Below, piece by piece: positions 1 to 64,000 of a stretch of DNA of 64,000 nt. The notes beneath the pieces are model-generated. The model did not search any database. It saw nothing but the letters and a program-made list of their open reading frames with translations, and was not told the origin of the DNA. A program made the translations under genes and the position numbers. How positions within the stretch are numbered: the stretch's first letter is position 1; the number at the start of each line of letters is the position of its first letter. Where the stretch lies: contig NZ_CP017755.1 in the NCBI RefSeq assembly GCF_001854325.1, positions 496,001 through 560,000 of the forward strand. The letters run 5' to 3'. Source of the stretch: Cupriavidus malaysiensis. Lineage in GTDB: Bacteria > Pseudomonadota > Gammaproteobacteria > Burkholderiales > Burkholderiaceae.

Positions 1-1561
1 CGAGCATATGCGTGGCGCTGCGGCGGATGATGCGTCCCCGTTCGGCATCCTCGCGGCCATCCGCCTGGATGAGGTCGGCGAAGCCGATGATCGACGTCAG
101 CGGCGTGCGCAGGTCGTGGCTGATGCGCGCGAGGAAGTCGGTCTTGACGCGGACCGCGTCGTCCGCGCGGACCAGCGCTTCCCGCAGCTCGCGCGTGCGC
201 GTGGTCACCGCCTGTTCGAGTTTCTCCCGGGTTGCCTCGCGCTCCGCCAGCAGCGCCTGCTGCGTACGCTTCTGCTTGAGGACCAGCTGGCGGGAGCGGC
301 CGCCGATCACGAACGAGAGCAGCAGCAGCACACCGAGGCTGTCCCAGATCTGGGCGGTGCCGGCGCTCCACTCGGGCGAGATGAACCCGGCGACGGTCGC
401 CAGGCGCAAGAACAGCGTGGTGCAATCCGGCAGGAAGGCAAGCAGGATCAGGCGCGCGTTGGGTATCCCGCGCCGGATCCCGTCGATAAAGGAGGCGACC
501 CATACCAGGTTGCAGAGGAAGGTGCCTTGCACCGCGATCGACGCGCTGGTCCGGTAGTCGCCGAAGGCGGTCCAGGCCACGACGCCTGCATGCGCGGCGA
601 TCACCGCCAGGTAGATCCAGCGCCAGGCGCGCACGCGCTCGAAGCCCAGGAACCACAGCAGCAAGGCCGAGAACAGGGCGACGCTGGTACTGCCGGCCAT
701 GCTCGGCGAGCGCAGCACCCATTCCCCCCCTTGGGGCAGGAAGAGCGCGTACAGGAAGCCTTCGAAAGCCAGTTCGTAGACGACTTCGGCGAGGATGGTG
801 GCCGTCAGCAGCACGAAGATGCGGTCGCGCCAGACCACCGCCAGGACCGCGGAGATGACGGCCATCGCCAGCATCGCGCCTGCCAGCAGCATGTGCACGA
901 TCGCTTCGCGCAATTGCGCGTCCTGGAATGCGCCCGGCTCCCATATCTGCAGCGACAGGAACAGGGCCGAGCGGCTCTGCACACGGACCAGGTACCGCAT
1001 CTGCTCGCCCGGGGCGAGCGTGACCGGGAATGCGATCTGCGCGGACCCGATAGGCCGTGCCGCCAGCGGCGCGCCGATGCCGGAGCGGTAGCGTTTCACG
1101 GCCGCGGTGCCGGCCTCATCGACCACGTAGAAGGCGACGTCTTCGAGCCGTACCGGATCGAGCGCCAGCCAGCGCGTGACGGGCTGCCTGCCACGGTTGA
1201 CGAAGGTGCCGCCTATCCACACGGCCGAGCGGGTAAAGCCGCGTGACAGCGTGCGCGGCGTCACCGCTTGCCAGTCCGGCTGGCGCAGCACCGCGGCGGC
1301 ATCCAGGCTGTGCGAGGGATCATCGAACAGCATGAGCTCCGTCGCCAGCGGGCGCTGCGCATCGATCGGGGCGATATCGACCGCCTGCGGCCACGGTACC
1401 TTGCCTGCCGCCAGCGCCTGGTGTGGGCCGAGCATCGTGAACAAAGCGAACAAAGCGAACAGCGCGAGCATCGCGAACGACGCGAACGACGCGAACGACG
1501 GTCGCAGCAGGCACAGCAGGCGCGACAGCCGGCCGCCGGCGCGGAAGCGGGGCAGGATCAC
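1..1561 (-). CDS. 7TM-DISM hybrid-type sensor histidine kinase, C-terminus beyond the window
   Basis: Inner-membrane sensor kinase that should phosphorylate the response regulators encoded just upstream. No complete frame exists because the gene runs off the left edge; 520 residues are visible. It starts with GTG at 1561, sharing GTGA with the stop of the preceding regulator, so the two are translationally coupled. Residues 1-55 form a long signal peptide built on a 9-bp repeat; about 60-200 match a periplasmic 7TMR-DISMED2 domain; about 200-400 hold seven hydrophobic helices; a coiled coil follows; the HisKA box reads FLARISHDLRTP with the phospho-accepting histidine at residue 482. The ATPase domain, and any receiver domain, lies outside the window. 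The ligand is unknown; DISM domains usually sense small extracellular molecules. Confidence 0.85.
   Translation of the reverse strand, partial: MILPRFRAGGRLSRLLCLLRPSFASFASFAMLALFALFALFTMLGPHQALAAGKVPWPQAVDIAPIDAQRPLATELMLFDDPSHSLDAAAVLRQPDWQAVTPRTLSRGFTRSAVWIGGTFVNRGRQPVTRWLALDPVRLEDVAFYVVDEAGTAAVKRYRSGIGAPLAARPIGSAQIAFPVTLAPGEQMRYLVRVQSRSALFLSLQIWEPGAFQDAQLREAIVHMLLAGAMLAMAVISAVLAVVWRDRIFVLLTATILAEVVYELAFEGFLYALFLPQGGEWVLRSPSMAGSTSVALFSALLLWFLGFERVRAWRWIYLAVIAAHAGVVAWTAFGDYRTSASIAVQGTFLCNLVWVASFIDGIRRGIPNARLILLAFLPDCTTLFLRLATVAGFISPEWSAGTAQIWDSLGVLLLLSFVIGGRSRQLVLKQKRTQQALLAEREATREKLEQAVTTRTRELREALVRADDAVRVKTDFLARISHDLRTPLTSIIGFADLIQADGREDAERGRIIRRSATHML
1438..1500 (-). repeat. 9-bp tandem repeat inside the kinase signal peptide
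   Basis: Seven consecutive 9-bp units, variants of cgaacgacg and cgaacaaag on the plus strand, encode a run of Phe-Ala-Ser and Leu-Phe-Ala triplets (about residues 21-41) that forms the hydrophobic core of the signal peptide. Because the unit is a multiple of three, slippage would lengthen or shorten the core without a frameshift. Confidence 0.8.
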
Positions 1562-2337
1562 GGAGTTCCCCGCGCGGCGCCCTGGCGGTCGCGCGCGTTC
1601 CGCATGTCGGTCGGCGAGATGCCGAAGCGCGCCTTGAAGGCGGTCGCGAAGTTCGCGCCGCTCGTATAGCCGACCCGCATGGCGATCGTCGCAATATCGC
1701 TATCGCTTTCGAACAGCAAGCGCTTCGACTCCCGCAAACGCTCTTCGCGCACGTAATCGAACACCGTCAAGCCGGTGCAGCGCTTCATGGCCAGCGACAG
1801 CCGCCGTGCCGACGTGCTGGTCTGGCGCGCCAGCGCTTCCACATCGGGCACATCGACGAAGTTCGCCAGCACGATGGCCCGCACCTGGCGGCAGAGGGCG
1901 ACGTCGAAGCTGCTGGCCTCGGTGCCCGGCGCGGTGATGTCGGCCGCCGGCGCGGGCGTGCTCGGTTCGACCTCGAGCGTCAGGTGGATGGCGACGCGCA
2001 GGCGCACCTCATCGAAGTGGAAAGGCTTCGTGATGTAGTCGATCGCGCCCGCCTCGAGCCCGGCGACGCGTTCTTCCGGATGCCCGGACGCCGTCAGGAA
2101 GATGACCGGGATATCGCGCGTGGCCGGGTCCTCCTTCAGCTGCCGGCAGGCGCTCATGCCGTCGCAGCGCGGCATCGCGATGTCCATCAGGATCAGGTCG
2201 GGCCGGCTGGCACGCGCTTTGTTCACGCCATCCAGGCCGTCGCTCGCCATGTACACGCGAAAACCCTGCTGCCCGAGAAAATCGGCAAGCAGGCTGCGAT
2301 CACTGGGCTGGTCATCGACGACGAGGATACGGGTCAT
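1558..2337 (-). CDS. Response regulator, receiver plus AraC-type DNA-binding domain
   Basis: Cytoplasmic two-component transcription regulator of 259 residues. The receiver domain (1-120) has the acidic pair D8-D9, phospho-acceptor D52 in ILMDIAMP, T82 and K104 in DYITKPF. Residues about 150-250 form an AraC/XylS double helix-turn-helix ending in the usual F-x-x-x-F-G-x-S-P-x-x-x-R pattern. Its stop overlaps the GTG start of the downstream kinase by 4 bp, so kinase and regulator are a cognate pair. It is paralogous to the regulator at 2605-3435, from which it is separated by 267 bp holding no gene. REC-AraC fusions are less common than REC-OmpR or REC-NarL types. Targets are not known; the divergent autotransporter is the obvious candidate. 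Confidence 0.9.
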   Translation of the reverse strand: MTRILVVDDQPSDRSLLADFLGQQGFRVYMASDGLDGVNKARASRPDLILMDIAMPRCDGMSACRQLKEDPATRDIPVIFLTASGHPEERVAGLEAGAIDYITKPFHFDEVRLRVAIHLTLEVEPSTPAPAADITAPGTEASSFDVALCRQVRAIVLANFVDVPDVEALARQTSTSARRLSLAMKRCTGLTVFDYVREERLRESKRLLFESDSDIATIAMRVGYTSGANFATAFKARFGISPTDMRNARDRQGAARGTP

Positions 2338-2604
2338 GGCGCAGGGGGAGGGGCAATGGACGAATGGCGGACGCGAGGGCGAGGCGCCGCCGGCAGGCCG
2401 TTGCCGGCACGGCGGAAGACAGCGCGAGCCGGCGGCGACCGGTGCAAAAACATGGCCGTCGCCCCCTCCCTTCGGGTGGGGCGGCGGGCATGGGCTCGGT
2501 ACGATACCGGAATGCCGGCCGGGCCTGCAGCGCTGCCGCCGCGTGCCCGGAAAAAAGATCGTCCGAGAAACAAGATCGACCGATTCGCAAAGCTCGCCGC
2601 ACGG

Positions 2605-3435
2605 TCAGTTCCGCACCGCCTCGACAGCGGCGGCCTCGACATATTGCTGGCGGGATTCGTTCGGTGACATGCCGAAGCGCCGGCGATAAGCCGTCGAGAA
2701 GTTCTGCCGGGTCGTGTACCCGGTGGCGCTGGCGACTGCCTGGATGTCGATGGTGGTGCGGGTCAGCAGGCTGGCGGCATACTGCATGCGCGCCTCGAAG
2801 AGGAAATCCAGGACCGTCACGCCCGCGCAGCGCTTGAACGCCAAGTTCAGGCGCAAGGCGTTCGTGCTGAGCGCGCTCGCCAGGGACGGCAGCGCCGGCG
2901 TCTCGTGGAGCCGCGACAGCAGATGGCGGCGCGCATCGCGGAACAGGTGCGCATCGAGTGCGCTGCTGCCCGCCGTGCCGGTGTCCGCGCCGGCATCCCG
3001 GTTGGGATCGGCCTCCCGGCCGTGGCGGCCCGCCCGCGCATGGATGCTCAGGCGCAGCGACACTTCTTTCAGCTCGAAGGGCTTGACGATGTAATCGATC
3101 GCGCCCGACTGAAGACCCTGGACCCGCTCGGCCGGCCGCCCCGCCGCGGTCAGGAAGATGATCGGGATCGCGCGCGTGTCGGGTGCCGATTTCAGCAGCC
3201 GCGACGCCGTCAGGCCGTCGCAGACCGGCATGCCGACATCCAGCAGGATCAGGTCGGGAAGAATCGCCAGCGCCTTCCTGAAGCCATCGTGCCCGTCCTC
3301 GGCGAGATAGACGCGGCTGCCCTTGGCGCCGAGATACTCCGCCAGCAGCCGGCGATCGTCGGGATTGTCGTCGACGACCAGGATGCGCAGCCCCACAAGA
3401 GCGTCGCAGCGCGCCTGTGCAACAGCGTTAGACAT
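2605..3435 (-). CDS. Second response regulator, receiver plus AraC-type DNA-binding domain
   Basis: A 276-residue paralogue of the regulator at 1558-2337. The receiver has D22-D23, phospho-acceptor D66 in ILLDVGMP and K118 in DYIVKPF; residues about 180-265 are an AraC-type double helix-turn-helix. The frame is open upstream to 3543, but ATG 3435 is chosen because GGGAG lies just before it and the extra residues are proline-rich and unlike a receiver. It is the first gene of the leftward kinase/regulator cluster and is divergent from the giant autotransporter across 379 bp. Two REC-AraC regulators next to one kinase suggest either a branched phosphorelay or heterodimer control; the sequence does not say which. 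Confidence 0.88.
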   Translation of the reverse strand: MSNAVAQARCDALVGLRILVVDDNPDDRRLLAEYLGAKGSRVYLAEDGHDGFRKALAILPDLILLDVGMPVCDGLTASRLLKSAPDTRAIPIIFLTAAGRPAERVQGLQSGAIDYIVKPFELKEVSLRLSIHARAGRHGREADPNRDAGADTGTAGSSALDAHLFRDARRHLLSRLHETPALPSLASALSTNALRLNLAFKRCAGVTVLDFLFEARMQYAASLLTRTTIDIQAVASATGYTTRQNFSTAYRRRFGMSPNESRQQYVEAAAVEAVRN

Positions 3436-3814
3436 GGCAACTCCCGTGTTCGGTCTGGGTTCAGGGTGGGGGAAAGATGCCCGCCGGGGAGGCGGAATAC
3501 CGCCCTGCGGCGTTGGCCGGTTCAGGGTGGTATTTGGCGACAACCTGGGTTATCGGCCGGATTTGGACCACCTTGAGGGGTGGTCGTCCGTCAATATCGG
3601 CCCGGCTCGGCGGGCCCGCCCCGTGTCCTGCCGGGCGGCCTTGCGTGGCGCGGTTCCGCGCCGGGTTCGCCGTCCGTCAAGCACCCCCTGCGCGCGCCCA
3701 AAAAAGTTTGTCCTGAGCAAACTCCGCATGCAGTTGCGCAAAGACGCGCGCTTTCCGGCGGGATGGCCGCTTCATAGCATTGGCACCTCATTCCGACTTT
3801 ACCGAGCTCCGTCA
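3436..3814. promoter_or_regulatory. Divergent control region between regulator and autotransporter 1
   Basis: This 379-bp region carries candidate binding sites. A 12-bp direct repeat GGTTCAGGGTGG occurs at 3458-3469 and 3519-3530, 61 bp apart. A perfect 7-bp inverted repeat, GACCACC/GGTGGTC with a 6-bp spacer, lies at 3566-3585. No clear -35/-10 pair was recognised. AraC-type regulators commonly bind direct repeats, so the 12-mers are the first candidates for the REC-AraC proteins. Function is inferred from position and symmetry only. Confidence 0.45.
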
Positions 3815-6800
3815 ATGAAACGGCCATCTTTGAATCACGTATTTCGTTTGGTTTGGAACGCTGCCTCGAGCAGCTGGGTGGCCGTTGCGGAAACGGCCCG
3901 GGGACGCGGCAAGCCTGGGCGTTCGCGCTCGGCGCGCCTCGGCACGCTCGCCGCGATCGCGCTGACGTCGGCCGGCGGGGCGCACGCTGTCACGCAGAGC
4001 ATCGTGGACGGCAATGGCGCCGGCGGCTGGATGGTCGGCGTGGCCGGCCAGGCGGCCCCGGCGGTCACCAGCAACGCCATCTTCACCAACTTCGTGACGC
4101 AGGGCGGCGCCGGCAGCGGCGGCGGCGGCGGCCTGGGTGGCGTGTTCTTCGTCAACAGCGGCGCCAACCTGACCCTCAACAACGTGAGCTTCGTGCAGAA
4201 CGTTGCCCGGGGCGGCGACGGCGGCAGCACGCCGGACGTCAGCATCAGCGCGCAGACGATCGCGCTGTCGGACAAGAGCGCCTCCGTGTCGTCGGTGACC
4301 GCGTTCCAGCTGACCCCGACGCTGGTGAACAACAACGGCACCATCATGGTGACGGGCGCGACCATGAGCGCGGCCAACCCGCTGGTCCAGGCCGGCGAGG
4401 TGGTCAGCGTCGGCGGCACCGGGTCCAACACCACCACCATCTCCAGCGTCAGCGGCAACGCCGTCACCTTCGCGCAGCCCGTCGCCGTCGACAGCCAGTC
4501 GATCAAGTCGCTGACCAGCGCACAGCTGGCCGCGGGCACCAACGTCATCAGTTCGGCCAACTTCGGCGCACTGGCCATCTCGGATGTCGCGGTCGGCATG
4601 TCGGTGCTGGGCACCGGCATCCCCGCCGGCACGACCATCACCAACGTGACGCGCGACCAGAACAACGCCGTCACCGGCATCACGCTGAGCAACGCCGTCA
4701 CCGTCAGCGGCAGCCAGTCGCTCAGCCTGGTCAACGTCACGCAGTTCTCCGCCTCGCAGTTCGCCGTTTCCGGCGGCGGGCAGGTCCTGACCCTGCCGGC
4801 GACCGGCCTGGGCCTGTCGGTCGGCATGACGCTCACCGGCGACGGCATCCCGGCCGGGACCAAGATCGTCGCCATCAACGGCAACCAGGTCACGCTGTCG
4901 CAGGCGATCTCCTCGTCGGCCCTGCAGTTCTCGGCCAGCCTGCCGGCGACCACGGTCGGCCAGTCGACCATCCAGCTGACGGCGGTGGACAGCCACCTGA
5001 AGGTCGGCTCGGTGGTGACGGGCACGGGCATTCCGCCCAATACCACCGTGGTCGCCATCGACCCGGCGTCGGGCGTGGTGACGCTGAGCAATGCGCTCAC
5101 CGGCAACCCGACCGCGCTGATCGTCCAGAGCATCACCGCGCAAGGCGCGCGCAGCCTCACGCTGACCAGCACGTCGGGCCTTCAGGTCGGCATGCAGGTG
5201 AGCGGCTCGGGCATCCCCGACGGCACCACCATCACCAGCATCAGCGGCAATGTGGTCACCCTCAGCAATAACCTGACCCCGGGCGCGACCGTCACCGGCT
5301 TCCTCGCCAGCTCGCCCTACAGCGTGGGCGGCTCGCTCAACAATATCGCTGCCACCGGTACCGTGGGCGCCAACGGCGGCAACGGCGTGTCCGGCCCGCA
5401 GGCCATCGTCTACGTGACCGATGGCGAAGGGCGCAGCGGCACCAACGGCGGTTCCGGCAAGAGCGGCAACGGCGCGGCGGGCGGCAAGGGCGGCAATGCG
5501 GGTTCCGGCAGCAACGGCATCCCCTTCAACTACGAGATGACCGAGGCCGTCATCAGCGCCACCGTCGACGCCGTCACCAATACCTCGGAGGCAGCGGCGG
5601 CGCTCGCCACCTTCCCGCCCGCGGCAGCCTTGTCCGCGGCGCACGTCGCGGCAGCGGCCAAGTCCTATGTCGATCTCGGCGTCGCCATCGCCAACCTGGC
5701 GCAATGGGGCGTCGACCTCGCCAACGGCACCGCCGGGCGTGGCGGCGACGGCGGCACCGGTGGCGGCGGCGGCAACGGGTCCACCTTCTACGGCGGCGGC
5801 GCCGGCGGTGCCGGCGGCAATGGCGGCACCGGCGCGCTCAGCATCACCGACGGCGGCAATGGCGGTGACGGCGGCGCCGGTGGCGCCGGTGGCTTCGGTG
5901 CCGGCGGCGGCTCGGGCGGCGCAGCCGGGCTGGGCGGCGGCACCGGGAACGCGGCCGACGGCAGCGCCGGCGCCGGCGGCAAGGCCGGCTTCGGCGGCGG
6001 CGTGGGCAGCGACGGCGACGGCACCGGCGGCGGTGGCGGTTCGGGCTACGGCGGCGCCATCTTCGTGCGCTCGGGCGGCAGCCTGACGCTGACGGGCAAC
6101 GTGCTGTTCCGCGACAACACCGTGCTCGCCGGCTCCAGCAACAACGGCGGGCAGGCCGGCCAGGCCGCGGGCTCGGACATCTTCATGATGAAGGGCTCCA
6201 ATGTGCTGCTGGCGCCCGGCGTCGGCAATACCATCCGCATCGAGGGCCAGATCGCCGACGACAGCTCGGCCAGCATCGGCAGCGGCGGCTATGCCCCCGG
6301 CGCTGGCGCCGACCTGCAGATCGGCGGCGGCGGCCTGGTGCAGCTGGTCGGCAACAACACCTACTCCGGCAAGACCATCCTGACGGGCGGCACGCTGCAG
6401 GCAGACCTGGGCGTGGGCATCAACGCGGCCAGCAGCGTCGTCTTCAACGGCGCCGGCAACCTGGCGTCCGGCCTCACCACCAGCAACGCCGGCACCCTGC
6501 TGCTGAGCTCGGACGTGACCCAGCGCGCCGGCTCGGCCGTGCCCGGACAGTTCATCTGGAATGGTGCCGGCGGCTTCGCAGCCGGCACTTCCGCCGGCAT
6601 CACGGTGGCGCTCGGCCTGACGCCGTCCGGCACGAGCCAGACCCTGCAATGGGGCAGCTCCTATCTGTCGGCAAACTCGACGCTGGTGTTCGGCTCGGAA
6701 TACAGCCAGGGCGCGGTGCGCTTCCAGAACAACATCGACCTGGCCGGCAACCAGGGCAATGTCGCCGTCTACGGCCAGTACCTCGGCAGCCAGGGCAATA

Positions 6801-9800
6801 TCGCCCCCGATGCGCGCTACACCGCCTACCTGTCCGGCAACATCGCCAACGGCGGCCTGAACGTCGGCGCCGCCGGCTACAACGGCACGCTCTACCTGAC
6901 CGGCCAGAACCAGCTTAGCGCCTTCGTCCTGAACGGCGGCCTGGTCTCGACCATCGATGACCACGCCAATCTCGGCCACCTGATGCAGTCCGCAGGCGGC
7001 AGCGTCACCATCAACGGCGGCACCCTGGTCCTCGGCGGCGCCGAAACGATGACCACCGTCGACGTCAAGGCCGGCGGCCAGATGGTGGCCGGCGGCGCGC
7101 TGACGGCGGGCGATGTCAGCAACCGCGGCGTGATCTCGCTGGTCGACGGCGGCACCATGCAAAGCGTGACCAACAATGCCGGCGCGACCTTCGCCACGGC
7201 CGGCGCGCTGGCGGTGACCGGGGCAGTGGCCAACAACGCCACCGCCACCGTGGTGCAATCGGGCGACCTAACCGCGGCCAGCGTGGTGAACAACGGCAAC
7301 TGGACGGTCAGCGGCGCGCAGGCCATCCACACCCCGACCCTGACCGGCAACGGCAGCTTCGCCATGGCCAACGCGGCCGACACGGCCACCATCGACCAGA
7401 GCGGCAATTCCACCTTCGCCGGCACCTTCACCGGCAACGGCGCCTTCGCCAAGGACGGCGCCGGCACCCTGACGCTGACCGGAGCCAGCACCAACCTGGG
7501 CGGCACCCTGGTGAACGCCGGCACGCTGGACACCACCGGCGGCGGCACCCTGGCCGACACCGGGGCGGTGACGATCGCCAGCGGCGCCACCTTCACGGCG
7601 GGCACGGCCGATGTCATCGGCGCGGTGACCAACCACGGCACCTTCAACGTCAATGCGGTGCAGGCCGTGGCGTCGGTGGCCAACGACGGCACCACCAACC
7701 TGAACGCCGACCTGGCGAGCGCGGGCGCGGTGACCAACAACGGCACCGTCAATGTCTCCGGCGACCGCTCCGTGGCGACGACCGGCCTGGCCGGCAGCGC
7801 CTCGGGCGTGATCAACCTGGCGCAGGCCACCGACGTGCTGCACCTGACCCAGAGCGGGGCCAGCACCTATGCGGGCACCCTCGCCGGCAACGGCGGGCTG
7901 GAAAAGCTCGGCGCGGGAACGTTGACGCTGACCGGCGCCAATACCTACACCGGCGGCACCCTGGTGAGCGCGGGCACGCTCGACACCACCGGCGGCGGCA
8001 CCCTGGCCGACACCGGCGCGGTAACGATCGCCAGCGGCGCCACCTTCACGGCGGGCACGGCCGATACCATCGGCGCGGTGAACAACTACGGCACCTTCCA
8101 TATCAATGCGGCACAGACCGCGGCAGCCGTAGCGAACAACAGCGGAGCAGCGGTTACGCAATCGAGCGGCTTGAGCGCGGGCAGCGTGGTGAACAACGGC
8201 AACTGGACGGTCAGCGGTGCGCAGGCCATCCACACCCCGACCCTGATCGGCAACGGCAGCTTCGCCATGGCCAACGCGGCCGACACGGTCACCATCGACC
8301 AGAGCGGCAGCTCCCTCTTCGCCGGCACCTTCACCGGCAACGGCGCCTTCGCCAAGAACGGCGCCGGCACGCTGATGCTGACGGGAGCCAGCACCAACCT
8401 GGGTGGCACCCTGGTGAACGCAGGGACGCTGGACACCACCGGCGGCGGCACCCTGGCCGATACCGGCGCGGTGAAGATCGCCAGCGGCGCCACCTTCACG
8501 GCAGGCACGGCCGATACCATCGGCGCGGTGACCAACAGCGGCACCTTCAACGTCAATGCGGTACAAACCGTAGCGTCGGTGACGAACAACGGCACCACCA
8601 ACCTGAATGCCAACCTGGCGAGCACCGGCACGGTGACCAACAACGGCACCGTCAACGTGGCTGGCGATCGCACCGTCGCCACGGCCGGTCTGGCCGGCAA
8701 CGCCTCGGGTGTCGTCAACGTGCAGTCGGGCAGCGTGCTGCACCTGGCGCAGTCGGGTGACTCCCGCTACGCGGGCGCCATCGTCGGCGCCGGCTCCGTG
8801 GTGAAGGAAGGCACCGGCACGCTCACGCTGACCCGTGCGGCGGGCAGCCCGGCCGGCGCCGTCAACCTCGGCGGCACCCTGGTCATCAACCAAGGCACGG
8901 TCGCGCTCGATGGCGACTCCATCCTCAGCCAGACGATGAACGTGGCCGTCAACAGCAAGCAGGGCACGGTCGGCACCCTGAAGCTGGTCAGCGGGAACGA
9001 GAGCATCAACGCGCTGAGCGGCGCCGGCAACATCGACCTGGGCTCGAACCGCCTGACCGTCCAGCAAGGCGGCGACTTCTCCGGCACGGTGACCGGCTCC
9101 GGCATCTTCGACGTGCGCGGCGGCAGCTTCAACGTCAGCAACACGCTGGCGTCGACCGATACCAACAGCGCCTTCACGCTGGGCAGCAGCACCGGCACCG
9201 TCTCCGCGACGGTCACCTCGGGCAGCACGCTGTCCTTCCCGCTGATCCAGCTGAACCAGGGCGCCATGCTGTCGGTGGCCTCCGGCGGCACCGCCAAGGC
9301 AAGCACCATCGCGCTCAACTCGAACGCGCTGCTCACGGTGAACACGCAAGCCAACGTCAGCGCCGGCACCGTCAACGTCAACGACAGTGCCAAGCTGGAC
9401 GTGCAAGGCTCGCTGGCCGCCAATACCATCTCCGTGGTCTCGAACAACGCGGACGCGGTCCCGACGCTGCACCTCGGCAATGCCACCGACCACTCGGTCC
9501 TGGGCACGGTCACCGCCTCCAACACGGAAATCATCGGCGGCGTCCTGTCCGGCAACGGCTCGCTGTCGGGCAACGTGACGATGGGCGCCAACGCGCTGCT
9601 GTCCCCGGGTAACTCCCCCGGCCGCCTGCAGGTGGAGAACCTGACCCTGGGCAGCGGTTCCACCAGCAAGATGGAAATCGCCAACGCCGCCTTCAACCGG
9701 GTGGCCGGCACGGACTTCGACCAGGTCAAGGTGACCGGCGCGCTCAAGATCCAGAACGGCACCACGCTCAACATCGCCAACTACAACGGCGGCGCGGATG

Positions 9801-11011
9801 TCGCGTTCGGTGAAGTGATCCCGCTGTTCTCCTACACCCCGGGGCAGCTGACCGGCGCCTTCTCCACCGTGCAGAAGAACTACGGGCAAGAAGCCCTGTT
9901 CAGCCTGGGCACCGGCAGCGTGATCGGCCTGGGCAGCGGCGGCTACAGCGGCTTCTACCAAGCCGTGGTGAAGAACGGCAACGAGAACGCCATCCTGAGC
10001 GGACTGCAGGTCAACTCGGCCGGCAACGTCAAGCAGTTCAACGGCGGCAGCCTGCTCGACCGCCTGGTCACCACGCTCGCGGCCGGCGGCAGCACCGAGA
10101 CCGTGTTCGCCAAGTTCTCGCCCGAGGCCTACACCAGCCTGACCGAGCAAGGCAAGCAAGCCCTGTTCTTCTCGCCCGGCACGGACATCGCCGGCGATAT
10201 CGGCAGGACGCAGCAAGGCGTCGACGCCAGCGTGTTCGGCGGCCGCCGCAATGCCGACAACGGCGGCTATGCCTCCTATGCGCTGAAGACCGACGGCCTG
10301 CAAGGCAGCTACACCGGCGTGGTGAAGAGCACGGTATGGAAGGCCAATGTGGTGGTCAACGACGTCTCCACCAGCAGCAACTACCTGAACGGCCGGTCCA
10401 ACGGCGTCACCGGCTCACTGTCGGCCGCCACCGAACTGCCCGGCGGGCTGGGACTGCACGCACTGGCCCGCGCCGCGTTCAGCTACTACCGCAGCGACAT
10501 GAACCGCCAGACCGGCAACGGATCCGCCAAGGCCGACGGCGTCTCGTCCGACGCCTGGCTGGGCGCCATCGGCCTGGCCCACGTGTACAACGGCAGCAAG
10601 CTGCGCCTGCAGACCACGCTGGAAGTCGCCCCGTACTCGGTGCGCACCAGCGGCTTCACCGAAGTCAACGCCGCCTCGCCGTCCGACGCGCTGTCCGTGC
10701 AGCAGATGAAGCAAAGCGGCACCGCCTTCGTACTGGGCGTGGGCCTGAGCGGCAACCTGACCGACCGCTTCGGCTTCGACACCGGCGTCAAGGTCATCCG
10801 CGACAGCCGCCGCGACCATTCGGTGATGGCCAGCGTCGCCACGGAAAACGCCAGCTTCTCGGTGCGCAACCCGGGCTTCGGGCAGACGCAGTTCAGCGTG
10901 AAGGGTGCGCTGAACTACCGCCTGGCCAGCGATATGCAGGTGGGGCTGGGGGTCTACTACTTTGGTGGCAGCGACGTGCAAGGGAAGTTGTCGTTTGATA
11001 AGCGGTTCTGA
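3815..11011 (+). CDS. Giant autotransporter adhesin (type Va secretion), 2,398 residues
   Basis: Secreted surface protein that should export its own passenger through a C-terminal outer-membrane barrel. ATG 3815 is chosen because it begins an ESPR-type extended signal peptide (MKRPSLNHVFRLVWN... then a hydrophobic stretch ending in AHA); the longer open frame upstream overlaps the control region and has no signal. The passenger is a repetitive beta-helix: Thr/Ser/Asn-rich strands, a glycine-rich segment encoded at about 5,360-6,060 (GGNGGDGGAGGAGG-like), and autotransporter-associated repeats of the TLTGANTYTGGTL type. The last roughly 280 residues form the barrel and end in an aromatic F. 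A terminator follows. Divergence from a sensor kinase/regulator cluster suggests signal-dependent expression. Adhesion or aggregation is the usual role; the ligand cannot be read. Confidence 0.93.
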   Translation: MKRPSLNHVFRLVWNAASSSWVAVAETARGRGKPGRSRSARLGTLAAIALTSAGGAHAVTQSIVDGNGAGGWMVGVAGQAAPAVTSNAIFTNFVTQGGAGSGGGGGLGGVFFVNSGANLTLNNVSFVQNVARGGDGGSTPDVSISAQTIALSDKSASVSSVTAFQLTPTLVNNNGTIMVTGATMSAANPLVQAGEVVSVGGTGSNTTTISSVSGNAVTFAQPVAVDSQSIKSLTSAQLAAGTNVISSANFGALAISDVAVGMSVLGTGIPAGTTITNVTRDQNNAVTGITLSNAVTVSGSQSLSLVNVTQFSASQFAVSGGGQVLTLPATGLGLSVGMTLTGDGIPAGTKIVAINGNQVTLSQAISSSALQFSASLPATTVGQSTIQLTAVDSHLKVGSVVTGTGIPPNTTVVAIDPASGVVTLSNALTGNPTALIVQSITAQGARSLTLTSTSGLQVGMQVSGSGIPDGTTITSISGNVVTLSNNLTPGATVTGFLASSPYSVGGSLNNIAATGTVGANGGNGVSGPQAIVYVTDGEGRSGTNGGSGKSGNGAAGGKGGNAGSGSNGIPFNYEMTEAVISATVDAVTNTSEAAAALATFPPAAALSAAHVAAAAKSYVDLGVAIANLAQWGVDLANGTAGRGGDGGTGGGGGNGSTFYGGGAGGAGGNGGTGALSITDGGNGGDGGAGGAGGFGAGGGSGGAAGLGGGTGNAADGSAGAGGKAGFGGGVGSDGDGTGGGGGSGYGGAIFVRSGGSLTLTGNVLFRDNTVLAGSSNNGGQAGQAAGSDIFMMKGSNVLLAPGVGNTIRIEGQIADDSSASIGSGGYAPGAGADLQIGGGGLVQLVGNNTYSGKTILTGGTLQADLGVGINAASSVVFNGAGNLASGLTTSNAGTLLLSSDVTQRAGSAVPGQFIWNGAGGFAAGTSAGITVALGLTPSGTSQTLQWGSSYLSANSTLVFGSEYSQGAVRFQNNIDLAGNQGNVAVYGQYLGSQGNIAPDARYTAYLSGNIANGGLNVGAAGYNGTLYLTGQNQLSAFVLNGGLVSTIDDHANLGHLMQSAGGSVTINGGTLVLGGAETMTTVDVKAGGQMVAGGALTAGDVSNRGVISLVDGGTMQSVTNNAGATFATAGALAVTGAVANNATATVVQSGDLTAASVVNNGNWTVSGAQAIHTPTLTGNGSFAMANAADTATIDQSGNSTFAGTFTGNGAFAKDGAGTLTLTGASTNLGGTLVNAGTLDTTGGGTLADTGAVTIASGATFTAGTADVIGAVTNHGTFNVNAVQAVASVANDGTTNLNADLASAGAVTNNGTVNVSGDRSVATTGLAGSASGVINLAQATDVLHLTQSGASTYAGTLAGNGGLEKLGAGTLTLTGANTYTGGTLVSAGTLDTTGGGTLADTGAVTIASGATFTAGTADTIGAVNNYGTFHINAAQTAAAVANNSGAAVTQSSGLSAGSVVNNGNWTVSGAQAIHTPTLIGNGSFAMANAADTVTIDQSGSSLFAGTFTGNGAFAKNGAGTLMLTGASTNLGGTLVNAGTLDTTGGGTLADTGAVKIASGATFTAGTADTIGAVTNSGTFNVNAVQTVASVTNNGTTNLNANLASTGTVTNNGTVNVAGDRTVATAGLAGNASGVVNVQSGSVLHLAQSGDSRYAGAIVGAGSVVKEGTGTLTLTRAAGSPAGAVNLGGTLVINQGTVALDGDSILSQTMNVAVNSKQGTVGTLKLVSGNESINALSGAGNIDLGSNRLTVQQGGDFSGTVTGSGIFDVRGGSFNVSNTLASTDTNSAFTLGSSTGTVSATVTSGSTLSFPLIQLNQGAMLSVASGGTAKASTIALNSNALLTVNTQANVSAGTVNVNDSAKLDVQGSLAANTISVVSNNADAVPTLHLGNATDHSVLGTVTASNTEIIGGVLSGNGSLSGNVTMGANALLSPGNSPGRLQVENLTLGSGSTSKMEIANAAFNRVAGTDFDQVKVTGALKIQNGTTLNIANYNGGADVAFGEVIPLFSYTPGQLTGAFSTVQKNYGQEALFSLGTGSVIGLGSGGYSGFYQAVVKNGNENAILSGLQVNSAGNVKQFNGGSLLDRLVTTLAAGGSTETVFAKFSPEAYTSLTEQGKQALFFSPGTDIAGDIGRTQQGVDASVFGGRRNADNGGYASYALKTDGLQGSYTGVVKSTVWKANVVVNDVSTSSNYLNGRSNGVTGSLSAATELPGGLGLHALARAAFSYYRSDMNRQTGNGSAKADGVSSDAWLGAIGLAHVYNGSKLRLQTTLEVAPYSVRTSGFTEVNAASPSDALSVQQMKQSGTAFVLGVGLSGNLTDRFGFDTGVKVIRDSRRDHSVMASVATENASFSVRNPGFGQTQFSVKGALNYRLASDMQVGLGVYYFGGSDVQGKLSFDKRF
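7283..8703 (+). repeat. Long internal direct repeat in autotransporter 1
   Basis: Bases 7283 to about 7800 and 8186 to about 8703 are near-identical over roughly 500 bp, offset by 903 bp (301 codons, in frame). A shorter third copy of the middle part lies at about 7960-8090. The repeated peptide contains NNGNWTVSGAQAIHTPTL and LVNAGTLDTTGGGTLADT. In-frame recombination between copies could change passenger length by 301 residues. Confidence 0.85.
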
Positions 11012-11166
11012 TCGCCTCGGCATCCAGTTGCCGTCGTTGTCCGGGAGGATGGAGGGCGGCCAGTGCTTGAAGGTTGCACTGGCTGTCCGTCGTCCGCCTG
11101 GCGTGGGGACCGGGGCGCTGATGAGGCGGTTCGGATCGACGGTAAGTGGACTGTTGCGATAGTGTG

Positions 11167-11194
11167 CCCCCGCCTTTGGCGGGGGTATTTTTTT
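11167..11194 (+). terminator. Rho-independent terminator of autotransporter 1
   Basis: An 8-bp GC stem (CCCCCGCC / GGCGGGGG) with a TTT loop at 11167-11185 is followed by TATTTTTTT. It lies 155 bp after the autotransporter stop. Confidence 0.85.
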
Positions 11195-11289
11195 GCCAAT
11201 CTTTGGGGGGATCGATCGTCGCAGAACGACCTACAAGGGGCGTTCGCGTTGACGCAAGGAGACTTTAAATAGTCGAGCGCACGACCTTA

Positions 11290-11618
11290 GAAGCGTCAAC
11301 AACATAATCAATCGGCGACGCCCTTCGACAGCGCCAGATGACAGCAAGGAATGCGATGGCTACAAGGGGGAGAGATCGACGGTTCCGAAAAGGACGCCGC
11401 CCCCAAGCCCAACAACAGACAGTGGGTTTCAGGTACGGAAGCTATACCGTGACGAATATGCTGCAGCAAAGAGGACTCAAGGCGATTCCTGCTCTGGCGA
11501 TGGCCAATGCTATGTCGCTTCCGTGGCTGACGAGTCGGGAAGATCAGAGCAAAAAATGGGGGCTGGGCTCTATCTATCCTACAGATGTGGGATGGCACCC
11601 CCCTATCTGAGCGACTAG
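11290..11618 (+). pseudogene. Remnant ending in a tail shared with the second autotransporter locus
   Basis: After the terminator no intact gene is visible until 11659. Two overlapping plus frames end within a block of about 50 bp (11569-11619) that recurs at 45459-45509 with two differences. One frame ends in SIYPTDVGWHPPI (stop 11608-11610), the other in GMAPPYLSD (stop 11616-11618). The second frame has two cysteines (DSCSGDGQCYVAS) spaced like the C-terminal part of LprI-type lysozyme-inhibitor proteins, but this is only suggestive. I read it as a decayed gene end. Confidence 0.4.
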
Positions 11619-11658
11619 TGTAGTTACTTTGCAGGCCACCCACCACGTGGAGGTTCAG

Positions 11659-13200
11659 ATGCGGCGGTGCGCAACCATCCTGCTGACGGCATGCGCCCTG
11701 ACGCCTGGTGCCAGAGGCCAAGATGTTCCGTGTCCTGACGTAGCGTCGGCGCCCGACGAAATCGCGTTCAACGTACGCAAGGGAGTCCCTCCTTCGGTTG
11801 CATCTAAGCCAGCGCCTCATCTGGGCGCAACCGGGACTCTTTCCCCCCTTGCGGCGACGGTCGGTACATCCACCGCTGCAGCCTTCTTTGGTTCAAGCGT
11901 GTTAGGGCGCGGTAACTCCACACTGAGTGCGAGCTCATTGGATGACTTCCACCCTAGCGCTGGCGACATCCCCCATTTGGGTATTTCCAGTCCTGGTCAC
12001 GATCAGGCGAAAACCCTCCTTGAACAGCTTCGTCGTCAACAGCTGCCGCCAATCTATGGTGGCATCACCCCTAGTCCACCTATCTTCGGACAGTGGGAGC
12101 CGTCTGGCCCTCACATTGCTGTCTCCGCCGGACCGACAATCCCCAAACGCTGGAGCGGCACCGAGATGACTATCGAAAAACCGGGGCAAGAGGGGGAGCT
12201 ACAGAGGGTCCTAGGGCCGGAGCCCATTTCCACGGCTCAGAAAAAGAATTTGGAAGCGTTGGCGAGCAATCCCGAATGTCCGCTGCTCACCTTGTCGACG
12301 ATGAACAGTAAGCGTCAAGCCTTGGGGGACTCCTACCCTACCTACAAAGACCAGACTGAACTCCAGAAGGATAGTCGCCTATACCTAGCCGACCGGGGTG
12401 CCTACGTTGCGCGTGGATCGAGAAACAGCGCAATGTTCGACGATTACTTTGCCGCTACTCAGGCGGCACTCTCTAAATGCCTGCTTCCTGCTACGGAGAG
12501 TCGCGCTTATAGCGAACTGGAGATACCTAAGCGGCTCGGGTTCATCTCACTGAACTCAACGACCGTCTGCGAAGCGTGGCTTCTATCGCGCGACTTCATC
12601 TTGACAGCCCGTCACTGCTGGGCAGAGGACGGCCCGAGGCAAGACTTCCAGGCAGGGATGGGCTACTTCCGCCCGTCGGGTACAACGAAGCGTTATCAGA
12701 TCTGTGGCGCCCAGACCCAGAATCGGAAGTTGAGCGACAAGACGCTAGCCGAGGAGCAGCTTGTACTCCGAATAGCACCGGTTGAATACTCGGTCAGAGC
12801 CATCTCAGTCGCTGCTCCTGCGGAGGTCAAGTCGTGGAAAGACTTGAATGGCTCTAAGACTCCTGATTCGATCGTGCTTTTCTCCTGGCTCGACGAATCC
12901 GCAAAATACGACGCCTCTTACCCGAATGATCTGTTCCTACCCCGTAAGTCTTGCTACGTGGTGAACTATGGTACCGACGGGTGCTTTTCGCACTTCTGTC
13001 CAACGTTCGGCGGAACGAGTGGCGCCCCTATCTTCGCCAAGACTGCCGGCACTTGGAAGCTCCTCGGCGTCCATATCGGAGCGGCGCAAGCGACGGGCTC
13101 ACCGCCTCCCTATCCTGCGTGCAAGGACGCCTCACCCAACGTCAATGGGGGGCTAGTGGCCAATGGAGATCTCATCAAGAAATTCTCACCTAAGGAGTGA
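11659..13200 (+). CDS. Secreted trypsin-like serine protease
   Basis: A 513-residue exported protein. ATG 11659 is preferred to 11629 because GGAGG precedes it and it begins a signal peptide (MRRCATILLTACALTPGARG). The C-terminal half has the chymotrypsin-fold hallmarks: LTARHCW with the catalytic histidine at about residue 319, and GGTSGAPIF with the nucleophile serine at about residue 454; the aspartate is not certain. The first 250 residues match nothing I recognise. The next gene starts directly after the stop, so the two form an operon. Base use is more mixed than in the flanking autotransporter, and the pair sits between two copies of GACTAGT, consistent with insertion. Substrate unknown. 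Confidence 0.7.
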   Translation: MRRCATILLTACALTPGARGQDVPCPDVASAPDEIAFNVRKGVPPSVASKPAPHLGATGTLSPLAATVGTSTAAAFFGSSVLGRGNSTLSASSLDDFHPSAGDIPHLGISSPGHDQAKTLLEQLRRQQLPPIYGGITPSPPIFGQWEPSGPHIAVSAGPTIPKRWSGTEMTIEKPGQEGELQRVLGPEPISTAQKKNLEALASNPECPLLTLSTMNSKRQALGDSYPTYKDQTELQKDSRLYLADRGAYVARGSRNSAMFDDYFAATQAALSKCLLPATESRAYSELEIPKRLGFISLNSTTVCEAWLLSRDFILTARHCWAEDGPRQDFQAGMGYFRPSGTTKRYQICGAQTQNRKLSDKTLAEEQLVLRIAPVEYSVRAISVAAPAEVKSWKDLNGSKTPDSIVLFSWLDESAKYDASYPNDLFLPRKSCYVVNYGTDGCFSHFCPTFGGTSGAPIFAKTAGTWKLLGVHIGAAQATGSPPPYPACKDASPNVNGGLVANGDLIKKFSPKE

Positions 13201-14196
13201 ATGATGGTTCTGAGTCGTCGCACCGTTCTGGGTCTACTCGGTGTGTTGTGCTTCGCCTCCACTGCACACGCGCGAGATCCTCAAGTACGAGTTGGCTTGT
13301 CAGCAGTCTGCCCGTCGCAATTCACCGGTGGTACAGCACAGGGCGAAAGTGTCTTCCTCGCGGCCGGTGTCGCCATAGCTACCTCTGCGGCCGCGAATAT
13401 TGCGGGTCATCTCGTCGACAAAGCAGCTACCTATCTGACAGCAGAAGATGCCATCAAGGCGACTGATGTGATGCCGGTCAGCGCGCTTCTCACGTCCAGT
13501 ACAGGCTCGGGTGATAAGAAGGTCTTTATCGCCTCCCCGGCGAAATGTGTTTGGGTAGCAGTCGCTGACGAATTCAGCGAGCCGGGCATCGACGGGGGAG
13601 GTGCAAGCATAAAGGGCTCAACGTGGGCTGAACCCACGTCTGATCAAGCTCGTGCGATCGTTCCGTTTCCAATCGCATCAAACGCTCCGGCCATGATGCT
13701 CGGCATGGTGGGAGCCAAGTCTCCCTTGCGCTTCTACTTTGAAGGTAAGTGGGTATCGCACGACAAGGAGCCCCTTTGGCGCCTTGCGCCGCAACTCGCG
13801 TGGTATCCGCGTTTCATCGCGCAAAACAATATCTTCAAGAGCCAACACGATCTGGCCATGACGCTGACATTGACGGAGCCGGGTAAGGACACCGCTATCG
13901 CGTCGTTTCCGCTCGTCCAGAACGCCATCGAAGAAGGCGACCTGACGACAGAACGAGTTCGGTCGATCCGATACCCGTGGGTTCCCATCCCCAAGCCAGC
14001 GACCATACCTGCCGACGGGGGGGCGTTCTATCCAGTCAACCTCACGGTGAACTTCATCGAAACTCGTAAGCCAAATGCGTTCGCAAACGCTTTAGGTAAG
14101 GCTCTTGCGGACAACAAGAGTTCGGTGACAGGTGCCGTCAGTAGCGAGACGAACAAAGCGCTTGGGGGAGGCTCTAGTAGCGCTGGGAACAAGTAG
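13201..14196 (+). CDS. Secreted protein of unknown family, partner of the protease
   Basis: 331 residues with a signal peptide (RRTVLGLLGVLCFASTAHA). ATG 13201 abuts the protease stop and AAGGAG lies just upstream, so translation is probably coupled; ATG 13204 is an alternative. The body is a mixed alpha/beta-like sequence with two cysteines and a Ser/Gly/Asn-rich tail. No known domain is recognised. Cotranscription suggests it is a substrate, inhibitor or targeting partner of the protease at 11659-13200. Confidence 0.65.
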   Translation: MMVLSRRTVLGLLGVLCFASTAHARDPQVRVGLSAVCPSQFTGGTAQGESVFLAAGVAIATSAAANIAGHLVDKAATYLTAEDAIKATDVMPVSALLTSSTGSGDKKVFIASPAKCVWVAVADEFSEPGIDGGGASIKGSTWAEPTSDQARAIVPFPIASNAPAMMLGMVGAKSPLRFYFEGKWVSHDKEPLWRLAPQLAWYPRFIAQNNIFKSQHDLAMTLTLTEPGKDTAIASFPLVQNAIEEGDLTTERVRSIRYPWVPIPKPATIPADGGAFYPVNLTVNFIETRKPNAFANALGKALADNKSSVTGAVSSETNKALGGGSSSAGNK

Positions 14197-14331
14197 CGAC
14201 GGAAGATAAAACGTCCCGTGCAATGCGTGCGAATAGGTAAGTTGCACCAACGAGCAAGGCTCTTGCTGCATGCATGGGACTAGTTCTCCAATTACTGGCT
14301 CTGCTTCGTCCCAGAGGTCATATGGACCGCT

Positions 14332-14442
14332 TCTGGCCGGCCTCGGCCGACTGCTCTACCGGCAAGCCCGGCGGCCTCTACGTGGAACTGCCGTGGCCAG
14401 AGCGTACGTGCTGTGCATACCCGAATCGACCGAGGGCCCTGC
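14332..14442. repeat. Block duplicated at 45552-45676
   Basis: About 110 bp (from TTCTGGCCGGCCTCGGCC to CGAGGGCCCTGC) recurs at 45552-45676 with a few substitutions and a 15-bp internal duplication in the second copy. It lies in the 252-bp gap between the secreted protein and the glycosylase-like gene, where no other feature is seen. Confidence 0.8.
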
Positions 14443-14448
14443 TGCCTG

Positions 14449-15129
14449 ATGACTCTCACACCCGACGACGCCCCTCGTACACTGCGACACCCGGAGGCTA
14501 TCGCCAGCCGCCGCGCCATGCTCGCGGAGCCCCATATCGCTCCCTTGGCGTTGTACGTTCAGGGGCTGCGGGCAAAGCACCCGACCTGGGAGTTCCAGGA
14601 CTTCGACCCGCTCGACGGGGGCATCCACGCGGACATGCTGTTCCTGCTCGAAAAGCCGGGTCCTATGACCTCGCCCAACGGCAAGAAGCGAGGTTCGGGG
14701 TTCATCTCGCGGAACAATGATGATCCGACGGCCGAGGCCGTGTTCGACTTCATGAAGGAGGCGGGCATCCCCCGGAAGCGGGCGGTGCTCTGGAACGTCA
14801 TCCCGGGGTGGAATGAGACGATCAAGTTCAACGGAGCGGAGGTCCGTCGAGGGATCGAGGAACTGCGCGACCTGCTCCCGTTGCTCCCCAAGGTGCGGAC
14901 CGTCGTGTTGGTCGGTGGGCAGGCGAGGCGTGCGCTTCCGCTGTTGCGGACGGTGCGCCCGGACCTGCGGATCTGTACGTCGGCGCATCCGGGGCGCCAG
15001 GTCCTTCGGTTCAACCCTGATCAATGGCACGCCATCCCGGAGCAGTGGAAGGACGCGGGGTTGGTACAGGAGGAAGCTTGGGCCGAACCGGCAGGCGGCA
15101 ATGGACAGCCCAACGCCTCCGGCGTGTAA
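14449..15129 (+). CDS. Uracil-DNA-glycosylase superfamily protein
   Basis: 226 residues from ATG 14449; the frame opens at 14413 but the extra residues belong to the duplicated block. Superfamily features seen: an active-site-like segment FLLEKPGP at 66-72, an aromatic-Asn segment VLWNVIPGWN at 113-122, and a loop SAHPGRQ at 179-185, equivalent to the H-P-S/H-P-G loop of glycosylases. The family normally removes uracil or other deaminated bases from DNA. It is a lone gene, convergent with the ParS-like gene, in an accessory patchwork, so a role in phage defence or plasmid control is possible but not shown. Confidence 0.7.
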   Translation: MTLTPDDAPRTLRHPEAIASRRAMLAEPHIAPLALYVQGLRAKHPTWEFQDFDPLDGGIHADMLFLLEKPGPMTSPNGKKRGSGFISRNNDDPTAEAVFDFMKEAGIPRKRAVLWNVIPGWNETIKFNGAEVRRGIEELRDLLPLLPKVRTVVLVGGQARRALPLLRTVRPDLRICTSAHPGRQVLRFNPDQWHAIPEQWKDAGLVQEEAWAEPAGGNGQPNASGV

Positions 15130-15130
15130 C

Positions 15131-16012
15131 TCACGCGGCGCCCTGTTCGTCCCGATAGCGCGCTCGCGCCATCTGTACCACGGCTGCGATGGGGCGCACG
15201 GGGTCCGCAACCCACTGCGCCGGCGTGAGGTCTTGCAGGGCGTCTTGCGGGCGGTGCATGAAGCTGTGGATGACCCAGCAACTGGCACCGGCTTCCACGA
15301 AAGGCCCCAATGCTGCCGCGAGTCGGTTGCCATCGACAGTCAATTGCCACGACGGGTAGCGGAACCCGCGCTCGCGTCCGGGCAGGACCAACGCGTACAC
15401 GCGGCCGGCCTGGCGGTCGAGGTTCAGCATGCGGTCGGAGCGGCCGGCCAGTGCGGCGGCTTCCTTCAGTGGCAGATTGGTCGGGCTCTCCCACTCCCGG
15501 ATGGCTGCGAGCCGCCCGCGTTCTCGGGCGGAATCCAGCGGGTGAGCCAGATCGGATGGCTTGCTAACCGGCAGAGGGGTTGAGTAGCTGCCGGTCTCTC
15601 CTCCCGGTATCCCGGCGGCAGCGGCAAGGTCTGCCACGGCGCGGACGGCGGCTGCGTTCAGGTGGCCTGTGTTGGCGAGGATGCGCACCATCTTGCCGAG
15701 CAGTTCGTCGAATTCGCGTTCACTGTTTGCGAGCGGGGCGGTGCTGGCGAACGGCTCGTGCGCGTGGAGGATGGTGGTGCGAGGTGGTTCGTCGTAGGTC
15801 GGGTGGAGCTCGGATGAAGCTGCTTCGAACGGCGAATCTTCCTCTTCGAATGGGGGCTGCCCCTTGTTCGCCGTGGGCGAAGCTGCGACATCTGCTTGGT
15901 GCGTAAGGCGCGCGCCCGAGCGTGTGTCGCGCGGGCTTGGCGCTGAGGCGGGTAGGGCGCTCGGCGTGAGGTGCTTGAGGCTCTTCCGAGAGGGGCGTTT
16001 TGCGCTGGTCAT
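15131..16012 (-). CDS. Xre/MbcA/ParS-like DNA-binding protein (tentative)
   Basis: 293 residues from ATG 16012; longer starts up to 16204 exist, but ATG 16012 leaves the inverted repeat at 16029-16041 outside the gene. The first 120 residues are low-complexity and charged. Residues about 180-293 hold a helical DNA-binding segment (PLKEAAALAGRSDRML) and a C-terminal block, SFMHRPQDALQDLTPAQWV, that recalls the ParS/MbcA toxin-binding fold (F..p...L.g.tP..wl). No partner toxin of the RES type is adjacent. A fragment of this gene survives at 45678-45725. The family call is uncertain. Confidence 0.45.
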   Translation of the reverse strand: MTSAKRPSRKSLKHLTPSALPASAPSPRDTRSGARLTHQADVAASPTANKGQPPFEEEDSPFEAASSELHPTYDEPPRTTILHAHEPFASTAPLANSEREFDELLGKMVRILANTGHLNAAAVRAVADLAAAAGIPGGETGSYSTPLPVSKPSDLAHPLDSARERGRLAAIREWESPTNLPLKEAAALAGRSDRMLNLDRQAGRVYALVLPGRERGFRYPSWQLTVDGNRLAAALGPFVEAGASCWVIHSFMHRPQDALQDLTPAQWVADPVRPIAAVVQMARARYRDEQGAA

Positions 16013-16542
16013 GAGATCATGGTAGTTCATGAACTTCATGACTTCAAAGCTAAAGGGCATTCCTTTTTGGATGACTGGCTGCTCAGTACTCGTTCTGGTT
16101 GGTTGTCCCGAGCGGATGCTGGAGGCGGTCGAATAGCCAAATTGGCCGATGTCCAGCTGTTTGTTTGTCAGAGGCGGCGACCGACTTCGACCAAGTGCAG
16201 CCATACAGCCGCGCTACTGAGTTGTAATTTGAACTGCTGGTCCACCCCGAAACTCGCGACACGGCCTACGCGTGGAACTCGGCCGAAGCGGACGTTTAGG
16301 GGTTAAGCCATATCGGTCAGCAACGGGTGGGATACTTGCCGTTCCCATCCGATTGGGCATGCAATGGTTGATATGCTTAACAGATTGCGGAAGTACTTCC
16401 GGCTAGGGGCGCGCAAAAACTGCCGGCAGCGTGGGAAGTCCTACAAGCTGTTCGCGCGACTCAGGTAAGGGGTACACCACCCCCGATAGCGGCTTTCGAG
16501 CACCCACGAAAAAGCATGTTAGCAACCTGATAGGGGACGTGA
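16013..16542. promoter_or_regulatory. Divergent intergenic region with two palindromes
   Basis: This 530-bp region between the ParS-like gene and the helicase has no convincing gene. CATGAA-C-TTCATG (16029-16041) is an inverted repeat 16 bp before the ParS-like start, fitting an autoregulatory operator. CGGAAGTACTTCCG (16388-16401) is a perfect 14-bp palindrome about 140 bp before the helicase start. Both are candidates for repressor binding. Confidence 0.45.
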
Positions 16543-19302
16543 ATGAATCGGAACACCTACACAACCGCACAGCTAGCTGCAATTGATCACCTGGCGGGCA
16601 ATCTCCAGCTGATTGCCTGCGCCGGATCCGGCAAAACCGAGGTGGTGGCACAGCGCGTGGTGAGTCTTCTCCGACCGGCGGCAGAAGGCGGTGGCGGCTG
16701 CAGGCCTGAAAACATTATCGCCTTCACCTTCACCGACAAGGCGGCCGCCGAGCTCAAGGAACGTATCCACCAGCGCTGTGCCGAGGCGTTTGATAGCCTT
16801 ACTGGGCTGGCCGACATGTACGTGGGAACGATTCATGGCTTCTGCCTTGAGCTGCTGAAGTCCGAAGTGCCCGAGTACATGAAGTACGAGGTGCTCAACG
16901 AAGTGCAACAGACACTGTTTGTCGATCGCCATTCCCGGGCCTCGGGGCTGACGCAAAGCTCTACCCTTACGGGCATCGCACTCAAGCGCTATACCGACAC
17001 CCGGCACTACGTGTCCTCCCTTTCCATCCTGCGCGAGGACAAGGCGGTCGATCCGACCAAGCTTCAGGGGAACACGGTGGTGAAGGGGCTCGGGACCTAC
17101 GAGCAACTGCTGCACAACAAGGGTTACTTCGACTACTCGAGCATCCTCAGGGAGGCGGTCAATGAGTTGGGTAGCAATGGCGGGTTGCGTCAGCGCCTCG
17201 CGGATCGCGTCCAGCATGTAATCGTGGACGAATATCAGGACGTCAATCCGATCCAGGAGGCCGTGGTGAGCACGCTGCACACGCTTGGTGCCGATGTCTG
17301 TGTGGTGGGGGATGACGACCAGACGATCTACCAGTGGCGCGGCAGCGACGTACGCAACATCCTCGGTTTTGAGAATCGCTATAAGGACGTGACGCAGGTC
17401 AAGCTGGAAAAGAACTTCCGTTCAAGTGAAGGCGTTGTGGCAGTTGCACGCGATTTCATTCGGCAATTATTGCGACGTCTGCCGAAGGAGATGAAGCCGA
17501 CAGCGGCGCAAGACTATGAAGCGGGGGATATTGTTGCGCTCGGCTTCGACTCGCCGGAGGACGAGGCCCGCTACATCGCCGAAACCTGCAAGACGCTGCA
17601 TGGCTTGGCAATTCGCGAGGGCGATGAGACGCGCGGCATTTCCTGGTCGGACATGGCGATCCTGCTGCGATCGGTGCGACGTGACGGCGGCGCCCTTATG
17701 GCGGCGCTGGATGCGGCGGGCGTGCCCTACGTAATCACCGGCATGGACAACCTCTTCGCCAAGCCGGAGGCGGAGGCGGCGCGGCAGTTGTTCTATTTCC
17801 TCGCCGGGGAGATCGACGACAAAGCCCTGCGAACCAGCTGGCAGGCGGCCGATCTCGGGATTGCGAAGAAAGCCCTCGATCAGGCGGTCCAGGCCGCCGC
17901 GCAGGCCAGGAAGGACATGCAGGACGCCCAAATCGGACAGTTCAAGGTCTACAACCTACAGCGCCAGTACATGGCTTTTCTCGAGAGTGCCGGCATCAGA
18001 GAGGAGAGGGTGCCCAACGGTCGGGGCGAGGTGGTGTTCTACAACCTTGGCAAGTTCAGCCAAGTGATCTCGGATTTCGAAAGTATCCATTTCCACTCGA
18101 ACCCGGTCGAGAAGTATCAGAGCTTTGCCGGCTTCCTGCGCCACCATGCCGAGAATGCCTACCCTGAGGGCTGGCAAGACAACGCCTTCGTCAGTCCCGA
18201 CGCAGTCCGCATCATGACCGTGCACCAGGCCAAGGGGCTGCAATGGCCAGTGGTATTCATCCCGCAACTGGTGAGGAACCGATTCCCGGCCAAGGGCGGC
18301 GGCGGACGGACTGCCTGGCACCTGCTGCCAGACGCCGCCTTCGACAATGCAGTGCGCTACAAGGGAGGCGTCGAGGACGAGCGGCGCCTGTTCTACGTGG
18401 CACTGACGCGGGCGCAGAAGTTCCTGCACCTGAGCTGGGCGCCGCATGACGGCAACAAACTCGCGCAGCAACCGTCTGATTTCTTCAACGAAGTGCTGGC
18501 CTCGAAATTCGTCAAGCGCCGTGCTCAGGATTACGCCGGCCGCAGGCGACTCGCCGCCCGGCCGAAAGCCTCAGTCGCCAACGTCACGTTATCGTTCTCG
18601 GACCTCAAGTATTTCTTCGCTTGTCCCTATCAATTCAAGCTGCGCATTCTCTACGGCTTCAACGCGCCGCTGGATGAGGCGCTGGGTTTCGGCAAGTCGT
18701 TGCACGATGCGCTGGCGGAAGTTCATGCCCGAGCACTGCAGGGCGAGCAGATCAAACCCGAGGAAGCTGAAGTCCTCGTCGCGCGGCACCTGCGGGCGCC
18801 CTATGCCTACCCGGCCCTACGCGAGAAGCTCGAGGGGGCGGCCAAGCGGATCGTCGAGGGTTACATCAAGAGGAACGCGGCCGAGTTCAAGAACCTAGAG
18901 TTCTCCGAGAAAGCGATCGAGATCGCGCTCGGTGATGGCGTATCAGTGGCCGGCCGGATCGACCTCGTGCGCCGGATCGACAACGGCGAGGTGACGATTG
19001 TCGATTTGAAATCGAACGACCGCGCCCAGGCCGAGGCGGTCACCGAGACCCAGCTCCATATCTACTCGCTCGGCTACCAGGAGCTCACCGGCCGGCCGGC
19101 GGATTACGTCGAGATCTACGAACTCGATGAACAAAAACGGAAGCGTCGCTCGGTGGATGATGAATTCATCGCCGTCGTGAAGCGCGACGTGCGGACGGCA
19201 GCAACGGCGCTGCGAAGCAATGCGCTGCCGCCCAAAGCTCACAAGAAGACCTGCGGTCAGTGCGATTATTGCAACCTGTGCTCGGCCGCCATCGTGAAGT
19301 GA
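16543..19302 (+). CDS. UvrD/PcrA-like helicase fused to a PD-(D/E)XK nuclease with Fe-S cluster motif
   Basis: 919 residues. Superfamily 1A helicase motifs are in order: GSGKT (28-32), Walker B IVDEYQD (227-233), GDDDQTIYQWRGSD, TVHQAKGLQWPVV, and RRLFYVALTRAQ. A RecB/AddB-type nuclease follows: D807 in GRIDLV, D821 and K823 in VDLKS, then TQLHIYSLGYQ. Cysteine 694 together with C904, C907, C910 and C913 makes an AddB-like iron-sulphur cluster likely. This is one polypeptide rather than the AddAB pair, a layout often found in defence islands as well as in stand-alone repair helicases. It should unwind and degrade DNA. A 33-codon truncated ORF follows 15 bp later, suggesting the operon once continued. 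Confidence 0.85.
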   Translation: MNRNTYTTAQLAAIDHLAGNLQLIACAGSGKTEVVAQRVVSLLRPAAEGGGGCRPENIIAFTFTDKAAAELKERIHQRCAEAFDSLTGLADMYVGTIHGFCLELLKSEVPEYMKYEVLNEVQQTLFVDRHSRASGLTQSSTLTGIALKRYTDTRHYVSSLSILREDKAVDPTKLQGNTVVKGLGTYEQLLHNKGYFDYSSILREAVNELGSNGGLRQRLADRVQHVIVDEYQDVNPIQEAVVSTLHTLGADVCVVGDDDQTIYQWRGSDVRNILGFENRYKDVTQVKLEKNFRSSEGVVAVARDFIRQLLRRLPKEMKPTAAQDYEAGDIVALGFDSPEDEARYIAETCKTLHGLAIREGDETRGISWSDMAILLRSVRRDGGALMAALDAAGVPYVITGMDNLFAKPEAEAARQLFYFLAGEIDDKALRTSWQAADLGIAKKALDQAVQAAAQARKDMQDAQIGQFKVYNLQRQYMAFLESAGIREERVPNGRGEVVFYNLGKFSQVISDFESIHFHSNPVEKYQSFAGFLRHHAENAYPEGWQDNAFVSPDAVRIMTVHQAKGLQWPVVFIPQLVRNRFPAKGGGGRTAWHLLPDAAFDNAVRYKGGVEDERRLFYVALTRAQKFLHLSWAPHDGNKLAQQPSDFFNEVLASKFVKRRAQDYAGRRRLAARPKASVANVTLSFSDLKYFFACPYQFKLRILYGFNAPLDEALGFGKSLHDALAEVHARALQGEQIKPEEAEVLVARHLRAPYAYPALREKLEGAAKRIVEGYIKRNAAEFKNLEFSEKAIEIALGDGVSVAGRIDLVRRIDNGEVTIVDLKSNDRAQAEAVTETQLHIYSLGYQELTGRPADYVEIYELDEQKRKRRSVDDEFIAVVKRDVRTAATALRSNALPPKAHKKTCGQCDYCNLCSAAIVK

Positions 19303-19317
19303 TAACGGAGAATTCCA

Positions 19318-19419
19318 TGAATCTCAAGCAAGCCCTGCTCGCCGCGTTGGATAAGGAACAATTTAAGGCACTCTGCGAGACATTCGAGCTTGAAGCCGAT
19401 CGCCAATCTTTCTCATAGA
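19318..19419 (+). pseudogene. Truncated ORF, possible SAP-like N-terminus of a lost gene
   Basis: A 33-codon ORF (MNLKQALLAALDKEQFKALC...) starts 15 bp after the helicase stop, with GGAG upstream. Its helical D-K-E-Q-F-K-A-L-C pattern looks like the beginning of a SAP-like DNA-binding domain found at the N-terminus of some helicases and methylases. It ends abruptly where A+T-rich DNA begins, so I read it as the 5' end of a second operon gene cut by insertion of the island to the right. Confidence 0.4.
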
Positions 19420-19491
19420 GGTGGCCTCACACCGCGCCGTTATTTGCATAGTGACCAACTTTTTCTGGAGCAGCCGACGGGGCTGCTCCAA

Positions 19492-20364
19492 TCACTTGCC
19501 GAAGCGCTCCATCTTCACGTTGAGAAGGTCATTTGCGAAGCTCCTGACGAGCAAAGCCTCCAACTCGTTAATCAGCGCATCGTCCACCTTATAAGCGGAA
19601 AAATATGTGGCGAGGTGACTCAGATGGCGTCTCGTCAGCCTAACCTGGCGGGCGTATTCATCCGAGGTCTTGAACTCGCCGCGTTCTGGATGCTGAACGC
19701 GGTACACGCGTTGGGTCGTGTCGCGGTCCCGATTGAATGCAAGATTCATCTCCTTCCACAGACTCTGGCGTTGCGCCTTGCCTACGTACAAACCACGCCC
19801 CCGCGAGTCGTAAAAAATGTAGATTCCGTGACTATTCTCCAAAGCGCTCTTGAGGCCAAGTAGCGCCTTGGTTGTGTTCGGCGCACGCGTTGGAAACAGC
19901 TCAGCAGTCCCGTTAGCTGATCTTCGGTAAGCCGAAAGCAGGAAATACTCAACGACCGGCGCAATCGCGCATTCATGCGCCGACTTGACTGCGCGTTGCC
20001 TTGCCTTCAGTAGCCCATCGGATAACTTCCTACCTGTTAGACCGTACTTCAACCAGTTGTTTACCGTCCCGGCGGAGATACCGAGTTCGTGACTGAATCG
20101 CCCGTTCGTGCCGACGTCGAACTTGTTGCGTAGGCTGGCAATTGCATCTGTCGCTATCTTGATGCGCTCATTCTGCTCACTGGACCGTAACGTTTTTACG
20201 ATGGCACGCGCTAATTTTTCTTCAGTCAGCCCATTTGATTCCCAATCGCGGAAATTTGCCTGACTAAGACCTAATAGTTTCCCGAGTTCCTGTGTGCTTT
20301 GAACGTCAAGTTTGCGCTTGAGCGCGATAATAAGACGCTGTGCGTCTATCGAATTATTCTTCAC
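19492..20364 (-). CDS. HTH plus GIY-YIG nuclease-domain protein
   Basis: 290 residues. Two helix-turn-helix-like segments occupy the N-terminal half (about 17-42, LGKLLGLSQANFRDW; and about 88-105, FSHELGISAGTVNNWL). A GIY-YIG domain fills 178-290: G180-I181-Y182, Y193-V194-G195-K196 in GLYVGKA, and E267 with N282 in the C-terminal helix region (ELEALLVRSFANDLLN), the expected metal and scaffold residues. This is not a UvrC or a homing endonuclease layout; the DNA-binding half may target the nuclease or act as a regulator. Composition is poorer in G+C than the flanks. It lies convergent to the helicase operon and downstream of the SIR2 gene on the same strand, separated by 340 bp. Confidence 0.7.
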   Translation of the reverse strand: MKNNSIDAQRLIIALKRKLDVQSTQELGKLLGLSQANFRDWESNGLTEEKLARAIVKTLRSSEQNERIKIATDAIASLRNKFDVGTNGRFSHELGISAGTVNNWLKYGLTGRKLSDGLLKARQRAVKSAHECAIAPVVEYFLLSAYRRSANGTAELFPTRAPNTTKALLGLKSALENSHGIYIFYDSRGRGLYVGKAQRQSLWKEMNLAFNRDRDTTQRVYRVQHPERGEFKTSDEYARQVRLTRRHLSHLATYFSAYKVDDALINELEALLVRSFANDLLNVKMERFGK

Positions 20365-20704
20365 TTTCTCGATTCTCGTCTGATCTCGGGTTTCTGGTGA
20401 ATGCGAAGTGCGTCAACCGTCTTGTCATCGGTAAATTCCAGATGAAATTTAGAGAATGCTAAAAAACTTTTTCAATTACCTACTTCCAGCGCGTCCGGGT
20501 ACGGGTGTTCGGTCAATTCTGATCTGGATCGAACGGCTGGTGAGGTTCGCAATCGAGTCGTTCACTTTTCTGCGCTCGACCAGCGGCTTCGGGGTGATCA
20601 GAGACGGTTGCAGGTGCGGCTATGCGACGATGGCCGCTAGCAGCCGGTCAAATGCTGGGGTAGGTACTCTCGGAGTATTGGATAGAGAGGCTGGCGTCGG
20701 TCTC
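20365..20704. other. Gap without a recognised gene
   Basis: 340 bp between the SIR2 stop and the GIY-YIG start. A short open frame at 20456-20716 has no recognisable family or good start signal. The last 100 bp before 20364 are A+T-rich and probably hold the GIY-YIG promoter. Confidence 0.3.
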
Positions 20705-21586
20705 TCAATAATCTAGCGCGGCGACGTTTGCTGCAATGATTTCGCGCCTCTTCTCATTTGCTGAGCGCGCGAGTTGGTCGATCAGTACAGGAAGTTTTGT
20801 GTGGTTTTCTGAGGCATCATACTTTATCATTGAGAGTTTTCGCAGTTTTTTATTGATTTCAGCAATATTCTCTCGACCACCTTCCGGTGCAAATATATAG
20901 TGTGGCCTTGCCCCTGGATAGTTGAGTGCATACATTTCCATTAATGATGATATCGCGGGGTCATCCATGGAAAAGCCAACAAACAAGATCGTGTAGTTGA
21001 GAAGAATTGCATCCAAGAATGTTGCGTATCTATTGTTTCCGAATGCAAGTCGAATATACTCGGAGCGCGAGAAGATTAGGCTCGATGTATTGTCAACGGA
21101 CCCGTGTAACTTAATTAAGTAGGGTGTATCGTGATCTTTTAGGCATCTAAATACACTTTCTTCGATCTGCGAGATGACCTTAAAGCTTCTATTTCCTGTG
21201 GGGACGCATTGTGCCCAGGCAGTCTCCAGTAACTTATCGAAATTTGTGGTAATGAGGAGTCGCTGCTTGAGCGATATAAGTGACTTGTGGAGGCGAGATG
21301 GTTCGGCGGCTTTGCCATATTCTTCGGTTATCAGTTCTTGCCATTCGTCTTCGTAATCGTCTTGCAGCAACTGACAAGCTAGCAAGTAGTCTTTTGATTT
21401 AACTAAATCGATAACCTGGTCTCGCAGATGTTCCTGCCTAGATTTTGCTGCATCCTTTAGAAACTCGGGCCACCCCTTAAAAGCTGGGCTGCCGTCGATT
21501 GCCGAACTTGCGGAAACCCCAGCTCCCAAGAACAACACAACTCTTTGCTCGGCCAGATCGCGTAGAAGGTCATTGTTGAATATCAC
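20705..21586 (-). CDS. SIR2-family NADase-like protein
   Basis: 293 residues made up almost entirely of a SIR2-like domain: LFLGAGVS (18-25) for NAD binding, TTNFDKLLE (113-121), catalytic H161 in IKLHGSVD, and LFVGFSMDDP (201-210). Bacterial SIR2 proteins of this type often destroy NAD+ when a phage is sensed (as in Thoeris, DSR, SIR2-HerA and SPARSA). There is no fused sensor domain, so sensing should come from a partner. It starts 5 bp after the ParA-like gene stop, making one transcription unit. A+T content is well above the flanks. Confidence 0.85.
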   Translation of the reverse strand: MIFNNDLLRDLAEQRVVLFLGAGVSASSAIDGSPAFKGWPEFLKDAAKSRQEHLRDQVIDLVKSKDYLLACQLLQDDYEDEWQELITEEYGKAAEPSRLHKSLISLKQRLLITTNFDKLLETAWAQCVPTGNRSFKVISQIEESVFRCLKDHDTPYLIKLHGSVDNTSSLIFSRSEYIRLAFGNNRYATFLDAILLNYTILFVGFSMDDPAISSLMEMYALNYPGARPHYIFAPEGGRENIAEINKKLRKLSMIKYDASENHTKLPVLIDQLARSANEKRREIIAANVAALDY

Positions 21587-21591
21587 GATTA

Positions 21592-22683
21592 TTAGTCGCC
21601 AAGATTTTCCAGATAGCGTAAAGCAATACCTCGATAGAGCTCACGAGCCTGCTTTCTCAATCTCGTGTAACTACCGGTGCCCCTAACGGAAATCATGGGG
21701 ACGTGCTGAGTTTGTGACATCGGGGCCAAACTTCCAAGATGCCGAATATCCCCGAGGTGCGCGTTCATGTCATTGTTGACGAACATGCTTCCCAAACTAT
21801 TAGAGACCTTCTCTGGGAAGGTTGCGCCGATACTTTCATATGCCTGTACACGGCGCCTAATTTTTACTTGCTCGCCTGTATCTTCCGATATTTCCTCGTC
21901 ATATCCCGCCCTTTCTTTATGCTGTTGCGTGACGTAGCCAAGAAAGGCTAGCTTTCCCTTAGGTGACAGTTCGGATATCTCTCCGGGGTCTTCTGCCAAA
22001 GAGCAGCCAGTTTCAAGTTCCTTTTGCCATATTGTGACAGTTGTTCCAATATTTCGAATCGCCCAAAGTGAAAACACGTCGATGGACATCGGGACAACAA
22101 AGAAATCCATTGCGAGCAATACGGCACGGTTGATAGCACCTAGGGATGGCCCCATATCGAAAAATACGAAATCGTATTTTAGCTCTTTTGCGCGTCTTAC
22201 TAGTTCTGCAAAAACGAATGTGGTGCGAATTCCGCGCATCCCCCCTCCTTTTGCATCTCGCCAATCGCCTGCTAGTAAATCCTCTTGTAACGCTAGGCGG
22301 GGGTCACCGATAATGATGTCAAAGCCAAAGTCCTGGGATTTACGGATCGGAAGATCGCTCTCGTAGCCTTTTCCAAGAGAGAGCGGTCGAATAACGCTAT
22401 ATATAGAATCCGGATTGTCGGATGAATATATTTCGTTGGTAAGATCCTCTGGAAGGACATATTGGGTCAGGTTGCATTGGGGGTCGGCATCCACTACCAA
22501 CACTTTTGCCTGAAAACTTAATGCGAGTTCTGCTGCAAGATTTGCAACAAGCGTCGTCTTTCCTACTCCCCCTTTATTATTAAAAAAACATGTGGTCTTT
22601 GTGCCGACCTTCTTTACGTTGGCGAACAGCGTGAGCTGCTCTTTTGATGGCTTTGGATTGGGACTTACAGATCTTTTCCGCAT
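21592..22683 (-). CDS. ParA/MinD-type ATPase paired with SIR2
   Basis: 363 residues. The deviant Walker A motif NNKGGVGKTT (35-44) with its signature lysine 37, the switch segment VVDADPQCNLT (63-73) and FVFFDMGPSLG identify a ParA-family ATPase that should dimerise on ATP. Unlike plasmid ParA it has no ParB partner or centromere-like repeats nearby; its next gene is the SIR2-like protein, 5 bp away. A TATAAAAT hexamer-like box at 22827-22836 (minus strand) is a possible -10 element in the 187 bp upstream, so the pair may have its own promoter although the STAND gene lies upstream on the same strand. A sensor or regulator role for the SIR2 effector is inferred. Confidence 0.85.
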   Translation of the reverse strand: MRKRSVSPNPKPSKEQLTLFANVKKVGTKTTCFFNNKGGVGKTTLVANLAAELALSFQAKVLVVDADPQCNLTQYVLPEDLTNEIYSSDNPDSIYSVIRPLSLGKGYESDLPIRKSQDFGFDIIIGDPRLALQEDLLAGDWRDAKGGGMRGIRTTFVFAELVRRAKELKYDFVFFDMGPSLGAINRAVLLAMDFFVVPMSIDVFSLWAIRNIGTTVTIWQKELETGCSLAEDPGEISELSPKGKLAFLGYVTQQHKERAGYDEEISEDTGEQVKIRRRVQAYESIGATFPEKVSNSLGSMFVNNDMNAHLGDIRHLGSLAPMSQTQHVPMISVRGTGSYTRLRKQARELYRGIALRYLENLGD

Positions 22684-22870
22684 TGAAAGCTGATGAATGA
22701 TGCTAAATGGTTGTGCTGTCTAAACATGAAACGCAACTACTGCTGCATTCGAGCGTTCCCAAGCTTTTGGGGGGTGCGAGTTTTAGGTGGAAGATCTAAA
22801 AAATAAAACAAAGACTTTCGGATCTGTATTTTATAGCGGCTTGGCGTATAGATGCCTGATTTTAGAGTGA

Positions 22871-25285
22871 TCAAAGCCCCCGCTCAAGGCTATCTGCCTC
22901 CGCACGATATTTCCACAGCAAAGGATCATGCTTTGGTTCGCTGGCCCTTGATTCGGCCAATGTTGCCCTGGCTAGCGCCTTGTTGGGCGGAGTGTCACGC
23001 ATATGAGCGGACGCCATCTGAAGGAGGCACAGGTGTTTGGCTTTTCCAAGCGACATAGCGCGAGCGAGTGATATTAATGCATCTGTCACGTGCCTCTCAC
23101 GCCCTTCAATGATTCCTCGAGTAAACCAAGCGTCGGCGTCAGATGGGATCAATTGCGTGGCTTTCTTTGCCCAATCTAGTGCTTCGGCTCGTCGTGCTGG
23201 ATACTTCGCTGAAAGAAAAACGGCGTATCTATCGAAAAGCCATCCGTTATTGTTATCGGCGCCGACGGCCAATTCATAGAAAACCGCGCAATCCTCGTCT
23301 CGGCCTTCTCGGTAGGCTGTATATGCTGCACGAGCTAGAGCATGGCGATAGGCGCGATCGATACGGTCCGATATTTTCGCCGCACGACTTCGAAGAAACT
23401 CATTATATCGTGTTCGTACTTTATCCACCGAATTTGATGTCGGTACATCTGTGCCATCTACGTTGATTGTGCGACCACCACAGAATTTGAGAAACTCCGG
23501 TGAGAAGAGAATTTGCGTGTCGTTCTCGAATGTGGAGATTTGTGCAATCCCTCTACTTTCTTCGAGCGCTTCATATGCGGCGACGACGGCAACGCCAGTT
23601 TGTGCGCAGCACAATTTAAGTAGTGTATCATCGTGTATTTCCGACACCCGTGTCATCAGCAATAAAAGGTGCTGCATTGATGTCGAAATGCGCTGCCATG
23701 CATCTGCGTATAAAAATTCCCCGAGATCCTGAGAGTGCATCCGCTGAACTCTTTGGAAAGCATTTTCAAGCCCAATGCCATGCTCACCAAGTGCACCGAC
23801 GAAAACCTCTAAGACGAGTGGCTTATTCCCAAGATTGTTCGAGTATTTTATCAACGTACGATCACCCGCATCGAGAATTGGCCTTCGATTGAGCACGGCG
23901 GCGCGCGCTCGAAGAAATTTAACGGAGTCGATTTCACTCAACTTCTTTATCTCTATCTGATGGGCCTCGATGGCTTCCCTTCGTCTCGACGTCAACAAGA
24001 CACGGCCAACGCGCCGTGATAGTTCGCGCAGCTGACGCGCGAGAATTTTCACTTCCTCCGCATTGGAGGCCATCGTTTCCGTGTTGTCTATAACCAGTAG
24101 ATGTGTGTCCCTGGTAATGCCCCACTCTGTTACCAGATAATTGGAAAGCTTTTGAATGACCTGTTCTGCATCCTTTGAGAACCAAGTCTTGTCGAGTGGT
24201 TGACCATCGAGTGCTCTCGGAATCAGTGTCGCTACATCAGCAATGCCAACTTCACTGAGGCGGATTATCTCAAGTCCATTTATTCCCCACCGAGTTTTCT
24301 TTGCTGTGTAGAAGGTAATTACTTCCGGGCGATAATTGGAGCGCAGAGATCCATCCAAGAGTCGATGAACAAACTCCACTGCCAAAGTTGTTTTTCCCAT
24401 GCCGCCGTCGCCATATAGCATGCACGCGCGGGAATCGGTGTCGTTCGCCCAGTCTGCTAGCTCTTCAAGCTCTCCCTCCCTGCCTGTGAACTCAGCGGTA
24501 AGACGTCCTGGGAATAGGATAAAAGGCGACCAGTCGTCAAAGTAAGTCTTTGTTATTTCATATTTTTGTCCGGCGCCGTAACGAATCGAGTCAAACGGGT
24601 CATCAATCTCATATGAGATTTCCTGTCTACCAAAGGGGCCTTTTTCTATCTGAGCTACGACCATGCATTTCCCGGTCGCCACTCTCCTGATACTTCGATA
24701 GCAAATCAAATGACCAGAATAAGGCCTTAACGTCTTGATCGAGTACGCTGCCCCATCCGGCAGTGTCATGTAGAAAGAATCTCCCGAATCAGCAATGTTC
24801 GGTAAGACTGCTGATAAGGCGTCTAAGAGCAATCCAATACAATCACTTTCTGCTTCAGTGTCATTTTCTCCAAGTAGCCCATGTCCTTCGAGACCATCAT
24901 TTCGGTGACTAACGAAACGGCTTAGGAGCCTCTCGACGGTTCGACTATCTGTTGGTTCAAGAAGGCGCCAGCAAGGTCTCTCGTCACTATGAACTTTCCA
25001 AAGAGGTCGACTAATTCCTTGGAAAAGTTCGTTCTCTGCAAGGATGGAAAGATCGCATAGCGTGGAAACTAAGGTGCCATCAGAAGGCGCAAGCAAATTC
25101 GCAATAGGTGGCTGCGCTGTACTATTGTCCCCTCTGTTGCGCCGGCCCATTGTAACGATTTCCGCCAGCACAATGCTTGCGTGCTGCAGAATTATACGAA
25201 AGAGGCCAACATATGCCATGTGACGTTCGATGACGGATTCCGCTGCGTCAACCTCGGCCCGGATAGCTTGAATTCGCTTCTTCAC
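22871..25285 (-). CDS. STAND (NB-ARC-like) NTPase with C-terminal helical repeats
   Basis: 804 residues. Residues 1-260 are an uncharacterised N-terminal effector-like region that contains RNDGLEGH (128-135), an Arg-x6-His pair like the HEPN/Apea RNase motif. The STAND core follows: FTGRE (266-270), P-loop GDGGMGKTT (292-300), Walker B HLLVID (395-400) and the sensor segment RVLLTSRR (428-435). Residues about 600-790 are TPR-like helices (LARAAYTAYREGRDEDCAVFYE and similar). STAND NTPases in bacteria (AVAST and relatives) bind a phage protein through the repeats and oligomerise to fire the N-terminal effector. The gene is upstream of and codirectional with ParA-SIR2, 187 bp away. Confidence 0.8.
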   Translation of the reverse strand: MKKRIQAIRAEVDAAESVIERHMAYVGLFRIILQHASIVLAEIVTMGRRNRGDNSTAQPPIANLLAPSDGTLVSTLCDLSILAENELFQGISRPLWKVHSDERPCWRLLEPTDSRTVERLLSRFVSHRNDGLEGHGLLGENDTEAESDCIGLLLDALSAVLPNIADSGDSFYMTLPDGAAYSIKTLRPYSGHLICYRSIRRVATGKCMVVAQIEKGPFGRQEISYEIDDPFDSIRYGAGQKYEITKTYFDDWSPFILFPGRLTAEFTGREGELEELADWANDTDSRACMLYGDGGMGKTTLAVEFVHRLLDGSLRSNYRPEVITFYTAKKTRWGINGLEIIRLSEVGIADVATLIPRALDGQPLDKTWFSKDAEQVIQKLSNYLVTEWGITRDTHLLVIDNTETMASNAEEVKILARQLRELSRRVGRVLLTSRRREAIEAHQIEIKKLSEIDSVKFLRARAAVLNRRPILDAGDRTLIKYSNNLGNKPLVLEVFVGALGEHGIGLENAFQRVQRMHSQDLGEFLYADAWQRISTSMQHLLLLMTRVSEIHDDTLLKLCCAQTGVAVVAAYEALEESRGIAQISTFENDTQILFSPEFLKFCGGRTINVDGTDVPTSNSVDKVRTRYNEFLRSRAAKISDRIDRAYRHALARAAYTAYREGRDEDCAVFYELAVGADNNNGWLFDRYAVFLSAKYPARRAEALDWAKKATQLIPSDADAWFTRGIIEGRERHVTDALISLARAMSLGKAKHLCLLQMASAHMRDTPPNKALARATLAESRASEPKHDPLLWKYRAEADSLERGL

Positions 25286-26239
25286 GTTTATAGATCTCCT
25301 TTGAACGTAAAGATGCCAGAGTTACTCTTCTTTTCTGCATCTTTCACAACGGATTTCGTGGATTTGTATCAGGAAATCCTGCTGGCACGCTCTTGACAAC
25401 GTTTGAATCCTTTCGAACGCGGTCATCGACTGCTTGACGTGTTCATGGAGCTTAACGGACCGATTGCACAGCCATTTAGTCCTGCTAGGATGGTGCTGCA
25501 CATCAAGTGGAGGTCATTGCCACGCCGATTTTTGGATACCACAGTGCATTCGCCAAGGCGTGAACTCCTTGTGCTGGCGCTTGCGGATCTTCTGCGTGAA
25601 GGCCCAACAATGCGAGTCGGTAGCGCCCTACTAGAAGAATGGCGTAGTATCGCAATCTGTTCCATCATCAAGCGACTCTCAATTTCGTGAAGCACATGCG
25701 ATGACGTTGCATTATTGTTGATACGCATCGCGGTGGCGCACGCAACTCTGGTCGTGTGGGGTGCTTGGATTTGGGATTCCTAGGCTCGCTACCGCGGCAA
25801 ACATCCGTGTCTGGAGCTCGCTTTCGCTGTAGCGGCACGCCTTTGAATCCTATCGATGGGGAGTCCAAGAATTGGACCCCAAGGAGGAGGGGCTTGACAA
25901 GCTGCGGCCATCCTTGCTTAGCCTTAATGGGTGTTCTAGCCGGAGCCAACCAGGGACCGGCTGATGCAGAGTGCATGCGGGCCGCCCGGTCAGAGGGGGC
26001 TTGATGTCCGAGAAGGCGGGCTGCCTTCCGGGCCTTCCAGCATCGGCGCCTAGTCGCTTCTTGGAAGAAGTCTATCGCGGGGTAGTTAGCTGCTGGCCAT
26101 ATCTTCTAGACGGCAACGGCCCTCTGCTGCGCATCTGGTTACTGGCTGTCCTGTCCGGCGAAGCTGATAGCAGGCAGCGGAGGTAGCGAGTTGTGGATCA
26201 GATTCGCCCGATTGACACCATATGACCCCTCCCCCAGAC
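25286..26239. other. Island edge without a recognised gene
   Basis: About 950 bp upstream of the STAND gene. Several overlapping short frames exist (for example 25403-25690 plus and 25423-25728 minus), none with a recognisable family or ribosome-binding site. The left 100 bp should contain the STAND promoter. Base composition moves from A+T-rich to G+C-rich across this stretch, so a boundary of the acquired island is likely here. Confidence 0.35.
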
Positions 26240-26483
26240 TCCCCAAGCCACCGCCAACAACGGTGACCGGGCGTGGAAACCCGAGATATCCAGACGGACT
26301 GCTACACTCGTAGCGATTTTGTGTCCGACGCGTTCGCGCGCGCCAATTTTTTCTACGGCGGGCCGGACGGGGCAGCCTTCGGGCTGGCCGATATCCTGGA
26401 TCTCGGTTTCCACCCCCGTCGCGGGCCCGCCACCCTCACGTGGAAATGAGCGGCGGGTCTTTGATTTGATCCAGGAGGCCGCT
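26240..26483 (+). other. Structured leader upstream of the DUF1484-like gene, Ash-like reading frame
   Basis: This leader is open in the same frame as the downstream gene and would encode a peptide including GRTGQPSGWPISWISVSTP and VAGPPPSRGNERRVFD. That pattern (GQPSGWP...PVAGPPP) resembles the Ash/Icd-like peptides next to small regulatory genes in P4-type phages and many proteobacteria. The DNA is rich in short inverted repeats around 26355-26405. It may be a regulatory RNA rather than a peptide gene. Real start unknown. Confidence 0.4.
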
Positions 26484-26858
26484 ATGACCAACAGCACGGC
26501 TCACTTCGAGCCAGATTCTCGTTCTACCCCACCGGCGCACCAATTCGCCATCACCCGCCAATCCCCCCTCATCGCCGACCTGATCGCGCTGACCTACCCC
26601 GCCAACGCCAGCGCCAAGGACAGCCTCCGCGCCCAGGAACTCGCCTACGAGCTCGGCGCACTCAGCAACACCATCCTCGACGTGACCCAGCAGGGCTGCG
26701 TGGAGCTTTGGCGCGTCAGCGCCGGCCTCGCGGCGGTGCTGCGCTTGCTGGAGGCCGATGAGGAAGCCGACATGGATACGGTGGGCATCCATTGCCTGCT
26801 GGCGCCGCTGAAGGCGCAACTGGATGAGGTGGTCAGCCGCGTGCAAGCGATGATCTGA
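26484..26858 (+). CDS. Small DUF1484-like protein
   Basis: 124 residues, ATG 26484 preceded by AGGAGG. The protein is largely helical with a C-terminal amphipathic helix (LLAPLKAQLDEVVSRVQ). Length and pattern fit the DUF1484 family that I associate with Ralstonia/Cupriavidus; function unknown. A bidirectional-type terminator hairpin follows. The last 25 codons are present again at 48555-48632 after mazF, showing that the duplicated segment starts inside this gene. Confidence 0.6.
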   Translation: MTNSTAHFEPDSRSTPPAHQFAITRQSPLIADLIALTYPANASAKDSLRAQELAYELGALSNTILDVTQQGCVELWRVSAGLAAVLRLLEADEEADMDTVGIHCLLAPLKAQLDEVVSRVQAMI

Positions 26859-26870
26859 GCGGCAAGCCGC

Positions 26871-26894
26871 GAGGGCCGCTTGCGGGCGGCCCTC
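26871..26894. terminator. Hairpin between convergent genes
   Basis: GAGGGCCGC / GCGGCCCTC forms a perfect 9-bp stem with a 6-nt loop between the convergent DUF1484-like and cupin genes. No U-tract follows, so efficiency as a terminator is unsure. The corresponding stem in the right copy (48645-48668) has one mismatch. Confidence 0.5.
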
Positions 26895-26931
26895 GTGGGA
26901 TCTTGGTGGCGGGGCGAGGGCGTCCGGTGTT

Positions 26932-27345
26932 TCAGATCCAGATGTCGTTGGCTGCTGTGCGCTCGCCGCCTTCGTCACCCGTATTCAGCACGCCGCGCGG
27001 TTCGATCAGCAACAGCTTGACCTCGGCCGCGGCGTACGGTTTGTGTTCCACGCCTTTCGGTATCACGGCCATTTCCCCGGCGCGCAGCAGCAGGTTGCGG
27101 TCGCGCAGGTCGATGCGCAGTTCGCCTTCCAGCACGATGAAGGTTTCGTCGGTGTCGGCGTGCTGGTGCCAGACGAAGTCGCCTTCGATCTTCACGACCT
27201 TGAACTGGTAGTCGTTCATCTCGGCGACTACGCGTGGTTGCCAGTGCCCGTCGATGCGGCGGGCCTTGTCCAGCAGGGGGATGGCGATGCCTTGGCCGCG
27301 CGTGGCGGGGGCTTGGGTGCAGGTGTCGATGTTGGTGTCGGACAT
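26932..27345 (-). CDS. Cupin-domain protein, left copy
   Basis: 137 residues, a single cupin_2 barrel: metal-ligand motif H60-x-H62...E67 in WHQHADTDETF and the second-motif histidine in PKGVEHKPYA. Such small cupins may be metal-dependent oxygenases, isomerases or ligand binders; substrate unknown. It is nearly identical to 48706-49119 (differences such as GEMAVI versus GELAVV). It lies in front of a truncated AraC gene on the same strand, so it may have lost its regulator here. AAGGAG precedes the start. Confidence 0.85.
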   Translation of the reverse strand: MSDTNIDTCTQAPATRGQGIAIPLLDKARRIDGHWQPRVVAEMNDYQFKVVKIEGDFVWHQHADTDETFIVLEGELRIDLRDRNLLLRAGEMAVIPKGVEHKPYAAAEVKLLLIEPRGVLNTGDEGGERTAANDIWI

Positions 27346-27425
27346 GGGCTTCTCCTTGGTGGGGGATGGATGAAGCCAAGGCTACGCCGGGGCGCGGCGC
27401 CGGTCTTGAACGATCTTGCGTGGGC

Positions 27426-27589
27426 TCAGCGCCGGCGCGGCGCGCTGGCGATCTGCAGCCAGCGTGCGGGGGTGTGGCCGTAGGTCTTGGTGAAGTGGCG
27501 GGTCATGTGGCTCTGGTCGGCGAAGCCGGCGGATGCGGCCGCGTCGGCCAGGCTGAGGCCGTGCAGCATCAGCCGGCGCGCGGTGTCCA
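27426..27589 (-). pseudogene. 3' fragment of an AraC-family regulator
   Basis: Encodes only the last 54 residues of the AraC protein that is intact at 49200-50027 (matching ADAAASAGFADQSHMTRHFS and the ALAADRQ-region in the other frame). The 5' part is replaced by IS256-family transposase sequence from 27590. It has no start codon of its own. Confidence 0.85.
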
Positions 27590-28281
27590 TTGAACACCTT
27601 CATCCAGAACTTGGCGCCTTCGGTGGTCTCGATCCACAGGCCCAGGATGTCGCGCGTGCCGTCTGGCAGTACGCCCAAGGCCAGGTAGACGGCCTTGTTG
27701 CGCACCACCCCGTCCTCGCGCATCTTGACACGCAGTGCGTCGAAGAACACCACCGGGTACATCACCTCAAGCGGACGGGCCTGCCAGGCGGTCACCTCGT
27801 CCATGACCGCATCGGTCACCGAACTGATGAACTCCGGCGAGACCTCGGTGCCGTACTGTTCGGCCAGAAACGCCTGGATCTCTCGCACGGTCATGCCCCG
27901 GGCGTACATGGCGATGGTCTTGTCGTCGAAGTCGGTGAGGCGCCGCTCGTGCTCGGGGATCAGGATCGGGGCAAAGCTGCCGTCCCGATCGCGCGGAATC
28001 TCCACCCGCAGCGGGTCATCGTCGGTCAGGACGGTCTTGGCGGTCTTGCCGTTGCGCTGATTGGCCGTGCCGGCCGGGCGCTCAGCGCCCGGCGGATAGC
28101 CCAGATGATGGCCAAGTTCGGCGCCCAGAGCTCGCTCGATCAGGGCCTTCTTGAACGCCATCGAGGCATCCTGAACCGCCTCGGCGGTCATCGGGCCCTT
28201 TACGAAATGGGCAATCAGGTCCTCGGGAATGCTCGGCAGCTCGCGCTCAGCAGCCTGGTTGGTCTTGGTTTTGCGTGGCAT
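27590..28281 (-). pseudogene. IS256-family transposase, 3' truncated
   Basis: Starts MPRKTKTNQAAERELPS and is intact through ILGLWIETTEGAKFWMKVFN, then changes into an unrelated frame of the AraC fragment. The formal open frame continues to 27382, but those extra residues are not transposase. Confidence 0.85.
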
Positions 28282-28338
28282 ACATGCTCGTTAGCGACAT
28301 GTTATGCCCTAAACACAAAATTTCTGACATGCCCCCGG
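27590..28338 (-). mobile_element. Truncated IS256-family element
   Basis: The transposase frame starts at 28281 and keeps about 230 of the usual 400 residues before joining the AraC remnant. IS256 hallmarks seen: GMTVREIQAFLAEQYGTEVS, and MYPVVFFDALRVKMREDG containing the first catalytic aspartate region. The C-terminal DDE glutamate half is missing, so it cannot transpose alone. The right end probably lies near 28338, where sequence with a possible terminal repeat (GGCATGTCAGAAATTTTGTG on the minus strand) meets a second transposase fragment. Confidence 0.8.
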
Positions 28339-28460
28339 CATCGATCATGATCCGGCGAACACAAGCCTTGGAAATCTCAATGCTGTGCCGCTCGCGCAGC
28401 GTCTCGGCCTCCAGGGCCGGGCCGAAGTCGGCGTAGCTGTCGCGGGTCAGCCCGCGCACG
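28339..28460 (-). pseudogene. ISNCY-like transposase fragment
   Basis: About 40 residues (LTRDSYADFGPALEAETLRE followed by RHSIEISKACVRRIMIDAG) match the N-terminal helix-turn-helix region of ISNCY/IS1202-type transposases. The IS256 remnant interrupts it directly after IMIDAG; its other side abuts the end of the MFS gene. Confidence 0.7.
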
Positions 28461-29655
28461 CGCGACTCTCCACTCGTTTCGGCACGCCCGTCACGATCGT
28501 CGCAACCGCGATGGCCAGTACGACGGCGGCCCCGACGAACACACCAGCCGCGCCGTTTGCATCAAACATGACGCCACCTGCCGCTGCGCCGGTCGCGATC
28601 GCGAGCTGCACGGCCGCGACGATCAGGCCGCCCGCGCTCTCGGCTTCATCGGGTACGGTGCGCGTGACCCATGTCGACCATGCGACCGGCACGCCGCCGA
28701 AAGCCATCCCCCAAAGCGCGACAAGCACCGCATCGATCATCGGCGCGCGGCCGAGCGCTACGAGCCCGATCCCGAGCACGACCATTAGCGCGGGCATTGC
28801 GATCAGCATGGGCCGCAGCCGGTGCTCAAGCACGCGGCCGGCGAGCGACGTGCCGACGAAGTTCGCGACGCCGTAGCCGAGCAGGATCGCCGATAGCCCG
28901 TTTACGCCAACGCCCGCGACCTGTTCGAGGAACGGCCGCAGGTACGTGAAGAACGCAAAATGTCCCGTGAACACGAGCGTCGTCGCGAACATTCCGAGGC
29001 CGACGGTCGGCCGGCGCAGCACGTCGATCAGCGTGCGCAGGCGCGTCGTTCCACTCGGCGGCATCGACGGCAGCGTCGCGACCTGCGACAGAAACGCGAC
29101 GCCGCCAAGCGTGGCTGCTAACAGGAACACGTTGCGCCAGCCGATCAGGTGGCCGAAGTAGCTGCCGAGCGGGGCTGCTGCGATCGTCGCAACGGCCACG
29201 CCGCTGAAGATAATCGACAGTGCGCGCGGCACCATCGCAGCAGGCACGAGCCGCATCGCGGTGGCCGTCGCCATCGTCCAGAAGCCTCCGAGCGCGATGC
29301 CAAGCACAATGCGGCCAATCAGAATCGCCATGAGGTTGGTCGCAAACGCAACCGCGAGATTCGACGCGACCAACAGCACCGAAAACGCGAGCAGCACGCT
29401 CCGCCGGTCGATCGTACGCGTCACGGCAGCGGTCAGCAGGCTCGCGACGAGCGCGACCATTGCGGTGGCCGTCACCGTCTGTCCGGCGACACCTTCGGTC
29501 ACACCGAGGCTGCCAGCCATCGGTGTGAGCAGGCTCGCGGGCAGGAATTCGGCCGTGACGAGGCCGAACACGCCAAGCGACATTGCGAAGACCGCACCCC
29601 AGGCGGGTTCGCTGGGGGCCGCTAGCGGGGCGGCCTTGGAAATTCCGGGATTCAT
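28447..29655 (-). CDS. MFS exporter, DHA1-like
   Basis: 402 residues with twelve hydrophobic helices. The N-terminal half carries the MFS motif in helices 2-3 (TRTIDRRSVLLAFSVLLVAS) and the region ALGGFWTMATATAMRLVP typical of the NepI/YdhP-like drug and purine-ribonucleoside exporters. Start ATG 29655 is preferred to 29748 because the first transmembrane helix begins shortly after it. The last few residues (VESRACAG) run into the ISNCY fragment, so the native C-terminus may be altered. Divergent from an AraC-type regulator that probably controls it. Confidence 0.85.
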   Translation of the reverse strand: MNPGISKAAPLAAPSEPAWGAVFAMSLGVFGLVTAEFLPASLLTPMAGSLGVTEGVAGQTVTATAMVALVASLLTAAVTRTIDRRSVLLAFSVLLVASNLAVAFATNLMAILIGRIVLGIALGGFWTMATATAMRLVPAAMVPRALSIIFSGVAVATIAAAPLGSYFGHLIGWRNVFLLAATLGGVAFLSQVATLPSMPPSGTTRLRTLIDVLRRPTVGLGMFATTLVFTGHFAFFTYLRPFLEQVAGVGVNGLSAILLGYGVANFVGTSLAGRVLEHRLRPMLIAMPALMVVLGIGLVALGRAPMIDAVLVALWGMAFGGVPVAWSTWVTRTVPDEAESAGGLIVAAVQLAIATGAAAGGVMFDANGAAGVFVGAAVVLAIAVATIVTGVPKRVESRACAG

Positions 29656-29772
29656 GCGTCGTTCCGTGAGAGGAAAAATCGGGAAAAGTGCAATGACGGC
29701 ATATCGTAAGCAGCGATGGCAAGACGGTATATGACATACAATCCGCAATCATTGATCAATCGTCCGGATCCA

Positions 29773-30777
29773 ATGTCCGCTTCCCTTCCTGCTCCCGTTC
29801 CCGACGTGCGCGATCTCGTCAGCGAGCTGCTGCTGGGGATGCGCCTGAGCGGCGTCCAATATCGCCGCATCCAGGTCCCGCGCCCGTTCGGGTTGAGCTT
29901 CGGGCACGTCCCGGGACGCGCGCAGTTCCATTTCGTCGGACGCGGGCCGGTCCTGCTGCGCGAAGCGGCTGGCGCAACGATGAGGCTTGAAACCGGTGAC
30001 GCGATCCTGTTGCCGCACGGCAGCATGCACGCACTTGTGTCCGATCCAGACGCGCTGTGCCGTCCCATCGGTGCCTTCGAGACCGAGAAGATCTGCGACT
30101 CGATCGCGTCGGTCGGTACGCCACCGCCGTGCACGGGATCTGATCCGACGGGCGGCGACGCGCTGATCTTCAGCGCGTGCATGGAGTTTGATCTTGGCGG
30201 AATGCAGCCGCTCGTCGGCACGATGCCGGAGTTCATGCACGTCGGCACACTGCTCGCGCGCTACCCCGAAATCCGTCCGATGCTCGATGCGATGGAGCGC
30301 GAATCCTGCTCGGAGCGCGCAGGCTTCGCGGGGATCCTCGCGCGGCTCGCGGACGTAGTCGCCTCGTTCATCGTGCGCGGCTGGGTCGAGTGCGGCTGCG
30401 GCGACGCAACGGGCTGGGTGCAAGCGCTGCTCGACCCGAAGCTCGGCCGCGCGATCGTCGCGCTGCACCGCGATCCGGGCCAAAACTGGAGCGTCGCGGA
30501 ATTGGCCGCCGAAGCGGGCGTGTCGCGTTCGGTGTTCGCCGAGCGATTTCTCGCGGCGACTGGGATGACGCCCGTGCGCTACCTGACCGAGCTGAGGATG
30601 CGGCTCGCCGCGCAATGGATCGCACGTGATCGCGAGGCGATCGAATCCGTTGCGTACCGGCTTGGCTACGGGTCGCTCGCCGCGTTCAGCCGCGCATTCA
30701 AGCGGGTGGTCGGGCGGCCACCGGGGGCGGTGCGTGCGGAGGCTGACGCGGCCTACGCCACGCGTGCCGTGCCGTAG
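29773..30777 (+). CDS. AraC-family regulator with N-terminal cupin domain
   Basis: 334 residues from ATG 29773; ATG 29716 would add 19 residues and overlap the promoter region. The N-terminal 190 residues are a cupin_6-type sensor (GDAILLPHGSMHALV); residues about 225-325 are the AraC double helix-turn-helix (WSVAELAAEAGVSRSVFAER and AYRLGYGSLAAFSRAFKRVV). It is divergent from the MFS exporter, a very common pairing in which the regulator controls the exporter in response to a small molecule. The 117 bp between the two starts contain AT-rich near-repeats (ggcatatcgtaag and ggtatatgacata) that could be operator sites. Confidence 0.85.
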   Translation: MSASLPAPVPDVRDLVSELLLGMRLSGVQYRRIQVPRPFGLSFGHVPGRAQFHFVGRGPVLLREAAGATMRLETGDAILLPHGSMHALVSDPDALCRPIGAFETEKICDSIASVGTPPPCTGSDPTGGDALIFSACMEFDLGGMQPLVGTMPEFMHVGTLLARYPEIRPMLDAMERESCSERAGFAGILARLADVVASFIVRGWVECGCGDATGWVQALLDPKLGRAIVALHRDPGQNWSVAELAAEAGVSRSVFAERFLAATGMTPVRYLTELRMRLAAQWIARDREAIESVAYRLGYGSLAAFSRAFKRVVGRPPGAVRAEADAAYATRAVP

Positions 30778-30935
30778 GCCGAGCAGCCAGAGCAGCCAGC
30801 GGATACGGATGACGGCTGCGCGCCTCCGGCTCAGTGCCTGTTTTCGAGCCTGGAGCGGCGCTTGATGACGTGCCAACGGCTGTCGGATACTGACCGTCAG
30901 TCGCCATCTAAGGTGTCCGGCCAATCCGGTCGGAG

Positions 30936-31091
30936 TCAGCGAAAATGCCCGTCGCGCACCTTCTCCAGCGATGCCTTGTCGCCCGTCTCTGCTTCGATTT
31001 CTCCGATGCATACCCAACAATCGCCACTGCGACTCGCTGACAATCGGTCACCGTCTCGATTCAGCTCGCGCCCGCAAATCTGGCATTTCAT
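30936..31091 (-). CDS. Small zinc-ribbon protein
   Basis: 51 residues, starting MKCQICGRELNRDG at ATG 31091 with AGGGGAG just upstream. Two CxxC knuckles (C3-x2-C6 and the C-W-V-C pair) form a treble-clef or ribbon-like zinc site. The longer frame to 31175 has no signal. Function unknown. Divergent from the methyltransferase at 31219. Confidence 0.6.
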   Translation of the reverse strand: MKCQICGRELNRDGDRLSASRSGDCWVCIGEIEAETGDKASLEKVRDGHFR

Positions 31092-31218
31092 GGTCAAACT
31101 CCCCTGGTGGGGACGCTTGGCTCCGATCGGTGGCGACCGGTCGGGTGCCGGCCGGGTTCGGCCACTAGCAGACATTGAAATGCTGATCTGCTACCGTAGA
31201 CATTTCGCAGGAGGAAAG

Positions 31219-31983
31219 ATGAATTTCTATGATGAAATTTCACCGTTATATCATCTGATTTATCCAAACTGGACGCGCAGTGTGGAGCTTCAAGGGAGGC
31301 AATTAGACAACATCATTCAGCAAAATTGGCCTGGCAGTACGCGATTGCTTGATGTGTCTTGTGGCATTGGGACCCAGGCTCTTGGACTGGCTGAATTAGG
31401 CTACTCAATTAGTGCGTCAGACCTTTCGGAAAAAGAGATTGAGCGAGCAAAAAAAGAAGCTGAGCGGCGCAAACTAGCCATTCAATTTTCTGTGGCTGAC
31501 ATGCTAAACGCTCATGCGCAACACGGGGCTGGATTCGATGTACTAATTTCCTGCGACAACAGCGTTCCACATTTGCTGACAGACGATGATTTGCTTAGCG
31601 CATTTCGGCAATTCTTTGACTGTCTGAAGCCGGGGGGAGGGTGCCTAATCACCGTTAGAGACTACGAAAAAGAAGAGCGAGGCAAGAATCTGGTGAAGCA
31701 CTACGGAGCTCGCATAGAGGATGGCAAACGCTATGTGCTATTTCAGGTCTGGGACTTCACTGGAGTCCACTATGACCTGGCGTTCTTCATCGTGGAAGAG
31801 GAACTGACAACCGGCATCATCCATACTCACGTTATGCGCTCAAGGTACTACGCTGTATCCGCAACTCGACTGTGTGAATTGATGTTGAATGCTGGCTTCG
31901 AAGACGTTCAGCGATTGGATGGGCAGTACTTTCAACCCGTCATTGTTGGTACAAAGCCATCGGAAGATTTGCTTGGGATTTGA
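31219..31983 (+). CDS. Class I SAM-dependent methyltransferase
   Basis: 254 residues; ATG 31219 follows AGGAGGAAAG. SAM-binding motif I is LLDVSCGIGTQALGLAELGY (43-62), the acidic loop end is SASDLS (65-70), and the post-motif is LKPGGGCLITV. The fold resembles glycine/sarcosine or ubiquinone-type small-molecule methyltransferases; the substrate is not evident. Base use is much more A+T-rich than the neighbours, pointing to recent transfer. Confidence 0.8.
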   Translation: MNFYDEISPLYHLIYPNWTRSVELQGRQLDNIIQQNWPGSTRLLDVSCGIGTQALGLAELGYSISASDLSEKEIERAKKEAERRKLAIQFSVADMLNAHAQHGAGFDVLISCDNSVPHLLTDDDLLSAFRQFFDCLKPGGGCLITVRDYEKEERGKNLVKHYGARIEDGKRYVLFQVWDFTGVHYDLAFFIVEEELTTGIIHTHVMRSRYYAVSATRLCELMLNAGFEDVQRLDGQYFQPVIVGTKPSEDLLGI

Positions 31984-32137
31984 CTGACTGTTTAGGGTCG
32001 ATCTGTATGAAATCCGTTAATTGTGGTGCCCCAGAAACGTCTCTGGTACGTACTTGGCTGGTCCACGTGATGCGTGCGTTGTGCGCGACCGCAAGTCTGC
32101 TAAGCTGCCAGGAGTTTCGTTCTCGTGGATCTTCATA

Positions 32138-32566
32138 ATGCGTCGCGCATCGATTGCAATCCGGATATTTTTCGCGTTGTGCTTGCTCGGCGCAACGTTC
32201 AATCATCTCAGAACGATCGTGCAACATGGGTTGCTTTGGGATTACGGCTACGGAGCCACAATTTCCCCACTCAGTAAGGTCTACTGGGATACATTGGCAG
32301 TCCTCGATCCGTTGGCTGCCTTACTTTTATTTCTCAAACCACGAGCGGGTGTGTGGCTGACGGTACTCATAATCGTGAGCGACGTTCTGCACAACACCTA
32401 TTACGTTGCCGTGCACAATCAGTGGTCCGCTTCGTTCTATCTAGCGCAAGTCGGATTTCTTGTTGTTGTGCTTTGTCTCGCGCCTGTTGCAGCGCGAGGC
32501 GTATCGCCGCGTAGCCGAGTGACGGCGTTCAAGTATTCAACTGGTCGACGCTCCAGGGCGCACTAG
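32138..32566 (+). CDS. Small four-helix membrane protein
   Basis: 142 residues from ATG 32138 (MRRASIAIRIFFALCLLGAT). Four predicted membrane segments; conserved-looking polar spots include FNHLRTIVQHGLLWDYGY and SDVLHNTYY. I do not recognise the family. The longer frame from 32021 adds non-membrane residues with no start signal. Codirectional with the methyltransferase, 154 bp away. Confidence 0.6.
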   Translation: MRRASIAIRIFFALCLLGATFNHLRTIVQHGLLWDYGYGATISPLSKVYWDTLAVLDPLAALLLFLKPRAGVWLTVLIIVSDVLHNTYYVAVHNQWSASFYLAQVGFLVVVLCLAPVAARGVSPRSRVTAFKYSTGRRSRAH

Positions 32567-32683
32567 CGTCCGACGACCGAGTCCGGCCAAGCTGCGACAC
32601 CCAACCGGCAGCGATAGGTGGCTGAAACTCGACAAGTTCCAGCCATCCAAGCCGGAGCGCATCCGACAGCCTGTCGCCGCACC

Positions 32684-33670
32684 TTAACTCGTCGTCAGGA
32701 TGATTTTCCCCACATTCCCCGCAGATTCCATGCGTCGATGGGCGTCGGCAGCTCGCGCCAGAGGAAACGTACTGTCGACAACGGGCTCGAGGCACCGGCC
32801 ACCGGAAAAGCGGTTGAGCCAATGGTCACGGAAACGCCGCACCATAGCGTGCTTTTCAGCCGGGGCGCGCGACTTCATGACCGTGCCGATAATCTGGATG
32901 TGGCGGTACAGAATAGTCTCCATGTCGACACTTACCTGCCCGCCTCCACCCAGAATCCCAACTTGCACAAGACGCCCCCCGTGCGCGAGGGAAGCGATAT
33001 TGCGTGCAAAATACGGCTCCCCGATGAAATCAATCACAACGTCGACGCCCCGTCCACCTGTCTTCTGGGCCACGACAGCTGCAAAATCCTGCGTGCGGTA
33101 GTCGATCACATGGTCGGCGCCCAGTTGAACAACGCGTTCGTGCTTCGTTGCCTCGGCGGTCGCGAACACAGTCGCTCCGGTCGCGTATGCGAGCTGAACC
33201 GCGGCGGAACCCACGCCGCCCGCCGCCGCATGGATGAGCACGGAATCGCCTTGCTTAAGCCGTCCGAGATGCATCATCGCTTCATGCGCCGTGACGAACA
33301 CTTCGGGGATGGCCGCCGCGTGCACGTAATCGAGCGGCTCCGGAATCGGCATCGCCATGCGCCAGTCGATGCGCGCTAGTTCAGCATACGCGCCGCCGCC
33401 GACGACACCCATCACACGGTCGCCGACCTTGTAGCCTTCGACCAATGTGCCTACTTCCAGCACCTCACCGGCGATTTCCAGCCCCATGATGGTCGAGTCT
33501 CCGAAATTCGGGCGGCCATAACCGCCGCGTCGATGCGTGAGGTCAGCGCGGTTCACGCCTGCTGCGTGTACACGGACCAGAAGATCGTCGGGGCGCAGCT
33601 CCGGGTCGGGAACGTTGGCGAGTTTGAGAACATCGGCGTCGCCGAATTCGTTGAAGGTGATGGCTTTCAT
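32684..33670 (-). CDS. Zinc-type quinone oxidoreductase / MDR-family reductase
   Basis: 328 residues of the medium-chain dehydrogenase/reductase superfamily. N-terminal GroES-like domain (VHAAGVNRADLTHRRG), nucleotide-binding motif AAGGVGSAAVQLA near residue 150, and a C-terminal barrel closing segment. It lacks the cysteine zinc ligands of alcohol dehydrogenases, as in NADPH:quinone reductases (QOR). It is the third gene of an operon with aldehyde dehydrogenase and a carboxymuconolactone-decarboxylase-like protein (14 bp spacing), probably reducing a quinone or enal. Confidence 0.85.
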   Translation of the reverse strand: MKAITFNEFGDADVLKLANVPDPELRPDDLLVRVHAAGVNRADLTHRRGGYGRPNFGDSTIMGLEIAGEVLEVGTLVEGYKVGDRVMGVVGGGAYAELARIDWRMAMPIPEPLDYVHAAAIPEVFVTAHEAMMHLGRLKQGDSVLIHAAAGGVGSAAVQLAYATGATVFATAEATKHERVVQLGADHVIDYRTQDFAAVVAQKTGGRGVDVVIDFIGEPYFARNIASLAHGGRLVQVGILGGGGQVSVDMETILYRHIQIIGTVMKSRAPAEKHAMVRRFRDHWLNRFSGGRCLEPVVDSTFPLARAADAHRRMESAGNVGKIILTTS

Positions 33671-33684
33671 GAATGCCTGTCCTT

Positions 33685-34014
33685 TTATGCCTGTACTTCG
33701 CCGAAGGTCGATTGCGCAACGGCAGAAGCCGAGATAGCGGCCGGAAAACCTGCGTAGAACGCGAGGTGGGTAATGGTTGCTGCGAGTTCCTCACGCGTGA
33801 CGTGGTTACTCAGGGCACGTCGCAGGTGTGCGGGAAGTTCGTCGTGGTGGCCTCCCATAATCAATGCGGCGACGGTCACAAGGCTGCGATCGCGCGGCGA
33901 GAGCGCTGGGTCTGCCCAGACCTGCGGAAACAGCACGTCGTCGATGAGTGCAGCGAGCTTCGGCGTGAACGCACGCGCGGCTTCGCGCGGGCTGTCGAAA
34001 TTGACCTTTGACAT
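33685..34014 (-). CDS. Carboxymuconolactone decarboxylase-family protein
   Basis: 109 residues from ATG 34014 (MSKVNFDSP). The helical AhpD-like fold is recognised from LSPRDRSLVTVAALIMGGHHDELPAH and ITHLAFYAGFPAAISA. The CxxC of AhpD peroxidases is absent, so it is of the decarboxylase-like, non-redox type. Middle gene of the operon, 13 bp after the aldehyde dehydrogenase. Confidence 0.85.
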   Translation of the reverse strand: MSKVNFDSPREAARAFTPKLAALIDDVLFPQVWADPALSPRDRSLVTVAALIMGGHHDELPAHLRRALSNHVTREELAATITHLAFYAGFPAAISASAVAQSTFGEVQA

Positions 34015-34027
34015 GATTGGGCGCTTC

Positions 34028-35464
34028 TCACACTTGGCTGATGAATTTGTTCGTGAGATAGAACTCGATACCTTCGGCGCCACCTTCGGAGCCGATTCCA
34101 CTTTCCTTGAGCCCGCCGAACGGAAGCTCGGTGGACACGATGCGGTACTGGTTAATGCCGATCATGCCGGCTTCCAGCCCGTCGCCCACGTCGATGGCGG
34201 TGCGCGCATTGCTCGTGAACGCATAGGCCGAGAGGCCGTACGGCAGGCGGTTCGCTTCGGCGAGACCGTCTTCCAGTTCGTCGAAACGCATCAGCACCGC
34301 AATGGGACCGAACGGCTCCTCGTGCATCACGCGGGCGTCCATCGGCACGTCGGCGAGCACGGTCGGTTCGAAGAAGTAACCATCGCCCGCAATGCGCTTG
34401 CCGCCGGCGAGCACCTTCGCACCGCGCGCAATCGCATCGGCGACGAGTTCTTCCATCTTGGCAATCTGGCGCGCGTTCGCGAGCGGGCCGACCTGCGTGC
34501 CGGGCTGCATCCCGTCGCCCACCTTGAGCGCCTGGGTGGCCGACACGAAGTGGCCGACGAACTCGTCGTAGACCTCGCGCTGAATCAGGAAGCGAGTCGA
34601 CGAGATGCAGACCTGGCCGGTGCCACGGAAGCGGTTCGCAGCGCCTTCGACTGCGGCCCGTTCGACGTCTGCGTCCTTGAACACGAGCACAGGGCCGTGG
34701 CCGCCAAGTTCGAGCGTAATCGGCTTGACGCCTTCGGCGGCACGCGCGGCAAGCAGTCGGCCGATGGGAACGGAGCCGGTGAATGTCACCTTGCGGATAA
34801 CCGGCGACGCAATCAGCGTCTTCGACACCTCATCGGGCACGCCGAAGACCACCTGCAGCACGCCCTTGGGCAAACCTGCATCGTCGAGTGCGCGGGCGAG
34901 CGCGAGCGCAGTCGCGGGGCTTTCCTCGCCCGGCTTGATGATGACGCTACAACCGGCAGCCAGCGCTGCCGAGAGCTTCCGGGCAGGCGTGATAGCCGGG
35001 AAATTCCACGGCGTAAAGGCGGCCACCGGCCCGATGGCCTGCTTCTTCACCAGTTGTTGGACGCCAGGGCGATTCGACGGGACAACGCGACCGTCGATAC
35101 GACGCGCTTCTTCCGCGAACCATTCGAAGTACTCGGCAGCACGCAGCACTTCATCGCGGCTCTCGGCGAGCGGCTTGCCCTCTTCAAGCGTCAGCAGTTC
35201 CGCAATGCGAGCGGCGCGCTCGCGAATCAGGTCCGCGCCGCCTTTAAGAATACGTGCGCGTTCCGCCGGCACCGTATTGCGCCATACGTCGAACGCGCGC
35301 TTTGCCGTCCGCAGCGCATGGTCGAGGTCAGCCGCCGTTGCAAGCGGCACCCGGCCCAGTTCCTGCAGCGTAGCGGGATTGACGACCGGGGCAGTGCTGC
35401 GTTCGCTGGCAGCAATCCATTCTCCGTTGATGAAAAGATAGAGGGAGTCGTAATGAGCGTTCAT
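34028..35464 (-). CDS. gabD: NAD(P)-dependent aldehyde dehydrogenase, succinate-semialdehyde type
   Basis: 478 residues; ATG 35464 preceded by GAGGTTGGGAAA. Catalytic residues are in place: N154 in TPWNFP, general base E252 in LELGGHGP and nucleophile C286 in GQVCIS, plus the cofactor segment VTFTGSVPIG. The GQVCISSTRF and PFGGLKESG context matches the GabD/succinate-semialdehyde group, which oxidises semialdehydes to acids, but other semialdehydes are possible. First gene of a three-gene operon and divergent from a LysR-type regulator, its likely activator. Confidence 0.85.
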   Translation of the reverse strand: MNAHYDSLYLFINGEWIAASERSTAPVVNPATLQELGRVPLATAADLDHALRTAKRAFDVWRNTVPAERARILKGGADLIRERAARIAELLTLEEGKPLAESRDEVLRAAEYFEWFAEEARRIDGRVVPSNRPGVQQLVKKQAIGPVAAFTPWNFPAITPARKLSAALAAGCSVIIKPGEESPATALALARALDDAGLPKGVLQVVFGVPDEVSKTLIASPVIRKVTFTGSVPIGRLLAARAAEGVKPITLELGGHGPVLVFKDADVERAAVEGAANRFRGTGQVCISSTRFLIQREVYDEFVGHFVSATQALKVGDGMQPGTQVGPLANARQIAKMEELVADAIARGAKVLAGGKRIAGDGYFFEPTVLADVPMDARVMHEEPFGPIAVLMRFDELEDGLAEANRLPYGLSAYAFTSNARTAIDVGDGLEAGMIGINQYRIVSTELPFGGLKESGIGSEGGAEGIEFYLTNKFISQV

Positions 35465-35812
35465 TTTCCCAACCTCAATATAGTCAGTAAATCGAAGCAA
35501 TCAGCTTTCATGCCCAGGCCGAGAACTGAGCTGGTCAGGCCCGGCGACACTGGAGGAAGCGGCCTTGGCTTGCGGCTGTCAGTAAATGTCTGTCTGCGGA
35601 ACGCAGTCTAAGCGGGAAGCCCGGCCGGTTTTAGCCTGGGTAGAAGGAATGACTCTTTCCGTGAGAGGGAAAATCCGTGCGCTCCGACCGGTTACGCTTA
35701 CCAACACACAAGGCGGCGATCGCCTATGATGGCCGGACGCCCGCGCACCATGGCGCGTGGACCGCGCGGCGCGGGGCCGAGACGATGAATTCAGACGAGT
35801 GGGACAGGTGGG
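35465..35812. promoter_or_regulatory. Divergent control region of the LysR gene and dehydrogenase operon
   Basis: 348 bp with no gene. Such regions usually carry the LysR operator (T-N11-A type); several candidates exist but none is convincing enough to place. An element ttccgtgagagggaaaatc at 35659-35677 closely resembles one at 29660-29678 upstream of the MFS gene. Confidence 0.4.
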
Positions 35813-36769
35813 ATGGATAAGTTATATACCATGTCGGTATTTGCAAAAGTCGTCGAAATGGGGAGCTTCACTGCGGTTGCGAACCACCTCGATACGACTG
35901 TGGGAAACATCTCTCGCGCCGTTTCGGTGCTTGAGGGGTCACTCGACACCCGGCTCATGCAACGCTCGACCCGCCGCCTCGTCATCACCGACGCAGGACG
36001 GCGGTTCTACGACCGATGCGTGAGCATCCTGGCCGACTTGGAGCATGCTGAGGCCGAGGCGCGCGACGCGCTGCTCGAGCCCCGCGGCACGCTGCGCGTC
36101 CACTCGGTCCCTGGACTAGGACGCAATCTGGTGACTCGCGCCGTCATGGCGTACCGCAAGTCGTATCCTGAGGTCTCGGTCGACCTTCTGCTGTCCCAGC
36201 GCATGCCGAATCTGCTCGAAGAACAACTCGACGTCGGAATCGTGATTACACGGGCGCTACCCGACTCCGGATACATCAGCCAGAACATCGGCGCCAGTCA
36301 TTGCATTCTCGCGGCATCACCGGCCTATCTGTCTGCGCATCCAGCGCCAGAATGTCCAGAGGACCTCATCGACCACCAGTGCGTTCAACTCGGGACCGTC
36401 GACTACGCGCCGGACGAGTGGCATCTCGAGAGTCCTGCCGGTAACGCGGTCTTTCGCGCTACGGGGCCGCACTTCAGCGTCAACGATATGGACTCGATGT
36501 CACAGGCGCTGCGTGACGGTGCGGGCATCGGCTTGCTCGCCGCGTTCTCGGCAATCGACGACCTGCGCAGCGGCGCGCTCGTTCGCGTGCTGCCGGAGTA
36601 CCACACACATGTCCGCAATGTCTACGCCGTCTATCCGTCGCGCCAGTTCGTTGACGCGAAAATCAAGCGATTCGTCGAGACGTTGAAGGCCCATGTAGGA
36701 GAGCATCTAGACGCTTACGCGAGAGAACTCGACCTCGCTCCGGCCACGATTCCGCCCTCGGGTCGCTAG
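35813..36769 (+). CDS. LysR-family transcriptional regulator
   Basis: 318 residues. Winged helix-turn-helix in 1-60 (FAKVVEMGSFTAVANHLDTT and the recognition part NISRAVSVLEGSL), followed by a PBP2-like effector-binding domain from about 90 to 295. It is the CrgA/PbuR-like type. Divergent from the aldehyde dehydrogenase operon, which it probably controls with an aldehyde or acid co-inducer. Confidence 0.88.
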   Translation: MDKLYTMSVFAKVVEMGSFTAVANHLDTTVGNISRAVSVLEGSLDTRLMQRSTRRLVITDAGRRFYDRCVSILADLEHAEAEARDALLEPRGTLRVHSVPGLGRNLVTRAVMAYRKSYPEVSVDLLLSQRMPNLLEEQLDVGIVITRALPDSGYISQNIGASHCILAASPAYLSAHPAPECPEDLIDHQCVQLGTVDYAPDEWHLESPAGNAVFRATGPHFSVNDMDSMSQALRDGAGIGLLAAFSAIDDLRSGALVRVLPEYHTHVRNVYAVYPSRQFVDAKIKRFVETLKAHVGEHLDAYARELDLAPATIPPSGR

Positions 36770-36784
36770 TTTCAGGTATGGCGA

Positions 36785-36997
36785 ATCTGCGCGAAAGCCG
36801 CACATCGATTCGAAGCAGATGTGCAGCCCGATAACCAGGCGCCGATCGCCTTGGTGCGCCGAGTCGGACTCGAGAAGGAAGGACTTTCGTCGCGCTATCT
36901 TTGCATCAACGGTGAATGGCGAGATCACGAGCGACGAGCGTTGCTCCCCGACATGCCCATGCCCGCTGAGACCTTGACTTTGAATACATGCAGGTAG
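36785..36997 (+). pseudogene. C-terminal fragment of a GNAT acetyltransferase
   Basis: About 70 codons in a continuous frame with no start codon: RFEADVQPDN, then ALVRRVGLEKEGLSSRYL and INGEWRDHERRALL. This is the acetyl-CoA-binding C-terminal part of RimJ/RimL-type GNAT proteins. The N-terminal two-thirds are missing; the fragment begins directly after the LysR gene. From 36998 to 37251 I see no gene. Confidence 0.7.
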
Positions 36998-37251
36998 GTT
37001 CCTATACTGTGGCCGCAGTTCGCCAACTGGGGGGCTACTCAATCCAGGCACGCGCGCCGACGTTCTGGAATCGGCGTCGAAATGCCAATGGCGTCGATCC
37101 TACGATTTGCCGAAACCGCTTGGCAAAGCTATTCGGCTCGTCGAATTCCATGCTTTGCCCGATTTTGGCGGCGGAGGAGATACTGAAGTCCTAAGAGGCC
37201 AATTGATAGAGCCTGCTCGCTACGTCTGAACACGTTCCGAGCCACCGAGTT

Positions 37252-39249
37252 TCAAGAATGCCTCGCAATGTCTGTGCGACGATCAGACACTGGCGGACCG
37301 CTGCTATGGTCGACCCGGGACACCGGAAGATGCAGCGTGATGAGCGTCGAGCCCGGCGCAGATTGGATCTCGAACGTGCCGCCCAATCGGCCAACGCGCG
37401 CCCGCATGCTCTGCATGCCGGTTCCCCGGTGTGCCGGATTCGCTTGCGCGGAGAAGCCTGTGCCGTTGTCATGGACTGTCATTCGCAGGCCCTGCTTGTC
37501 ATAGCACACCCCAACGTCGACATGGCTTGCGCGGCTGTGCTTGAACACGTTGGTCAGCGCTTCCTGCAGGATGCGCATGATCTCCAGGCTCTTTGCCGCC
37601 GGCAGCATGCAGGCTTCGATACCGATTGGGTGCCAGCGGCATTCAATGCCCCGTGTCTCGAGCAGGCGCGTGAGGCGGTGGCGTAGCGGTGCGATCTGAT
37701 CTGCCAGCGTGGTTTCGCCGTAGTGCTGGCTGGTGGCCGAATCGATGATGATGCGCAGATCGTCGCGCAACTCCTTCAGGATGGACAGGAATCGCTGGGG
37801 CGGAACCTCCTGCGGCGCGCGTTCCAGCGCCACGATGCTGCTGACCAGCGTGCCGCCCAGGCCGTCATGCAGGTCATGCGCAAGATTGAGCCGCTCGCCG
37901 AGGCGCGCGTTGGCAATCTCCAGCTCGTGCTGGCGGTGCAAGGTGCGTGTGAGTTCGGATCTCGCGTCTTCGATGCCTCGGGTCAGGTCCTTGTTGAACC
38001 CTTCGATGCGGCGCAGGTTTGTGACAAATTGCCGGCCAAGCACGAGCGCCATGCCAATCACCAGCACTTGCGACATCAGCGCCGTGTAGTAGGTGTTGTC
38101 GTGGAGGACCGTGAGAAAGGCGAGCAGGTCATGCACGCCCGCCGCCACGAAGACCAGCACGCAATAGGCGAGGATCCGGTGTTCAGTACGCCCGTATCGG
38201 AATGCAAAGACCACGAAGGCCAGGCTGACCGCAAAGAACTGGCCGGCCTGCGCGATAAACAGCAGCGATCGCACGTCGTCGATCCGCTGGTGTGGTGTGC
38301 AGATCAGTACGACGCTGGACAGGGCGACGAACAGCCACAGCCCACGTTCAGCGCGTGGCCAGCTCCGCTCACAGAAACGCAGGATAAAGAGGGTGTGCGC
38401 GGTGCAGTACACCGAGAACGCGACGGCGTTGGCGATCTCCCAGCCGTCGGTACTGCCAAACGGCCACGTGCTGGCCGCAATCTGGTTGTAGCCGACCGCC
38501 CACCACGCGAGCGTTGAGAAGGCAAACCAGCTATGGACGGTTTCCCGACGCCGCATCATCCACATCGCCAGGAAGAAGCAGCCCAGCGTGGCGTTGACCG
38601 CCAGGCTCACCAACTGAATGTCGAGCCGGAGCCAGCGTGCATCGTCAAAGCGGGCCCGCATCAGCGCGGGCGGCCCGAGTGCCGTGGGGCCAAGACCGGC
38701 CTGGTACATGGCCATGCCCGACACACGCACCAGCAGCGTATTGGTGCCTTGGTGCAGCAGGGCCGCCGGCAGCAGCAGATAGCGCGGAGTATTCCAGGCG
38801 CGCGTCAGCGGCTCGGCGAGATTCGTATCGCGATTGAGCAGCGTACCGTTCAGGTAGATCGCGCCTGCCATATTGAGATAGTCGAGCAGGGCCGCGACGG
38901 GCGTATCAGCGCGCGCTTGCTGCCAGCTCAGGCGATACCACACGACGCCGTCGAAACCAGGCCAGCGTGTCGCCCAGAAATCGGGCAGCTTGACGTCGAC
39001 CCAGCCCGTGGCTGGTGGTTGATCTTGCTCGATGGGGAGGGCGGGTTGCGCGTCCAGTACGTGGGCGCGAACGGCCTGGACGCTGGAAAACGGCAGTTCC
39101 GTGGCGGGCGCAGCCGGTGCGGCAGCCCACGCGGAGGATGCGAGCATCCACGCGCAGACTAGGGCAGCCAACCATTCGAGCGCGCTTCGAAAATCGCTTG
39201 CGTGCGTGAATTGACGGCGAGCTTCTTGTAGATATTTCTGATGTGGCAT
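37252..39249 (-). CDS. 7TM-DISM sensor histidine kinase of the NarL-partner type
   Basis: 665 residues at the longest. A signal peptide (LAALVCAWMLASSAWA) precedes a periplasmic DISM jelly-roll domain, seven membrane helices (about 200-400), a coiled coil and a HisKA_3 domain whose box AHDLHDGLGG holds the phospho-histidine at residue 461; the HATPase domain follows (ILQEALTNVFKHS and DNGTGF). ATG 39249 overlaps the regulator gene by 91 bp; TTG 39171, at the regulator's stop, would give a shorter and equally plausible signal peptide. Cognate to the regulator at 39159-39866. Same periplasmic architecture as the kinase at 1-1561, different phospho-transfer class. Confidence 0.88.
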   Translation of the reverse strand: MPHQKYLQEARRQFTHASDFRSALEWLAALVCAWMLASSAWAAAPAAPATELPFSSVQAVRAHVLDAQPALPIEQDQPPATGWVDVKLPDFWATRWPGFDGVVWYRLSWQQARADTPVAALLDYLNMAGAIYLNGTLLNRDTNLAEPLTRAWNTPRYLLLPAALLHQGTNTLLVRVSGMAMYQAGLGPTALGPPALMRARFDDARWLRLDIQLVSLAVNATLGCFFLAMWMMRRRETVHSWFAFSTLAWWAVGYNQIAASTWPFGSTDGWEIANAVAFSVYCTAHTLFILRFCERSWPRAERGLWLFVALSSVVLICTPHQRIDDVRSLLFIAQAGQFFAVSLAFVVFAFRYGRTEHRILAYCVLVFVAAGVHDLLAFLTVLHDNTYYTALMSQVLVIGMALVLGRQFVTNLRRIEGFNKDLTRGIEDARSELTRTLHRQHELEIANARLGERLNLAHDLHDGLGGTLVSSIVALERAPQEVPPQRFLSILKELRDDLRIIIDSATSQHYGETTLADQIAPLRHRLTRLLETRGIECRWHPIGIEACMLPAAKSLEIMRILQEALTNVFKHSRASHVDVGVCYDKQGLRMTVHDNGTGFSAQANPAHRGTGMQSMRARVGRLGGTFEIQSAPGSTLITLHLPVSRVDHSSGPPVSDRRTDIARHS

Positions 39250-39866
39250 CCGACCGTCAGCTTCGACAATGACAGGACATCGGCGATTTCGCGGTTGGTC
39301 AGCCCCTTGGACACCAGCGAGAGAATCTCGATTTCACGCCCGCTCAACGGTGACGCGCCACCTTCCCGCGATGCCGTGGGCGCTTGATTTGCCAGCAGCG
39401 TCCCCCCGGTACCGATCAGTTCAAGAATGCGCTTGGCGACAAACGGATCGATCGGTGCACCGCCGCGCAATGCGCTGCGGATCGACAGCGAGATCTCGGC
39501 GTCGTCGCGTTCCTTGAGCAGGTAGCCGGTCGCGCCGGCCTGCAGCGCGGTCACGACGACCTGTTCGGTATTCCACGTCGAGATTACCAGAATCGGCAGG
39601 GTTGCATCCCGCTGATGCAGCACGCGGATGAGGTCGACTCCGTTGCCGTCAGGCAGGCCCACGTCGACCAAGGCCATGGCGATCGGCTGGTCGGCAAGAA
39701 GCGCCTTGGCCTGCGCGATGCTGCCCGCAAACAGCAACGCCTCGGGCGTGTATCCGAGCACCATCAGCAGGTCGCGCAGGCGCGCCTGCATCAGCAGATC
39801 GTCTTCCACGATCAGCATTGGGGCGGGCAGCAGCGAGTCGTCGGCGTTCGGGGCGGTGTTGGTCAT
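39159..39866 (-). CDS. NarL/FixJ-type response regulator
   Basis: 235 residues. Receiver with E21-D22-D23, phospho-acceptor D68 in ALVDVGLPDGNG and K in LLKERDD; LuxR-type helix-turn-helix about 170-230 (LSGREIEILSLVSKGLTNRE, LSLSKLTVGCHIRNIYKKL). First gene of the kinase operon and divergent from the second autotransporter across 509 bp, which it is likely to regulate. Confidence 0.9.
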   Translation of the reverse strand: MTNTAPNADDSLLPAPMLIVEDDLLMQARLRDLLMVLGYTPEALLFAGSIAQAKALLADQPIAMALVDVGLPDGNGVDLIRVLHQRDATLPILVISTWNTEQVVVTALQAGATGYLLKERDDAEISLSIRSALRGGAPIDPFVAKRILELIGTGGTLLANQAPTASREGGASPLSGREIEILSLVSKGLTNREIADVLSLSKLTVGCHIRNIYKKLAVNSRTQAIFEARSNGWLP

Positions 39867-40375
39867 GGGCGAGGGTGGCGGTGTCCGCCGGGGCGGTTTC
39901 GTAGTGTTTGCTCACTTGCGCAGCGTGCGCGTGTGCCGGCGGCAGGCAGGCTTTGCCTTGCCCGGTAGCAGCATAGCCACGGGCGCTCGGGGTGCAATAC
40001 CTCGTTTGTGGGATGGGCAGGGCGCCGGCCTGCCCGCCGGCCGAGCGCTGGCAGATTCCTACCGTTTTTTAGGTATTCGCCGCCAGGGTTCCGTGTCCTA
40101 CCATCGGGGCGCGCATCACGTTCGGAGGCTGGCTCGAAAGCAGCGGCGCCATTTCAGCGTGCCCTTCACGAGGTACGGGAATACGCGACCCTGCCAACCG
40201 AGCGCGATGGCCGGGGATTGGGGTCAAGGGTCAGTGTGCTGCAAAAGGCATTGCTTGCTTCGGGAAGCGAGCCAGGCCGTTCTTGAAGAAGGGCGCAGGA
40301 TCGAGGTCTCTGCACGCGCAATGGGGGAGCGGTACGCCGCTGGAATGAAAGCCGGAATACAACGAGCACGAGCCA
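39867..40375. promoter_or_regulatory. Divergent control region upstream of autotransporter 2
   Basis: 509 bp without a gene. TACC-N8-GGTA at 40060-40075 is an inverted repeat of the type bound by NarL-class dimers; additional half-sites TACC lie at 39999-40002 and near 40099. Function is inferred from symmetry, spacing and the adjacent NarL-type regulator. Confidence 0.45.
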
Positions 40376-43300
40376 ATGAACCGCATCTATCGAGTCGTCC
40401 GGAATCCCATCTCGGGGCTTTCTCAAGCCGTTTCGGAAATCACCCGCTTACGCGGTCGAGGTGGACGCCGCCGTGGATGCGTTGACGGCCGGAGGCTTGC
40501 CGGCGCGCTGGCGATGACGCTTGCGTCCGGCGTGGCGCTGGCAGATGGGGCTGGAGGCGCCGGCCTGGCTGCGCTCCCCGGCGCGAGTGGCGGTGCTGGA
40601 ACCGGAGCCGGTACGCTCGGAAACGGTGGCGGTGGCGGCTATATCTCTGTCTATCCGGCTAGCGGCGGCACGGCCGGAACGTTTGGCGGGACGGGGGGCG
40701 CAGGGGGATTCGATGCAGAATCGACTAACGGTACCAGTACGCCAGCACAGGACGGTACAGCAGGTGGCGTTTCAGTCGCGGCTTCTGGCAGCGGCAGCAA
40801 TTCCAGCGCCATCGTCGGCGGCGGTGGTGGTGGCGGGGGAACCAGCGCGGCCTTCAGTGGTGGGACATCTGGGTCTGCAAGCGGCGGCGCCGGTGGCGTG
40901 GGCCTGTCGCTGAGCGGAACGGGCGGCACCTACTCGAACAACGCGGCAGGCTCGATTGTCGGCGGTGGAGGCGGCGGGGGCGGATTCAGTGTGAACAACA
41001 GCACGACGAGCGTGATCGCCAATGGTGGGGCGGGAGGCGCCGGCGTTGCCTGGACAGGCAGCAATCAGACATTCAGCAACGCGGGCTCCATCGTGGGCGG
41101 CAGTGGTGGCGGCGGTGGGCTAGCCGAAAACAGGTCAACCCCGGTGGTCAATGCCAGCAACAACGGCGGGGATGCCGGCGCCGGCGTCATGGTTTCCGGT
41201 AGCAGCAATGCCCTGACGAATATAGGCGTGATCGCAGGGGGAAACGGCGGGGCTAGAGGGTCCGCATATTCTTCGGGGGGAGACGGCGCAGGAGGCGCCG
41301 GCGTCATCGGTGCGGGGCTCACGATCACCAACGGCGGCACGATCTCCGGCGGCATGTCGGGCGACGGTCAAACGCGGGCGGATGCCGTTACCTTCACCGG
41401 CGGCGCCAATTTCCTCACGCTGAACAGCGGTTCGGTGCTCAACGGCGTCGTGGATGTGACAAGCGGTGCTACCGCGACGATCACGGCAGGTGCCAGCGGT
41501 CTGAATATCACGGGCGGTGCGTCCGGCGGTCTTGCGCTGATCGTGAACGGTGCGACCACGATCGATACCGGCACCAACGGACTCACCGTTTCTGGCGCCA
41601 TCACCGGCAGCGCGGCGCTGACAACGACGGGGGGCAACCCGTTGACGCTTGGCACGGTCAATGTGGGTTCGCTGACCAGCAACGCACCGACCACGCTGAC
41701 CGGCAATGTCACAACCGCCGGTGCGCAGACCTTCAACGAAAGCGTCATGCTGGGCCCGGCGTCGAGCATCACCTTGCAAAGCACTGGCGGCGGCGCGATT
41801 ACCGCTGCCAATCTGGGGAACAGTCTTGCTGGCACGGTGAGCTTGATTGGCGGCGACACACAGTTGACCAACCACGGTGACACGACGCTGGGCACCCTGA
41901 GCACTGGCGCACTGACGGTCAACAGCAGCGGTGCGCTCAACCTGGGCACCGGTACCATTGCCGGCAATCTCATGGCGACCAGCAGCGGTGCCATGATCCA
42001 AACGGGTGCCCTGTCGGTCAGTGGCACCAGCGCGTTCAATGCGGGCAGCGGTGCGATCACCCTGAGCAATGCAGGTAATGCGTTCAATAGTCCGGTCAGT
42101 CTGACCGGCGGCGACACGCAACTGACCAACAACGTCGACACAACGCTGGGCACCGTGAACACCGGTGCGCTGACGGTCAACAGCAGCGGCGCGCTCAACC
42201 TGGGCACCGGTACCGTTGCCGGCAATCTCAATGCGCTCAGCAGCGGCGCCATGACCCAAACGGGCGCCTTGTCGGTCACTGGCACCAGCACGCTCAATGC
42301 GGGTAGCGGCACGATCACGCTGATCAATGCAGCGAACAGTCTTGCCGGCGCCGTGAGTCTGACAGGCGGCAACACGCAACTGACCAACCACGGTGACACG
42401 ACGCTGGGCACCGTGAACACTGGCGCGCTGACGGTCAACAGCAGCGGCGCGCTCAACCTGGGTACTGGCACCGTTGCCGGCAATCTCAATGCGTTCAGCA
42501 GCGGTGCCATGACCCAAACGGGCGCCGTGTCGGTCAGTGGTATCAGCACGCTCAATGCGGGAAGCAACGCCATCACGCTGACCAATGCCAACAACGTCTT
42601 CACCGGCACGGTATCTGCGACAGGACAGGGCATAGCGCTGACTGCCTCCGGAAATCTCAGCATCGCCACGCTGACCGACGTCAACAACGGCAACGTCAAC
42701 CTGAGTGCAACCGGTGCATTGACACTACCCACAAGCGGTGTCAACACGGGCACCGGCGATCTGACGCTGCATTCCGGCAGCACGTTGACGGCAAGCGGCA
42801 ACCTGAGCGGCGATGCGGTGGTGTTGTCCGCGGCGAATGGGATGACGCTGACCGGCACGGTTTCCGGCACCAGCGTGAATCTGTCTTCGTCGTCGGGTGC
42901 GGCGGTGCTGACGGGGACGCTGTCGGCCGGGAGTGGCGTCACGATCGGCGCAGGGACATTGCAGGTCGGCAATGGCAGTACGTCGGGCTCGATCACCGGC
43001 AACGTTGCAAACAGGGGCGCACTGGTGTTTGACCGCAGCGATGCCGTCGGATTCTCGGGCGTCGTCTCCGGGACGGGGTCGTTGACCCAACAGGGGGCGG
43101 GTACGTTGACGCTCAACAGCCTCAATACGTACTCCGGCACCACCACCATCAATGGCGGTACGCTGGCATTGGGCGCTGCGGGCAGCATTGCGGGCTCGAG
43201 CGGAGTTGTGAACAACGGCACGCTGGACATTTCCGCCGTGAGCGGCGGTGCGACGATCACCGCGCTTTCCGGCACCGGCGTGGTCAATCTCGGCAATCAG

Positions 43301-45157
43301 ACGCTCACGCTGTCGAGCGCCAACGGCACGTTCAATGGTGGCATCAACGGTGCGGGTGGGTTGACGCTCGCGAGCGGTACCGAAACCCTGTCTGGCAACA
43401 ACGCTTATCGCGGCACAACGACGATTCATGGCGGCACGCTAGCACTGGCGGGTGCGGGCAGCATCGCGAGTTCGAGCGGGGTGATCAACAACGGCACCCT
43501 GGATATCTCCAGCACGAGCAATGGCGCCACGATTACGAATCTTGCGGGCAACGGCACGGTCAACCTGGGCAGGCAGACGCTGACGCTATCGAATGCCAGC
43601 GGCACCTTCAACGGTAATCTTGCCGGTTCGGGCACGTTAGCCAAACAAGGGTCTGGCCTGCTGATCCTGAACGGCAACAGTTCAGCGTTCAGTGGGGCGA
43701 CGCAGGTGGGGGCAGGCACGCTGGAGGTGGGCGATATCAATACGCCCACAGCCGTGCTGGGTGGCACGGTCAATGTCGGCGCGAATGGCACGCTGCGCGG
43801 CCATGGCACGGTGCTGGGCGATGTCACCAACGGTGGATCGGTTGCGCCGGGCGGCTCCATCGGCACGCTGAATGTGGGCGGCAACTACACGCAGGCGAGC
43901 ACGGCAACGCTGACAGCCGAGGTCAGCCCGACGGCCGCTTCCCAGTTGCGGGTGGCAGGATCGGCCGCGCTTAACGGCACGTTGGCGATTGTCTACGCGC
44001 CGGGTACCTATGGGCCGACACAGTACACGCGTCCGGGCGCCTACGCGGGCACGCAATACACGCTGTTGACGGCCGCAAATGGGATCACCGGCACATTCCG
44101 CCAAGTGACCAGCGTTGGCGCACAAAACGTGGGCGTCCTGACGCCGTCGGTGGTCTACGGCGCGAATACAGTGCTGCTGACGTTGGCCGTCCCCGTGATC
44201 GCACCGACCAACACGAGCATCTACACCGCCGTCGGCACCGCTGCGATCCTGGGCGCGCAGGCGGACAATGCCGTGCTGCTCGACCGGCTCGACCGGCTCG
44301 ACCGGCTCGATCGGCTCGATCGCGCATCGTCGGTTATTGCGGGGTCTTCGTCCGGCTGGGCAGTCGCCACCGGCAGCCATACCAAGGTGGGTGGATCGAG
44401 CGGGGCACCCGGCTTCCAATCCAACCGCTACGGCTTCCTGGCCGGGTTCGATCAACGCATGGGCGATAACACCGTGGGCGTGGCCGGCGGTTACGCACAC
44501 ACCGACATCAACGAAGCGACCACGGGCGACTCAGGGACCATCGATACGCTGCGTGCGGCGCTGTATGCAAGCCGCGCAGCGGGACCGGTGCAGCTTGCGG
44601 GAACCGTCGGCGCCGGGCTGGATTTCCTGTCGCAGAAGCGGCCGTTCGGCGCGCTGGGCACAGCCAAGGGCGACCATGTGGGGCAGGAGGTCACGGCAGG
44701 CGGCCAGGCAAGCCTGCCGATGCCGCTCGGCGGCGTGACCGTCACGCCGCGCGTTGGCGCACGCTTTGCATACTTCCACGCCAACGGGTTCGGCGAAAGC
44801 GGTGCGGGTGGGCAGAACCTGAACGTCGGCACCGACAACGTCCGCAGCTTGCAGCCGTATGTGGGCGTGACGTTCGACCGGACCTTTGGCGAGGTGCACC
44901 CGGTGGATGCACAGTTGCGGCTCAGCTATGCGCGCGAGGTGCTCGACGCCAACCGCGTGCTGAACGTGGCGTCGCAGGACGGCACGCTGTTCGCCGCACC
45001 GGGGACGAGCTTGCCTCGCAGCTATCTGACCACCGGCGTGAGCGTGAGCATGCAGACGACCAAGGCGTTGTCCGTCGCGTTGGGCTACAACGTGTTGTTC
45101 AATACCACGCATGTCTCGGCACAGGCGGCAAGCATCAAGCTCGGCTATCGGTTCTGA
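40376..45157 (+). CDS. Giant autotransporter 2 (type Va secretion), 1,593 residues
   Basis: ATG 40376 begins an ESPR signal (MNRIYRVVRNPISGLSQAVS) with a hydrophobic core ending VALA. The passenger starts with a long Gly-rich region (about residues 55-330), continues with beta-helix repeats including a threefold 86-residue repeat and autotransporter-associated strands (GAGTLTLNSLNTYSGTTTIN), then a Leu-Asp-Arg repeat linker near residue 1,305 and a C-terminal barrel of about 280 residues ending KLGYRF. Divergent from its own kinase/regulator pair and followed by a terminator. Likely an adhesin or aggregation factor; the sequence is not a copy of autotransporter 1 but the locus layout is the same. 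Confidence 0.92.
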   Translation: MNRIYRVVRNPISGLSQAVSEITRLRGRGGRRRGCVDGRRLAGALAMTLASGVALADGAGGAGLAALPGASGGAGTGAGTLGNGGGGGYISVYPASGGTAGTFGGTGGAGGFDAESTNGTSTPAQDGTAGGVSVAASGSGSNSSAIVGGGGGGGGTSAAFSGGTSGSASGGAGGVGLSLSGTGGTYSNNAAGSIVGGGGGGGGFSVNNSTTSVIANGGAGGAGVAWTGSNQTFSNAGSIVGGSGGGGGLAENRSTPVVNASNNGGDAGAGVMVSGSSNALTNIGVIAGGNGGARGSAYSSGGDGAGGAGVIGAGLTITNGGTISGGMSGDGQTRADAVTFTGGANFLTLNSGSVLNGVVDVTSGATATITAGASGLNITGGASGGLALIVNGATTIDTGTNGLTVSGAITGSAALTTTGGNPLTLGTVNVGSLTSNAPTTLTGNVTTAGAQTFNESVMLGPASSITLQSTGGGAITAANLGNSLAGTVSLIGGDTQLTNHGDTTLGTLSTGALTVNSSGALNLGTGTIAGNLMATSSGAMIQTGALSVSGTSAFNAGSGAITLSNAGNAFNSPVSLTGGDTQLTNNVDTTLGTVNTGALTVNSSGALNLGTGTVAGNLNALSSGAMTQTGALSVTGTSTLNAGSGTITLINAANSLAGAVSLTGGNTQLTNHGDTTLGTVNTGALTVNSSGALNLGTGTVAGNLNAFSSGAMTQTGAVSVSGISTLNAGSNAITLTNANNVFTGTVSATGQGIALTASGNLSIATLTDVNNGNVNLSATGALTLPTSGVNTGTGDLTLHSGSTLTASGNLSGDAVVLSAANGMTLTGTVSGTSVNLSSSSGAAVLTGTLSAGSGVTIGAGTLQVGNGSTSGSITGNVANRGALVFDRSDAVGFSGVVSGTGSLTQQGAGTLTLNSLNTYSGTTTINGGTLALGAAGSIAGSSGVVNNGTLDISAVSGGATITALSGTGVVNLGNQTLTLSSANGTFNGGINGAGGLTLASGTETLSGNNAYRGTTTIHGGTLALAGAGSIASSSGVINNGTLDISSTSNGATITNLAGNGTVNLGRQTLTLSNASGTFNGNLAGSGTLAKQGSGLLILNGNSSAFSGATQVGAGTLEVGDINTPTAVLGGTVNVGANGTLRGHGTVLGDVTNGGSVAPGGSIGTLNVGGNYTQASTATLTAEVSPTAASQLRVAGSAALNGTLAIVYAPGTYGPTQYTRPGAYAGTQYTLLTAANGITGTFRQVTSVGAQNVGVLTPSVVYGANTVLLTLAVPVIAPTNTSIYTAVGTAAILGAQADNAVLLDRLDRLDRLDRLDRASSVIAGSSSGWAVATGSHTKVGGSSGAPGFQSNRYGFLAGFDQRMGDNTVGVAGGYAHTDINEATTGDSGTIDTLRAALYASRAAGPVQLAGTVGAGLDFLSQKRPFGALGTAKGDHVGQEVTAGGQASLPMPLGGVTVTPRVGARFAYFHANGFGESGAGGQNLNVGTDNVRSLQPYVGVTFDRTFGEVHPVDAQLRLSYAREVLDANRVLNVASQDGTLFAAPGTSLPRSYLTTGVSVSMQTTKALSVALGYNVLFNTTHVSAQAASIKLGYRF
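41861..42634 (+). repeat. Three tandem 258-bp repeats in autotransporter 2
   Basis: Copies begin at 41861, 42119 and 42377, exact period 258 bp (86 codons), each opening with TQLTN and containing TGALTVNSSGALNLGTGT. Copies two and three are most alike. Being in frame, gain or loss of units would change the stalk length only. Confidence 0.9.
44281..44325 (+). repeat. 9-bp tandem repeat encoding Leu-Asp-Arg units
   Basis: Five units of CGACCGGCT (last two with a C-to-T change) encode consecutive LDR triplets just before the barrel. The unit length keeps the frame, so slippage would vary the charged linker length. Confidence 0.9.
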
Positions 45158-45178
45158 TCTGGGGGGCGCTGCCACAAA

Positions 45179-45210
45179 GGCCCCTTGGTTTCACGACCAA
45201 GGGGCTTCTT
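45179..45210 (+). terminator. Terminator of autotransporter 2
   Basis: GCCCCTTGGT / ACCAAGGGGC, a perfect 10-bp stem with a 6-nt loop, followed by TTCTT; 22 bp after the stop codon. Confidence 0.8.
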
Positions 45211-45269
45211 GGCTTACCGTTCCAGCCACCACCAACGCTCGGCGCCGGCACATTCCCTTCGAAGTTTCC

Positions 45270-45500
45270 AGGCTACCGCCTGCTTCGCTCATCGCGTGCT
45301 GCGAGGGCGCACATGCGAGTAACGACTGCGGCAACCCGGTTGCTCCGGCCGAAGTCGCGGTGTGCGCTAACCACGAAAGTCTTGCGGTGGAGCAGAGGTT
45401 GATTGCGGTCTATTCGCAAGTTCTTGGGGGCCTTAAGATTGAAGCGGAGAACGTTCGCTCTATTTATCCTGCAGATGTGGGATGGCACCCCCCTATCTGA
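45270..45500 (+). pseudogene. LprI-like lysozyme-inhibitor fragment with the shared tail
   Basis: The plus frame reads ASNDCGNPVAPAEVAVCANH followed by ESLAVEQRLIAVYSQVLGG, the pattern of LprI/DUF1311 proteins (a C...C pair, then A-x-x-E-x-x-L-x-x-x-Y). No start codon or signal peptide is in frame, and after about 50 residues the frame enters the tail shared with 11569-11619 (SIYPADVGWHPPI, stop 45498-45500). A decayed or truncated gene. Confidence 0.5.
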
Positions 45501-45725
45501 GCGACTAGTTGTGAAGCTTCAATACGTTGTATTCATGGTTCATCCGAACTGATTCTGGCCGGCCTCGGCCGACTGCTCTATCGGCAAGTCTCTATCGGCA
45601 AGTCCGGCGGCCTCTACGTGGAACTGCTGTGGCCGGAGCGTACGTGCTGTGCATAACAGAATCGACCGAGGGCCCTGCGTGAGGTCTTGCAGGGCGTCTT
45701 GCGGGAGGTGCATGAAGCTGTGGCT
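45459..45725. repeat. Collapsed copy of the 11.57-15.27 kb patchwork
   Basis: Three blocks occur here in the same order and orientation as upstream but with the intervening genes absent: 45459-45509 matches 11569-11619, 45552-45676 matches 14332-14442, and 45678-45725 matches 15226-15272 (the ParS-like C-terminus, SFMHLPQDALQDLT on the minus strand). The genes between these blocks at the first locus (protease pair; glycosylase) are missing. From 45726 to 45807 nothing is seen. Confidence 0.85.
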
Positions 45726-45807
45726 TAGGAGCGAACGAGATAGACCAGGTAGGCCGCCAGCATACTTCGGGATCATGAAATGGGCGACTCGTGCGTTTGA
45801 GCGCGGC

Positions 45808-47046
45808 TCAGCCGCTTGAGCGCCCGGAGCGACGCCTGCTCGGCTGCGGCGGCAGTACAGCGTCACGCAACATGAAGGGCTCAAGCTCGCGGATATCACG
45901 CTCACTGACGCCAGATTCGAGGAAAACCTCTCGCCAGCGTGACACGGTGTCCAGCAACTGCTCGGCCTCGGTGTATGCCTCAGCCGGCGTTAGCATGAAC
46001 CGCCCTGCTTGCGAGAGCGCATTTGCCAAGCTCGGGTCCGTGCCCGCGTCGCCGACGATGAGCTGCTGGTAGGGAATTCCCTGTAGCTGCGGCTGGATGT
46101 CATAGACGGGCGACAGTCGCCAGCGATCGCCGCCGCTATGCAGGAACGCGTGATTCTTAGCGTGGTCGTCGGTATTCTCGATGAGGATGTTCAGGACCAT
46201 CCGCCGGAACACCTCGCGACTGTCCTCGGCTGGCGTGGGTGAGAAGCGGCGGGCGAACTCGGCGATATCCGCATAAGCCATCTGGTCTTCTTGAATCCCT
46301 TCACCGAGCAGCATCGTCCGGGCACTGGCGAAGTGAATGCGGCTGCCGTCTGGCTCCCGGTCAAAGCGCTTCACCAGGAGGGTTTGACTGCGCCCCAATT
46401 GCAAATAGCGCGACTCCGGCGTCTCGATACCGCACAGGCGAGCCAGGCGTAACGAAGCATGCTCGATTGCGCAGAAGTCGACATCATCGCCTTCGGCGGG
46501 GAATTTCGCGATCCACGCAATACCGTCGTCTTCAATGACTGCCTTGGGGCGGGCTCCGCCGGCGGTGCCGCCCGGGCGAAGGAGGCGCCGAAGCCGATCG
46601 TCGATCGGCATCTGCAGTTCTACCGCGCGTGCGGCCTCGATGAGGCTCGGTAGATCCCCGCGGTGAAAGACCGGCGCGTGATTGACCTGGTAGACCCCAT
46701 CCGACTCTGAGAAGCCAAGGGCACCGATCCGGTCCTCCCCTGCGAGAGCGAGATAGTCGATCGCGGCCCGCCGCCGGGGGTTGTACACCCGGTCGATGAC
46801 GCGGCGCCCCCATCGATCCGGTCCGGCGTCCTCGAAAATCGGATGCAGTTCCAAGCTGGCAGGCGCGGTGTACTGGCCAGGGCGCAGTGGAAGGTCGGGG
46901 CAGAGAGCGGTAGCATCCTGCCGGCTCAAATACTCGGGCGCGTAGGAGAAGAGACATTGCCGCCCACCGATCAGATCCAGGCGGCCGCACAGGCGCGGCT
47001 CGTGGCCCTCGGGCGGATAGAGCCAGACATACAGGTGGTCACTCAT
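45808..47046 (-). CDS. hipA: HipA-type serine/threonine kinase toxin
   Basis: 412 residues; ATG 47046 shares ATGA with the stop of hipB. HipA features: N-terminal subdomain with ALGFSESD, a nucleotide-loop GGARPKAVI, the lysine in WIAKFP, VKRFDRE, catalytic loop ENTDDHAKNHAF and metal-binding YDIQPQ. HipA kinases phosphorylate translation factors such as glutamyl-tRNA synthetase and cause growth arrest when free of HipB. The pair sits at the edge of a duplicated and rearranged region, typical of toxin-antitoxin modules in islands. Confidence 0.9.
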   Translation of the reverse strand: MSDHLYVWLYPPEGHEPRLCGRLDLIGGRQCLFSYAPEYLSRQDATALCPDLPLRPGQYTAPASLELHPIFEDAGPDRWGRRVIDRVYNPRRRAAIDYLALAGEDRIGALGFSESDGVYQVNHAPVFHRGDLPSLIEAARAVELQMPIDDRLRRLLRPGGTAGGARPKAVIEDDGIAWIAKFPAEGDDVDFCAIEHASLRLARLCGIETPESRYLQLGRSQTLLVKRFDREPDGSRIHFASARTMLLGEGIQEDQMAYADIAEFARRFSPTPAEDSREVFRRMVLNILIENTDDHAKNHAFLHSGGDRWRLSPVYDIQPQLQGIPYQQLIVGDAGTDPSLANALSQAGRFMLTPAEAYTEAEQLLDTVSRWREVFLESGVSERDIRELEPFMLRDAVLPPQPSRRRSGRSSG

Positions 47047-47384
47047 GGCTTCGTCCACTTGGCTTGCGACTTGACCGCCGGCCGCTGCAGGCGCGAGAGC
47101 TCCAGGTCGAGCGCCACATCATCGGCGGCAGGGTTGGCGATCTCTGGAAGCCACTTCAAGCGGCCGACCAGCCAGAGCGCCATCGCATAGACAGCCACCG
47201 ACACTGAAGGATCGCCTTGCTCCATCTTCCGGAGCGTGGGAACCGAGACTTGCATCCGCTCTGCAAAGGCGGCCATTGTCTCCTTGCGGCGCTTCCTGGC
47301 GACCTGAAGGTTGAGGCCGAGCTGAACCAGCGAGCGGCTGACCGGTCCAGGAAGGGTCGTGACGGCATTGGCTTTTCGAGGCAT
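47043..47384 (-). CDS. hipB: HipB-type antitoxin, Xre family
   Basis: 113 residues from ATG 47384 (MPRKANAVTT); the upstream frame to 47414 is shorter on signals. Helix-turn-helix in about 30-85 (FAERMQVSVPTLRKMEQGDP). Precedes and overlaps hipA by 4 bp; it should bind and neutralise HipA and repress the operon. Confidence 0.88.
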   Translation of the reverse strand: MPRKANAVTTLPGPVSRSLVQLGLNLQVARKRRKETMAAFAERMQVSVPTLRKMEQGDPSVSVAVYAMALWLVGRLKWLPEIANPAADDVALDLELSRLQRPAVKSQAKWTKP

Positions 47385-47948
47385 GATGCAAGAAATAATA
47401 TCCATCTTGCTCAAAAACGGAAACTATTATTTGCTTTTTTTGCCATGGGGTGCGATCCATCAGGGGGGGCAGGACACTCTACACGTGCCCCGCAAGACGC
47501 ACGGGACGGGTGGATAATGCGACGGGCCACCGTCCCGGCCATCGATCCGCGCCAGCTGGGTTTGCCCTCTCCTGCCAGAGTCGCGCTGGCGCACGCCGGG
47601 CGATTACAGGCCAGTGCCATCGCCGCGATAGAGGGTCGGGCCTCCAGGCCTGGCACGCCCGATACGGTTCTCGTCCGTATCGAAGGCAGCATGGCGACTT
47701 ACCGCTGCCCGCATTCGATTCGCTTCGGATCGGTGATCAGGGCGGGACGCGCTCATCCCATTGTTGGGCGTCACCTGGGGCATGTGGGTACTGGCTCACA
47801 TTCCGCCATATCTGGAAATCTCTGCCTGGGAACTCAGAGAGGTGAATGTGGCACTTTGGTGTTTCATCTGATATCTACATTGTAGATACATCGTCTTGAT
47901 GCTCGGAGTATACGTATCTACAATGGATCTACACATGGGAGTGTAGCG
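47385..47948. promoter_or_regulatory. hipB-mazE intergenic region with the mazEF operator
   Basis: 564 bp with no recognised gene (an unassigned frame lies at about 47509-47885). Near mazE, TATCTACA-T-TGTAGATA (47872-47888) is a perfect inverted repeat and ATCTACA recurs at 47916-47922 and 47927-47933. This cluster of one palindrome and two half-sites fits a cooperative MazE/MazF autoregulation site. Confidence 0.6.
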
Positions 47949-48200
47949 ATGGAACTGTCGATTCAGAAATGGGGTAACAGCGCGGCCGTGCGCCTGCCCA
48001 CGACCTTGCTTGAACAACTCAAGGTGGCGTTGGGCGACAAACTGTCCGTGGAGGTGCGTCCGGATGGTGTCATGCTTAAACCAGCCAGGCACAAGTATTC
48101 ACTCGATGAACTGCTTGCGCAGTGCGACTCCAAGGCGCCGACGCCTGAAGGGCTGGATGATTGGAGCGGGGCTAAGCCGGTTGGGCGCGAAGTATGGTGA
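47949..48200 (+). CDS. mazE: MazE-family antitoxin
   Basis: 83 residues with a SpoVT-AbrB DNA-binding swapped hairpin (IQKWGNSAAVRLP, then LSVEVRPDGVMLKP) and an acidic C-terminal tail that normally wraps the toxin. Overlaps mazF by 7 bp and is preceded by the palindromic operator. Confidence 0.9.
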   Translation: MELSIQKWGNSAAVRLPTTLLEQLKVALGDKLSVEVRPDGVMLKPARHKYSLDELLAQCDSKAPTPEGLDDWSGAKPVGREVW

Positions 48201-48544
48201 GGCGCGCGAAGTTCGACCGGGGCGACATTGTGCGGGTGAGCCTGAACCCAACGGAGGGGCGTGAGCAGCAAGGGGATTTCCGTCCCGCGCTCGTGCTGTC
48301 ACCGGCAGCATTCAACGCTCTGGGTGTTGCCCTGGTGGCACCGATTACGCAGGGCGGCGATTTCGCTCGATTCGCCGGATTTGCCGTACCGTTGTCCGGG
48401 GCGGGCACGGAGACTCAAGGCGTCGCGCTGGTGAACATGGTGCGCACTCTGGATCTTGAGGCTCGCGGTGCGAGGAAGATCGAACGGGCACCTGCCGAGG
48501 TCGTGGAAGATGCGCTCGCCCGTCTTCAAACCATCCTGGATTAG
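48194..48544 (+). CDS. mazF: MazF/ChpB-type endoribonuclease toxin
   Basis: 116 residues with the PemK/MazF fold: RGDIVRVSLNPTEGREQQGD with the catalytic-loop arginine, RPALVLSP, and the T in VAPITQGG. Sequence-specific mRNA interferase. ATG overlaps the mazE end. Directly downstream lies the truncated end of a DUF1484-like gene, so the module has landed inside that gene or the duplication joins here. Confidence 0.9.
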   Translation: MVRRAKFDRGDIVRVSLNPTEGREQQGDFRPALVLSPAAFNALGVALVAPITQGGDFARFAGFAVPLSGAGTETQGVALVNMVRTLDLEARGARKIERAPAEVVEDALARLQTILD

Positions 48545-48554
48545 CGCCATTCCC

Positions 48555-48632
48555 TGTGGCATCCGTTGCCTGCTGGCGCCTCTGAAGGCGCAGTTGGATG
48601 AGGCGGTTAGCCGTGTGCAAGAGATGATCTGA
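48555..48632 (+). pseudogene. 3' tail of a DUF1484-like gene
   Basis: The last 25 codons (LLAPLKAQLDEAVSRVQEMI) match 26781-26858. The rest of the gene is missing; the fragment begins 10 bp after the mazF stop, marking the left end of the duplicated block. Confidence 0.85.
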
Positions 48633-49363
48633 CCGGCAAGGCGCGAGGGCCGCTTGCGTGCGGCCCTAGTGGGATCTTGGTGGCGCGGCGGGGGCGTCCA
48701 GTGGTTCAGATCCAGATGTCGTTGGCTGCCGTGCGCTCGCCGCCTTCGTCGCCCGTATTCAGCACGCCGCGCGGTTCGATCAGCAGCAGCTTGGCCTCGG
48801 CCGCGGCATAGGTTTTGTGCTCCACGCCTTTCGGTACCACGGCCAATTCGCCGGCGCGCAGCAGCAGGCTGCGGTCGCGCAGGTCGATGCGCAGTTCGCC
48901 TTCCAGCACGATGAAGGTTTCGTCGGTGTCGGCGTGCTGGTGCCAGACGAAGTCGCCTTCGATCTTCACGACCTTGAACTGGTAGTCGTTCATCTCGGCG
49001 ACTACGCGCGGTTGCCAGTGCCCGTCGATGCGGCGGGCCTTGTCCAGCAGGGGGATGGCGATGCCTTGGCCGCGCGTGGCGGGGGCTTGGGTGCAGGTGT
49101 CGATGTTGGTGTCGGACATGGGCTTCTCCTTGGTGGGGGATGGATGAAGCCAAGGCTACGCCGGGGCGTGGCGCCGGTCTTGAACGATCTTGCGTGGGCT
49201 CAGCGCCGGCGCGGCGCGCTGGCGATCTGCAGCCAGCGCGCGGGGGTGTGGCCGTAGGTCTTGCTGAAGTGGCGGGTCATGTGGCTCTGGTCGGCGAAGC
49301 CGGCGGATGCGGCCGCGTCGGCCAGGCTGAGGCCGTGCAGCATCAGCCGGCGTGCGGTGTCCA
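48557..49363. repeat. Right copy of the 807-bp direct repeat
   Basis: Counterpart of 26783-27589 (offset 21,774, no gaps). After 49363 this copy continues as the intact AraC gene whereas the left copy passes into IS256 sequence, so this is the undisturbed side. Confidence 0.9.
48706..49119 (-). CDS. Cupin-domain protein, right copy
   Basis: 137 residues, nearly identical to the copy at 26932-27345, with the same metal motif H60/H62/E67. The codirectional AraC gene lies upstream, 80 bp away, so this copy is in its original setting and the AraC protein probably controls it. Confidence 0.85.
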   Translation of the reverse strand: MSDTNIDTCTQAPATRGQGIAIPLLDKARRIDGHWQPRVVAEMNDYQFKVVKIEGDFVWHQHADTDETFIVLEGELRIDLRDRSLLLRAGELAVVPKGVEHKTYAAAEAKLLLIEPRGVLNTGDEGGERTAANDIWI

Positions 49364-50027
49364 GGCGGCGCATGACCAGGTAGCGGTAGGGGGTGGTGCC
49401 GTAGAAGGTGCGGAAGTCGCGGCACAGGCTCCAGCGGTCGCGGCCGGTGGCGTGTTCCAGTTCTTCCAGTGTGACGACGCGGTGCGCTTGCGCGTGCAGG
49501 TACTCGCGCGCACGCCGGGCGCTGGGGAAGTCGCCGGTGGTGCGCATCGGGCGCTGGCCGGACACGGCGGCGAGCGCGTGGGCCAGTTCGGCCAGGGCGT
49601 CGCTTTGCTCCAGGGGTTCGAGCGGGTGGCTGACTTGCTGGAGCAGGGTGTCGGTGGCGGCCCGCAGGCGGGCGTCGGTGCTGATGCCGCCTTCGATGAA
49701 GGGCAGGGCCGTGCCGCCCAGCACGTCCTGGAACAGCGCGGGCTCGACGTAGATCATGCGGTAGCGGAAGCCGGCGTCGGTGCCGGCCTGCCCGTCGTGC
49801 GCTTCGTCGGGATGCAGCACCAGGGTCTGGCCGGGCAGGCTGTGGCGCATGCCGCGCCGGTACTGGAAGCTCTGCACCCCGGCCAGGGTGCGGCCGATGG
49901 CGTAGGTGTCATGCCGGTGCATGGCGTAGGCCTTGCCGTGGAAAAAGGCTTCGATGCGTTCCACGCCGGCGATGGGTGTGGCGCGGTGGACCCAGTCGGG
50001 GCGGGGTTGCGCTTGGCGGGCGGTCAT
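49200..50027 (-). CDS. AraC-family regulator with N-terminal ligand domain
   Basis: 275 residues. The N-terminal AraC_binding cupin (MHRHDTYAIGRTLAGVQSF, LVLHPDEAHDGQAG) is followed by the double helix-turn-helix in about 175-272 (VTLEELEHATGRDRWSLCRD and AAASAGFADQSHMTRHF). This is the intact version of the fragment at 27426-27589. It precedes the cupin gene on the same strand. Confidence 0.88.
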   Translation of the reverse strand: MTARQAQPRPDWVHRATPIAGVERIEAFFHGKAYAMHRHDTYAIGRTLAGVQSFQYRRGMRHSLPGQTLVLHPDEAHDGQAGTDAGFRYRMIYVEPALFQDVLGGTALPFIEGGISTDARLRAATDTLLQQVSHPLEPLEQSDALAELAHALAAVSGQRPMRTTGDFPSARRAREYLHAQAHRVVTLEELEHATGRDRWSLCRDFRTFYGTTPYRYLVMRRLDTARRLMLHGLSLADAAASAGFADQSHMTRHFSKTYGHTPARWLQIASAPRRR

Positions 50028-50129
50028 GGTGGCGGGCTTGGCCGCGGGGAGACTGGCGGCGATGGGGCATGGTAGCGCACTGGCTGGCGCATTGTGCCGG
50101 GCGGGGGGCGGGCTGTACCCGGAACAACG

Positions 50130-50546
50130 CTAGGGCATCGTCGCGAGCCGCTCGGAGATGGTCGAGAGCGCATCGCGGAACAACCCATGCCATCGATCCG
50201 ACGGCACCTGATCCAATGGGTGCCAGAAGAAGCGGAAGTCATGGCCACCATCGTCCTGCGTGTGATGCACCCAGGTGTCCGGCAGCGGATGGGCGACCTG
50301 GCAGAGGTGAAGCGACCAGACCTGGCCCTCATAGCCGGATTCCCACAGGCCCAGGTCGACCGCTGCCACGCCTTCAATGCCGGACTCCTCGTGCAATTCG
50401 CGGACGGCGGCATCCGCCGGGTGTTCGCCGGCCTCGATCGTGCCCTTGATCAGTTGCATGCCCGCCAGCGGATGTTCGAATGCGAGGATTTCGAGGTGGT
50501 TCTGCACGGCTCTCAGTACGATGGGGCAGGCTTTGGTGGGTGTCAT
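50130..50546 (-). CDS. Nudix hydrolase
   Basis: 138 residues with a complete Nudix box (GTIEAGEHPADAAVRELHEE then SGI; pattern Gx5Ex7REUxEExGU). These enzymes cleave nucleoside diphosphates linked to another group using Mg2+. The substrate is not indicated. Stands alone between the AraC gene and the type VI cassette. Confidence 0.88.
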   Translation of the reverse strand: MTPTKACPIVLRAVQNHLEILAFEHPLAGMQLIKGTIEAGEHPADAAVRELHEESGIEGVAAVDLGLWESGYEGQVWSLHLCQVAHPLPDTWVHHTQDDGGHDFRFFWHPLDQVPSDRWHGLFRDALSTISERLATMP

Positions 50547-50669
50547 GTCGGAATGGCTGCGGGAAGTTCGGGGGGGGCGATGGCGTGCATGAGCGGTGCG
50601 CCTGGCTGCGCCGCGCCCGAATGCCGATTAGTTCGCACGATGGGCATAAGCCGATGTGCGTGAGCGCCA

Positions 50670-51182
50670 TCACCGCCTTTCTATTGGCTCAGAGCCAAGG
50701 CAACACGGATGGGGGCATCGCGGATGGATGGAGATGCCGGCAGTGTTGAGGTACTCAAGCACCTTCGGCCTCAGTTCGGCACTACGCAGATGGGCAGAGT
50801 CGATGGCCCGGTCCACGATGCCAGGCTTCTCCATCTCCTCTTCCGTGATGCCGAGATTTCGGAGGAGGCCAAGCAACGTGGCCAGCCTCGCCTCGGCCAG
50901 CTTGTGCGGTACCCCGGCTTCCGTGTTGGCTTGTACCTCGGCATGGATTTCGCCGCCATTCGGATAGCGCTCGCGCTGATCTGCGCGCCATTCTGCGAGC
51001 CGCAGTACCTCCGTGCCAGACAACTGCGATCGGCCGGGCTCGAATTTGGGCTCGAAGTCAAGATTTCCCGGAGTGCATGCCATTGAGGCAGTGGCGGTGA
51101 TCGGGTTCAGGCAGAGCACAAGCCAACCCCAATGGGCCAACCATGACGTCGCAAGCGAACGGTAAGCCGCGCAGCGTGTCAT
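50670..51182 (-). CDS. Secreted protein at the end of the VgrG cassette
   Basis: 170 residues; ATG 51182 shares ATGA with the stop of the preceding gene. The signal peptide (HWGWLVLCLNPITATAS) is closely related to those of the two genes upstream, but the body differs: SGTEVLRLAEWRADQRERYP and NLGITEEEMEKPG, a helical domain with no family I recognise. Position and export to the periplasm suggest an immunity or accessory role for the type VI cassette. Confidence 0.7.
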   Translation of the reverse strand: MTRCAAYRSLATSWLAHWGWLVLCLNPITATASMACTPGNLDFEPKFEPGRSQLSGTEVLRLAEWRADQRERYPNGGEIHAEVQANTEAGVPHKLAEARLATLLGLLRNLGITEEEMEKPGIVDRAIDSAHLRSAELRPKVLEYLNTAGISIHPRCPHPCCLGSEPIERR

Positions 51183-52123
51183 TCCCCGACCCAGGTCCAT
51201 AAGACCCTGGCTTCCTGCGCCGGCGAGCCGATCCCGACGGAAAGCATCTGCTGCCCCTTTTGGACCCGTTGGGCATAGGCCTCGTGGCGCTTGAAATACT
51301 CGGCATTGGGCACATCGTGCGGAATCGTCGGCTTCCACAGGCCCGACCGTGGTGCTGGTTGCCGGCTTCGGCATTGGGGCACGCGGCGCGCGCGCACCAT
51401 GGTTTCTTCCGGGGTCATCCAGGCGCGCTCGATGAGGACCGGCCCCAGGTACTTTGCCTCCTGCTCCGCGCGCGGATCTAAGGTGGAGTAGGCTTCGTCC
51501 TTGAAATAATTCAGGAGTACGGTGACCGGATAGCAGGAGACCGAATCCATGCCGATTTTATATCCGAAATTAATATGGGATTGTCTGTCCAGGTTGATCG
51601 CCAAGTTTTTTTTTGCTAGCGGTAGATCCATCTGCTCTTCCAGTGCTTGCTTGTCGATGCCTGCTAGTCGTTTTCTTACTCCAATGTAAAATCGGATTGT
51701 CGATGTGGATGAGGAGGGGGCTGAACCGGATAATCTGATTGAAAATAGAATGCCATTGAGTTCTGGCCTGGCGTAGGTGTACTCGTTGTCATTCTTGTCA
51801 TAAGAAACTTGCCGACCAAATATCTGCTTCACCTCATCAAAGGGCTCATCGTCGCGCACCAGCCGAATGCCGGCCTTAGCAATCTCCAGGTACAGCGCAA
51901 CCTGCTCCGGGGTCAGATGATTGAGGTCTTCGGGCTTCGGCGTATGAAGCAGCGGCTGGCCGCACCAGGGGGCGGCATCGGCACTACAGGCTGGCATCGG
52001 GCTGTTCTCCTGCACGGAGGTCGTAGAAGCGGTTGCAGCGATCGGGCTCAGGCAGAGCACGAGCCAACCCCAACGGGCTAAGCACGACGTTGCAAGCGAA
52101 CGGCAAGCTGCAAGGCGTGTCAT
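51179..52123 (-). CDS. Secreted immunity-like protein, copy 2
   Basis: 314 residues; ATG 52123 overlaps the stop of copy 1 by 4 bp. Signal peptide, then about 75 residues nearly identical to copy 1 (HTPKPEDLNHLTPEQVALYL), a central part of about 115 residues that differs widely, and a C-terminal 100 residues again nearly identical (YAQRVQKGQQMLSVGIGSPA). Unknown family. Lying after VgrG and a candidate HExxH effector, it is probably a periplasmic immunity protein. Confidence 0.7.
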   Translation of the reverse strand: MTRLAACRSLATSCLARWGWLVLCLSPIAATASTTSVQENSPMPACSADAAPWCGQPLLHTPKPEDLNHLTPEQVALYLEIAKAGIRLVRDDEPFDEVKQIFGRQVSYDKNDNEYTYARPELNGILFSIRLSGSAPSSSTSTIRFYIGVRKRLAGIDKQALEEQMDLPLAKKNLAINLDRQSHINFGYKIGMDSVSCYPVTVLLNYFKDEAYSTLDPRAEQEAKYLGPVLIERAWMTPEETMVRARRVPQCRSRQPAPRSGLWKPTIPHDVPNAEYFKRHEAYAQRVQKGQQMLSVGIGSPAQEARVLWTWVGE

Positions 52124-53046
52124 TCCCCGACCCAGGTCCATAAGACCCTGGCTTCCTGCGCTGGCGAGCCGATCCCGACGGAAAGCATCGGCTGCCCCTT
52201 TTGGACCCGTTGGGCATAGGCCTCGTGGCGCTTGAAATACTCGGCATTGGGCACATCGTGCGGAATCGTCGGCTTCCACAGGCCCGACCGTGGTGCTGGT
52301 TGCCGGCTTCGGCATTGGGGCACGCGGCGCGCGCGCTCCATGGTTTCTTCCGGGGTCATCCAGGCGCGCTCGATGAGGACCGGCCCCAGGTACTTTGCCT
52401 CCCGCTCTGCACGTGAGTCCAACGTAGAATAGGCTTCGTCCTTAAAATAATTCAGAAGCACGGTGACCGGATAGCAGGAAACTGGGTCCATGCCAACCTC
52501 GTACTCAAAATTAATATAGGGTTGCCTGTCCAGGTTGATCGCCACGTAGTTTTCTGCTCGCTGCAACTGCAGCTGTTCCTCCAGTGCTTGCTTATCGATG
52601 CCTGCTAATCGTTTTCTTACCCCAATGTAAAAACGAATCACGGAATTAGATGATCCGTTTTCTGGTTTGGCTAGTCTGATTTTAATCGATACTCCGTTCA
52701 GCTCCGGTCTAGTATAAGTAAACTCATTGTGATGTTTGCCGTGAAATATTAGTTCTCCAAAGATCTCTTTTTCCTCATCAAACGGCGCAGCGTCCCGCAC
52801 CAGCCGAATGCCGGTCTTGGCAATCTCCAGGTACAGCGCAACCTGCTCCGGGGTCAGATGATTGAGGTCTTCGGGCTTCGGCGTATGAAGCAGCGGCTGG
52901 CCGCACCAGGGGGCGGCATCGGCACTACAGGCTGGCATCGGGCTGTTCTCCTGCACGGAGGTCGTAGAAGCGGTTGCAGCGATCGGGCTCAGGCAGAGCA
53001 CGAGCCAACCACAGTTGACTAACCACGAAATCGCACGCGAACGCAT
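52120..53046 (-). CDS. Secreted immunity-like protein, copy 1
   Basis: 308 residues from ATG 53046, preceded by GGGAGGAC; the longer frame to 53202 lies inside the upstream gene. Signal peptide LVLCLSPIAATAS, mature N-terminus with several cysteines (PACSADAAPWCGQP). The first 120 bp overlap the 3' end of the metalloprotease-like gene in another frame. Same ends but different centre compared with copy 2. Confidence 0.7.
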   Translation of the reverse strand: MRSRAISWLVNCGWLVLCLSPIAATASTTSVQENSPMPACSADAAPWCGQPLLHTPKPEDLNHLTPEQVALYLEIAKTGIRLVRDAAPFDEEKEIFGELIFHGKHHNEFTYTRPELNGVSIKIRLAKPENGSSNSVIRFYIGVRKRLAGIDKQALEEQLQLQRAENYVAINLDRQPYINFEYEVGMDPVSCYPVTVLLNYFKDEAYSTLDSRAEREAKYLGPVLIERAWMTPEETMERARRVPQCRSRQPAPRSGLWKPTIPHDVPNAEYFKRHEAYAQRVQKGQPMLSVGIGSPAQEARVLWTWVGE

Positions 53047-54082
53047 CGTCCTCCCAGGGGCGGATCCGGTATCCCACAGTGCTGGGCAACTGCTTGTAGT
53101 CGATCGGCCGTCCGTTCCTGCCGACGCGGAGGAGCAGTTCGGCCGCCTGCTTGTCGCAGATTTCCAGTTCGCGCTGATATTCAGCCAGTTGGCCTTGAGC
53201 ATTGGACTGTTTCTCCAGATCTCGGATTTGCGTGACTAGCAGGGCGTAGTAGTACCCGATCACCATGCGCTTGATGGCAACGCGCGAAGTCGGTTCGTCG
53301 GGGAGCGGAGCGGTATCAGCGATACTGGGAAGAGATTTTTTGAAAATTTCCGGGAATACCGTCTGCAATAGCGCAAGACCCGGGTAATCCATCGGGAACT
53401 GCTTCACCATCGCCAACATCCAGAAGAACTGCTGGGCGTGCCGCGCCTCGTGATACAAGGTTGCGGCCAGCAGGGCCAGCTTCAGATCCCGGCTACTTGG
53501 CTCCCGGCTTTTGCAAATTTCCTCGATCAGTGAAGGATTGATTTGCAATTCCCAGTACTTGTAGTCGAGCGTGCCGGCTGCTGACGTCTGCTTCTTATCG
53601 TCGAAAAAGGCAATGGCAGGGATTGCCGGCGCCGGTAGCCGAAACGCCGTGGCTTGTAACGCAGCCTCTACAATGGGAACTATCGCCTCAATAAACGCAT
53701 CTGTCTGTTTTCCAGTTACCGGCCAAGTCATCCTTATCCCGCTTGGCTTTGCCTTAGCCCTCAACCCTTCACGCCCAGCCGGCAAAAACGGCCCCTTCGC
53801 CCCAGGGATCGCCGGCCATTCGATGCCGAACGTCAACAGCGCCTGCATCGCATCCGTATAAGCCTCTGCCACCGGATACCGGTACTTGTGGAGACCTCCA
53901 TCGGTGGCAGGCTCGGCCAGCCGCATCCCGAAGGTATAGGGTTCGCACAGGGCATAGCGGGGAGGCCTGCCTTCGGTGGTCAGTTGATCCGTGTCGAGCG
54001 GCATGGGCTTGCCGCCGATGGTGCGGGTTGGCGGGTTCTTGGCTTGTGGCCGCTTCTCGGCCTCGGGTGCGGATGGGGTCAT
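52925..54082 (-). CDS. Candidate type VI effector with an HExxH motif
   Basis: 385 residues; its ATG overlaps the VgrG stop (ATGA at 54079-54082). A helical central part contains AATLYHEARHAQQFFWM with H211-E212-x-x-H215, the zinc-binding motif of gluzincin-like metallopeptidases; a third ligand is not certain. No signal peptide, as expected for cargo carried by VgrG. The C-terminal 40 residues (from about DDAFACDFVV) are read through the signal-peptide region of the next gene in another frame, so the native end may have been altered by the tandem duplication. Target (peptidoglycan, protein) unknown. Confidence 0.65.
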   Translation of the reverse strand: MTPSAPEAEKRPQAKNPPTRTIGGKPMPLDTDQLTTEGRPPRYALCEPYTFGMRLAEPATDGGLHKYRYPVAEAYTDAMQALLTFGIEWPAIPGAKGPFLPAGREGLRAKAKPSGIRMTWPVTGKQTDAFIEAIVPIVEAALQATAFRLPAPAIPAIAFFDDKKQTSAAGTLDYKYWELQINPSLIEEICKSREPSSRDLKLALLAATLYHEARHAQQFFWMLAMVKQFPMDYPGLALLQTVFPEIFKKSLPSIADTAPLPDEPTSRVAIKRMVIGYYYALLVTQIRDLEKQSNAQGQLAEYQRELEICDKQAAELLLRVGRNGRPIDYKQLPSTVGYRIRPWEDDAFACDFVVSQLWLARALPEPDRCNRFYDLRAGEQPDASL

Positions 54083-56733
54083 TTCGGGGTGATCACCATC
54101 TGGGTCAGTACGGCGATGACGCTGTTCGGATCCGTATTGCGCAGGATTTCGATCTTGGCGATCTCGCTGGCGTTGCTGGTGGCTAATTCCGTTTCACCGT
54201 GGGCATTCGTCTTTCCCTCGATGACGCGGCCGCTGGTCAAGGTGATGCGATAGCACTGATTCACCAGGCGGGTGCCTGCGTGGTGGTCCGCCAGCACGAA
54301 ATGCTCGACTTGCCGAAAGTCTCCATCGGGCATGACGGGTATCGCCTGCCCGGCGGTCTTCGGCCCTGGCATGGCGTGACTGGCGGCGTGAGCCGTCCAT
54401 GTGCCTGCGGTGCCGAGTTCGATGCCGCTTTCGTTCAGGCGTACATAGCTGCCATTGCCGACGATCAGCACTTCCTTGGCGGCAGTGATCTCGACGCGGT
54501 CCTGCGCGCTGATGAGTCTCAGCACCTTCTGCGCGATGATCTCGATGGCGTCGTTCTGTGCCTGGATCTCGATCTTGCCTTTGGCGGCAAACAGCCGCAT
54601 TCCCGCTTTGTGTGCGAACAGCACGATGCGGTCCATGGCGCTGGCTAACAGGCTTTTGGCGGTGGCCAATGACAGATGTTCTCCCGTCGTCAAGGCAGTG
54701 TGCCCTTGGCTGTGCAGGTGAATGTCCTGCGCGGCGGTGGCGGCGATCGCGGCCGGGGCCGCCAGCACCAGGTGTGGCGCGGCGAATTCTCCTTGTTCGC
54801 CTTGCCCTTGCAGGGTGTCGTGCTGTGCCGCCAGGGCCTTGGCTACATCCAATTGCTCGGATGCCTGGGCGCCCAGGTGGTCGGCGGCGTCACCCAATGC
54901 CTGGTGGACTTGGCAGGCGCCAGCCAGCCGCTTTGTCGTCTCGAAGATATCCTTGTGATAGCTGACCGCGTTCGGCCGCACTTCGGCAGTCAGCAGCATG
55001 CCGGAGCCAGCGCGCAGCACGCCCCAAGCATCGGTGCGCAGCTCGTATCCCTCGCCGCGCTTCTCGCGTCGCCCGCTGTGATCGGCCACTCGCACGATAT
55101 GGCCCATGCTGAGCATCGTGGCCTGGTGGTCGCTGCCGATCTGGGTCTGGATCTGGCCCTGGGTGTCGTCTTGCAGGAAGGTGTTGTGGCGCTCGCCGAA
55201 CAGTTCCTTGCTGCGGAATCCTGACAGCGCGTGCTGGTCGGGCAGGTGCCATGGCGACTGGTTGACACGGTTCGCCAGCCGCCCGGTGACGAGCGGGCAG
55301 TCCGGATCGCCGTGCGTGAAATGGACAATGACCTCCTGCCCGATACGCGGCAGGTGGCTGGCGCCGTACTGATCCCCTTGCCAGGCCTGTGCCACGCGCA
55401 CCCAGCATGAGCTGTTGGCATTGCGCTGGCCGATCCGGTCCCAGTGGAACTGGATCTTGACGCGGCCGAACTCATCGACCCAGAGTTCCTGTTCATCCGG
55501 CCCCACGACCGTGGCGGTATGCGGGCCGAAGGCGAGCGGCTTTGGCAGGGTGAGGTCGGGCCGGAAAATCTCGGTGCTCGACTGGGCCTGGAAGGCGGCC
55601 ACACAATGCCACGAGTGACCCTGGCCGGAGGCCTCGGCCACGTCTTCCAGTGTCAGTTCCGTGGCGATGACCAGGTACTCGCGGTTGGCGGCGGCCTGGG
55701 CAAAGCCTTGGAGGGCGAAAGTGGTACCCGCCACAATGCATCGCACATTACCGGCGCCGGCGACGCGGCTGCCGTGCTGCCGGATCGCTTCCATGCGGAT
55801 ACGGGCAAGCATGTCGCCTTCGCGCCAGGGATCGTTGCCCGTGGCAGGCTGGGCATGGTCGCCAGGATAGCGGTAGATCTCTCCGCCGGCATGGGCCGTG
55901 TCGCGCGGATCGTCCGTGGCCACGGCCAGGTCGGCCCTCGGCTTGACGAAGTCGTAGTCATTGCTGCACCACTTGCCGGAAACCAACTGGTCATGCACGT
56001 GAAAGTCGTACAGGTGTTCGGCGTCGGCGCGGTCCGGCGAGGGACGCCAGAGGAGCGTGTGATAAGCAGGGCTGGCGCAGCGACGGAATGCTCCATTGCC
56101 ATCGGTCAGTACCAGTCGGTGGCGGCGTTCCGAATGCGCGAAGAAGAAGGTAATCCCCCATTCTTCAGTGAGGCGCTTGAAGAAGGCGTAGTCGGTTTCA
56201 CCGTACTGGACCTGATATTCGCGCTTGGGATAGCGCGCAACGTCCAGGCGATTGTCCACCGGGAATATGTAGTCCGCCAGCAGCTCGCTCAGGATCTCTA
56301 CAACAGTCTTCTGCTGGAAGAGCCTGTAGTCGGAGGTGAGCGTCGCCAGGAACAGCCATGGCTGCAGCGTGAGGCGATAGACATAGTGCCGCCCTTCTGA
56401 GATCGGCCCGATGACCTGGGTAACGATGCCGGTGATCTCCCTCGTGCCGGCACCGACGTTGCCGGCAAGGCCCCTGCCGTAGCCCTCCAGTTGAATCTCC
56501 AGCGTCAGTTCCTTGCCCTGGAGGGACGGCAGATCGAGGTTCGCTGCCGGCCCACCGGGGCCCCACTGAGTATCGGGGGTCTTGAGATCGATGTCGTAGG
56601 AGAACAGGTCGTTCAAGCTTTCCTTGCCCGTGACGCGTGCAACTGTCAAGGTGGCTTGTTCGAGAATCTCGGACAACCCGTCACTACGCAGGGTGACGGT
56701 GCGGGGACTCAAGAACGGCAGTCGATGGCTCAT
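54079..56733 (-). CDS. vgrG: Type VI secretion VgrG spike with C-terminal extension
   Basis: 884 residues. Gp27-like domain 1-370, then the gp5-like OB segment (PRIGQEVIVHFTHGDPDCPL), the long DUF2345 beta-helix (about 560-800, with GKIEIQAQNDAIEIIAQ) and a further C-terminal domain of about 60 residues (NQCYRITLTSGRVIEGKTNA) resembling the transthyretin-like extension that docks effectors. VgrG tips the Hcp tube and carries effectors into target cells. It heads a five-gene operon in which every junction but one overlaps by 4 bp. No other type VI structural genes are in the window, so this is an orphan VgrG island. Confidence 0.93.
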   Translation of the reverse strand: MSHRLPFLSPRTVTLRSDGLSEILEQATLTVARVTGKESLNDLFSYDIDLKTPDTQWGPGGPAANLDLPSLQGKELTLEIQLEGYGRGLAGNVGAGTREITGIVTQVIGPISEGRHYVYRLTLQPWLFLATLTSDYRLFQQKTVVEILSELLADYIFPVDNRLDVARYPKREYQVQYGETDYAFFKRLTEEWGITFFFAHSERRHRLVLTDGNGAFRRCASPAYHTLLWRPSPDRADAEHLYDFHVHDQLVSGKWCSNDYDFVKPRADLAVATDDPRDTAHAGGEIYRYPGDHAQPATGNDPWREGDMLARIRMEAIRQHGSRVAGAGNVRCIVAGTTFALQGFAQAAANREYLVIATELTLEDVAEASGQGHSWHCVAAFQAQSSTEIFRPDLTLPKPLAFGPHTATVVGPDEQELWVDEFGRVKIQFHWDRIGQRNANSSCWVRVAQAWQGDQYGASHLPRIGQEVIVHFTHGDPDCPLVTGRLANRVNQSPWHLPDQHALSGFRSKELFGERHNTFLQDDTQGQIQTQIGSDHQATMLSMGHIVRVADHSGRREKRGEGYELRTDAWGVLRAGSGMLLTAEVRPNAVSYHKDIFETTKRLAGACQVHQALGDAADHLGAQASEQLDVAKALAAQHDTLQGQGEQGEFAAPHLVLAAPAAIAATAAQDIHLHSQGHTALTTGEHLSLATAKSLLASAMDRIVLFAHKAGMRLFAAKGKIEIQAQNDAIEIIAQKVLRLISAQDRVEITAAKEVLIVGNGSYVRLNESGIELGTAGTWTAHAASHAMPGPKTAGQAIPVMPDGDFRQVEHFVLADHHAGTRLVNQCYRITLTSGRVIEGKTNAHGETELATSNASEIAKIEILRNTDPNSVIAVLTQMVITPK

Positions 56734-56873
56734 GCGGTGGCGCTCCAGCGAGAGTCAAAAGGACTAGCGAAGGGTCCGCACATACCGATGCATCAAGCAG
56801 GGTCAAGCACGGGATAGGCAAGGAGGCTACCCCGGTGAAAGCGAGATTCCTATTGGATGATTCCGGAAACGGC

Positions 56874-57360
56874 CTATTTCAGCAAACACTCGCTGTTTTG
56901 CGGAATCAGCCGACGGAGGATTCTTGGTATGACGGCTGGCATGTCGTTCGCCACCCGGTCGAGCAACCGGCCGCGCGTCATGGCCGCTTGCGCCGGGTCG
57001 TTGTCGAAGGCGATGGTGACTTCGGGCTGGGCCAGCTGCATGTGCGGGAAGTGGACGATGTCGCCCCAGACCAGCAGCGCGTGCGCGCCGTCGCCGAGCA
57101 GATAGCCGGCATGGCCGGGTGTGTGGCCGGCAGCGGCACGGCCTGGATGCCCGGCAGGATCGCTTCCTGGCAGAACGGCACCGGCTTGTCGCCGTAGGCG
57201 TCCAACGCGTTGCGGGCTACGTCGAAGAAGGGGCGGAAGGCGTCCGGTGCGCTGGTGTAGACGGAGATGGCATCGTCGCGCCGGAAGGCGAGTTCGATCT
57301 CGTGCACGAGCAGTTGCTGCACGTTGGGCGGGCTGCGCAGGGCCGGCGCGGCGATTGCCC
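56874..57360 (-). pseudogene. Metallo-beta-lactamase-fold hydrolase fragment, frameshifted
   Basis: The C-terminal half of an MBL-fold protein. One frame gives VPFCQEAILPGIQAVPLP; a single-base deletion near 57130 moves the rest (GHTPGHAGYLLGDGAHALLV then WGDIVHFPHMQLAQPEVTIA) into the next frame, ending NSECLLK with a stop at 56874-56876. The N-terminal half with the HxHxDH metal site is missing upstream. Both lesions mark it as non-functional unless the deletion is a sequencing error. Confidence 0.75.
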
Positions 57361-57371
57361 GCCGCCCGCCC

Positions 57372-57953
57372 TCATTCCGCCAGGGCTTCCAGCACCTCGC
57401 CGGACTGCCGCACCCGGCCCAGCCGCGGGAAGATGAAGTCCAGCGATGCCTGGTGCTGCTCCGTCGCGGCGCAGCTCATGGCGTCTTCGACCAGCACCAG
57501 CGAGTAGCCGAGTTCGTACGCGGCGCGGGCCGTCGACTCGACGCCGATATTGGTCGAGATCCCGCCGAGCACGATGGTCTGGATGCCACGGCGCCGCAGT
57601 TGCAGGTCGAGCTCGGTGCCGTGGAAGGCGTTCCACTGGCGCTTCGTGATCTGGATGTCGCGCGCTTCCGGCGCGAGTTCGGCGGGGTAGTCCCACCAGT
57701 TCGCCGGCAGGCCGCCGGGGGGCAGCGGCGTGGGCTGGTCGATGGGCTGCTTGAGCGCGTCGCCGAAGTCTGCGCTCCAGCCGACCCGGACCAGCACGAC
57801 GGGCGCGTTCACTGCGCGGAAGCGCCTGGCCAGCGTGGCCGCGGTGGCGACGACGGCACTGCCGGGGCGCGGCGCCTTGCCGAAGCCAAGGATGCCTTGC
57901 TGGAGATCGATCAGGACGAGGGCGGTGGTGTTGGGGTCGAGTTTCGGCAGCAC
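57372..57953 (-). CDS. Isochorismatase-family hydrolase, YecD-like
   Basis: 193 residues from GTG 57953 ([20 protein letters not shown]); the longer frame to 58286 lies in the divergent tetR gene. Isochorismatase fold with D16 and K104 of the catalytic triad, but the cysteine position reads [11 protein letters not shown] with glycine 137, as I recall for E. coli YecD. Thus it may not use the cysteine mechanism. Divergent from a TetR-type regulator across a perfect palindrome, so probably induced by a small molecule. Confidence 0.8.
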
Positions 57954-58021
57954 GATGCGGCTCCGTGAAGGGGGAGAAGGCGCCTGGCGTGGCGCCTGGG
58001 TGGGGATGGCTTGCTGGTATA

Positions 58022-58041
58022 TTGTGAGGGTATGCTCACAA
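58022..58041. promoter_or_regulatory. TetR-type operator
   Basis: TTGTGAG-GGTATG-CTCACAA, a perfect inverted repeat with 7-bp arms and a 6-bp spacer, lies between the isochorismatase and tetR starts, 8 bp before the tetR start. A third half-site CTCACAA occurs at 58060-58066 inside the coding start. It fits a shared operator. Confidence 0.7.
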
Positions 58042-58048
58042 ATAGTAT

Positions 58049-58804
58049 ATGAGGATGAACTCACAAAAGTCAACGCAGAAGCCAACGCCGCTACCGGGTG
58101 AGCCCAAGGCGCCGCGCCGCGCGCGCGGCCATGCGCGCGTCGCCACCTTGCTGGAAGCCGCCAGCGCCGAGTTTGCCGACAAGGGGTTCGAGGCCACGAC
58201 GATGACGGCGATCGCCGCGCGCGCGCAGTCGTCGATCGGTTCGCTCTACCAGTTCTTCCCGACCAAGGAGCAGGTCGCCGCGACACTGCTGGAGCAGTAC
58301 GTGGGCGAGCTGGAAGCGGTGCTCGACAGATTGCGCGAGGAGGTGCCGTCGCTCGACGTGGCCATCGTGGCGGGGCGGCTGGCGACGCTGTTCCTGGCCT
58401 TCCGCGCCACGCATCCGGCCTTCGTGGCGCTGGCCGATGTGCCGGCCCTCGTTTCGGCCGAGGCGACGGGCGCGGCCGGCGTACGCGAGCGCATGCGCGG
58501 CGGCATCGCCGCGGTGCTGGCGGCCCTCGCGCCGGGTTTGCCGGCGCCGGAGGCCTGGTTGCGCGCGGTGATCGTCCAGCACCTGATGAAGGCGGCCGTC
58601 ACGTTGGGACTGGATGCGACGGTGGATGATCCCGGCGCGGCGATGGCCGAGTTCCAGCGCGTGGTCCAGGGCTACCTGGAGGATGCGATGGCGGCCGGCC
58701 GCGCCGCGCAGGCCGGCGCCGCGCGGCGCGGCGCGGCATCCAAGGGGCGCGCCGCGTCAGGGGGGGGCGCGAGGCGCCAGGGCAAGTCGGGCGAGTCGGC
58801 TTGA
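58049..58804 (+). CDS. TetR-family regulator
   Basis: 251 residues from ATG 58049 (ATG 58055 equally possible). Helix-turn-helix in about 30-75 ([20 protein letters not shown] then [14 protein letters not shown]), ligand domain up to 215 and a low-complexity Ala/Gly/Arg tail of about 35 residues. It should repress itself and the divergent isochorismatase gene via the palindrome at 58022-58041. Confidence 0.88.
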
Positions 58805-58910
58805 AGATAGCGTTGGGGCCGTGCTGTGGCCTTCGGCGCCATCCACGTGCGACGCCGTGCGGCAGCTATGCGTGGCACGGACCTGAGTGCCACGTCGCCC
58901 ATGGCCGGCT

Positions 58911-60323
58911 TCAGCGCGAGATGGCCGCGTAGATGGCCTGGATCGCCGCGATGAAGGTTGTCTCGGATTCCAACGACCGGTTGTTGGCCGCCGCGTTGGC
59001 CGCCACGCTTCCTGCTTCCGCCGTGGCGGCGCGCGGGGCCGAATCCGGGCTCGACGAGAACTTCACCACCGTCAGTTCCCGCTTCGGGTTGATGTAGATC
59101 TTCTGCCCGAAGCGCCCGCCGGCCTCGACCGAGCCGTCGCTGTCATTGACCTGGTACCAGTAGTCGCCATAGGTGTAGCCGGGCCGGCCGGCCGCGAGAC
59201 GGCCTTTGGCGAAGCCCGCCTGGTTGGCGCGCGGCCGCAGGGCGCGGCGCACGGCGGCCACCGGCAGGCCCGCGCCGGCATCGCCGGCCTCGGCGCGGCG
59301 CACGGCTTCGGCGAAACGGGCCGCGTCGCGCAGCGTCGTGCTGAGGCCGCCGCTGGCCATCTCCGTGCCCAGCGGATCGACCTGGATATAGGCGTCGTCT
59401 TCCGCCAGCCTGGACCAGATCCGTTCCTGCGCCAGCTCCGCCCACGATTGCCCGGCGATGCGGCGCAGCGCCCAGGCGACGGCTTCCGGCGATCCGTTCT
59501 GGTAGAACCAGTAGTCCGGCGCGGCAGGCGCCTGGGCAGCCGAGACCGTCTTGAGGAACGCGTAGATATTGTCCGGCGCGCCGGCGCGGCGCGGGATCAG
59601 CCCGACCGCGCCAAACAGCCCCAGGTCGGGCGGAAGCTCCGGCGCGTAGGCGACCGCCACTTCCATGTCGAGGTTCTTCTGCAGCGTCGCGTCGCCGAAG
59701 GGGGTGCCGGCCAGCTCGGGCACGTAGGCGGACAGCCTGGCGTCCGGGTCGAGCCTGCCGTCGACCATCAGCATGGCCGCCATCAGGCCCGTGACCGACT
59801 TGGTCATGGAAGCCCAGATGTGCGGCTGCGCCGGTCCGAAACCTTCCAGGTAGCGCTCGAAGACGATGCGGCCCTGGTGCAGCACGATGAAGCCGTCGGT
59901 GTGAGTGTCGCGGAGGTAGTCGGCCAGTTTCACCGGCTGCCCGTCCAGCGGGAATTGCAGATCGTCGAGATCACGCGCGGGACGCTCCGGCAGCGGCATG
60001 GGCGTGCGGGCATGCCGGAGTCCCGCGGTCGGCGAGGTTTCGCGGGCATGGCGGAAGGACCAGCGCAGATAGGGCGGCAGGAAGGCGTTGGCCTTGTTCA
60101 CGCGCATCGGCGGCGGAGGAGGAAAGCCCTGCATGACGCCGCCCGCCTGCGGGCCGATCCCATTACCGGCAGTGGCAGTGGGAACGGCAGCGGCAGCGGG
60201 ATCGGGGGCCGGCGACTGCGCCACCGCCGCCCCGCCAAGCGCCATCAGGAATGCCATGGCGGCCGCTGCCCGGTCCTTGCGCGGCCGATGCGCGCGGCGG
60301 CGGGATGTCTTTTCCTTCTCCAT
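58911..60323 (-). CDS. Serine hydrolase, class C beta-lactamase-like
   Basis: 470 residues from ATG 60323, preceded by GGAGGAGAC. A signal region (AFLMALGGAAVAQS) precedes a serine beta-lactamase/DD-peptidase fold: S172-M-T-K175 nucleophile motif, Y-Q-N in WFYQNGSPEAVA and a third motif in the YWYQVNDSDG-FGQKIYINP region. Family members include esterases, 6-aminohexanoate-dimer hydrolases and EstB. Exported; substrate unknown. The C-terminal tail is Ala/Asn-rich. Confidence 0.82.
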   Translation of the reverse strand: MEKEKTSRRRAHRPRKDRAAAAMAFLMALGGAAVAQSPAPDPAAAAVPTATAGNGIGPQAGGVMQGFPPPPPMRVNKANAFLPPYLRWSFRHARETSPTAGLRHARTPMPLPERPARDLDDLQFPLDGQPVKLADYLRDTHTDGFIVLHQGRIVFERYLEGFGPAQPHIWASMTKSVTGLMAAMLMVDGRLDPDARLSAYVPELAGTPFGDATLQKNLDMEVAVAYAPELPPDLGLFGAVGLIPRRAGAPDNIYAFLKTVSAAQAPAAPDYWFYQNGSPEAVAWALRRIAGQSWAELAQERIWSRLAEDDAYIQVDPLGTEMASGGLSTTLRDAARFAEAVRRAEAGDAGAGLPVAAVRRALRPRANQAGFAKGRLAAGRPGYTYGDYWYQVNDSDGSVEAGGRFGQKIYINPKRELTVVKFSSSPDSAPRAATAEAGSVAANAAANNRSLESETTFIAAIQAIYAAISR

Positions 60324-60421
60324 GCGTTGTCTCCTCCTGTGCCAAGGACGCTCAGGAGTGTGGGGGGCGGGGATCGGTTCCGGCAATGCGCTCCTGGGCA
60401 TCGGGCCATAACCGGCGGGAA

Positions 60422-60544
60422 TCCCTCCGCCCGCTTCTCCCTCAACGCGTCGTTGCGGCAAGCGACTGCGGGCACTTCATCATGGAGGAGGCAGCCGACG
60501 CCTTCATCGGGCACCTGCTGCCCTTCCTCCAAGGCGGGGTGTGA
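60422..60544 (+). pseudogene. C-terminal end of an alpha/beta hydrolase
   Basis: About 37 codons (RVVAASDCGHFIMEEAADAF then IGHLLPFLQGG) give the catalytic-histidine segment and last helix of an alpha/beta hydrolase, without the rest of the gene. It ends 2 bp before the ATG of a complete, different alpha/beta hydrolase. Confidence 0.65.
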
Positions 60545-60546
60545 CC

Positions 60547-61500
60547 ATGCCGCTCGATGCCGGGATAGAAGGCCTGCTGCGCCAGTGGGCGGCGGCAGGC
60601 GAGAGCGCGGCGCCGGCGGATATCGCGCGCCTGCGCGCCGATACCGATGCCGGCCTGCGCCAGCTGCACGGGCCGCAGGCGAGCGTTGGGCGCGTGGCGG
60701 TGTTCGAGGTGCCGGCGCGGGACGGGGCCACGCTGCGCGTGCACGGCTATTGGCCCGAGGCCTGCATGGCGCGCGGCATGGCGCAGCCGGCGCTGGTGTT
60801 CGCGCACGGCGGCGGCTGGTGCCTCGGCTCGGCCGAGGTCTACGACAACCCCTGCCGCGAGCTGGCCAACGCGACCGCCAGCGTGGTGCTGTCGGTGGAC
60901 TACCGGCTCGCGCCGGAGCACCGCTATCCGGTGCCCCTGCACGATGTGTTCGACGCCCTGCGCTGGGTCTTCGACAACGCCGCGCGGCTCGGCCTCGATC
61001 CCGGCCGCATCGGCGTGGCCGGCGATAGCGCGGGCGGCAATCTTGCCGCTGCCTCGTGCCTGCTGGCGCGCGACGACGGCCGCATCGCCATCGCCCACCA
61101 GCTGCTGATCTATCCGGTGCTGAGCCACCGGATGGATGGCACGTCCTACCAGCGCTTCGGCGAGGGCTACTACCTGACGCGCGAACTGATGCGGTACTGC
61201 TTCGCGATGTATCTCGCCGACCCGGGCGACGGCGAGGCCCCGACCGTGTCGCCGCTGCTCGCGCCGCGGCTGCAGGGGCTGCCCGAGGCCACCATCCTGA
61301 CGGCGGAATTCGATCCGCTGCGCAGCGAGGCGGAGGACTACGGCGCGCGCCTGGCCGCCGCCGGCGTCAAGGCGAGCGTGCGGCAGCTCGATGGCATGAT
61401 TCATGGCTGCCTCCACATGAAGGGGCTGACGCCCGCGGCCGGCGCGGTGTTCGAGGCGGCGGGGCGGGGCGTGCGGGAGGCCTTCGGGACGCGGCGTTGA
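60547..61500 (+). CDS. Hormone-sensitive-lipase family carboxylesterase
   Basis: 317 residues from ATG 60547 (GTG 60541 is possible). Family motifs: oxyanion HGGG (87-90), nucleophile S161 in GDSAGGN, aspartate in AEFDPLRSE and histidine in MIHGCLH. Cytoplasmic esterase acting on small acyl esters; no partner is apparent. Confidence 0.88.
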   Translation: MPLDAGIEGLLRQWAAAGESAAPADIARLRADTDAGLRQLHGPQASVGRVAVFEVPARDGATLRVHGYWPEACMARGMAQPALVFAHGGGWCLGSAEVYDNPCRELANATASVVLSVDYRLAPEHRYPVPLHDVFDALRWVFDNAARLGLDPGRIGVAGDSAGGNLAAASCLLARDDGRIAIAHQLLIYPVLSHRMDGTSYQRFGEGYYLTRELMRYCFAMYLADPGDGEAPTVSPLLAPRLQGLPEATILTAEFDPLRSEAEDYGARLAAAGVKASVRQLDGMIHGCLHMKGLTPAAGAVFEAAGRGVREAFGTRR

Positions 61501-61584
61501 GTGAGACGGGAGCCGAGACCGGCTTGATGGCACCGGCTGGCCGATGTACGGCGCGAGTCAGGATGTCCGGGGCCATCCGGTGGT

Positions 61585-62001
61585 TCAGTCGCTGGCTCTA
61601 CCGTGCGGGTCCTGATGAAGCGGCGGCATTCGCGCTGGGGCCGGATCGGCCGGCGGCGCAATCTTCATCCGCACGTCTGGCGAGATCTTGCCCTGTCCCC
61701 TTTGCTGCGGGATATATGCGCCGGAAAACCCAGGGCCGCCATCGGTGCGCTGGCAGATCACGACGTCCATCGAATTCGGGCCGGGCGTCGGTTCTCCCTG
61801 GTGCGTGACGTCGATGCCGCCATGCTTCCGGCACCAGCGCGCGCGCCGCGCGTCGTCTTCCGGCGATGACGGCATGCCCGGCTTCGCGCGGGCGCCGTCC
61901 GCCTGCTGGCTGCCGGGGTCCGGGGCCGGCTGGCCCTGTGCCGTGGCCAGCGGGAGCAGGGTGGCGAGCAGGCCGATGATGGCGTGAGGCAGGGAGGACA
62001 T
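61585..62001 (-). CDS. Small secreted protein of unknown function
   Basis: 138 residues from ATG 62001 (MSSLPHAIIGLLATLLPLAT), a clear signal peptide followed by a Pro/Asp/Arg-rich body with two cysteines (RWCRKHGG, VVICQRTDGG). Family not recognised. Downstream of the HAD gene on the same strand, 87 bp away. Confidence 0.65.
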   Translation of the reverse strand: MSSLPHAIIGLLATLLPLATAQGQPAPDPGSQQADGARAKPGMPSSPEDDARRARWCRKHGGIDVTHQGEPTPGPNSMDVVICQRTDGGPGFSGAYIPQQRGQGKISPDVRMKIAPPADPAPARMPPLHQDPHGRASD

Positions 62002-62088
62002 CCGATCTCCTTCGAGTACGCGGTCAGCGCATGGGCGCAAGCAGGCGGGATGGCGCTGTCCTGTGGCCGGGACGGCGCTGCGCCCGCC

Positions 62089-62769
62089 TCAGGCCATCCC
62101 CACCCCGCCACGGCCGGCAAACCACACCGGCACATGCTCCACCGCCTCATCCAGCCGCCCCAGCAGGCGGAAGCTCATCCCCGCGACTTCCTCGGTCGGT
62201 ACCTTCAGGTCGGGCACGGTGACCACCCGCATGCCGGCGCGATCCGCCGCGCGCGCGCCGTTCTCGCTGTCTTCGAAGGCCAGGCAGGTGGCCGGCGCAG
62301 CCTGCAGCCGGCTGGCGGCGAGCTGGTAGACGGCGGGGTCGGGCTTGCCGCGCGGCACTTCGTTGCCGCCGGCCAGGGCGCGGAAGAAGCCGAGCACGCC
62401 GACCTGGTCGAGGCGGGACTCGATCTCCTGGCGGTTCGACGATGAGGCCACGGCGCAGGGGATGCCGGCCTCGGCCAGGGTGGTCAGCAGGGTGTGCGCG
62501 CCGGGCTTGAGCGGGAACAGCGGTGTGTCGGTCGGCGCGTGCAGGCGCTGGCGCACGCGCGCCTGGGCCTCGCGGAAGAGGCTTTCGCTGCCGAGCATGG
62601 TGGTCAGCATGGCGAAGCATTCGGGCGCGGCGCGGCCGACGATCTCGAGGTAGCGCGCCGGCGCGATGTCGACGCCGAAGTCGCGCGCGACGGACAGCCA
62701 GGTGTCCATGATCGTGCGCTCGGAGTCGATCAGCAGGCCGTCCATGTCGAAGATTGCTGCAGAGAACAT
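62089..62769 (-). CDS. HAD-superfamily hydrolase, beta-phosphoglucomutase-like
   Basis: 226 residues from ATG 62769. D8 and D10 in FDMDGLLIDSE, a helical cap, S/T motif in AVASSSNRQ, and the K and D motifs in GKPDPAVY and FEDSENG. It is the CbbY/Gph/beta-PGM subgroup that dephosphorylates or isomerises sugar phosphates. The upstream frame to 62961 is not needed. Confidence 0.88.
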   Translation of the reverse strand: MFSAAIFDMDGLLIDSERTIMDTWLSVARDFGVDIAPARYLEIVGRAAPECFAMLTTMLGSESLFREAQARVRQRLHAPTDTPLFPLKPGAHTLLTTLAEAGIPCAVASSSNRQEIESRLDQVGVLGFFRALAGGNEVPRGKPDPAVYQLAASRLQAAPATCLAFEDSENGARAADRAGMRVVTVPDLKVPTEEVAGMSFRLLGRLDEAVEHVPVWFAGRGGVGMA

Positions 62770-62857
62770 TGGGTCCAACCGTGAGGCTCGATGGGTTGCG
62801 CGGCGCATGGCCGCGAGGGTTTGCCGTGATGCCGCGGCCGCCCTGCCGCGGCCAAGC

Positions 62858-63619
62858 CTAGCGCTTTGCCGCGCGGGTCGCGGGCGAGGTTGCCGCCGCC
62901 CTTGCTGTTTCGACGCCGATGGCTTCCCTGACGTTCCGCACATGGGCCGTTCCCGCCGCATCGGCCGCCTCGGCCCGTCCCGCCAGCACGGCCTCCGCGA
63001 TCACCCGGTAGTCCCGCAGGCGCAGGGCCTGCAGGGAGCCCAGCCGGTGTTGGGCGTAGACGATGGGCATCTGGATGGCCGGGAACAGGCGCCGCAGTTC
63101 GCGGTTGCCGCTCATCTCCAGCAGGGTGCGGTAGAAGCGCCGTCGCGCCGAGGCGAAGGCGGCGCTGTCATGCGCGGCGTCGGCGTCGGCGAGATCGTCG
63201 ATGGCCTGGCGCAGGGCCGCGGCGCAGTCCGCGTCGGCGCTGCCGCGCGCGGCGCTGCGGGCGAGCAGGCCGGTGATGCGTTCGGCCACGTCGAGCACGT
63301 CGAGGGTGTCCTGCGGGCTCAGCGCGCGGATGGCGGCGCTGCGGTGGCGCGGCAGCTCGACGATGCCTTCGGCGGCCAGGCGCTGCAGGGCTTCGCGCAC
63401 GGAGTTGCGGCCCACGCCGAAGTGGGCGGCGAGGTCGGTTTCGACCAGGCGCTGGCCGGGCACGAAGCGCTGCAGTTCCAGGCCGTTGACGATGCCGTAG
63501 AAGACGGTGTCGGAGGCGCTGCCGTCGCCGGCCGGATCGAGCCCGGGGGCGGTGGTGTGGTCGCTGGCCGGACGGGGTTCCTGGGGTGGTGCGGAGGTGG
63601 GGAGGCGGCGCGGAGGCAT
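62858..63619 (-). CDS. GntR-family regulator, FCD type
   Basis: 253 residues. Winged helix-turn-helix about 40-105 (LVETDLAAHFGVGRNSVREA, LAAEGIVELPRH) and an all-helical FCD ligand domain from about 115. FadR-like regulators of this kind usually control an adjacent metabolic gene in response to an organic acid; the divergent SDR gene is the likely target. Confidence 0.9.
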   Translation of the reverse strand: MPPRRLPTSAPPQEPRPASDHTTAPGLDPAGDGSASDTVFYGIVNGLELQRFVPGQRLVETDLAAHFGVGRNSVREALQRLAAEGIVELPRHRSAAIRALSPQDTLDVLDVAERITGLLARSAARGSADADCAAALRQAIDDLADADAAHDSAAFASARRRFYRTLLEMSGNRELRRLFPAIQMPIVYAQHRLGSLQALRLRDYRVIAEAVLAGRAEAADAAGTAHVRNVREAIGVETARAAATSPATRAAKR

Positions 63620-63675
63620 CGGGGCATTGTAGCCGAGGGCCGGATGGGGCTGGCTTCTTCCTATTAAATCGTCCT

Positions 63676-63696
63676 ACAATCTGAGGGAACAATTGT
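63676..63696. promoter_or_regulatory. Candidate GntR operator
   Basis: ACAAT-N11-ATTGT, an inverted repeat in the 89-bp gap between the GntR gene and the divergent SDR gene, 13 bp before the SDR start. Arms are short, so this is tentative. Confidence 0.4.
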
Positions 63697-63708
63697 CAGG
63701 AGGCAGGC

Positions 63709-64000
63709 ATGCCGGTGGTGTCGGAGCAACTTCGGGGCAAGCGCGCCCTGGTGACGGGGGCGTCGAGCGGGCTGGGGGCGCATTTCGCGCGCGTGCTGGC
63801 CGCGCACGGTGCGGAGGTGGTGTTGGCGGCACGCCGGGCGGAGGCGCTGGAGGCGCTGGCGCGCGAGATCGGGGCCGCCGGCGTCGTCGGCGCCGATGGC
63901 GCGGTGCGCTGCGTGGCGCTGGATGTGACCGATGCGGCATCGCGTGCCACGCTGGCCGACGCGGCCGGGCCGGTGGATATCCTGGTCAACAATGCCGGGG
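63709..64000 (+). CDS. Short-chain dehydrogenase/reductase, 3' end beyond the window
   Basis: 97 residues visible. ATG 63709 follows AGGAGG. Rossmann motif TGASSGLG (16-23), cofactor-selecting region VVLAARRAEAL and the NNAG motif at the right edge define the SDR family; R residues after the second strand suggest NADP(H). The catalytic Ser-Tyr-Lys part is outside the window. Confidence 0.9.
   Translation, partial: MPVVSEQLRGKRALVTGASSGLGAHFARVLAAHGAEVVLAARRAEALEALAREIGAAGVVGADGAVRCVALDVTDAASRATLADAAGPVDILVNNAG

Follow-up and report, generated by a model that had tools for sequence, protein, structure and literature searches.

Two adjacent minus-strand genes of the window (the whole stretch of 64,000 nucleotides of Cupriavidus malaysiensis DNA analyzed here), encoding a ParA-type ATPase and a stand-alone SIR2-domain protein, form a unit, and the pair is probably an undescribed phage-defense module. 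That the two genes belong together is strongly supported by their conserved adjacency, overlapping starts and correlated divergence, by the grouping of the SIR2-paired ParAs in their tree, and by the placement of some pairs in a documented prophage hotspot. The reading that we favor, and hold to be fairly likely, is that of a self-contained, horizontally mobile two-gene abortive-infection module in which ParA would serve as the ATP-driven switch of a SIR2 NADase. The features concerned are as follows:

21592..22683, minus strand: ATPase of predicted ParA/Soj fold, first gene of the pair, 363 aa, ATG start; proposed ATP-dependent switch
20705..21586, minus strand: stand-alone SIR2-domain protein, second gene of the pair, 293 aa, GTG start; proposed NADase effector
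21587..21591, minus strand: spacer between the ParA and SIR2 genes, 5 bp
22549..22581, minus strand: deviant Walker A motif of ParA, residues 35-45 (NNKGGVGKTTL), including K37 and K42; of 54 pairs, 51 keep K37 and 51 keep K42
21242..21244, minus strand: codon of SIR2 N115, aligned to DSR2 N133 (our own count); N in 54 of 54 pairs
21104..21106, minus strand: codon of SIR2 H161 (KLHGS), aligned to DSR2 H171 (our own count); H in 54 of 54 pairs

The gap of 5 bp had been noted in an earlier, sequence-only reading and is confirmed by the two ORFs; the residues proposed there for mutation, K42 (the P-loop lysine of KGGVGKTT) and H161, are both present in the window proteins. At 46.3%, the GC content of the pair is below the 63.1% of the window, and only 1 of 249 equally long windows sampled has a lower value.

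Conservation and coupling of the two genes

Searching genome contigs with the window ParA turned up 298 relatives. We retained the 80 best, and 53 of them (L004-L055 and L057) are followed immediately by a SIR2 gene; the remaining 27 are not. The 52 pair ParAs with an unbroken ORF outscore all 27 others, with an edge so narrow (196.9 versus 196.0 bits) that the tree is the best guide to where the pair group ends, and the broken ParA of L046 scores 131.5 bits. At four loci (L026, L027, L029 and L046) the ORFs begin early, begin late or are broken, and the SIR2 match is correctly placed in each. The 53 pairs, several of them from metagenome bins, represent 7 phyla as judged from record titles: Pseudomonadota (40), Myxococcota (5), Actinomycetota (2), Bacillota (2), Bacteroidota (2), Cyanobacteriota (1) and Planctomycetota (1).

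Viral contigs gave the same picture. When the best 80 of 225 viral ParA relatives were scored with a model built from the pairs, 25 reached at least 270 bits, and SIR2 is next door in all 22 that are testable (some of them near-copies), the remaining 3 contigs stopping 0-2 bases past ParA; among the other 55, which score below 270 bits, there is no SIR2 next door. The converse search with SIR2 found 11 viral loci, with ParA directly upstream in 10 and the eleventh (L203) cut by the contig end; since these loci lie mostly on the same contigs, they serve as a check and not as an independent sample. Among the 20 plasmid matches listed (of 126 SIR2-matching records), the top five SIR2 scores (100-124 bits) all belong to proteins with ParA beside them as judged by position, and the next (93 bits) adjoins a DUF262 gene. 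In 274 genomes of the window's class, a SIR2 of at least 274 bits occurs in 3 (the window's included), each time beside a ParA of more than 400 bits, and the weaker SIR2 matches (at most 137 bits, in 4 genomes) are parts of longer reading frames (492-943 aa). Within the class of one clostridial locus (245 genomes), the pair is present in the starting genome only, where its SIR2 frame contains a stop. Conserved adjacency of the two families, on which the sequence-only reading had staked its proposal, is thus found among genome and viral relatives alike, and neither gene is always accompanied by other partners.

Distant SIR2 relatives have other partners, namely a HAM1-like protein with an adenosine deaminase, or DUF262. 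The five plasmid SIR2 regions that were opened comprise one ParA pair, two long proteins of about 3.8 kb, one SIR2 by a purine NTP pyrophosphatase and an adenosine deaminase, and one by DUF262, which limits the tie between SIR2 and ParA to the subfamily to which this SIR2 belongs. The last of these, on a Hymenobacter plasmid (L241, 1941-3819), is a 279-aa SIR2 relative that directly follows DUF262 and phosphoadenosine phosphosulfate reductase-like genes, possibly another SIR2 partner set.

The coupling of the two genes is close. The ParA and SIR2 genes overlap by 4 bp in 35 of 76 distinct pairs and lie within 15 bp of each other, either way, in 64 of the 76. Their pairwise distances are correlated (r=0.74, rank correlation 0.51, against a maximum of 0.14 in 2000 label permutations). 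The two genes are thus passed on together, although the correlation speaks to joint inheritance and not to contact between the proteins.

Genes up to 6 kb on each side of 51 pairs were grouped into families. The top recurring neighbor is a DNA methyltransferase of about 375 aa, which directly follows SIR2 in 8 of the 51 pairs (the next most frequent family occurs in 5), and a relative of it directly precedes ParA in 4 more (L131, L133, L135 and the Salmonella plasmid L195). All twelve methyltransferases keep an SPPY motif, which we take to be typical of N4-cytosine methyltransferases. Apart from this enzyme, no third conserved gene was found around the 51 pairs. An 804-aa STAND-like ATPase gene directly upstream of the window pair (22871..25285, minus strand) was considered as a third component and was left out of the system because its relatives do not recur beside other pairs.

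The idea that the pairs sit in defense islands was likewise rejected. From 156 neighboring genes of 330-900 aa around 53 loci, 95 were drawn at random and 90 were scanned after removal of five methyltransferase third genes. At an E value of 1e-20, PADLOC matched few of them: mad3 had 2 members, and PDC-S02, PD_DExK, DolB, PDC-M37B and a CARF model had a single one each (25 of 26 families listed); the Pfam families (25 of 98 listed) are mostly housekeeping, with integrases in 2. The chromosomal loci are therefore untypical as defense islands, and the neighbor survey counts against a simple guilt-by-association case.

The two proteins and known SIR2 systems

The window SIR2 matches the Pfam family SIR2_2 with 98.1 bits. 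N115 and H161 are present in all 54 pairs compared (the window's and 53 others). N115 is aligned with N133 of DSR2, presumably the catalytic residue of that protein. H161 is aligned with DSR2 H171, the residue mutated (H171A) in solved DSR2 structures according to PDB titles. The predicted model of the window SIR2 is nearest to KomC, ThsA and DSR2 among the PDB matches listed, and the 50 PDB entries among these matches are defense sirtuins and the related human FAM118B. Three traits of defense SIR2 NADases of the ThsA, DSR2 and KomC type are seen, namely the SIR2_2 fold, the catalytic Asn and His, and a protein free of the Cys4 zinc module. We infer NADase activity from the fold and the catalytic residues; the enzyme probably destroys NAD.

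The ATPase matches AAA_31 (96.3 bits, Pfam), is predicted to have the Soj fold and carries the signature lysine. K37 and K42 are each kept in 51 of the 54 pairs, the Walker A motif being missing in L018, L046 and L050 only, where the ORF calls are truncated or broken. The fold and the deviant Walker A are common to this protein and the Soj/ParA partition ATPases, which work with ParB; solved Soj chains have about 245-265 aa, whereas ParAs of the pair-type clade exceed this length and are accompanied by an effector-like protein. Of the traits of a type I partition system, the ParA fold and the signature lysine are thus present, and the partner gene encodes SIR2 instead of ParB. A solved relative, DIP2308 (PDB 3pg5), is a structural-genomics target labeled merely as an uncharacterized protein; with this structure and such small genes, the system should be quick to test.

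Several known systems resemble the pair in part. One is SIR2-HerA (Nezha), which the available text of PMC11559045 describes as likewise consisting of two genes, for a SIR2 NADase and a P-loop ATPase, with anti-phage activity. Its ATPase is HerA, whereas that of the window is an AAA_31 protein of predicted Soj fold. Kongming is defined by KomB, the HAM1-like partner of the SIR2 protein KomC, and in Lamassu LmuA works with the SMC-type LmuB; no HAM1-like, SMC-type LmuB or TIR domain was found in the five window genes scanned. In Kongming the SIR2 partner is HAM1-like ('HAM-SIR2' and 'KomBC' in PDB titles; the plasmid SIR2 by a purine NTP pyrophosphatase and an adenosine deaminase is of this kind), as against ParA in the window. 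The PADLOC model of SIR2-type LmuA matches the window SIR2 with 91.1 bits over 257 residues; the model, however, has a length of 433, as against a protein of 293 aa accompanied by ParA. Thoeris, as far as the available part of PMC12948488 describes it, combines a ThsA that has a SLOG domain with the TIR partner ThsB, whereas the 293-aa window protein has SIR2_2 only. DSR1 and DSR2 share the SIR2 domain, with the catalytic N and H aligned, but are single proteins of about 1000-1250 aa and not a 293-aa SIR2 with a separate ATPase, and their NCBIfam models score 47.4 and 38 bits on the window SIR2 against a cut-off of 1400. SPARSA, finally, needs a short pAgo and APAZ, whereas the partner here is ParA, and the PADLOC Aga_SIR2 matches span the SIR2 region only.

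No description of a ParA-SIR2 pair turned up in NCBIfam, in the PADLOC library of 2023 or in searches of open-access text up to August 2026, so that the earlier claim that no such system had been described goes uncontradicted by these sources, although a newer catalogue could already name the pair. In the available portions of some open-access phage papers, SIR2 and ParA occur together as arabinose-promoter names or at unrelated loci.

Partners of the wider ParA lineage

Many ParA relatives that lack SIR2 have instead a gene with a RelA/SpoT domain directly downstream. In 9 of 31 such cases a gene of about 190 aa lies directly upstream of ParA, and the two that were scanned have no Pfam match. 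In 15 further cases an AlbA_2/Schlafen protein with HATPase_c_4 is encoded directly upstream of ParA, in 5 a HEPN_RiboL-PSP protein directly downstream (3 of the 5 with Pfam scores below the cut-off), and in one (L222) a PIN_12 protein directly downstream. Altogether, 180 ParA sequences were classified by partner as SIR2 (76), RelA/SpoT (31), AlbA/HATPase (15), HEPN (5), PIN (1), no recognized partner (31) or cut (10, as judged from the downstream DNA), and the remaining 11 were manually placed in a group of partition-type and other sequences, the partner having been scanned for two of these, L181 (weak ParB_N) and L185 (DUF3102). As these five partner classes were the only ones sought, sequences labeled as having none may hide partners; equally, the 31 without a recognized partner suggest that some ParAs of the lineage may act alone. 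Two ParA relatives adjoin phage repressor or regulator genes, one in Salmonella phage ST160 (L193, 2995-4068), next to the c2 repressor, and one in an E. coli prophage (L237, 2999-4075), near yfdP, neither with a recognized effector beside it.

The type of partner goes with the phylogeny of ParA. On the tree of the 180 sequences, from which L146 and sequences outside 230-480 aa were left out, a single change separates SIR2 from the rest when the cut sequences are omitted, and 4 changes are required when these are grouped with the rest; the five effector classes alone take 4 changes, which is the minimum possible, and RelA/SpoT against all other sequences takes 6. On a second tree, of 72 sequences under a mixture model (with 26 of the 76 SIR2 sequences, and without cut, partition-type and five odd sequences), the SIR2, AlbA and HEPN groups each fall on one side of a branch with SH-aLRT values of 99, 99 and 100, respectively, and the RelA/SpoT sequences are interrupted by sequences without a recognized partner. 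Partner type thus tracks ParA phylogeny, and exchanges of effectors have been rare.

The ParA lineage is thus a hub with various effector partners, a fact missed by the sequence-only reading, as was the methyltransferase in some pairs. The SIR2 pair is probably one branch of a wider family that couples ParA-type ATPases to different, likely toxic enzymes. A broader proposal, which we put forward tentatively and rate slightly below an even chance, is that the ParA fold was co-opted as a general-purpose switch of immunity: separate clades of one lineage, usually annotated as partition proteins, would be coupled to SIR2, a RelA/SpoT synthetase, HEPN, PIN or AlbA/Schlafen with HATPase, sometimes with a self-marking methyltransferase, and surface-bound dimers would sense invaders and free the effector. 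If true, this would amount to a new class of modular immunity, and the parallel effector clades can be compared, as a natural experiment, to learn how one ATPase fold could control several chemistries.

Three loci of the lineage have additional neighbors. In L066 an Mrr-type endonuclease gene (851-1687) lies directly upstream of ParA; L073 has a 278-aa gene (5094-5930) with a start resembling that of the L066 gene, and a transposase-like ORF (by eye) between ParA and RelA/SpoT; and on the viral contig L140 (3770-8308) ParA lies between an AlbA/HATPase gene and one whose 771-aa product weakly resembles PglZ (24.6 bits, against a cut-off of 25).

Mobile settings, proposed mechanism and alternatives

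In a survey of 60 genomes of the genus with a SIR2 profile, a high-scoring family member was found in the window genome only, and in six other genomes the SIR2 match scores 72-110 bits and forms part of an open frame of 477-1249 aa. This rarity, together with the low GC content, points to horizontal gain of the pair. The right flank (28467..30780) is present nearly whole in 4 other genomes of the 60, which do not share the DNA to the left of it, and the left flank (11500..14200) has only 29-bp matches in other genomes.

Elsewhere, ParA-SIR2 lies between P2-type gpA-like and portal genes in about four distinct prophages (L025/L115, L122/L123, L136 and L146; placement by blastp to the two named genes, L025 being a genome contig and the other five viral contigs). 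ParA-RelA/SpoT occupies the same place in L155, L156/L157, L163 and L167; in E. coli J31 the annotated order is replication endonuclease, small gene, DinI, ParA, RelA/SpoT, portal. Other pairs lie beside an integrase (L120), beside a tail gene (L124 and L130) or near a replication gene (L131). The available text of Rousset et al. 2022 (PMC9122126) presents the gpA-portal region of P2-like prophages as a hotspot of diverse systems, with phage protection shown for old-tin, for 3 of 8 further cloned hotspot systems and for one from phage AC1. According to the same text, the hotspot also holds non-defense genes, including a putative partition system, and partition genes there are taken as a sign of plasmid-like prophages (PMC9122126). 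We considered whether that 'putative plasmid partitioning system', assigned in the available text to about one-quarter of E. coli P2-like prophages (PMC9122126), is the ParA family of the pair, and this was not borne out: the ParA-RelA/SpoT pair occurs in only 7 of 5426 E. coli genomes, and the Salmonella methyltransferase-ParA-SIR2 DNA has no DNA-level match among E. coli genomes. In the available part of a paper on the gain and loss of defense genes (PMC5379612), ParA family ATPases are used as a sign of mobile elements, although that lineage may differ from that of the pair.

It is plausible that ParA gates or localizes the NADase, as the sequence-only reading had proposed. The analysis shows adjacency, conservation, co-divergence, predicted folds, catalytic residues, the mobile and hotspot settings of some pairs and the effectors of the sister clades; phage protection, contact between ParA and SIR2, the thing sensed and the direction of control are inferred. 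SIR2 would be the effector which, once on, hydrolyzes NAD+ and halts the infected cell. ParA dimers are ATP-bound and often bind DNA; the ParA of the pair would be the control subunit, with an ATP-bound dimer that attaches to DNA or to some other surface. Depending on the nucleotide state of ParA, SIR2 would either be kept inactive or be brought together as an active oligomer. In a simple scheme, invader DNA, or its handling, would shift that state, upon which SIR2 would assemble. In pairs with a methyltransferase, this enzyme may mark self DNA, and sensing of unmodified DNA would be the likely variant there. Helical structures of ThsA, KomC and Avs5 (PDB titles) show that some defense SIR2s act as filaments. 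We lean modestly towards a ParA that is needed for the activation of SIR2 rather than one that is purely an inhibitor.

The main rival explanation is a toxin-antitoxin or addiction pair, in which SIR2 would be a constitutive toxin restrained by ParA and would mainly keep the mobile element, with phage defense secondary; we regard it as unlikely, though deserving of real weight. The ParA gene comes first and often overlaps the SIR2 start, and antitoxin-first gene order is common in toxin-antitoxin pairs; RelA/SpoT, HEPN and PIN domains, which are among the sister partners, belong to classes known among such toxins; and some pairs lie on prophages and plasmids. Many pairs, however, are found in chromosomal contigs whose flanks are not shared, SIR2 defense effectors are generally inactive until triggered, and hotspot placement suits defense, although addiction genes could sit there too. 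We consider it improbable that SIR2 is a protein deacylase or a signaling enzyme rather than an NAD-depleting effector. Weak matches to CobB-type deacylase models (NCBIfam, 15-20 bits) speak for such a role; against it, a pattern search found the Cys4 zinc pattern of deacylases in none of the 76 pair SIR2s, and the PDB matches listed are those to defense sirtuins and FAM118B.

More improbable still is a true DNA partition system with SIR2 as an accessory, despite the predicted Soj fold and the signature lysine of ParA. As the sequence-only reading had stated, ParB is absent nearby, with no ParB domain in a Pfam scan of three neighboring window genes; in the whole genome the single ParB_N match above cut-off is found on contig C1, where a ParA-like match lies about 0.8 kb away, and a match below cut-off (23.8 bits) is found on C2, separated from the pair by about 475 kb. 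Moreover, nothing but the methyltransferase is conserved as a third gene around the 51 pairs. The Vibrio ponticus plasmid pVPon1 carries the pair about 2.6 kb from its own ParA/ParB, so that the pair is unlikely to be the partition system of that plasmid. The genome's ParA that lies beside ParB (L002) scores 75.6 bits, and L181, with the weak ParB_N partner, 87.6 bits, against at least 325 bits for unbroken pair ParAs, on a model built from the pairs themselves. We give least credence to the view that the genes are neutral hitch-hikers with separate functions, adjacent through shared travel on islands; although some pairs do lie in mobile settings, the pair stays intact over 7 phyla while its flanks vary, and it shows close or overlapping starts and correlated divergence. 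If the preferred reading, an abortive-infection module switched by ParA, is right, a ParA-type sensor or switch joins the catalogue of NAD-depleting immunity, and some chromosomal or prophage genes annotated as 'ParA family protein' may control toxic effectors, unrelated to partition.

The window holds several further elements. A UvrD helicase gene with a PD-(D/E)XK nuclease domain (16543-19302, plus strand) has a helicase region that matches PADLOC RTasHel (226 bits) and GajB (180 bits), and a C4 antisense RNA (RF01695) lies at 26351-26437 on the plus strand (68.8 bits, cut-off 45). A scan for repeats of 60 bases or more found a direct repeat of 300 nt, 91% identical, at 26784-27083 and 48558-48857 (21.8 kb apart), with a transposase-like ORF (27382-28281, by eye) close to the first copy, and a repeat of 89 nt, 93% identical, at 14354-14442 and 45590-45678, the copies lying 3.3 and 0.4 kb past two long repetitive autotransporter-like ORFs (by eye).
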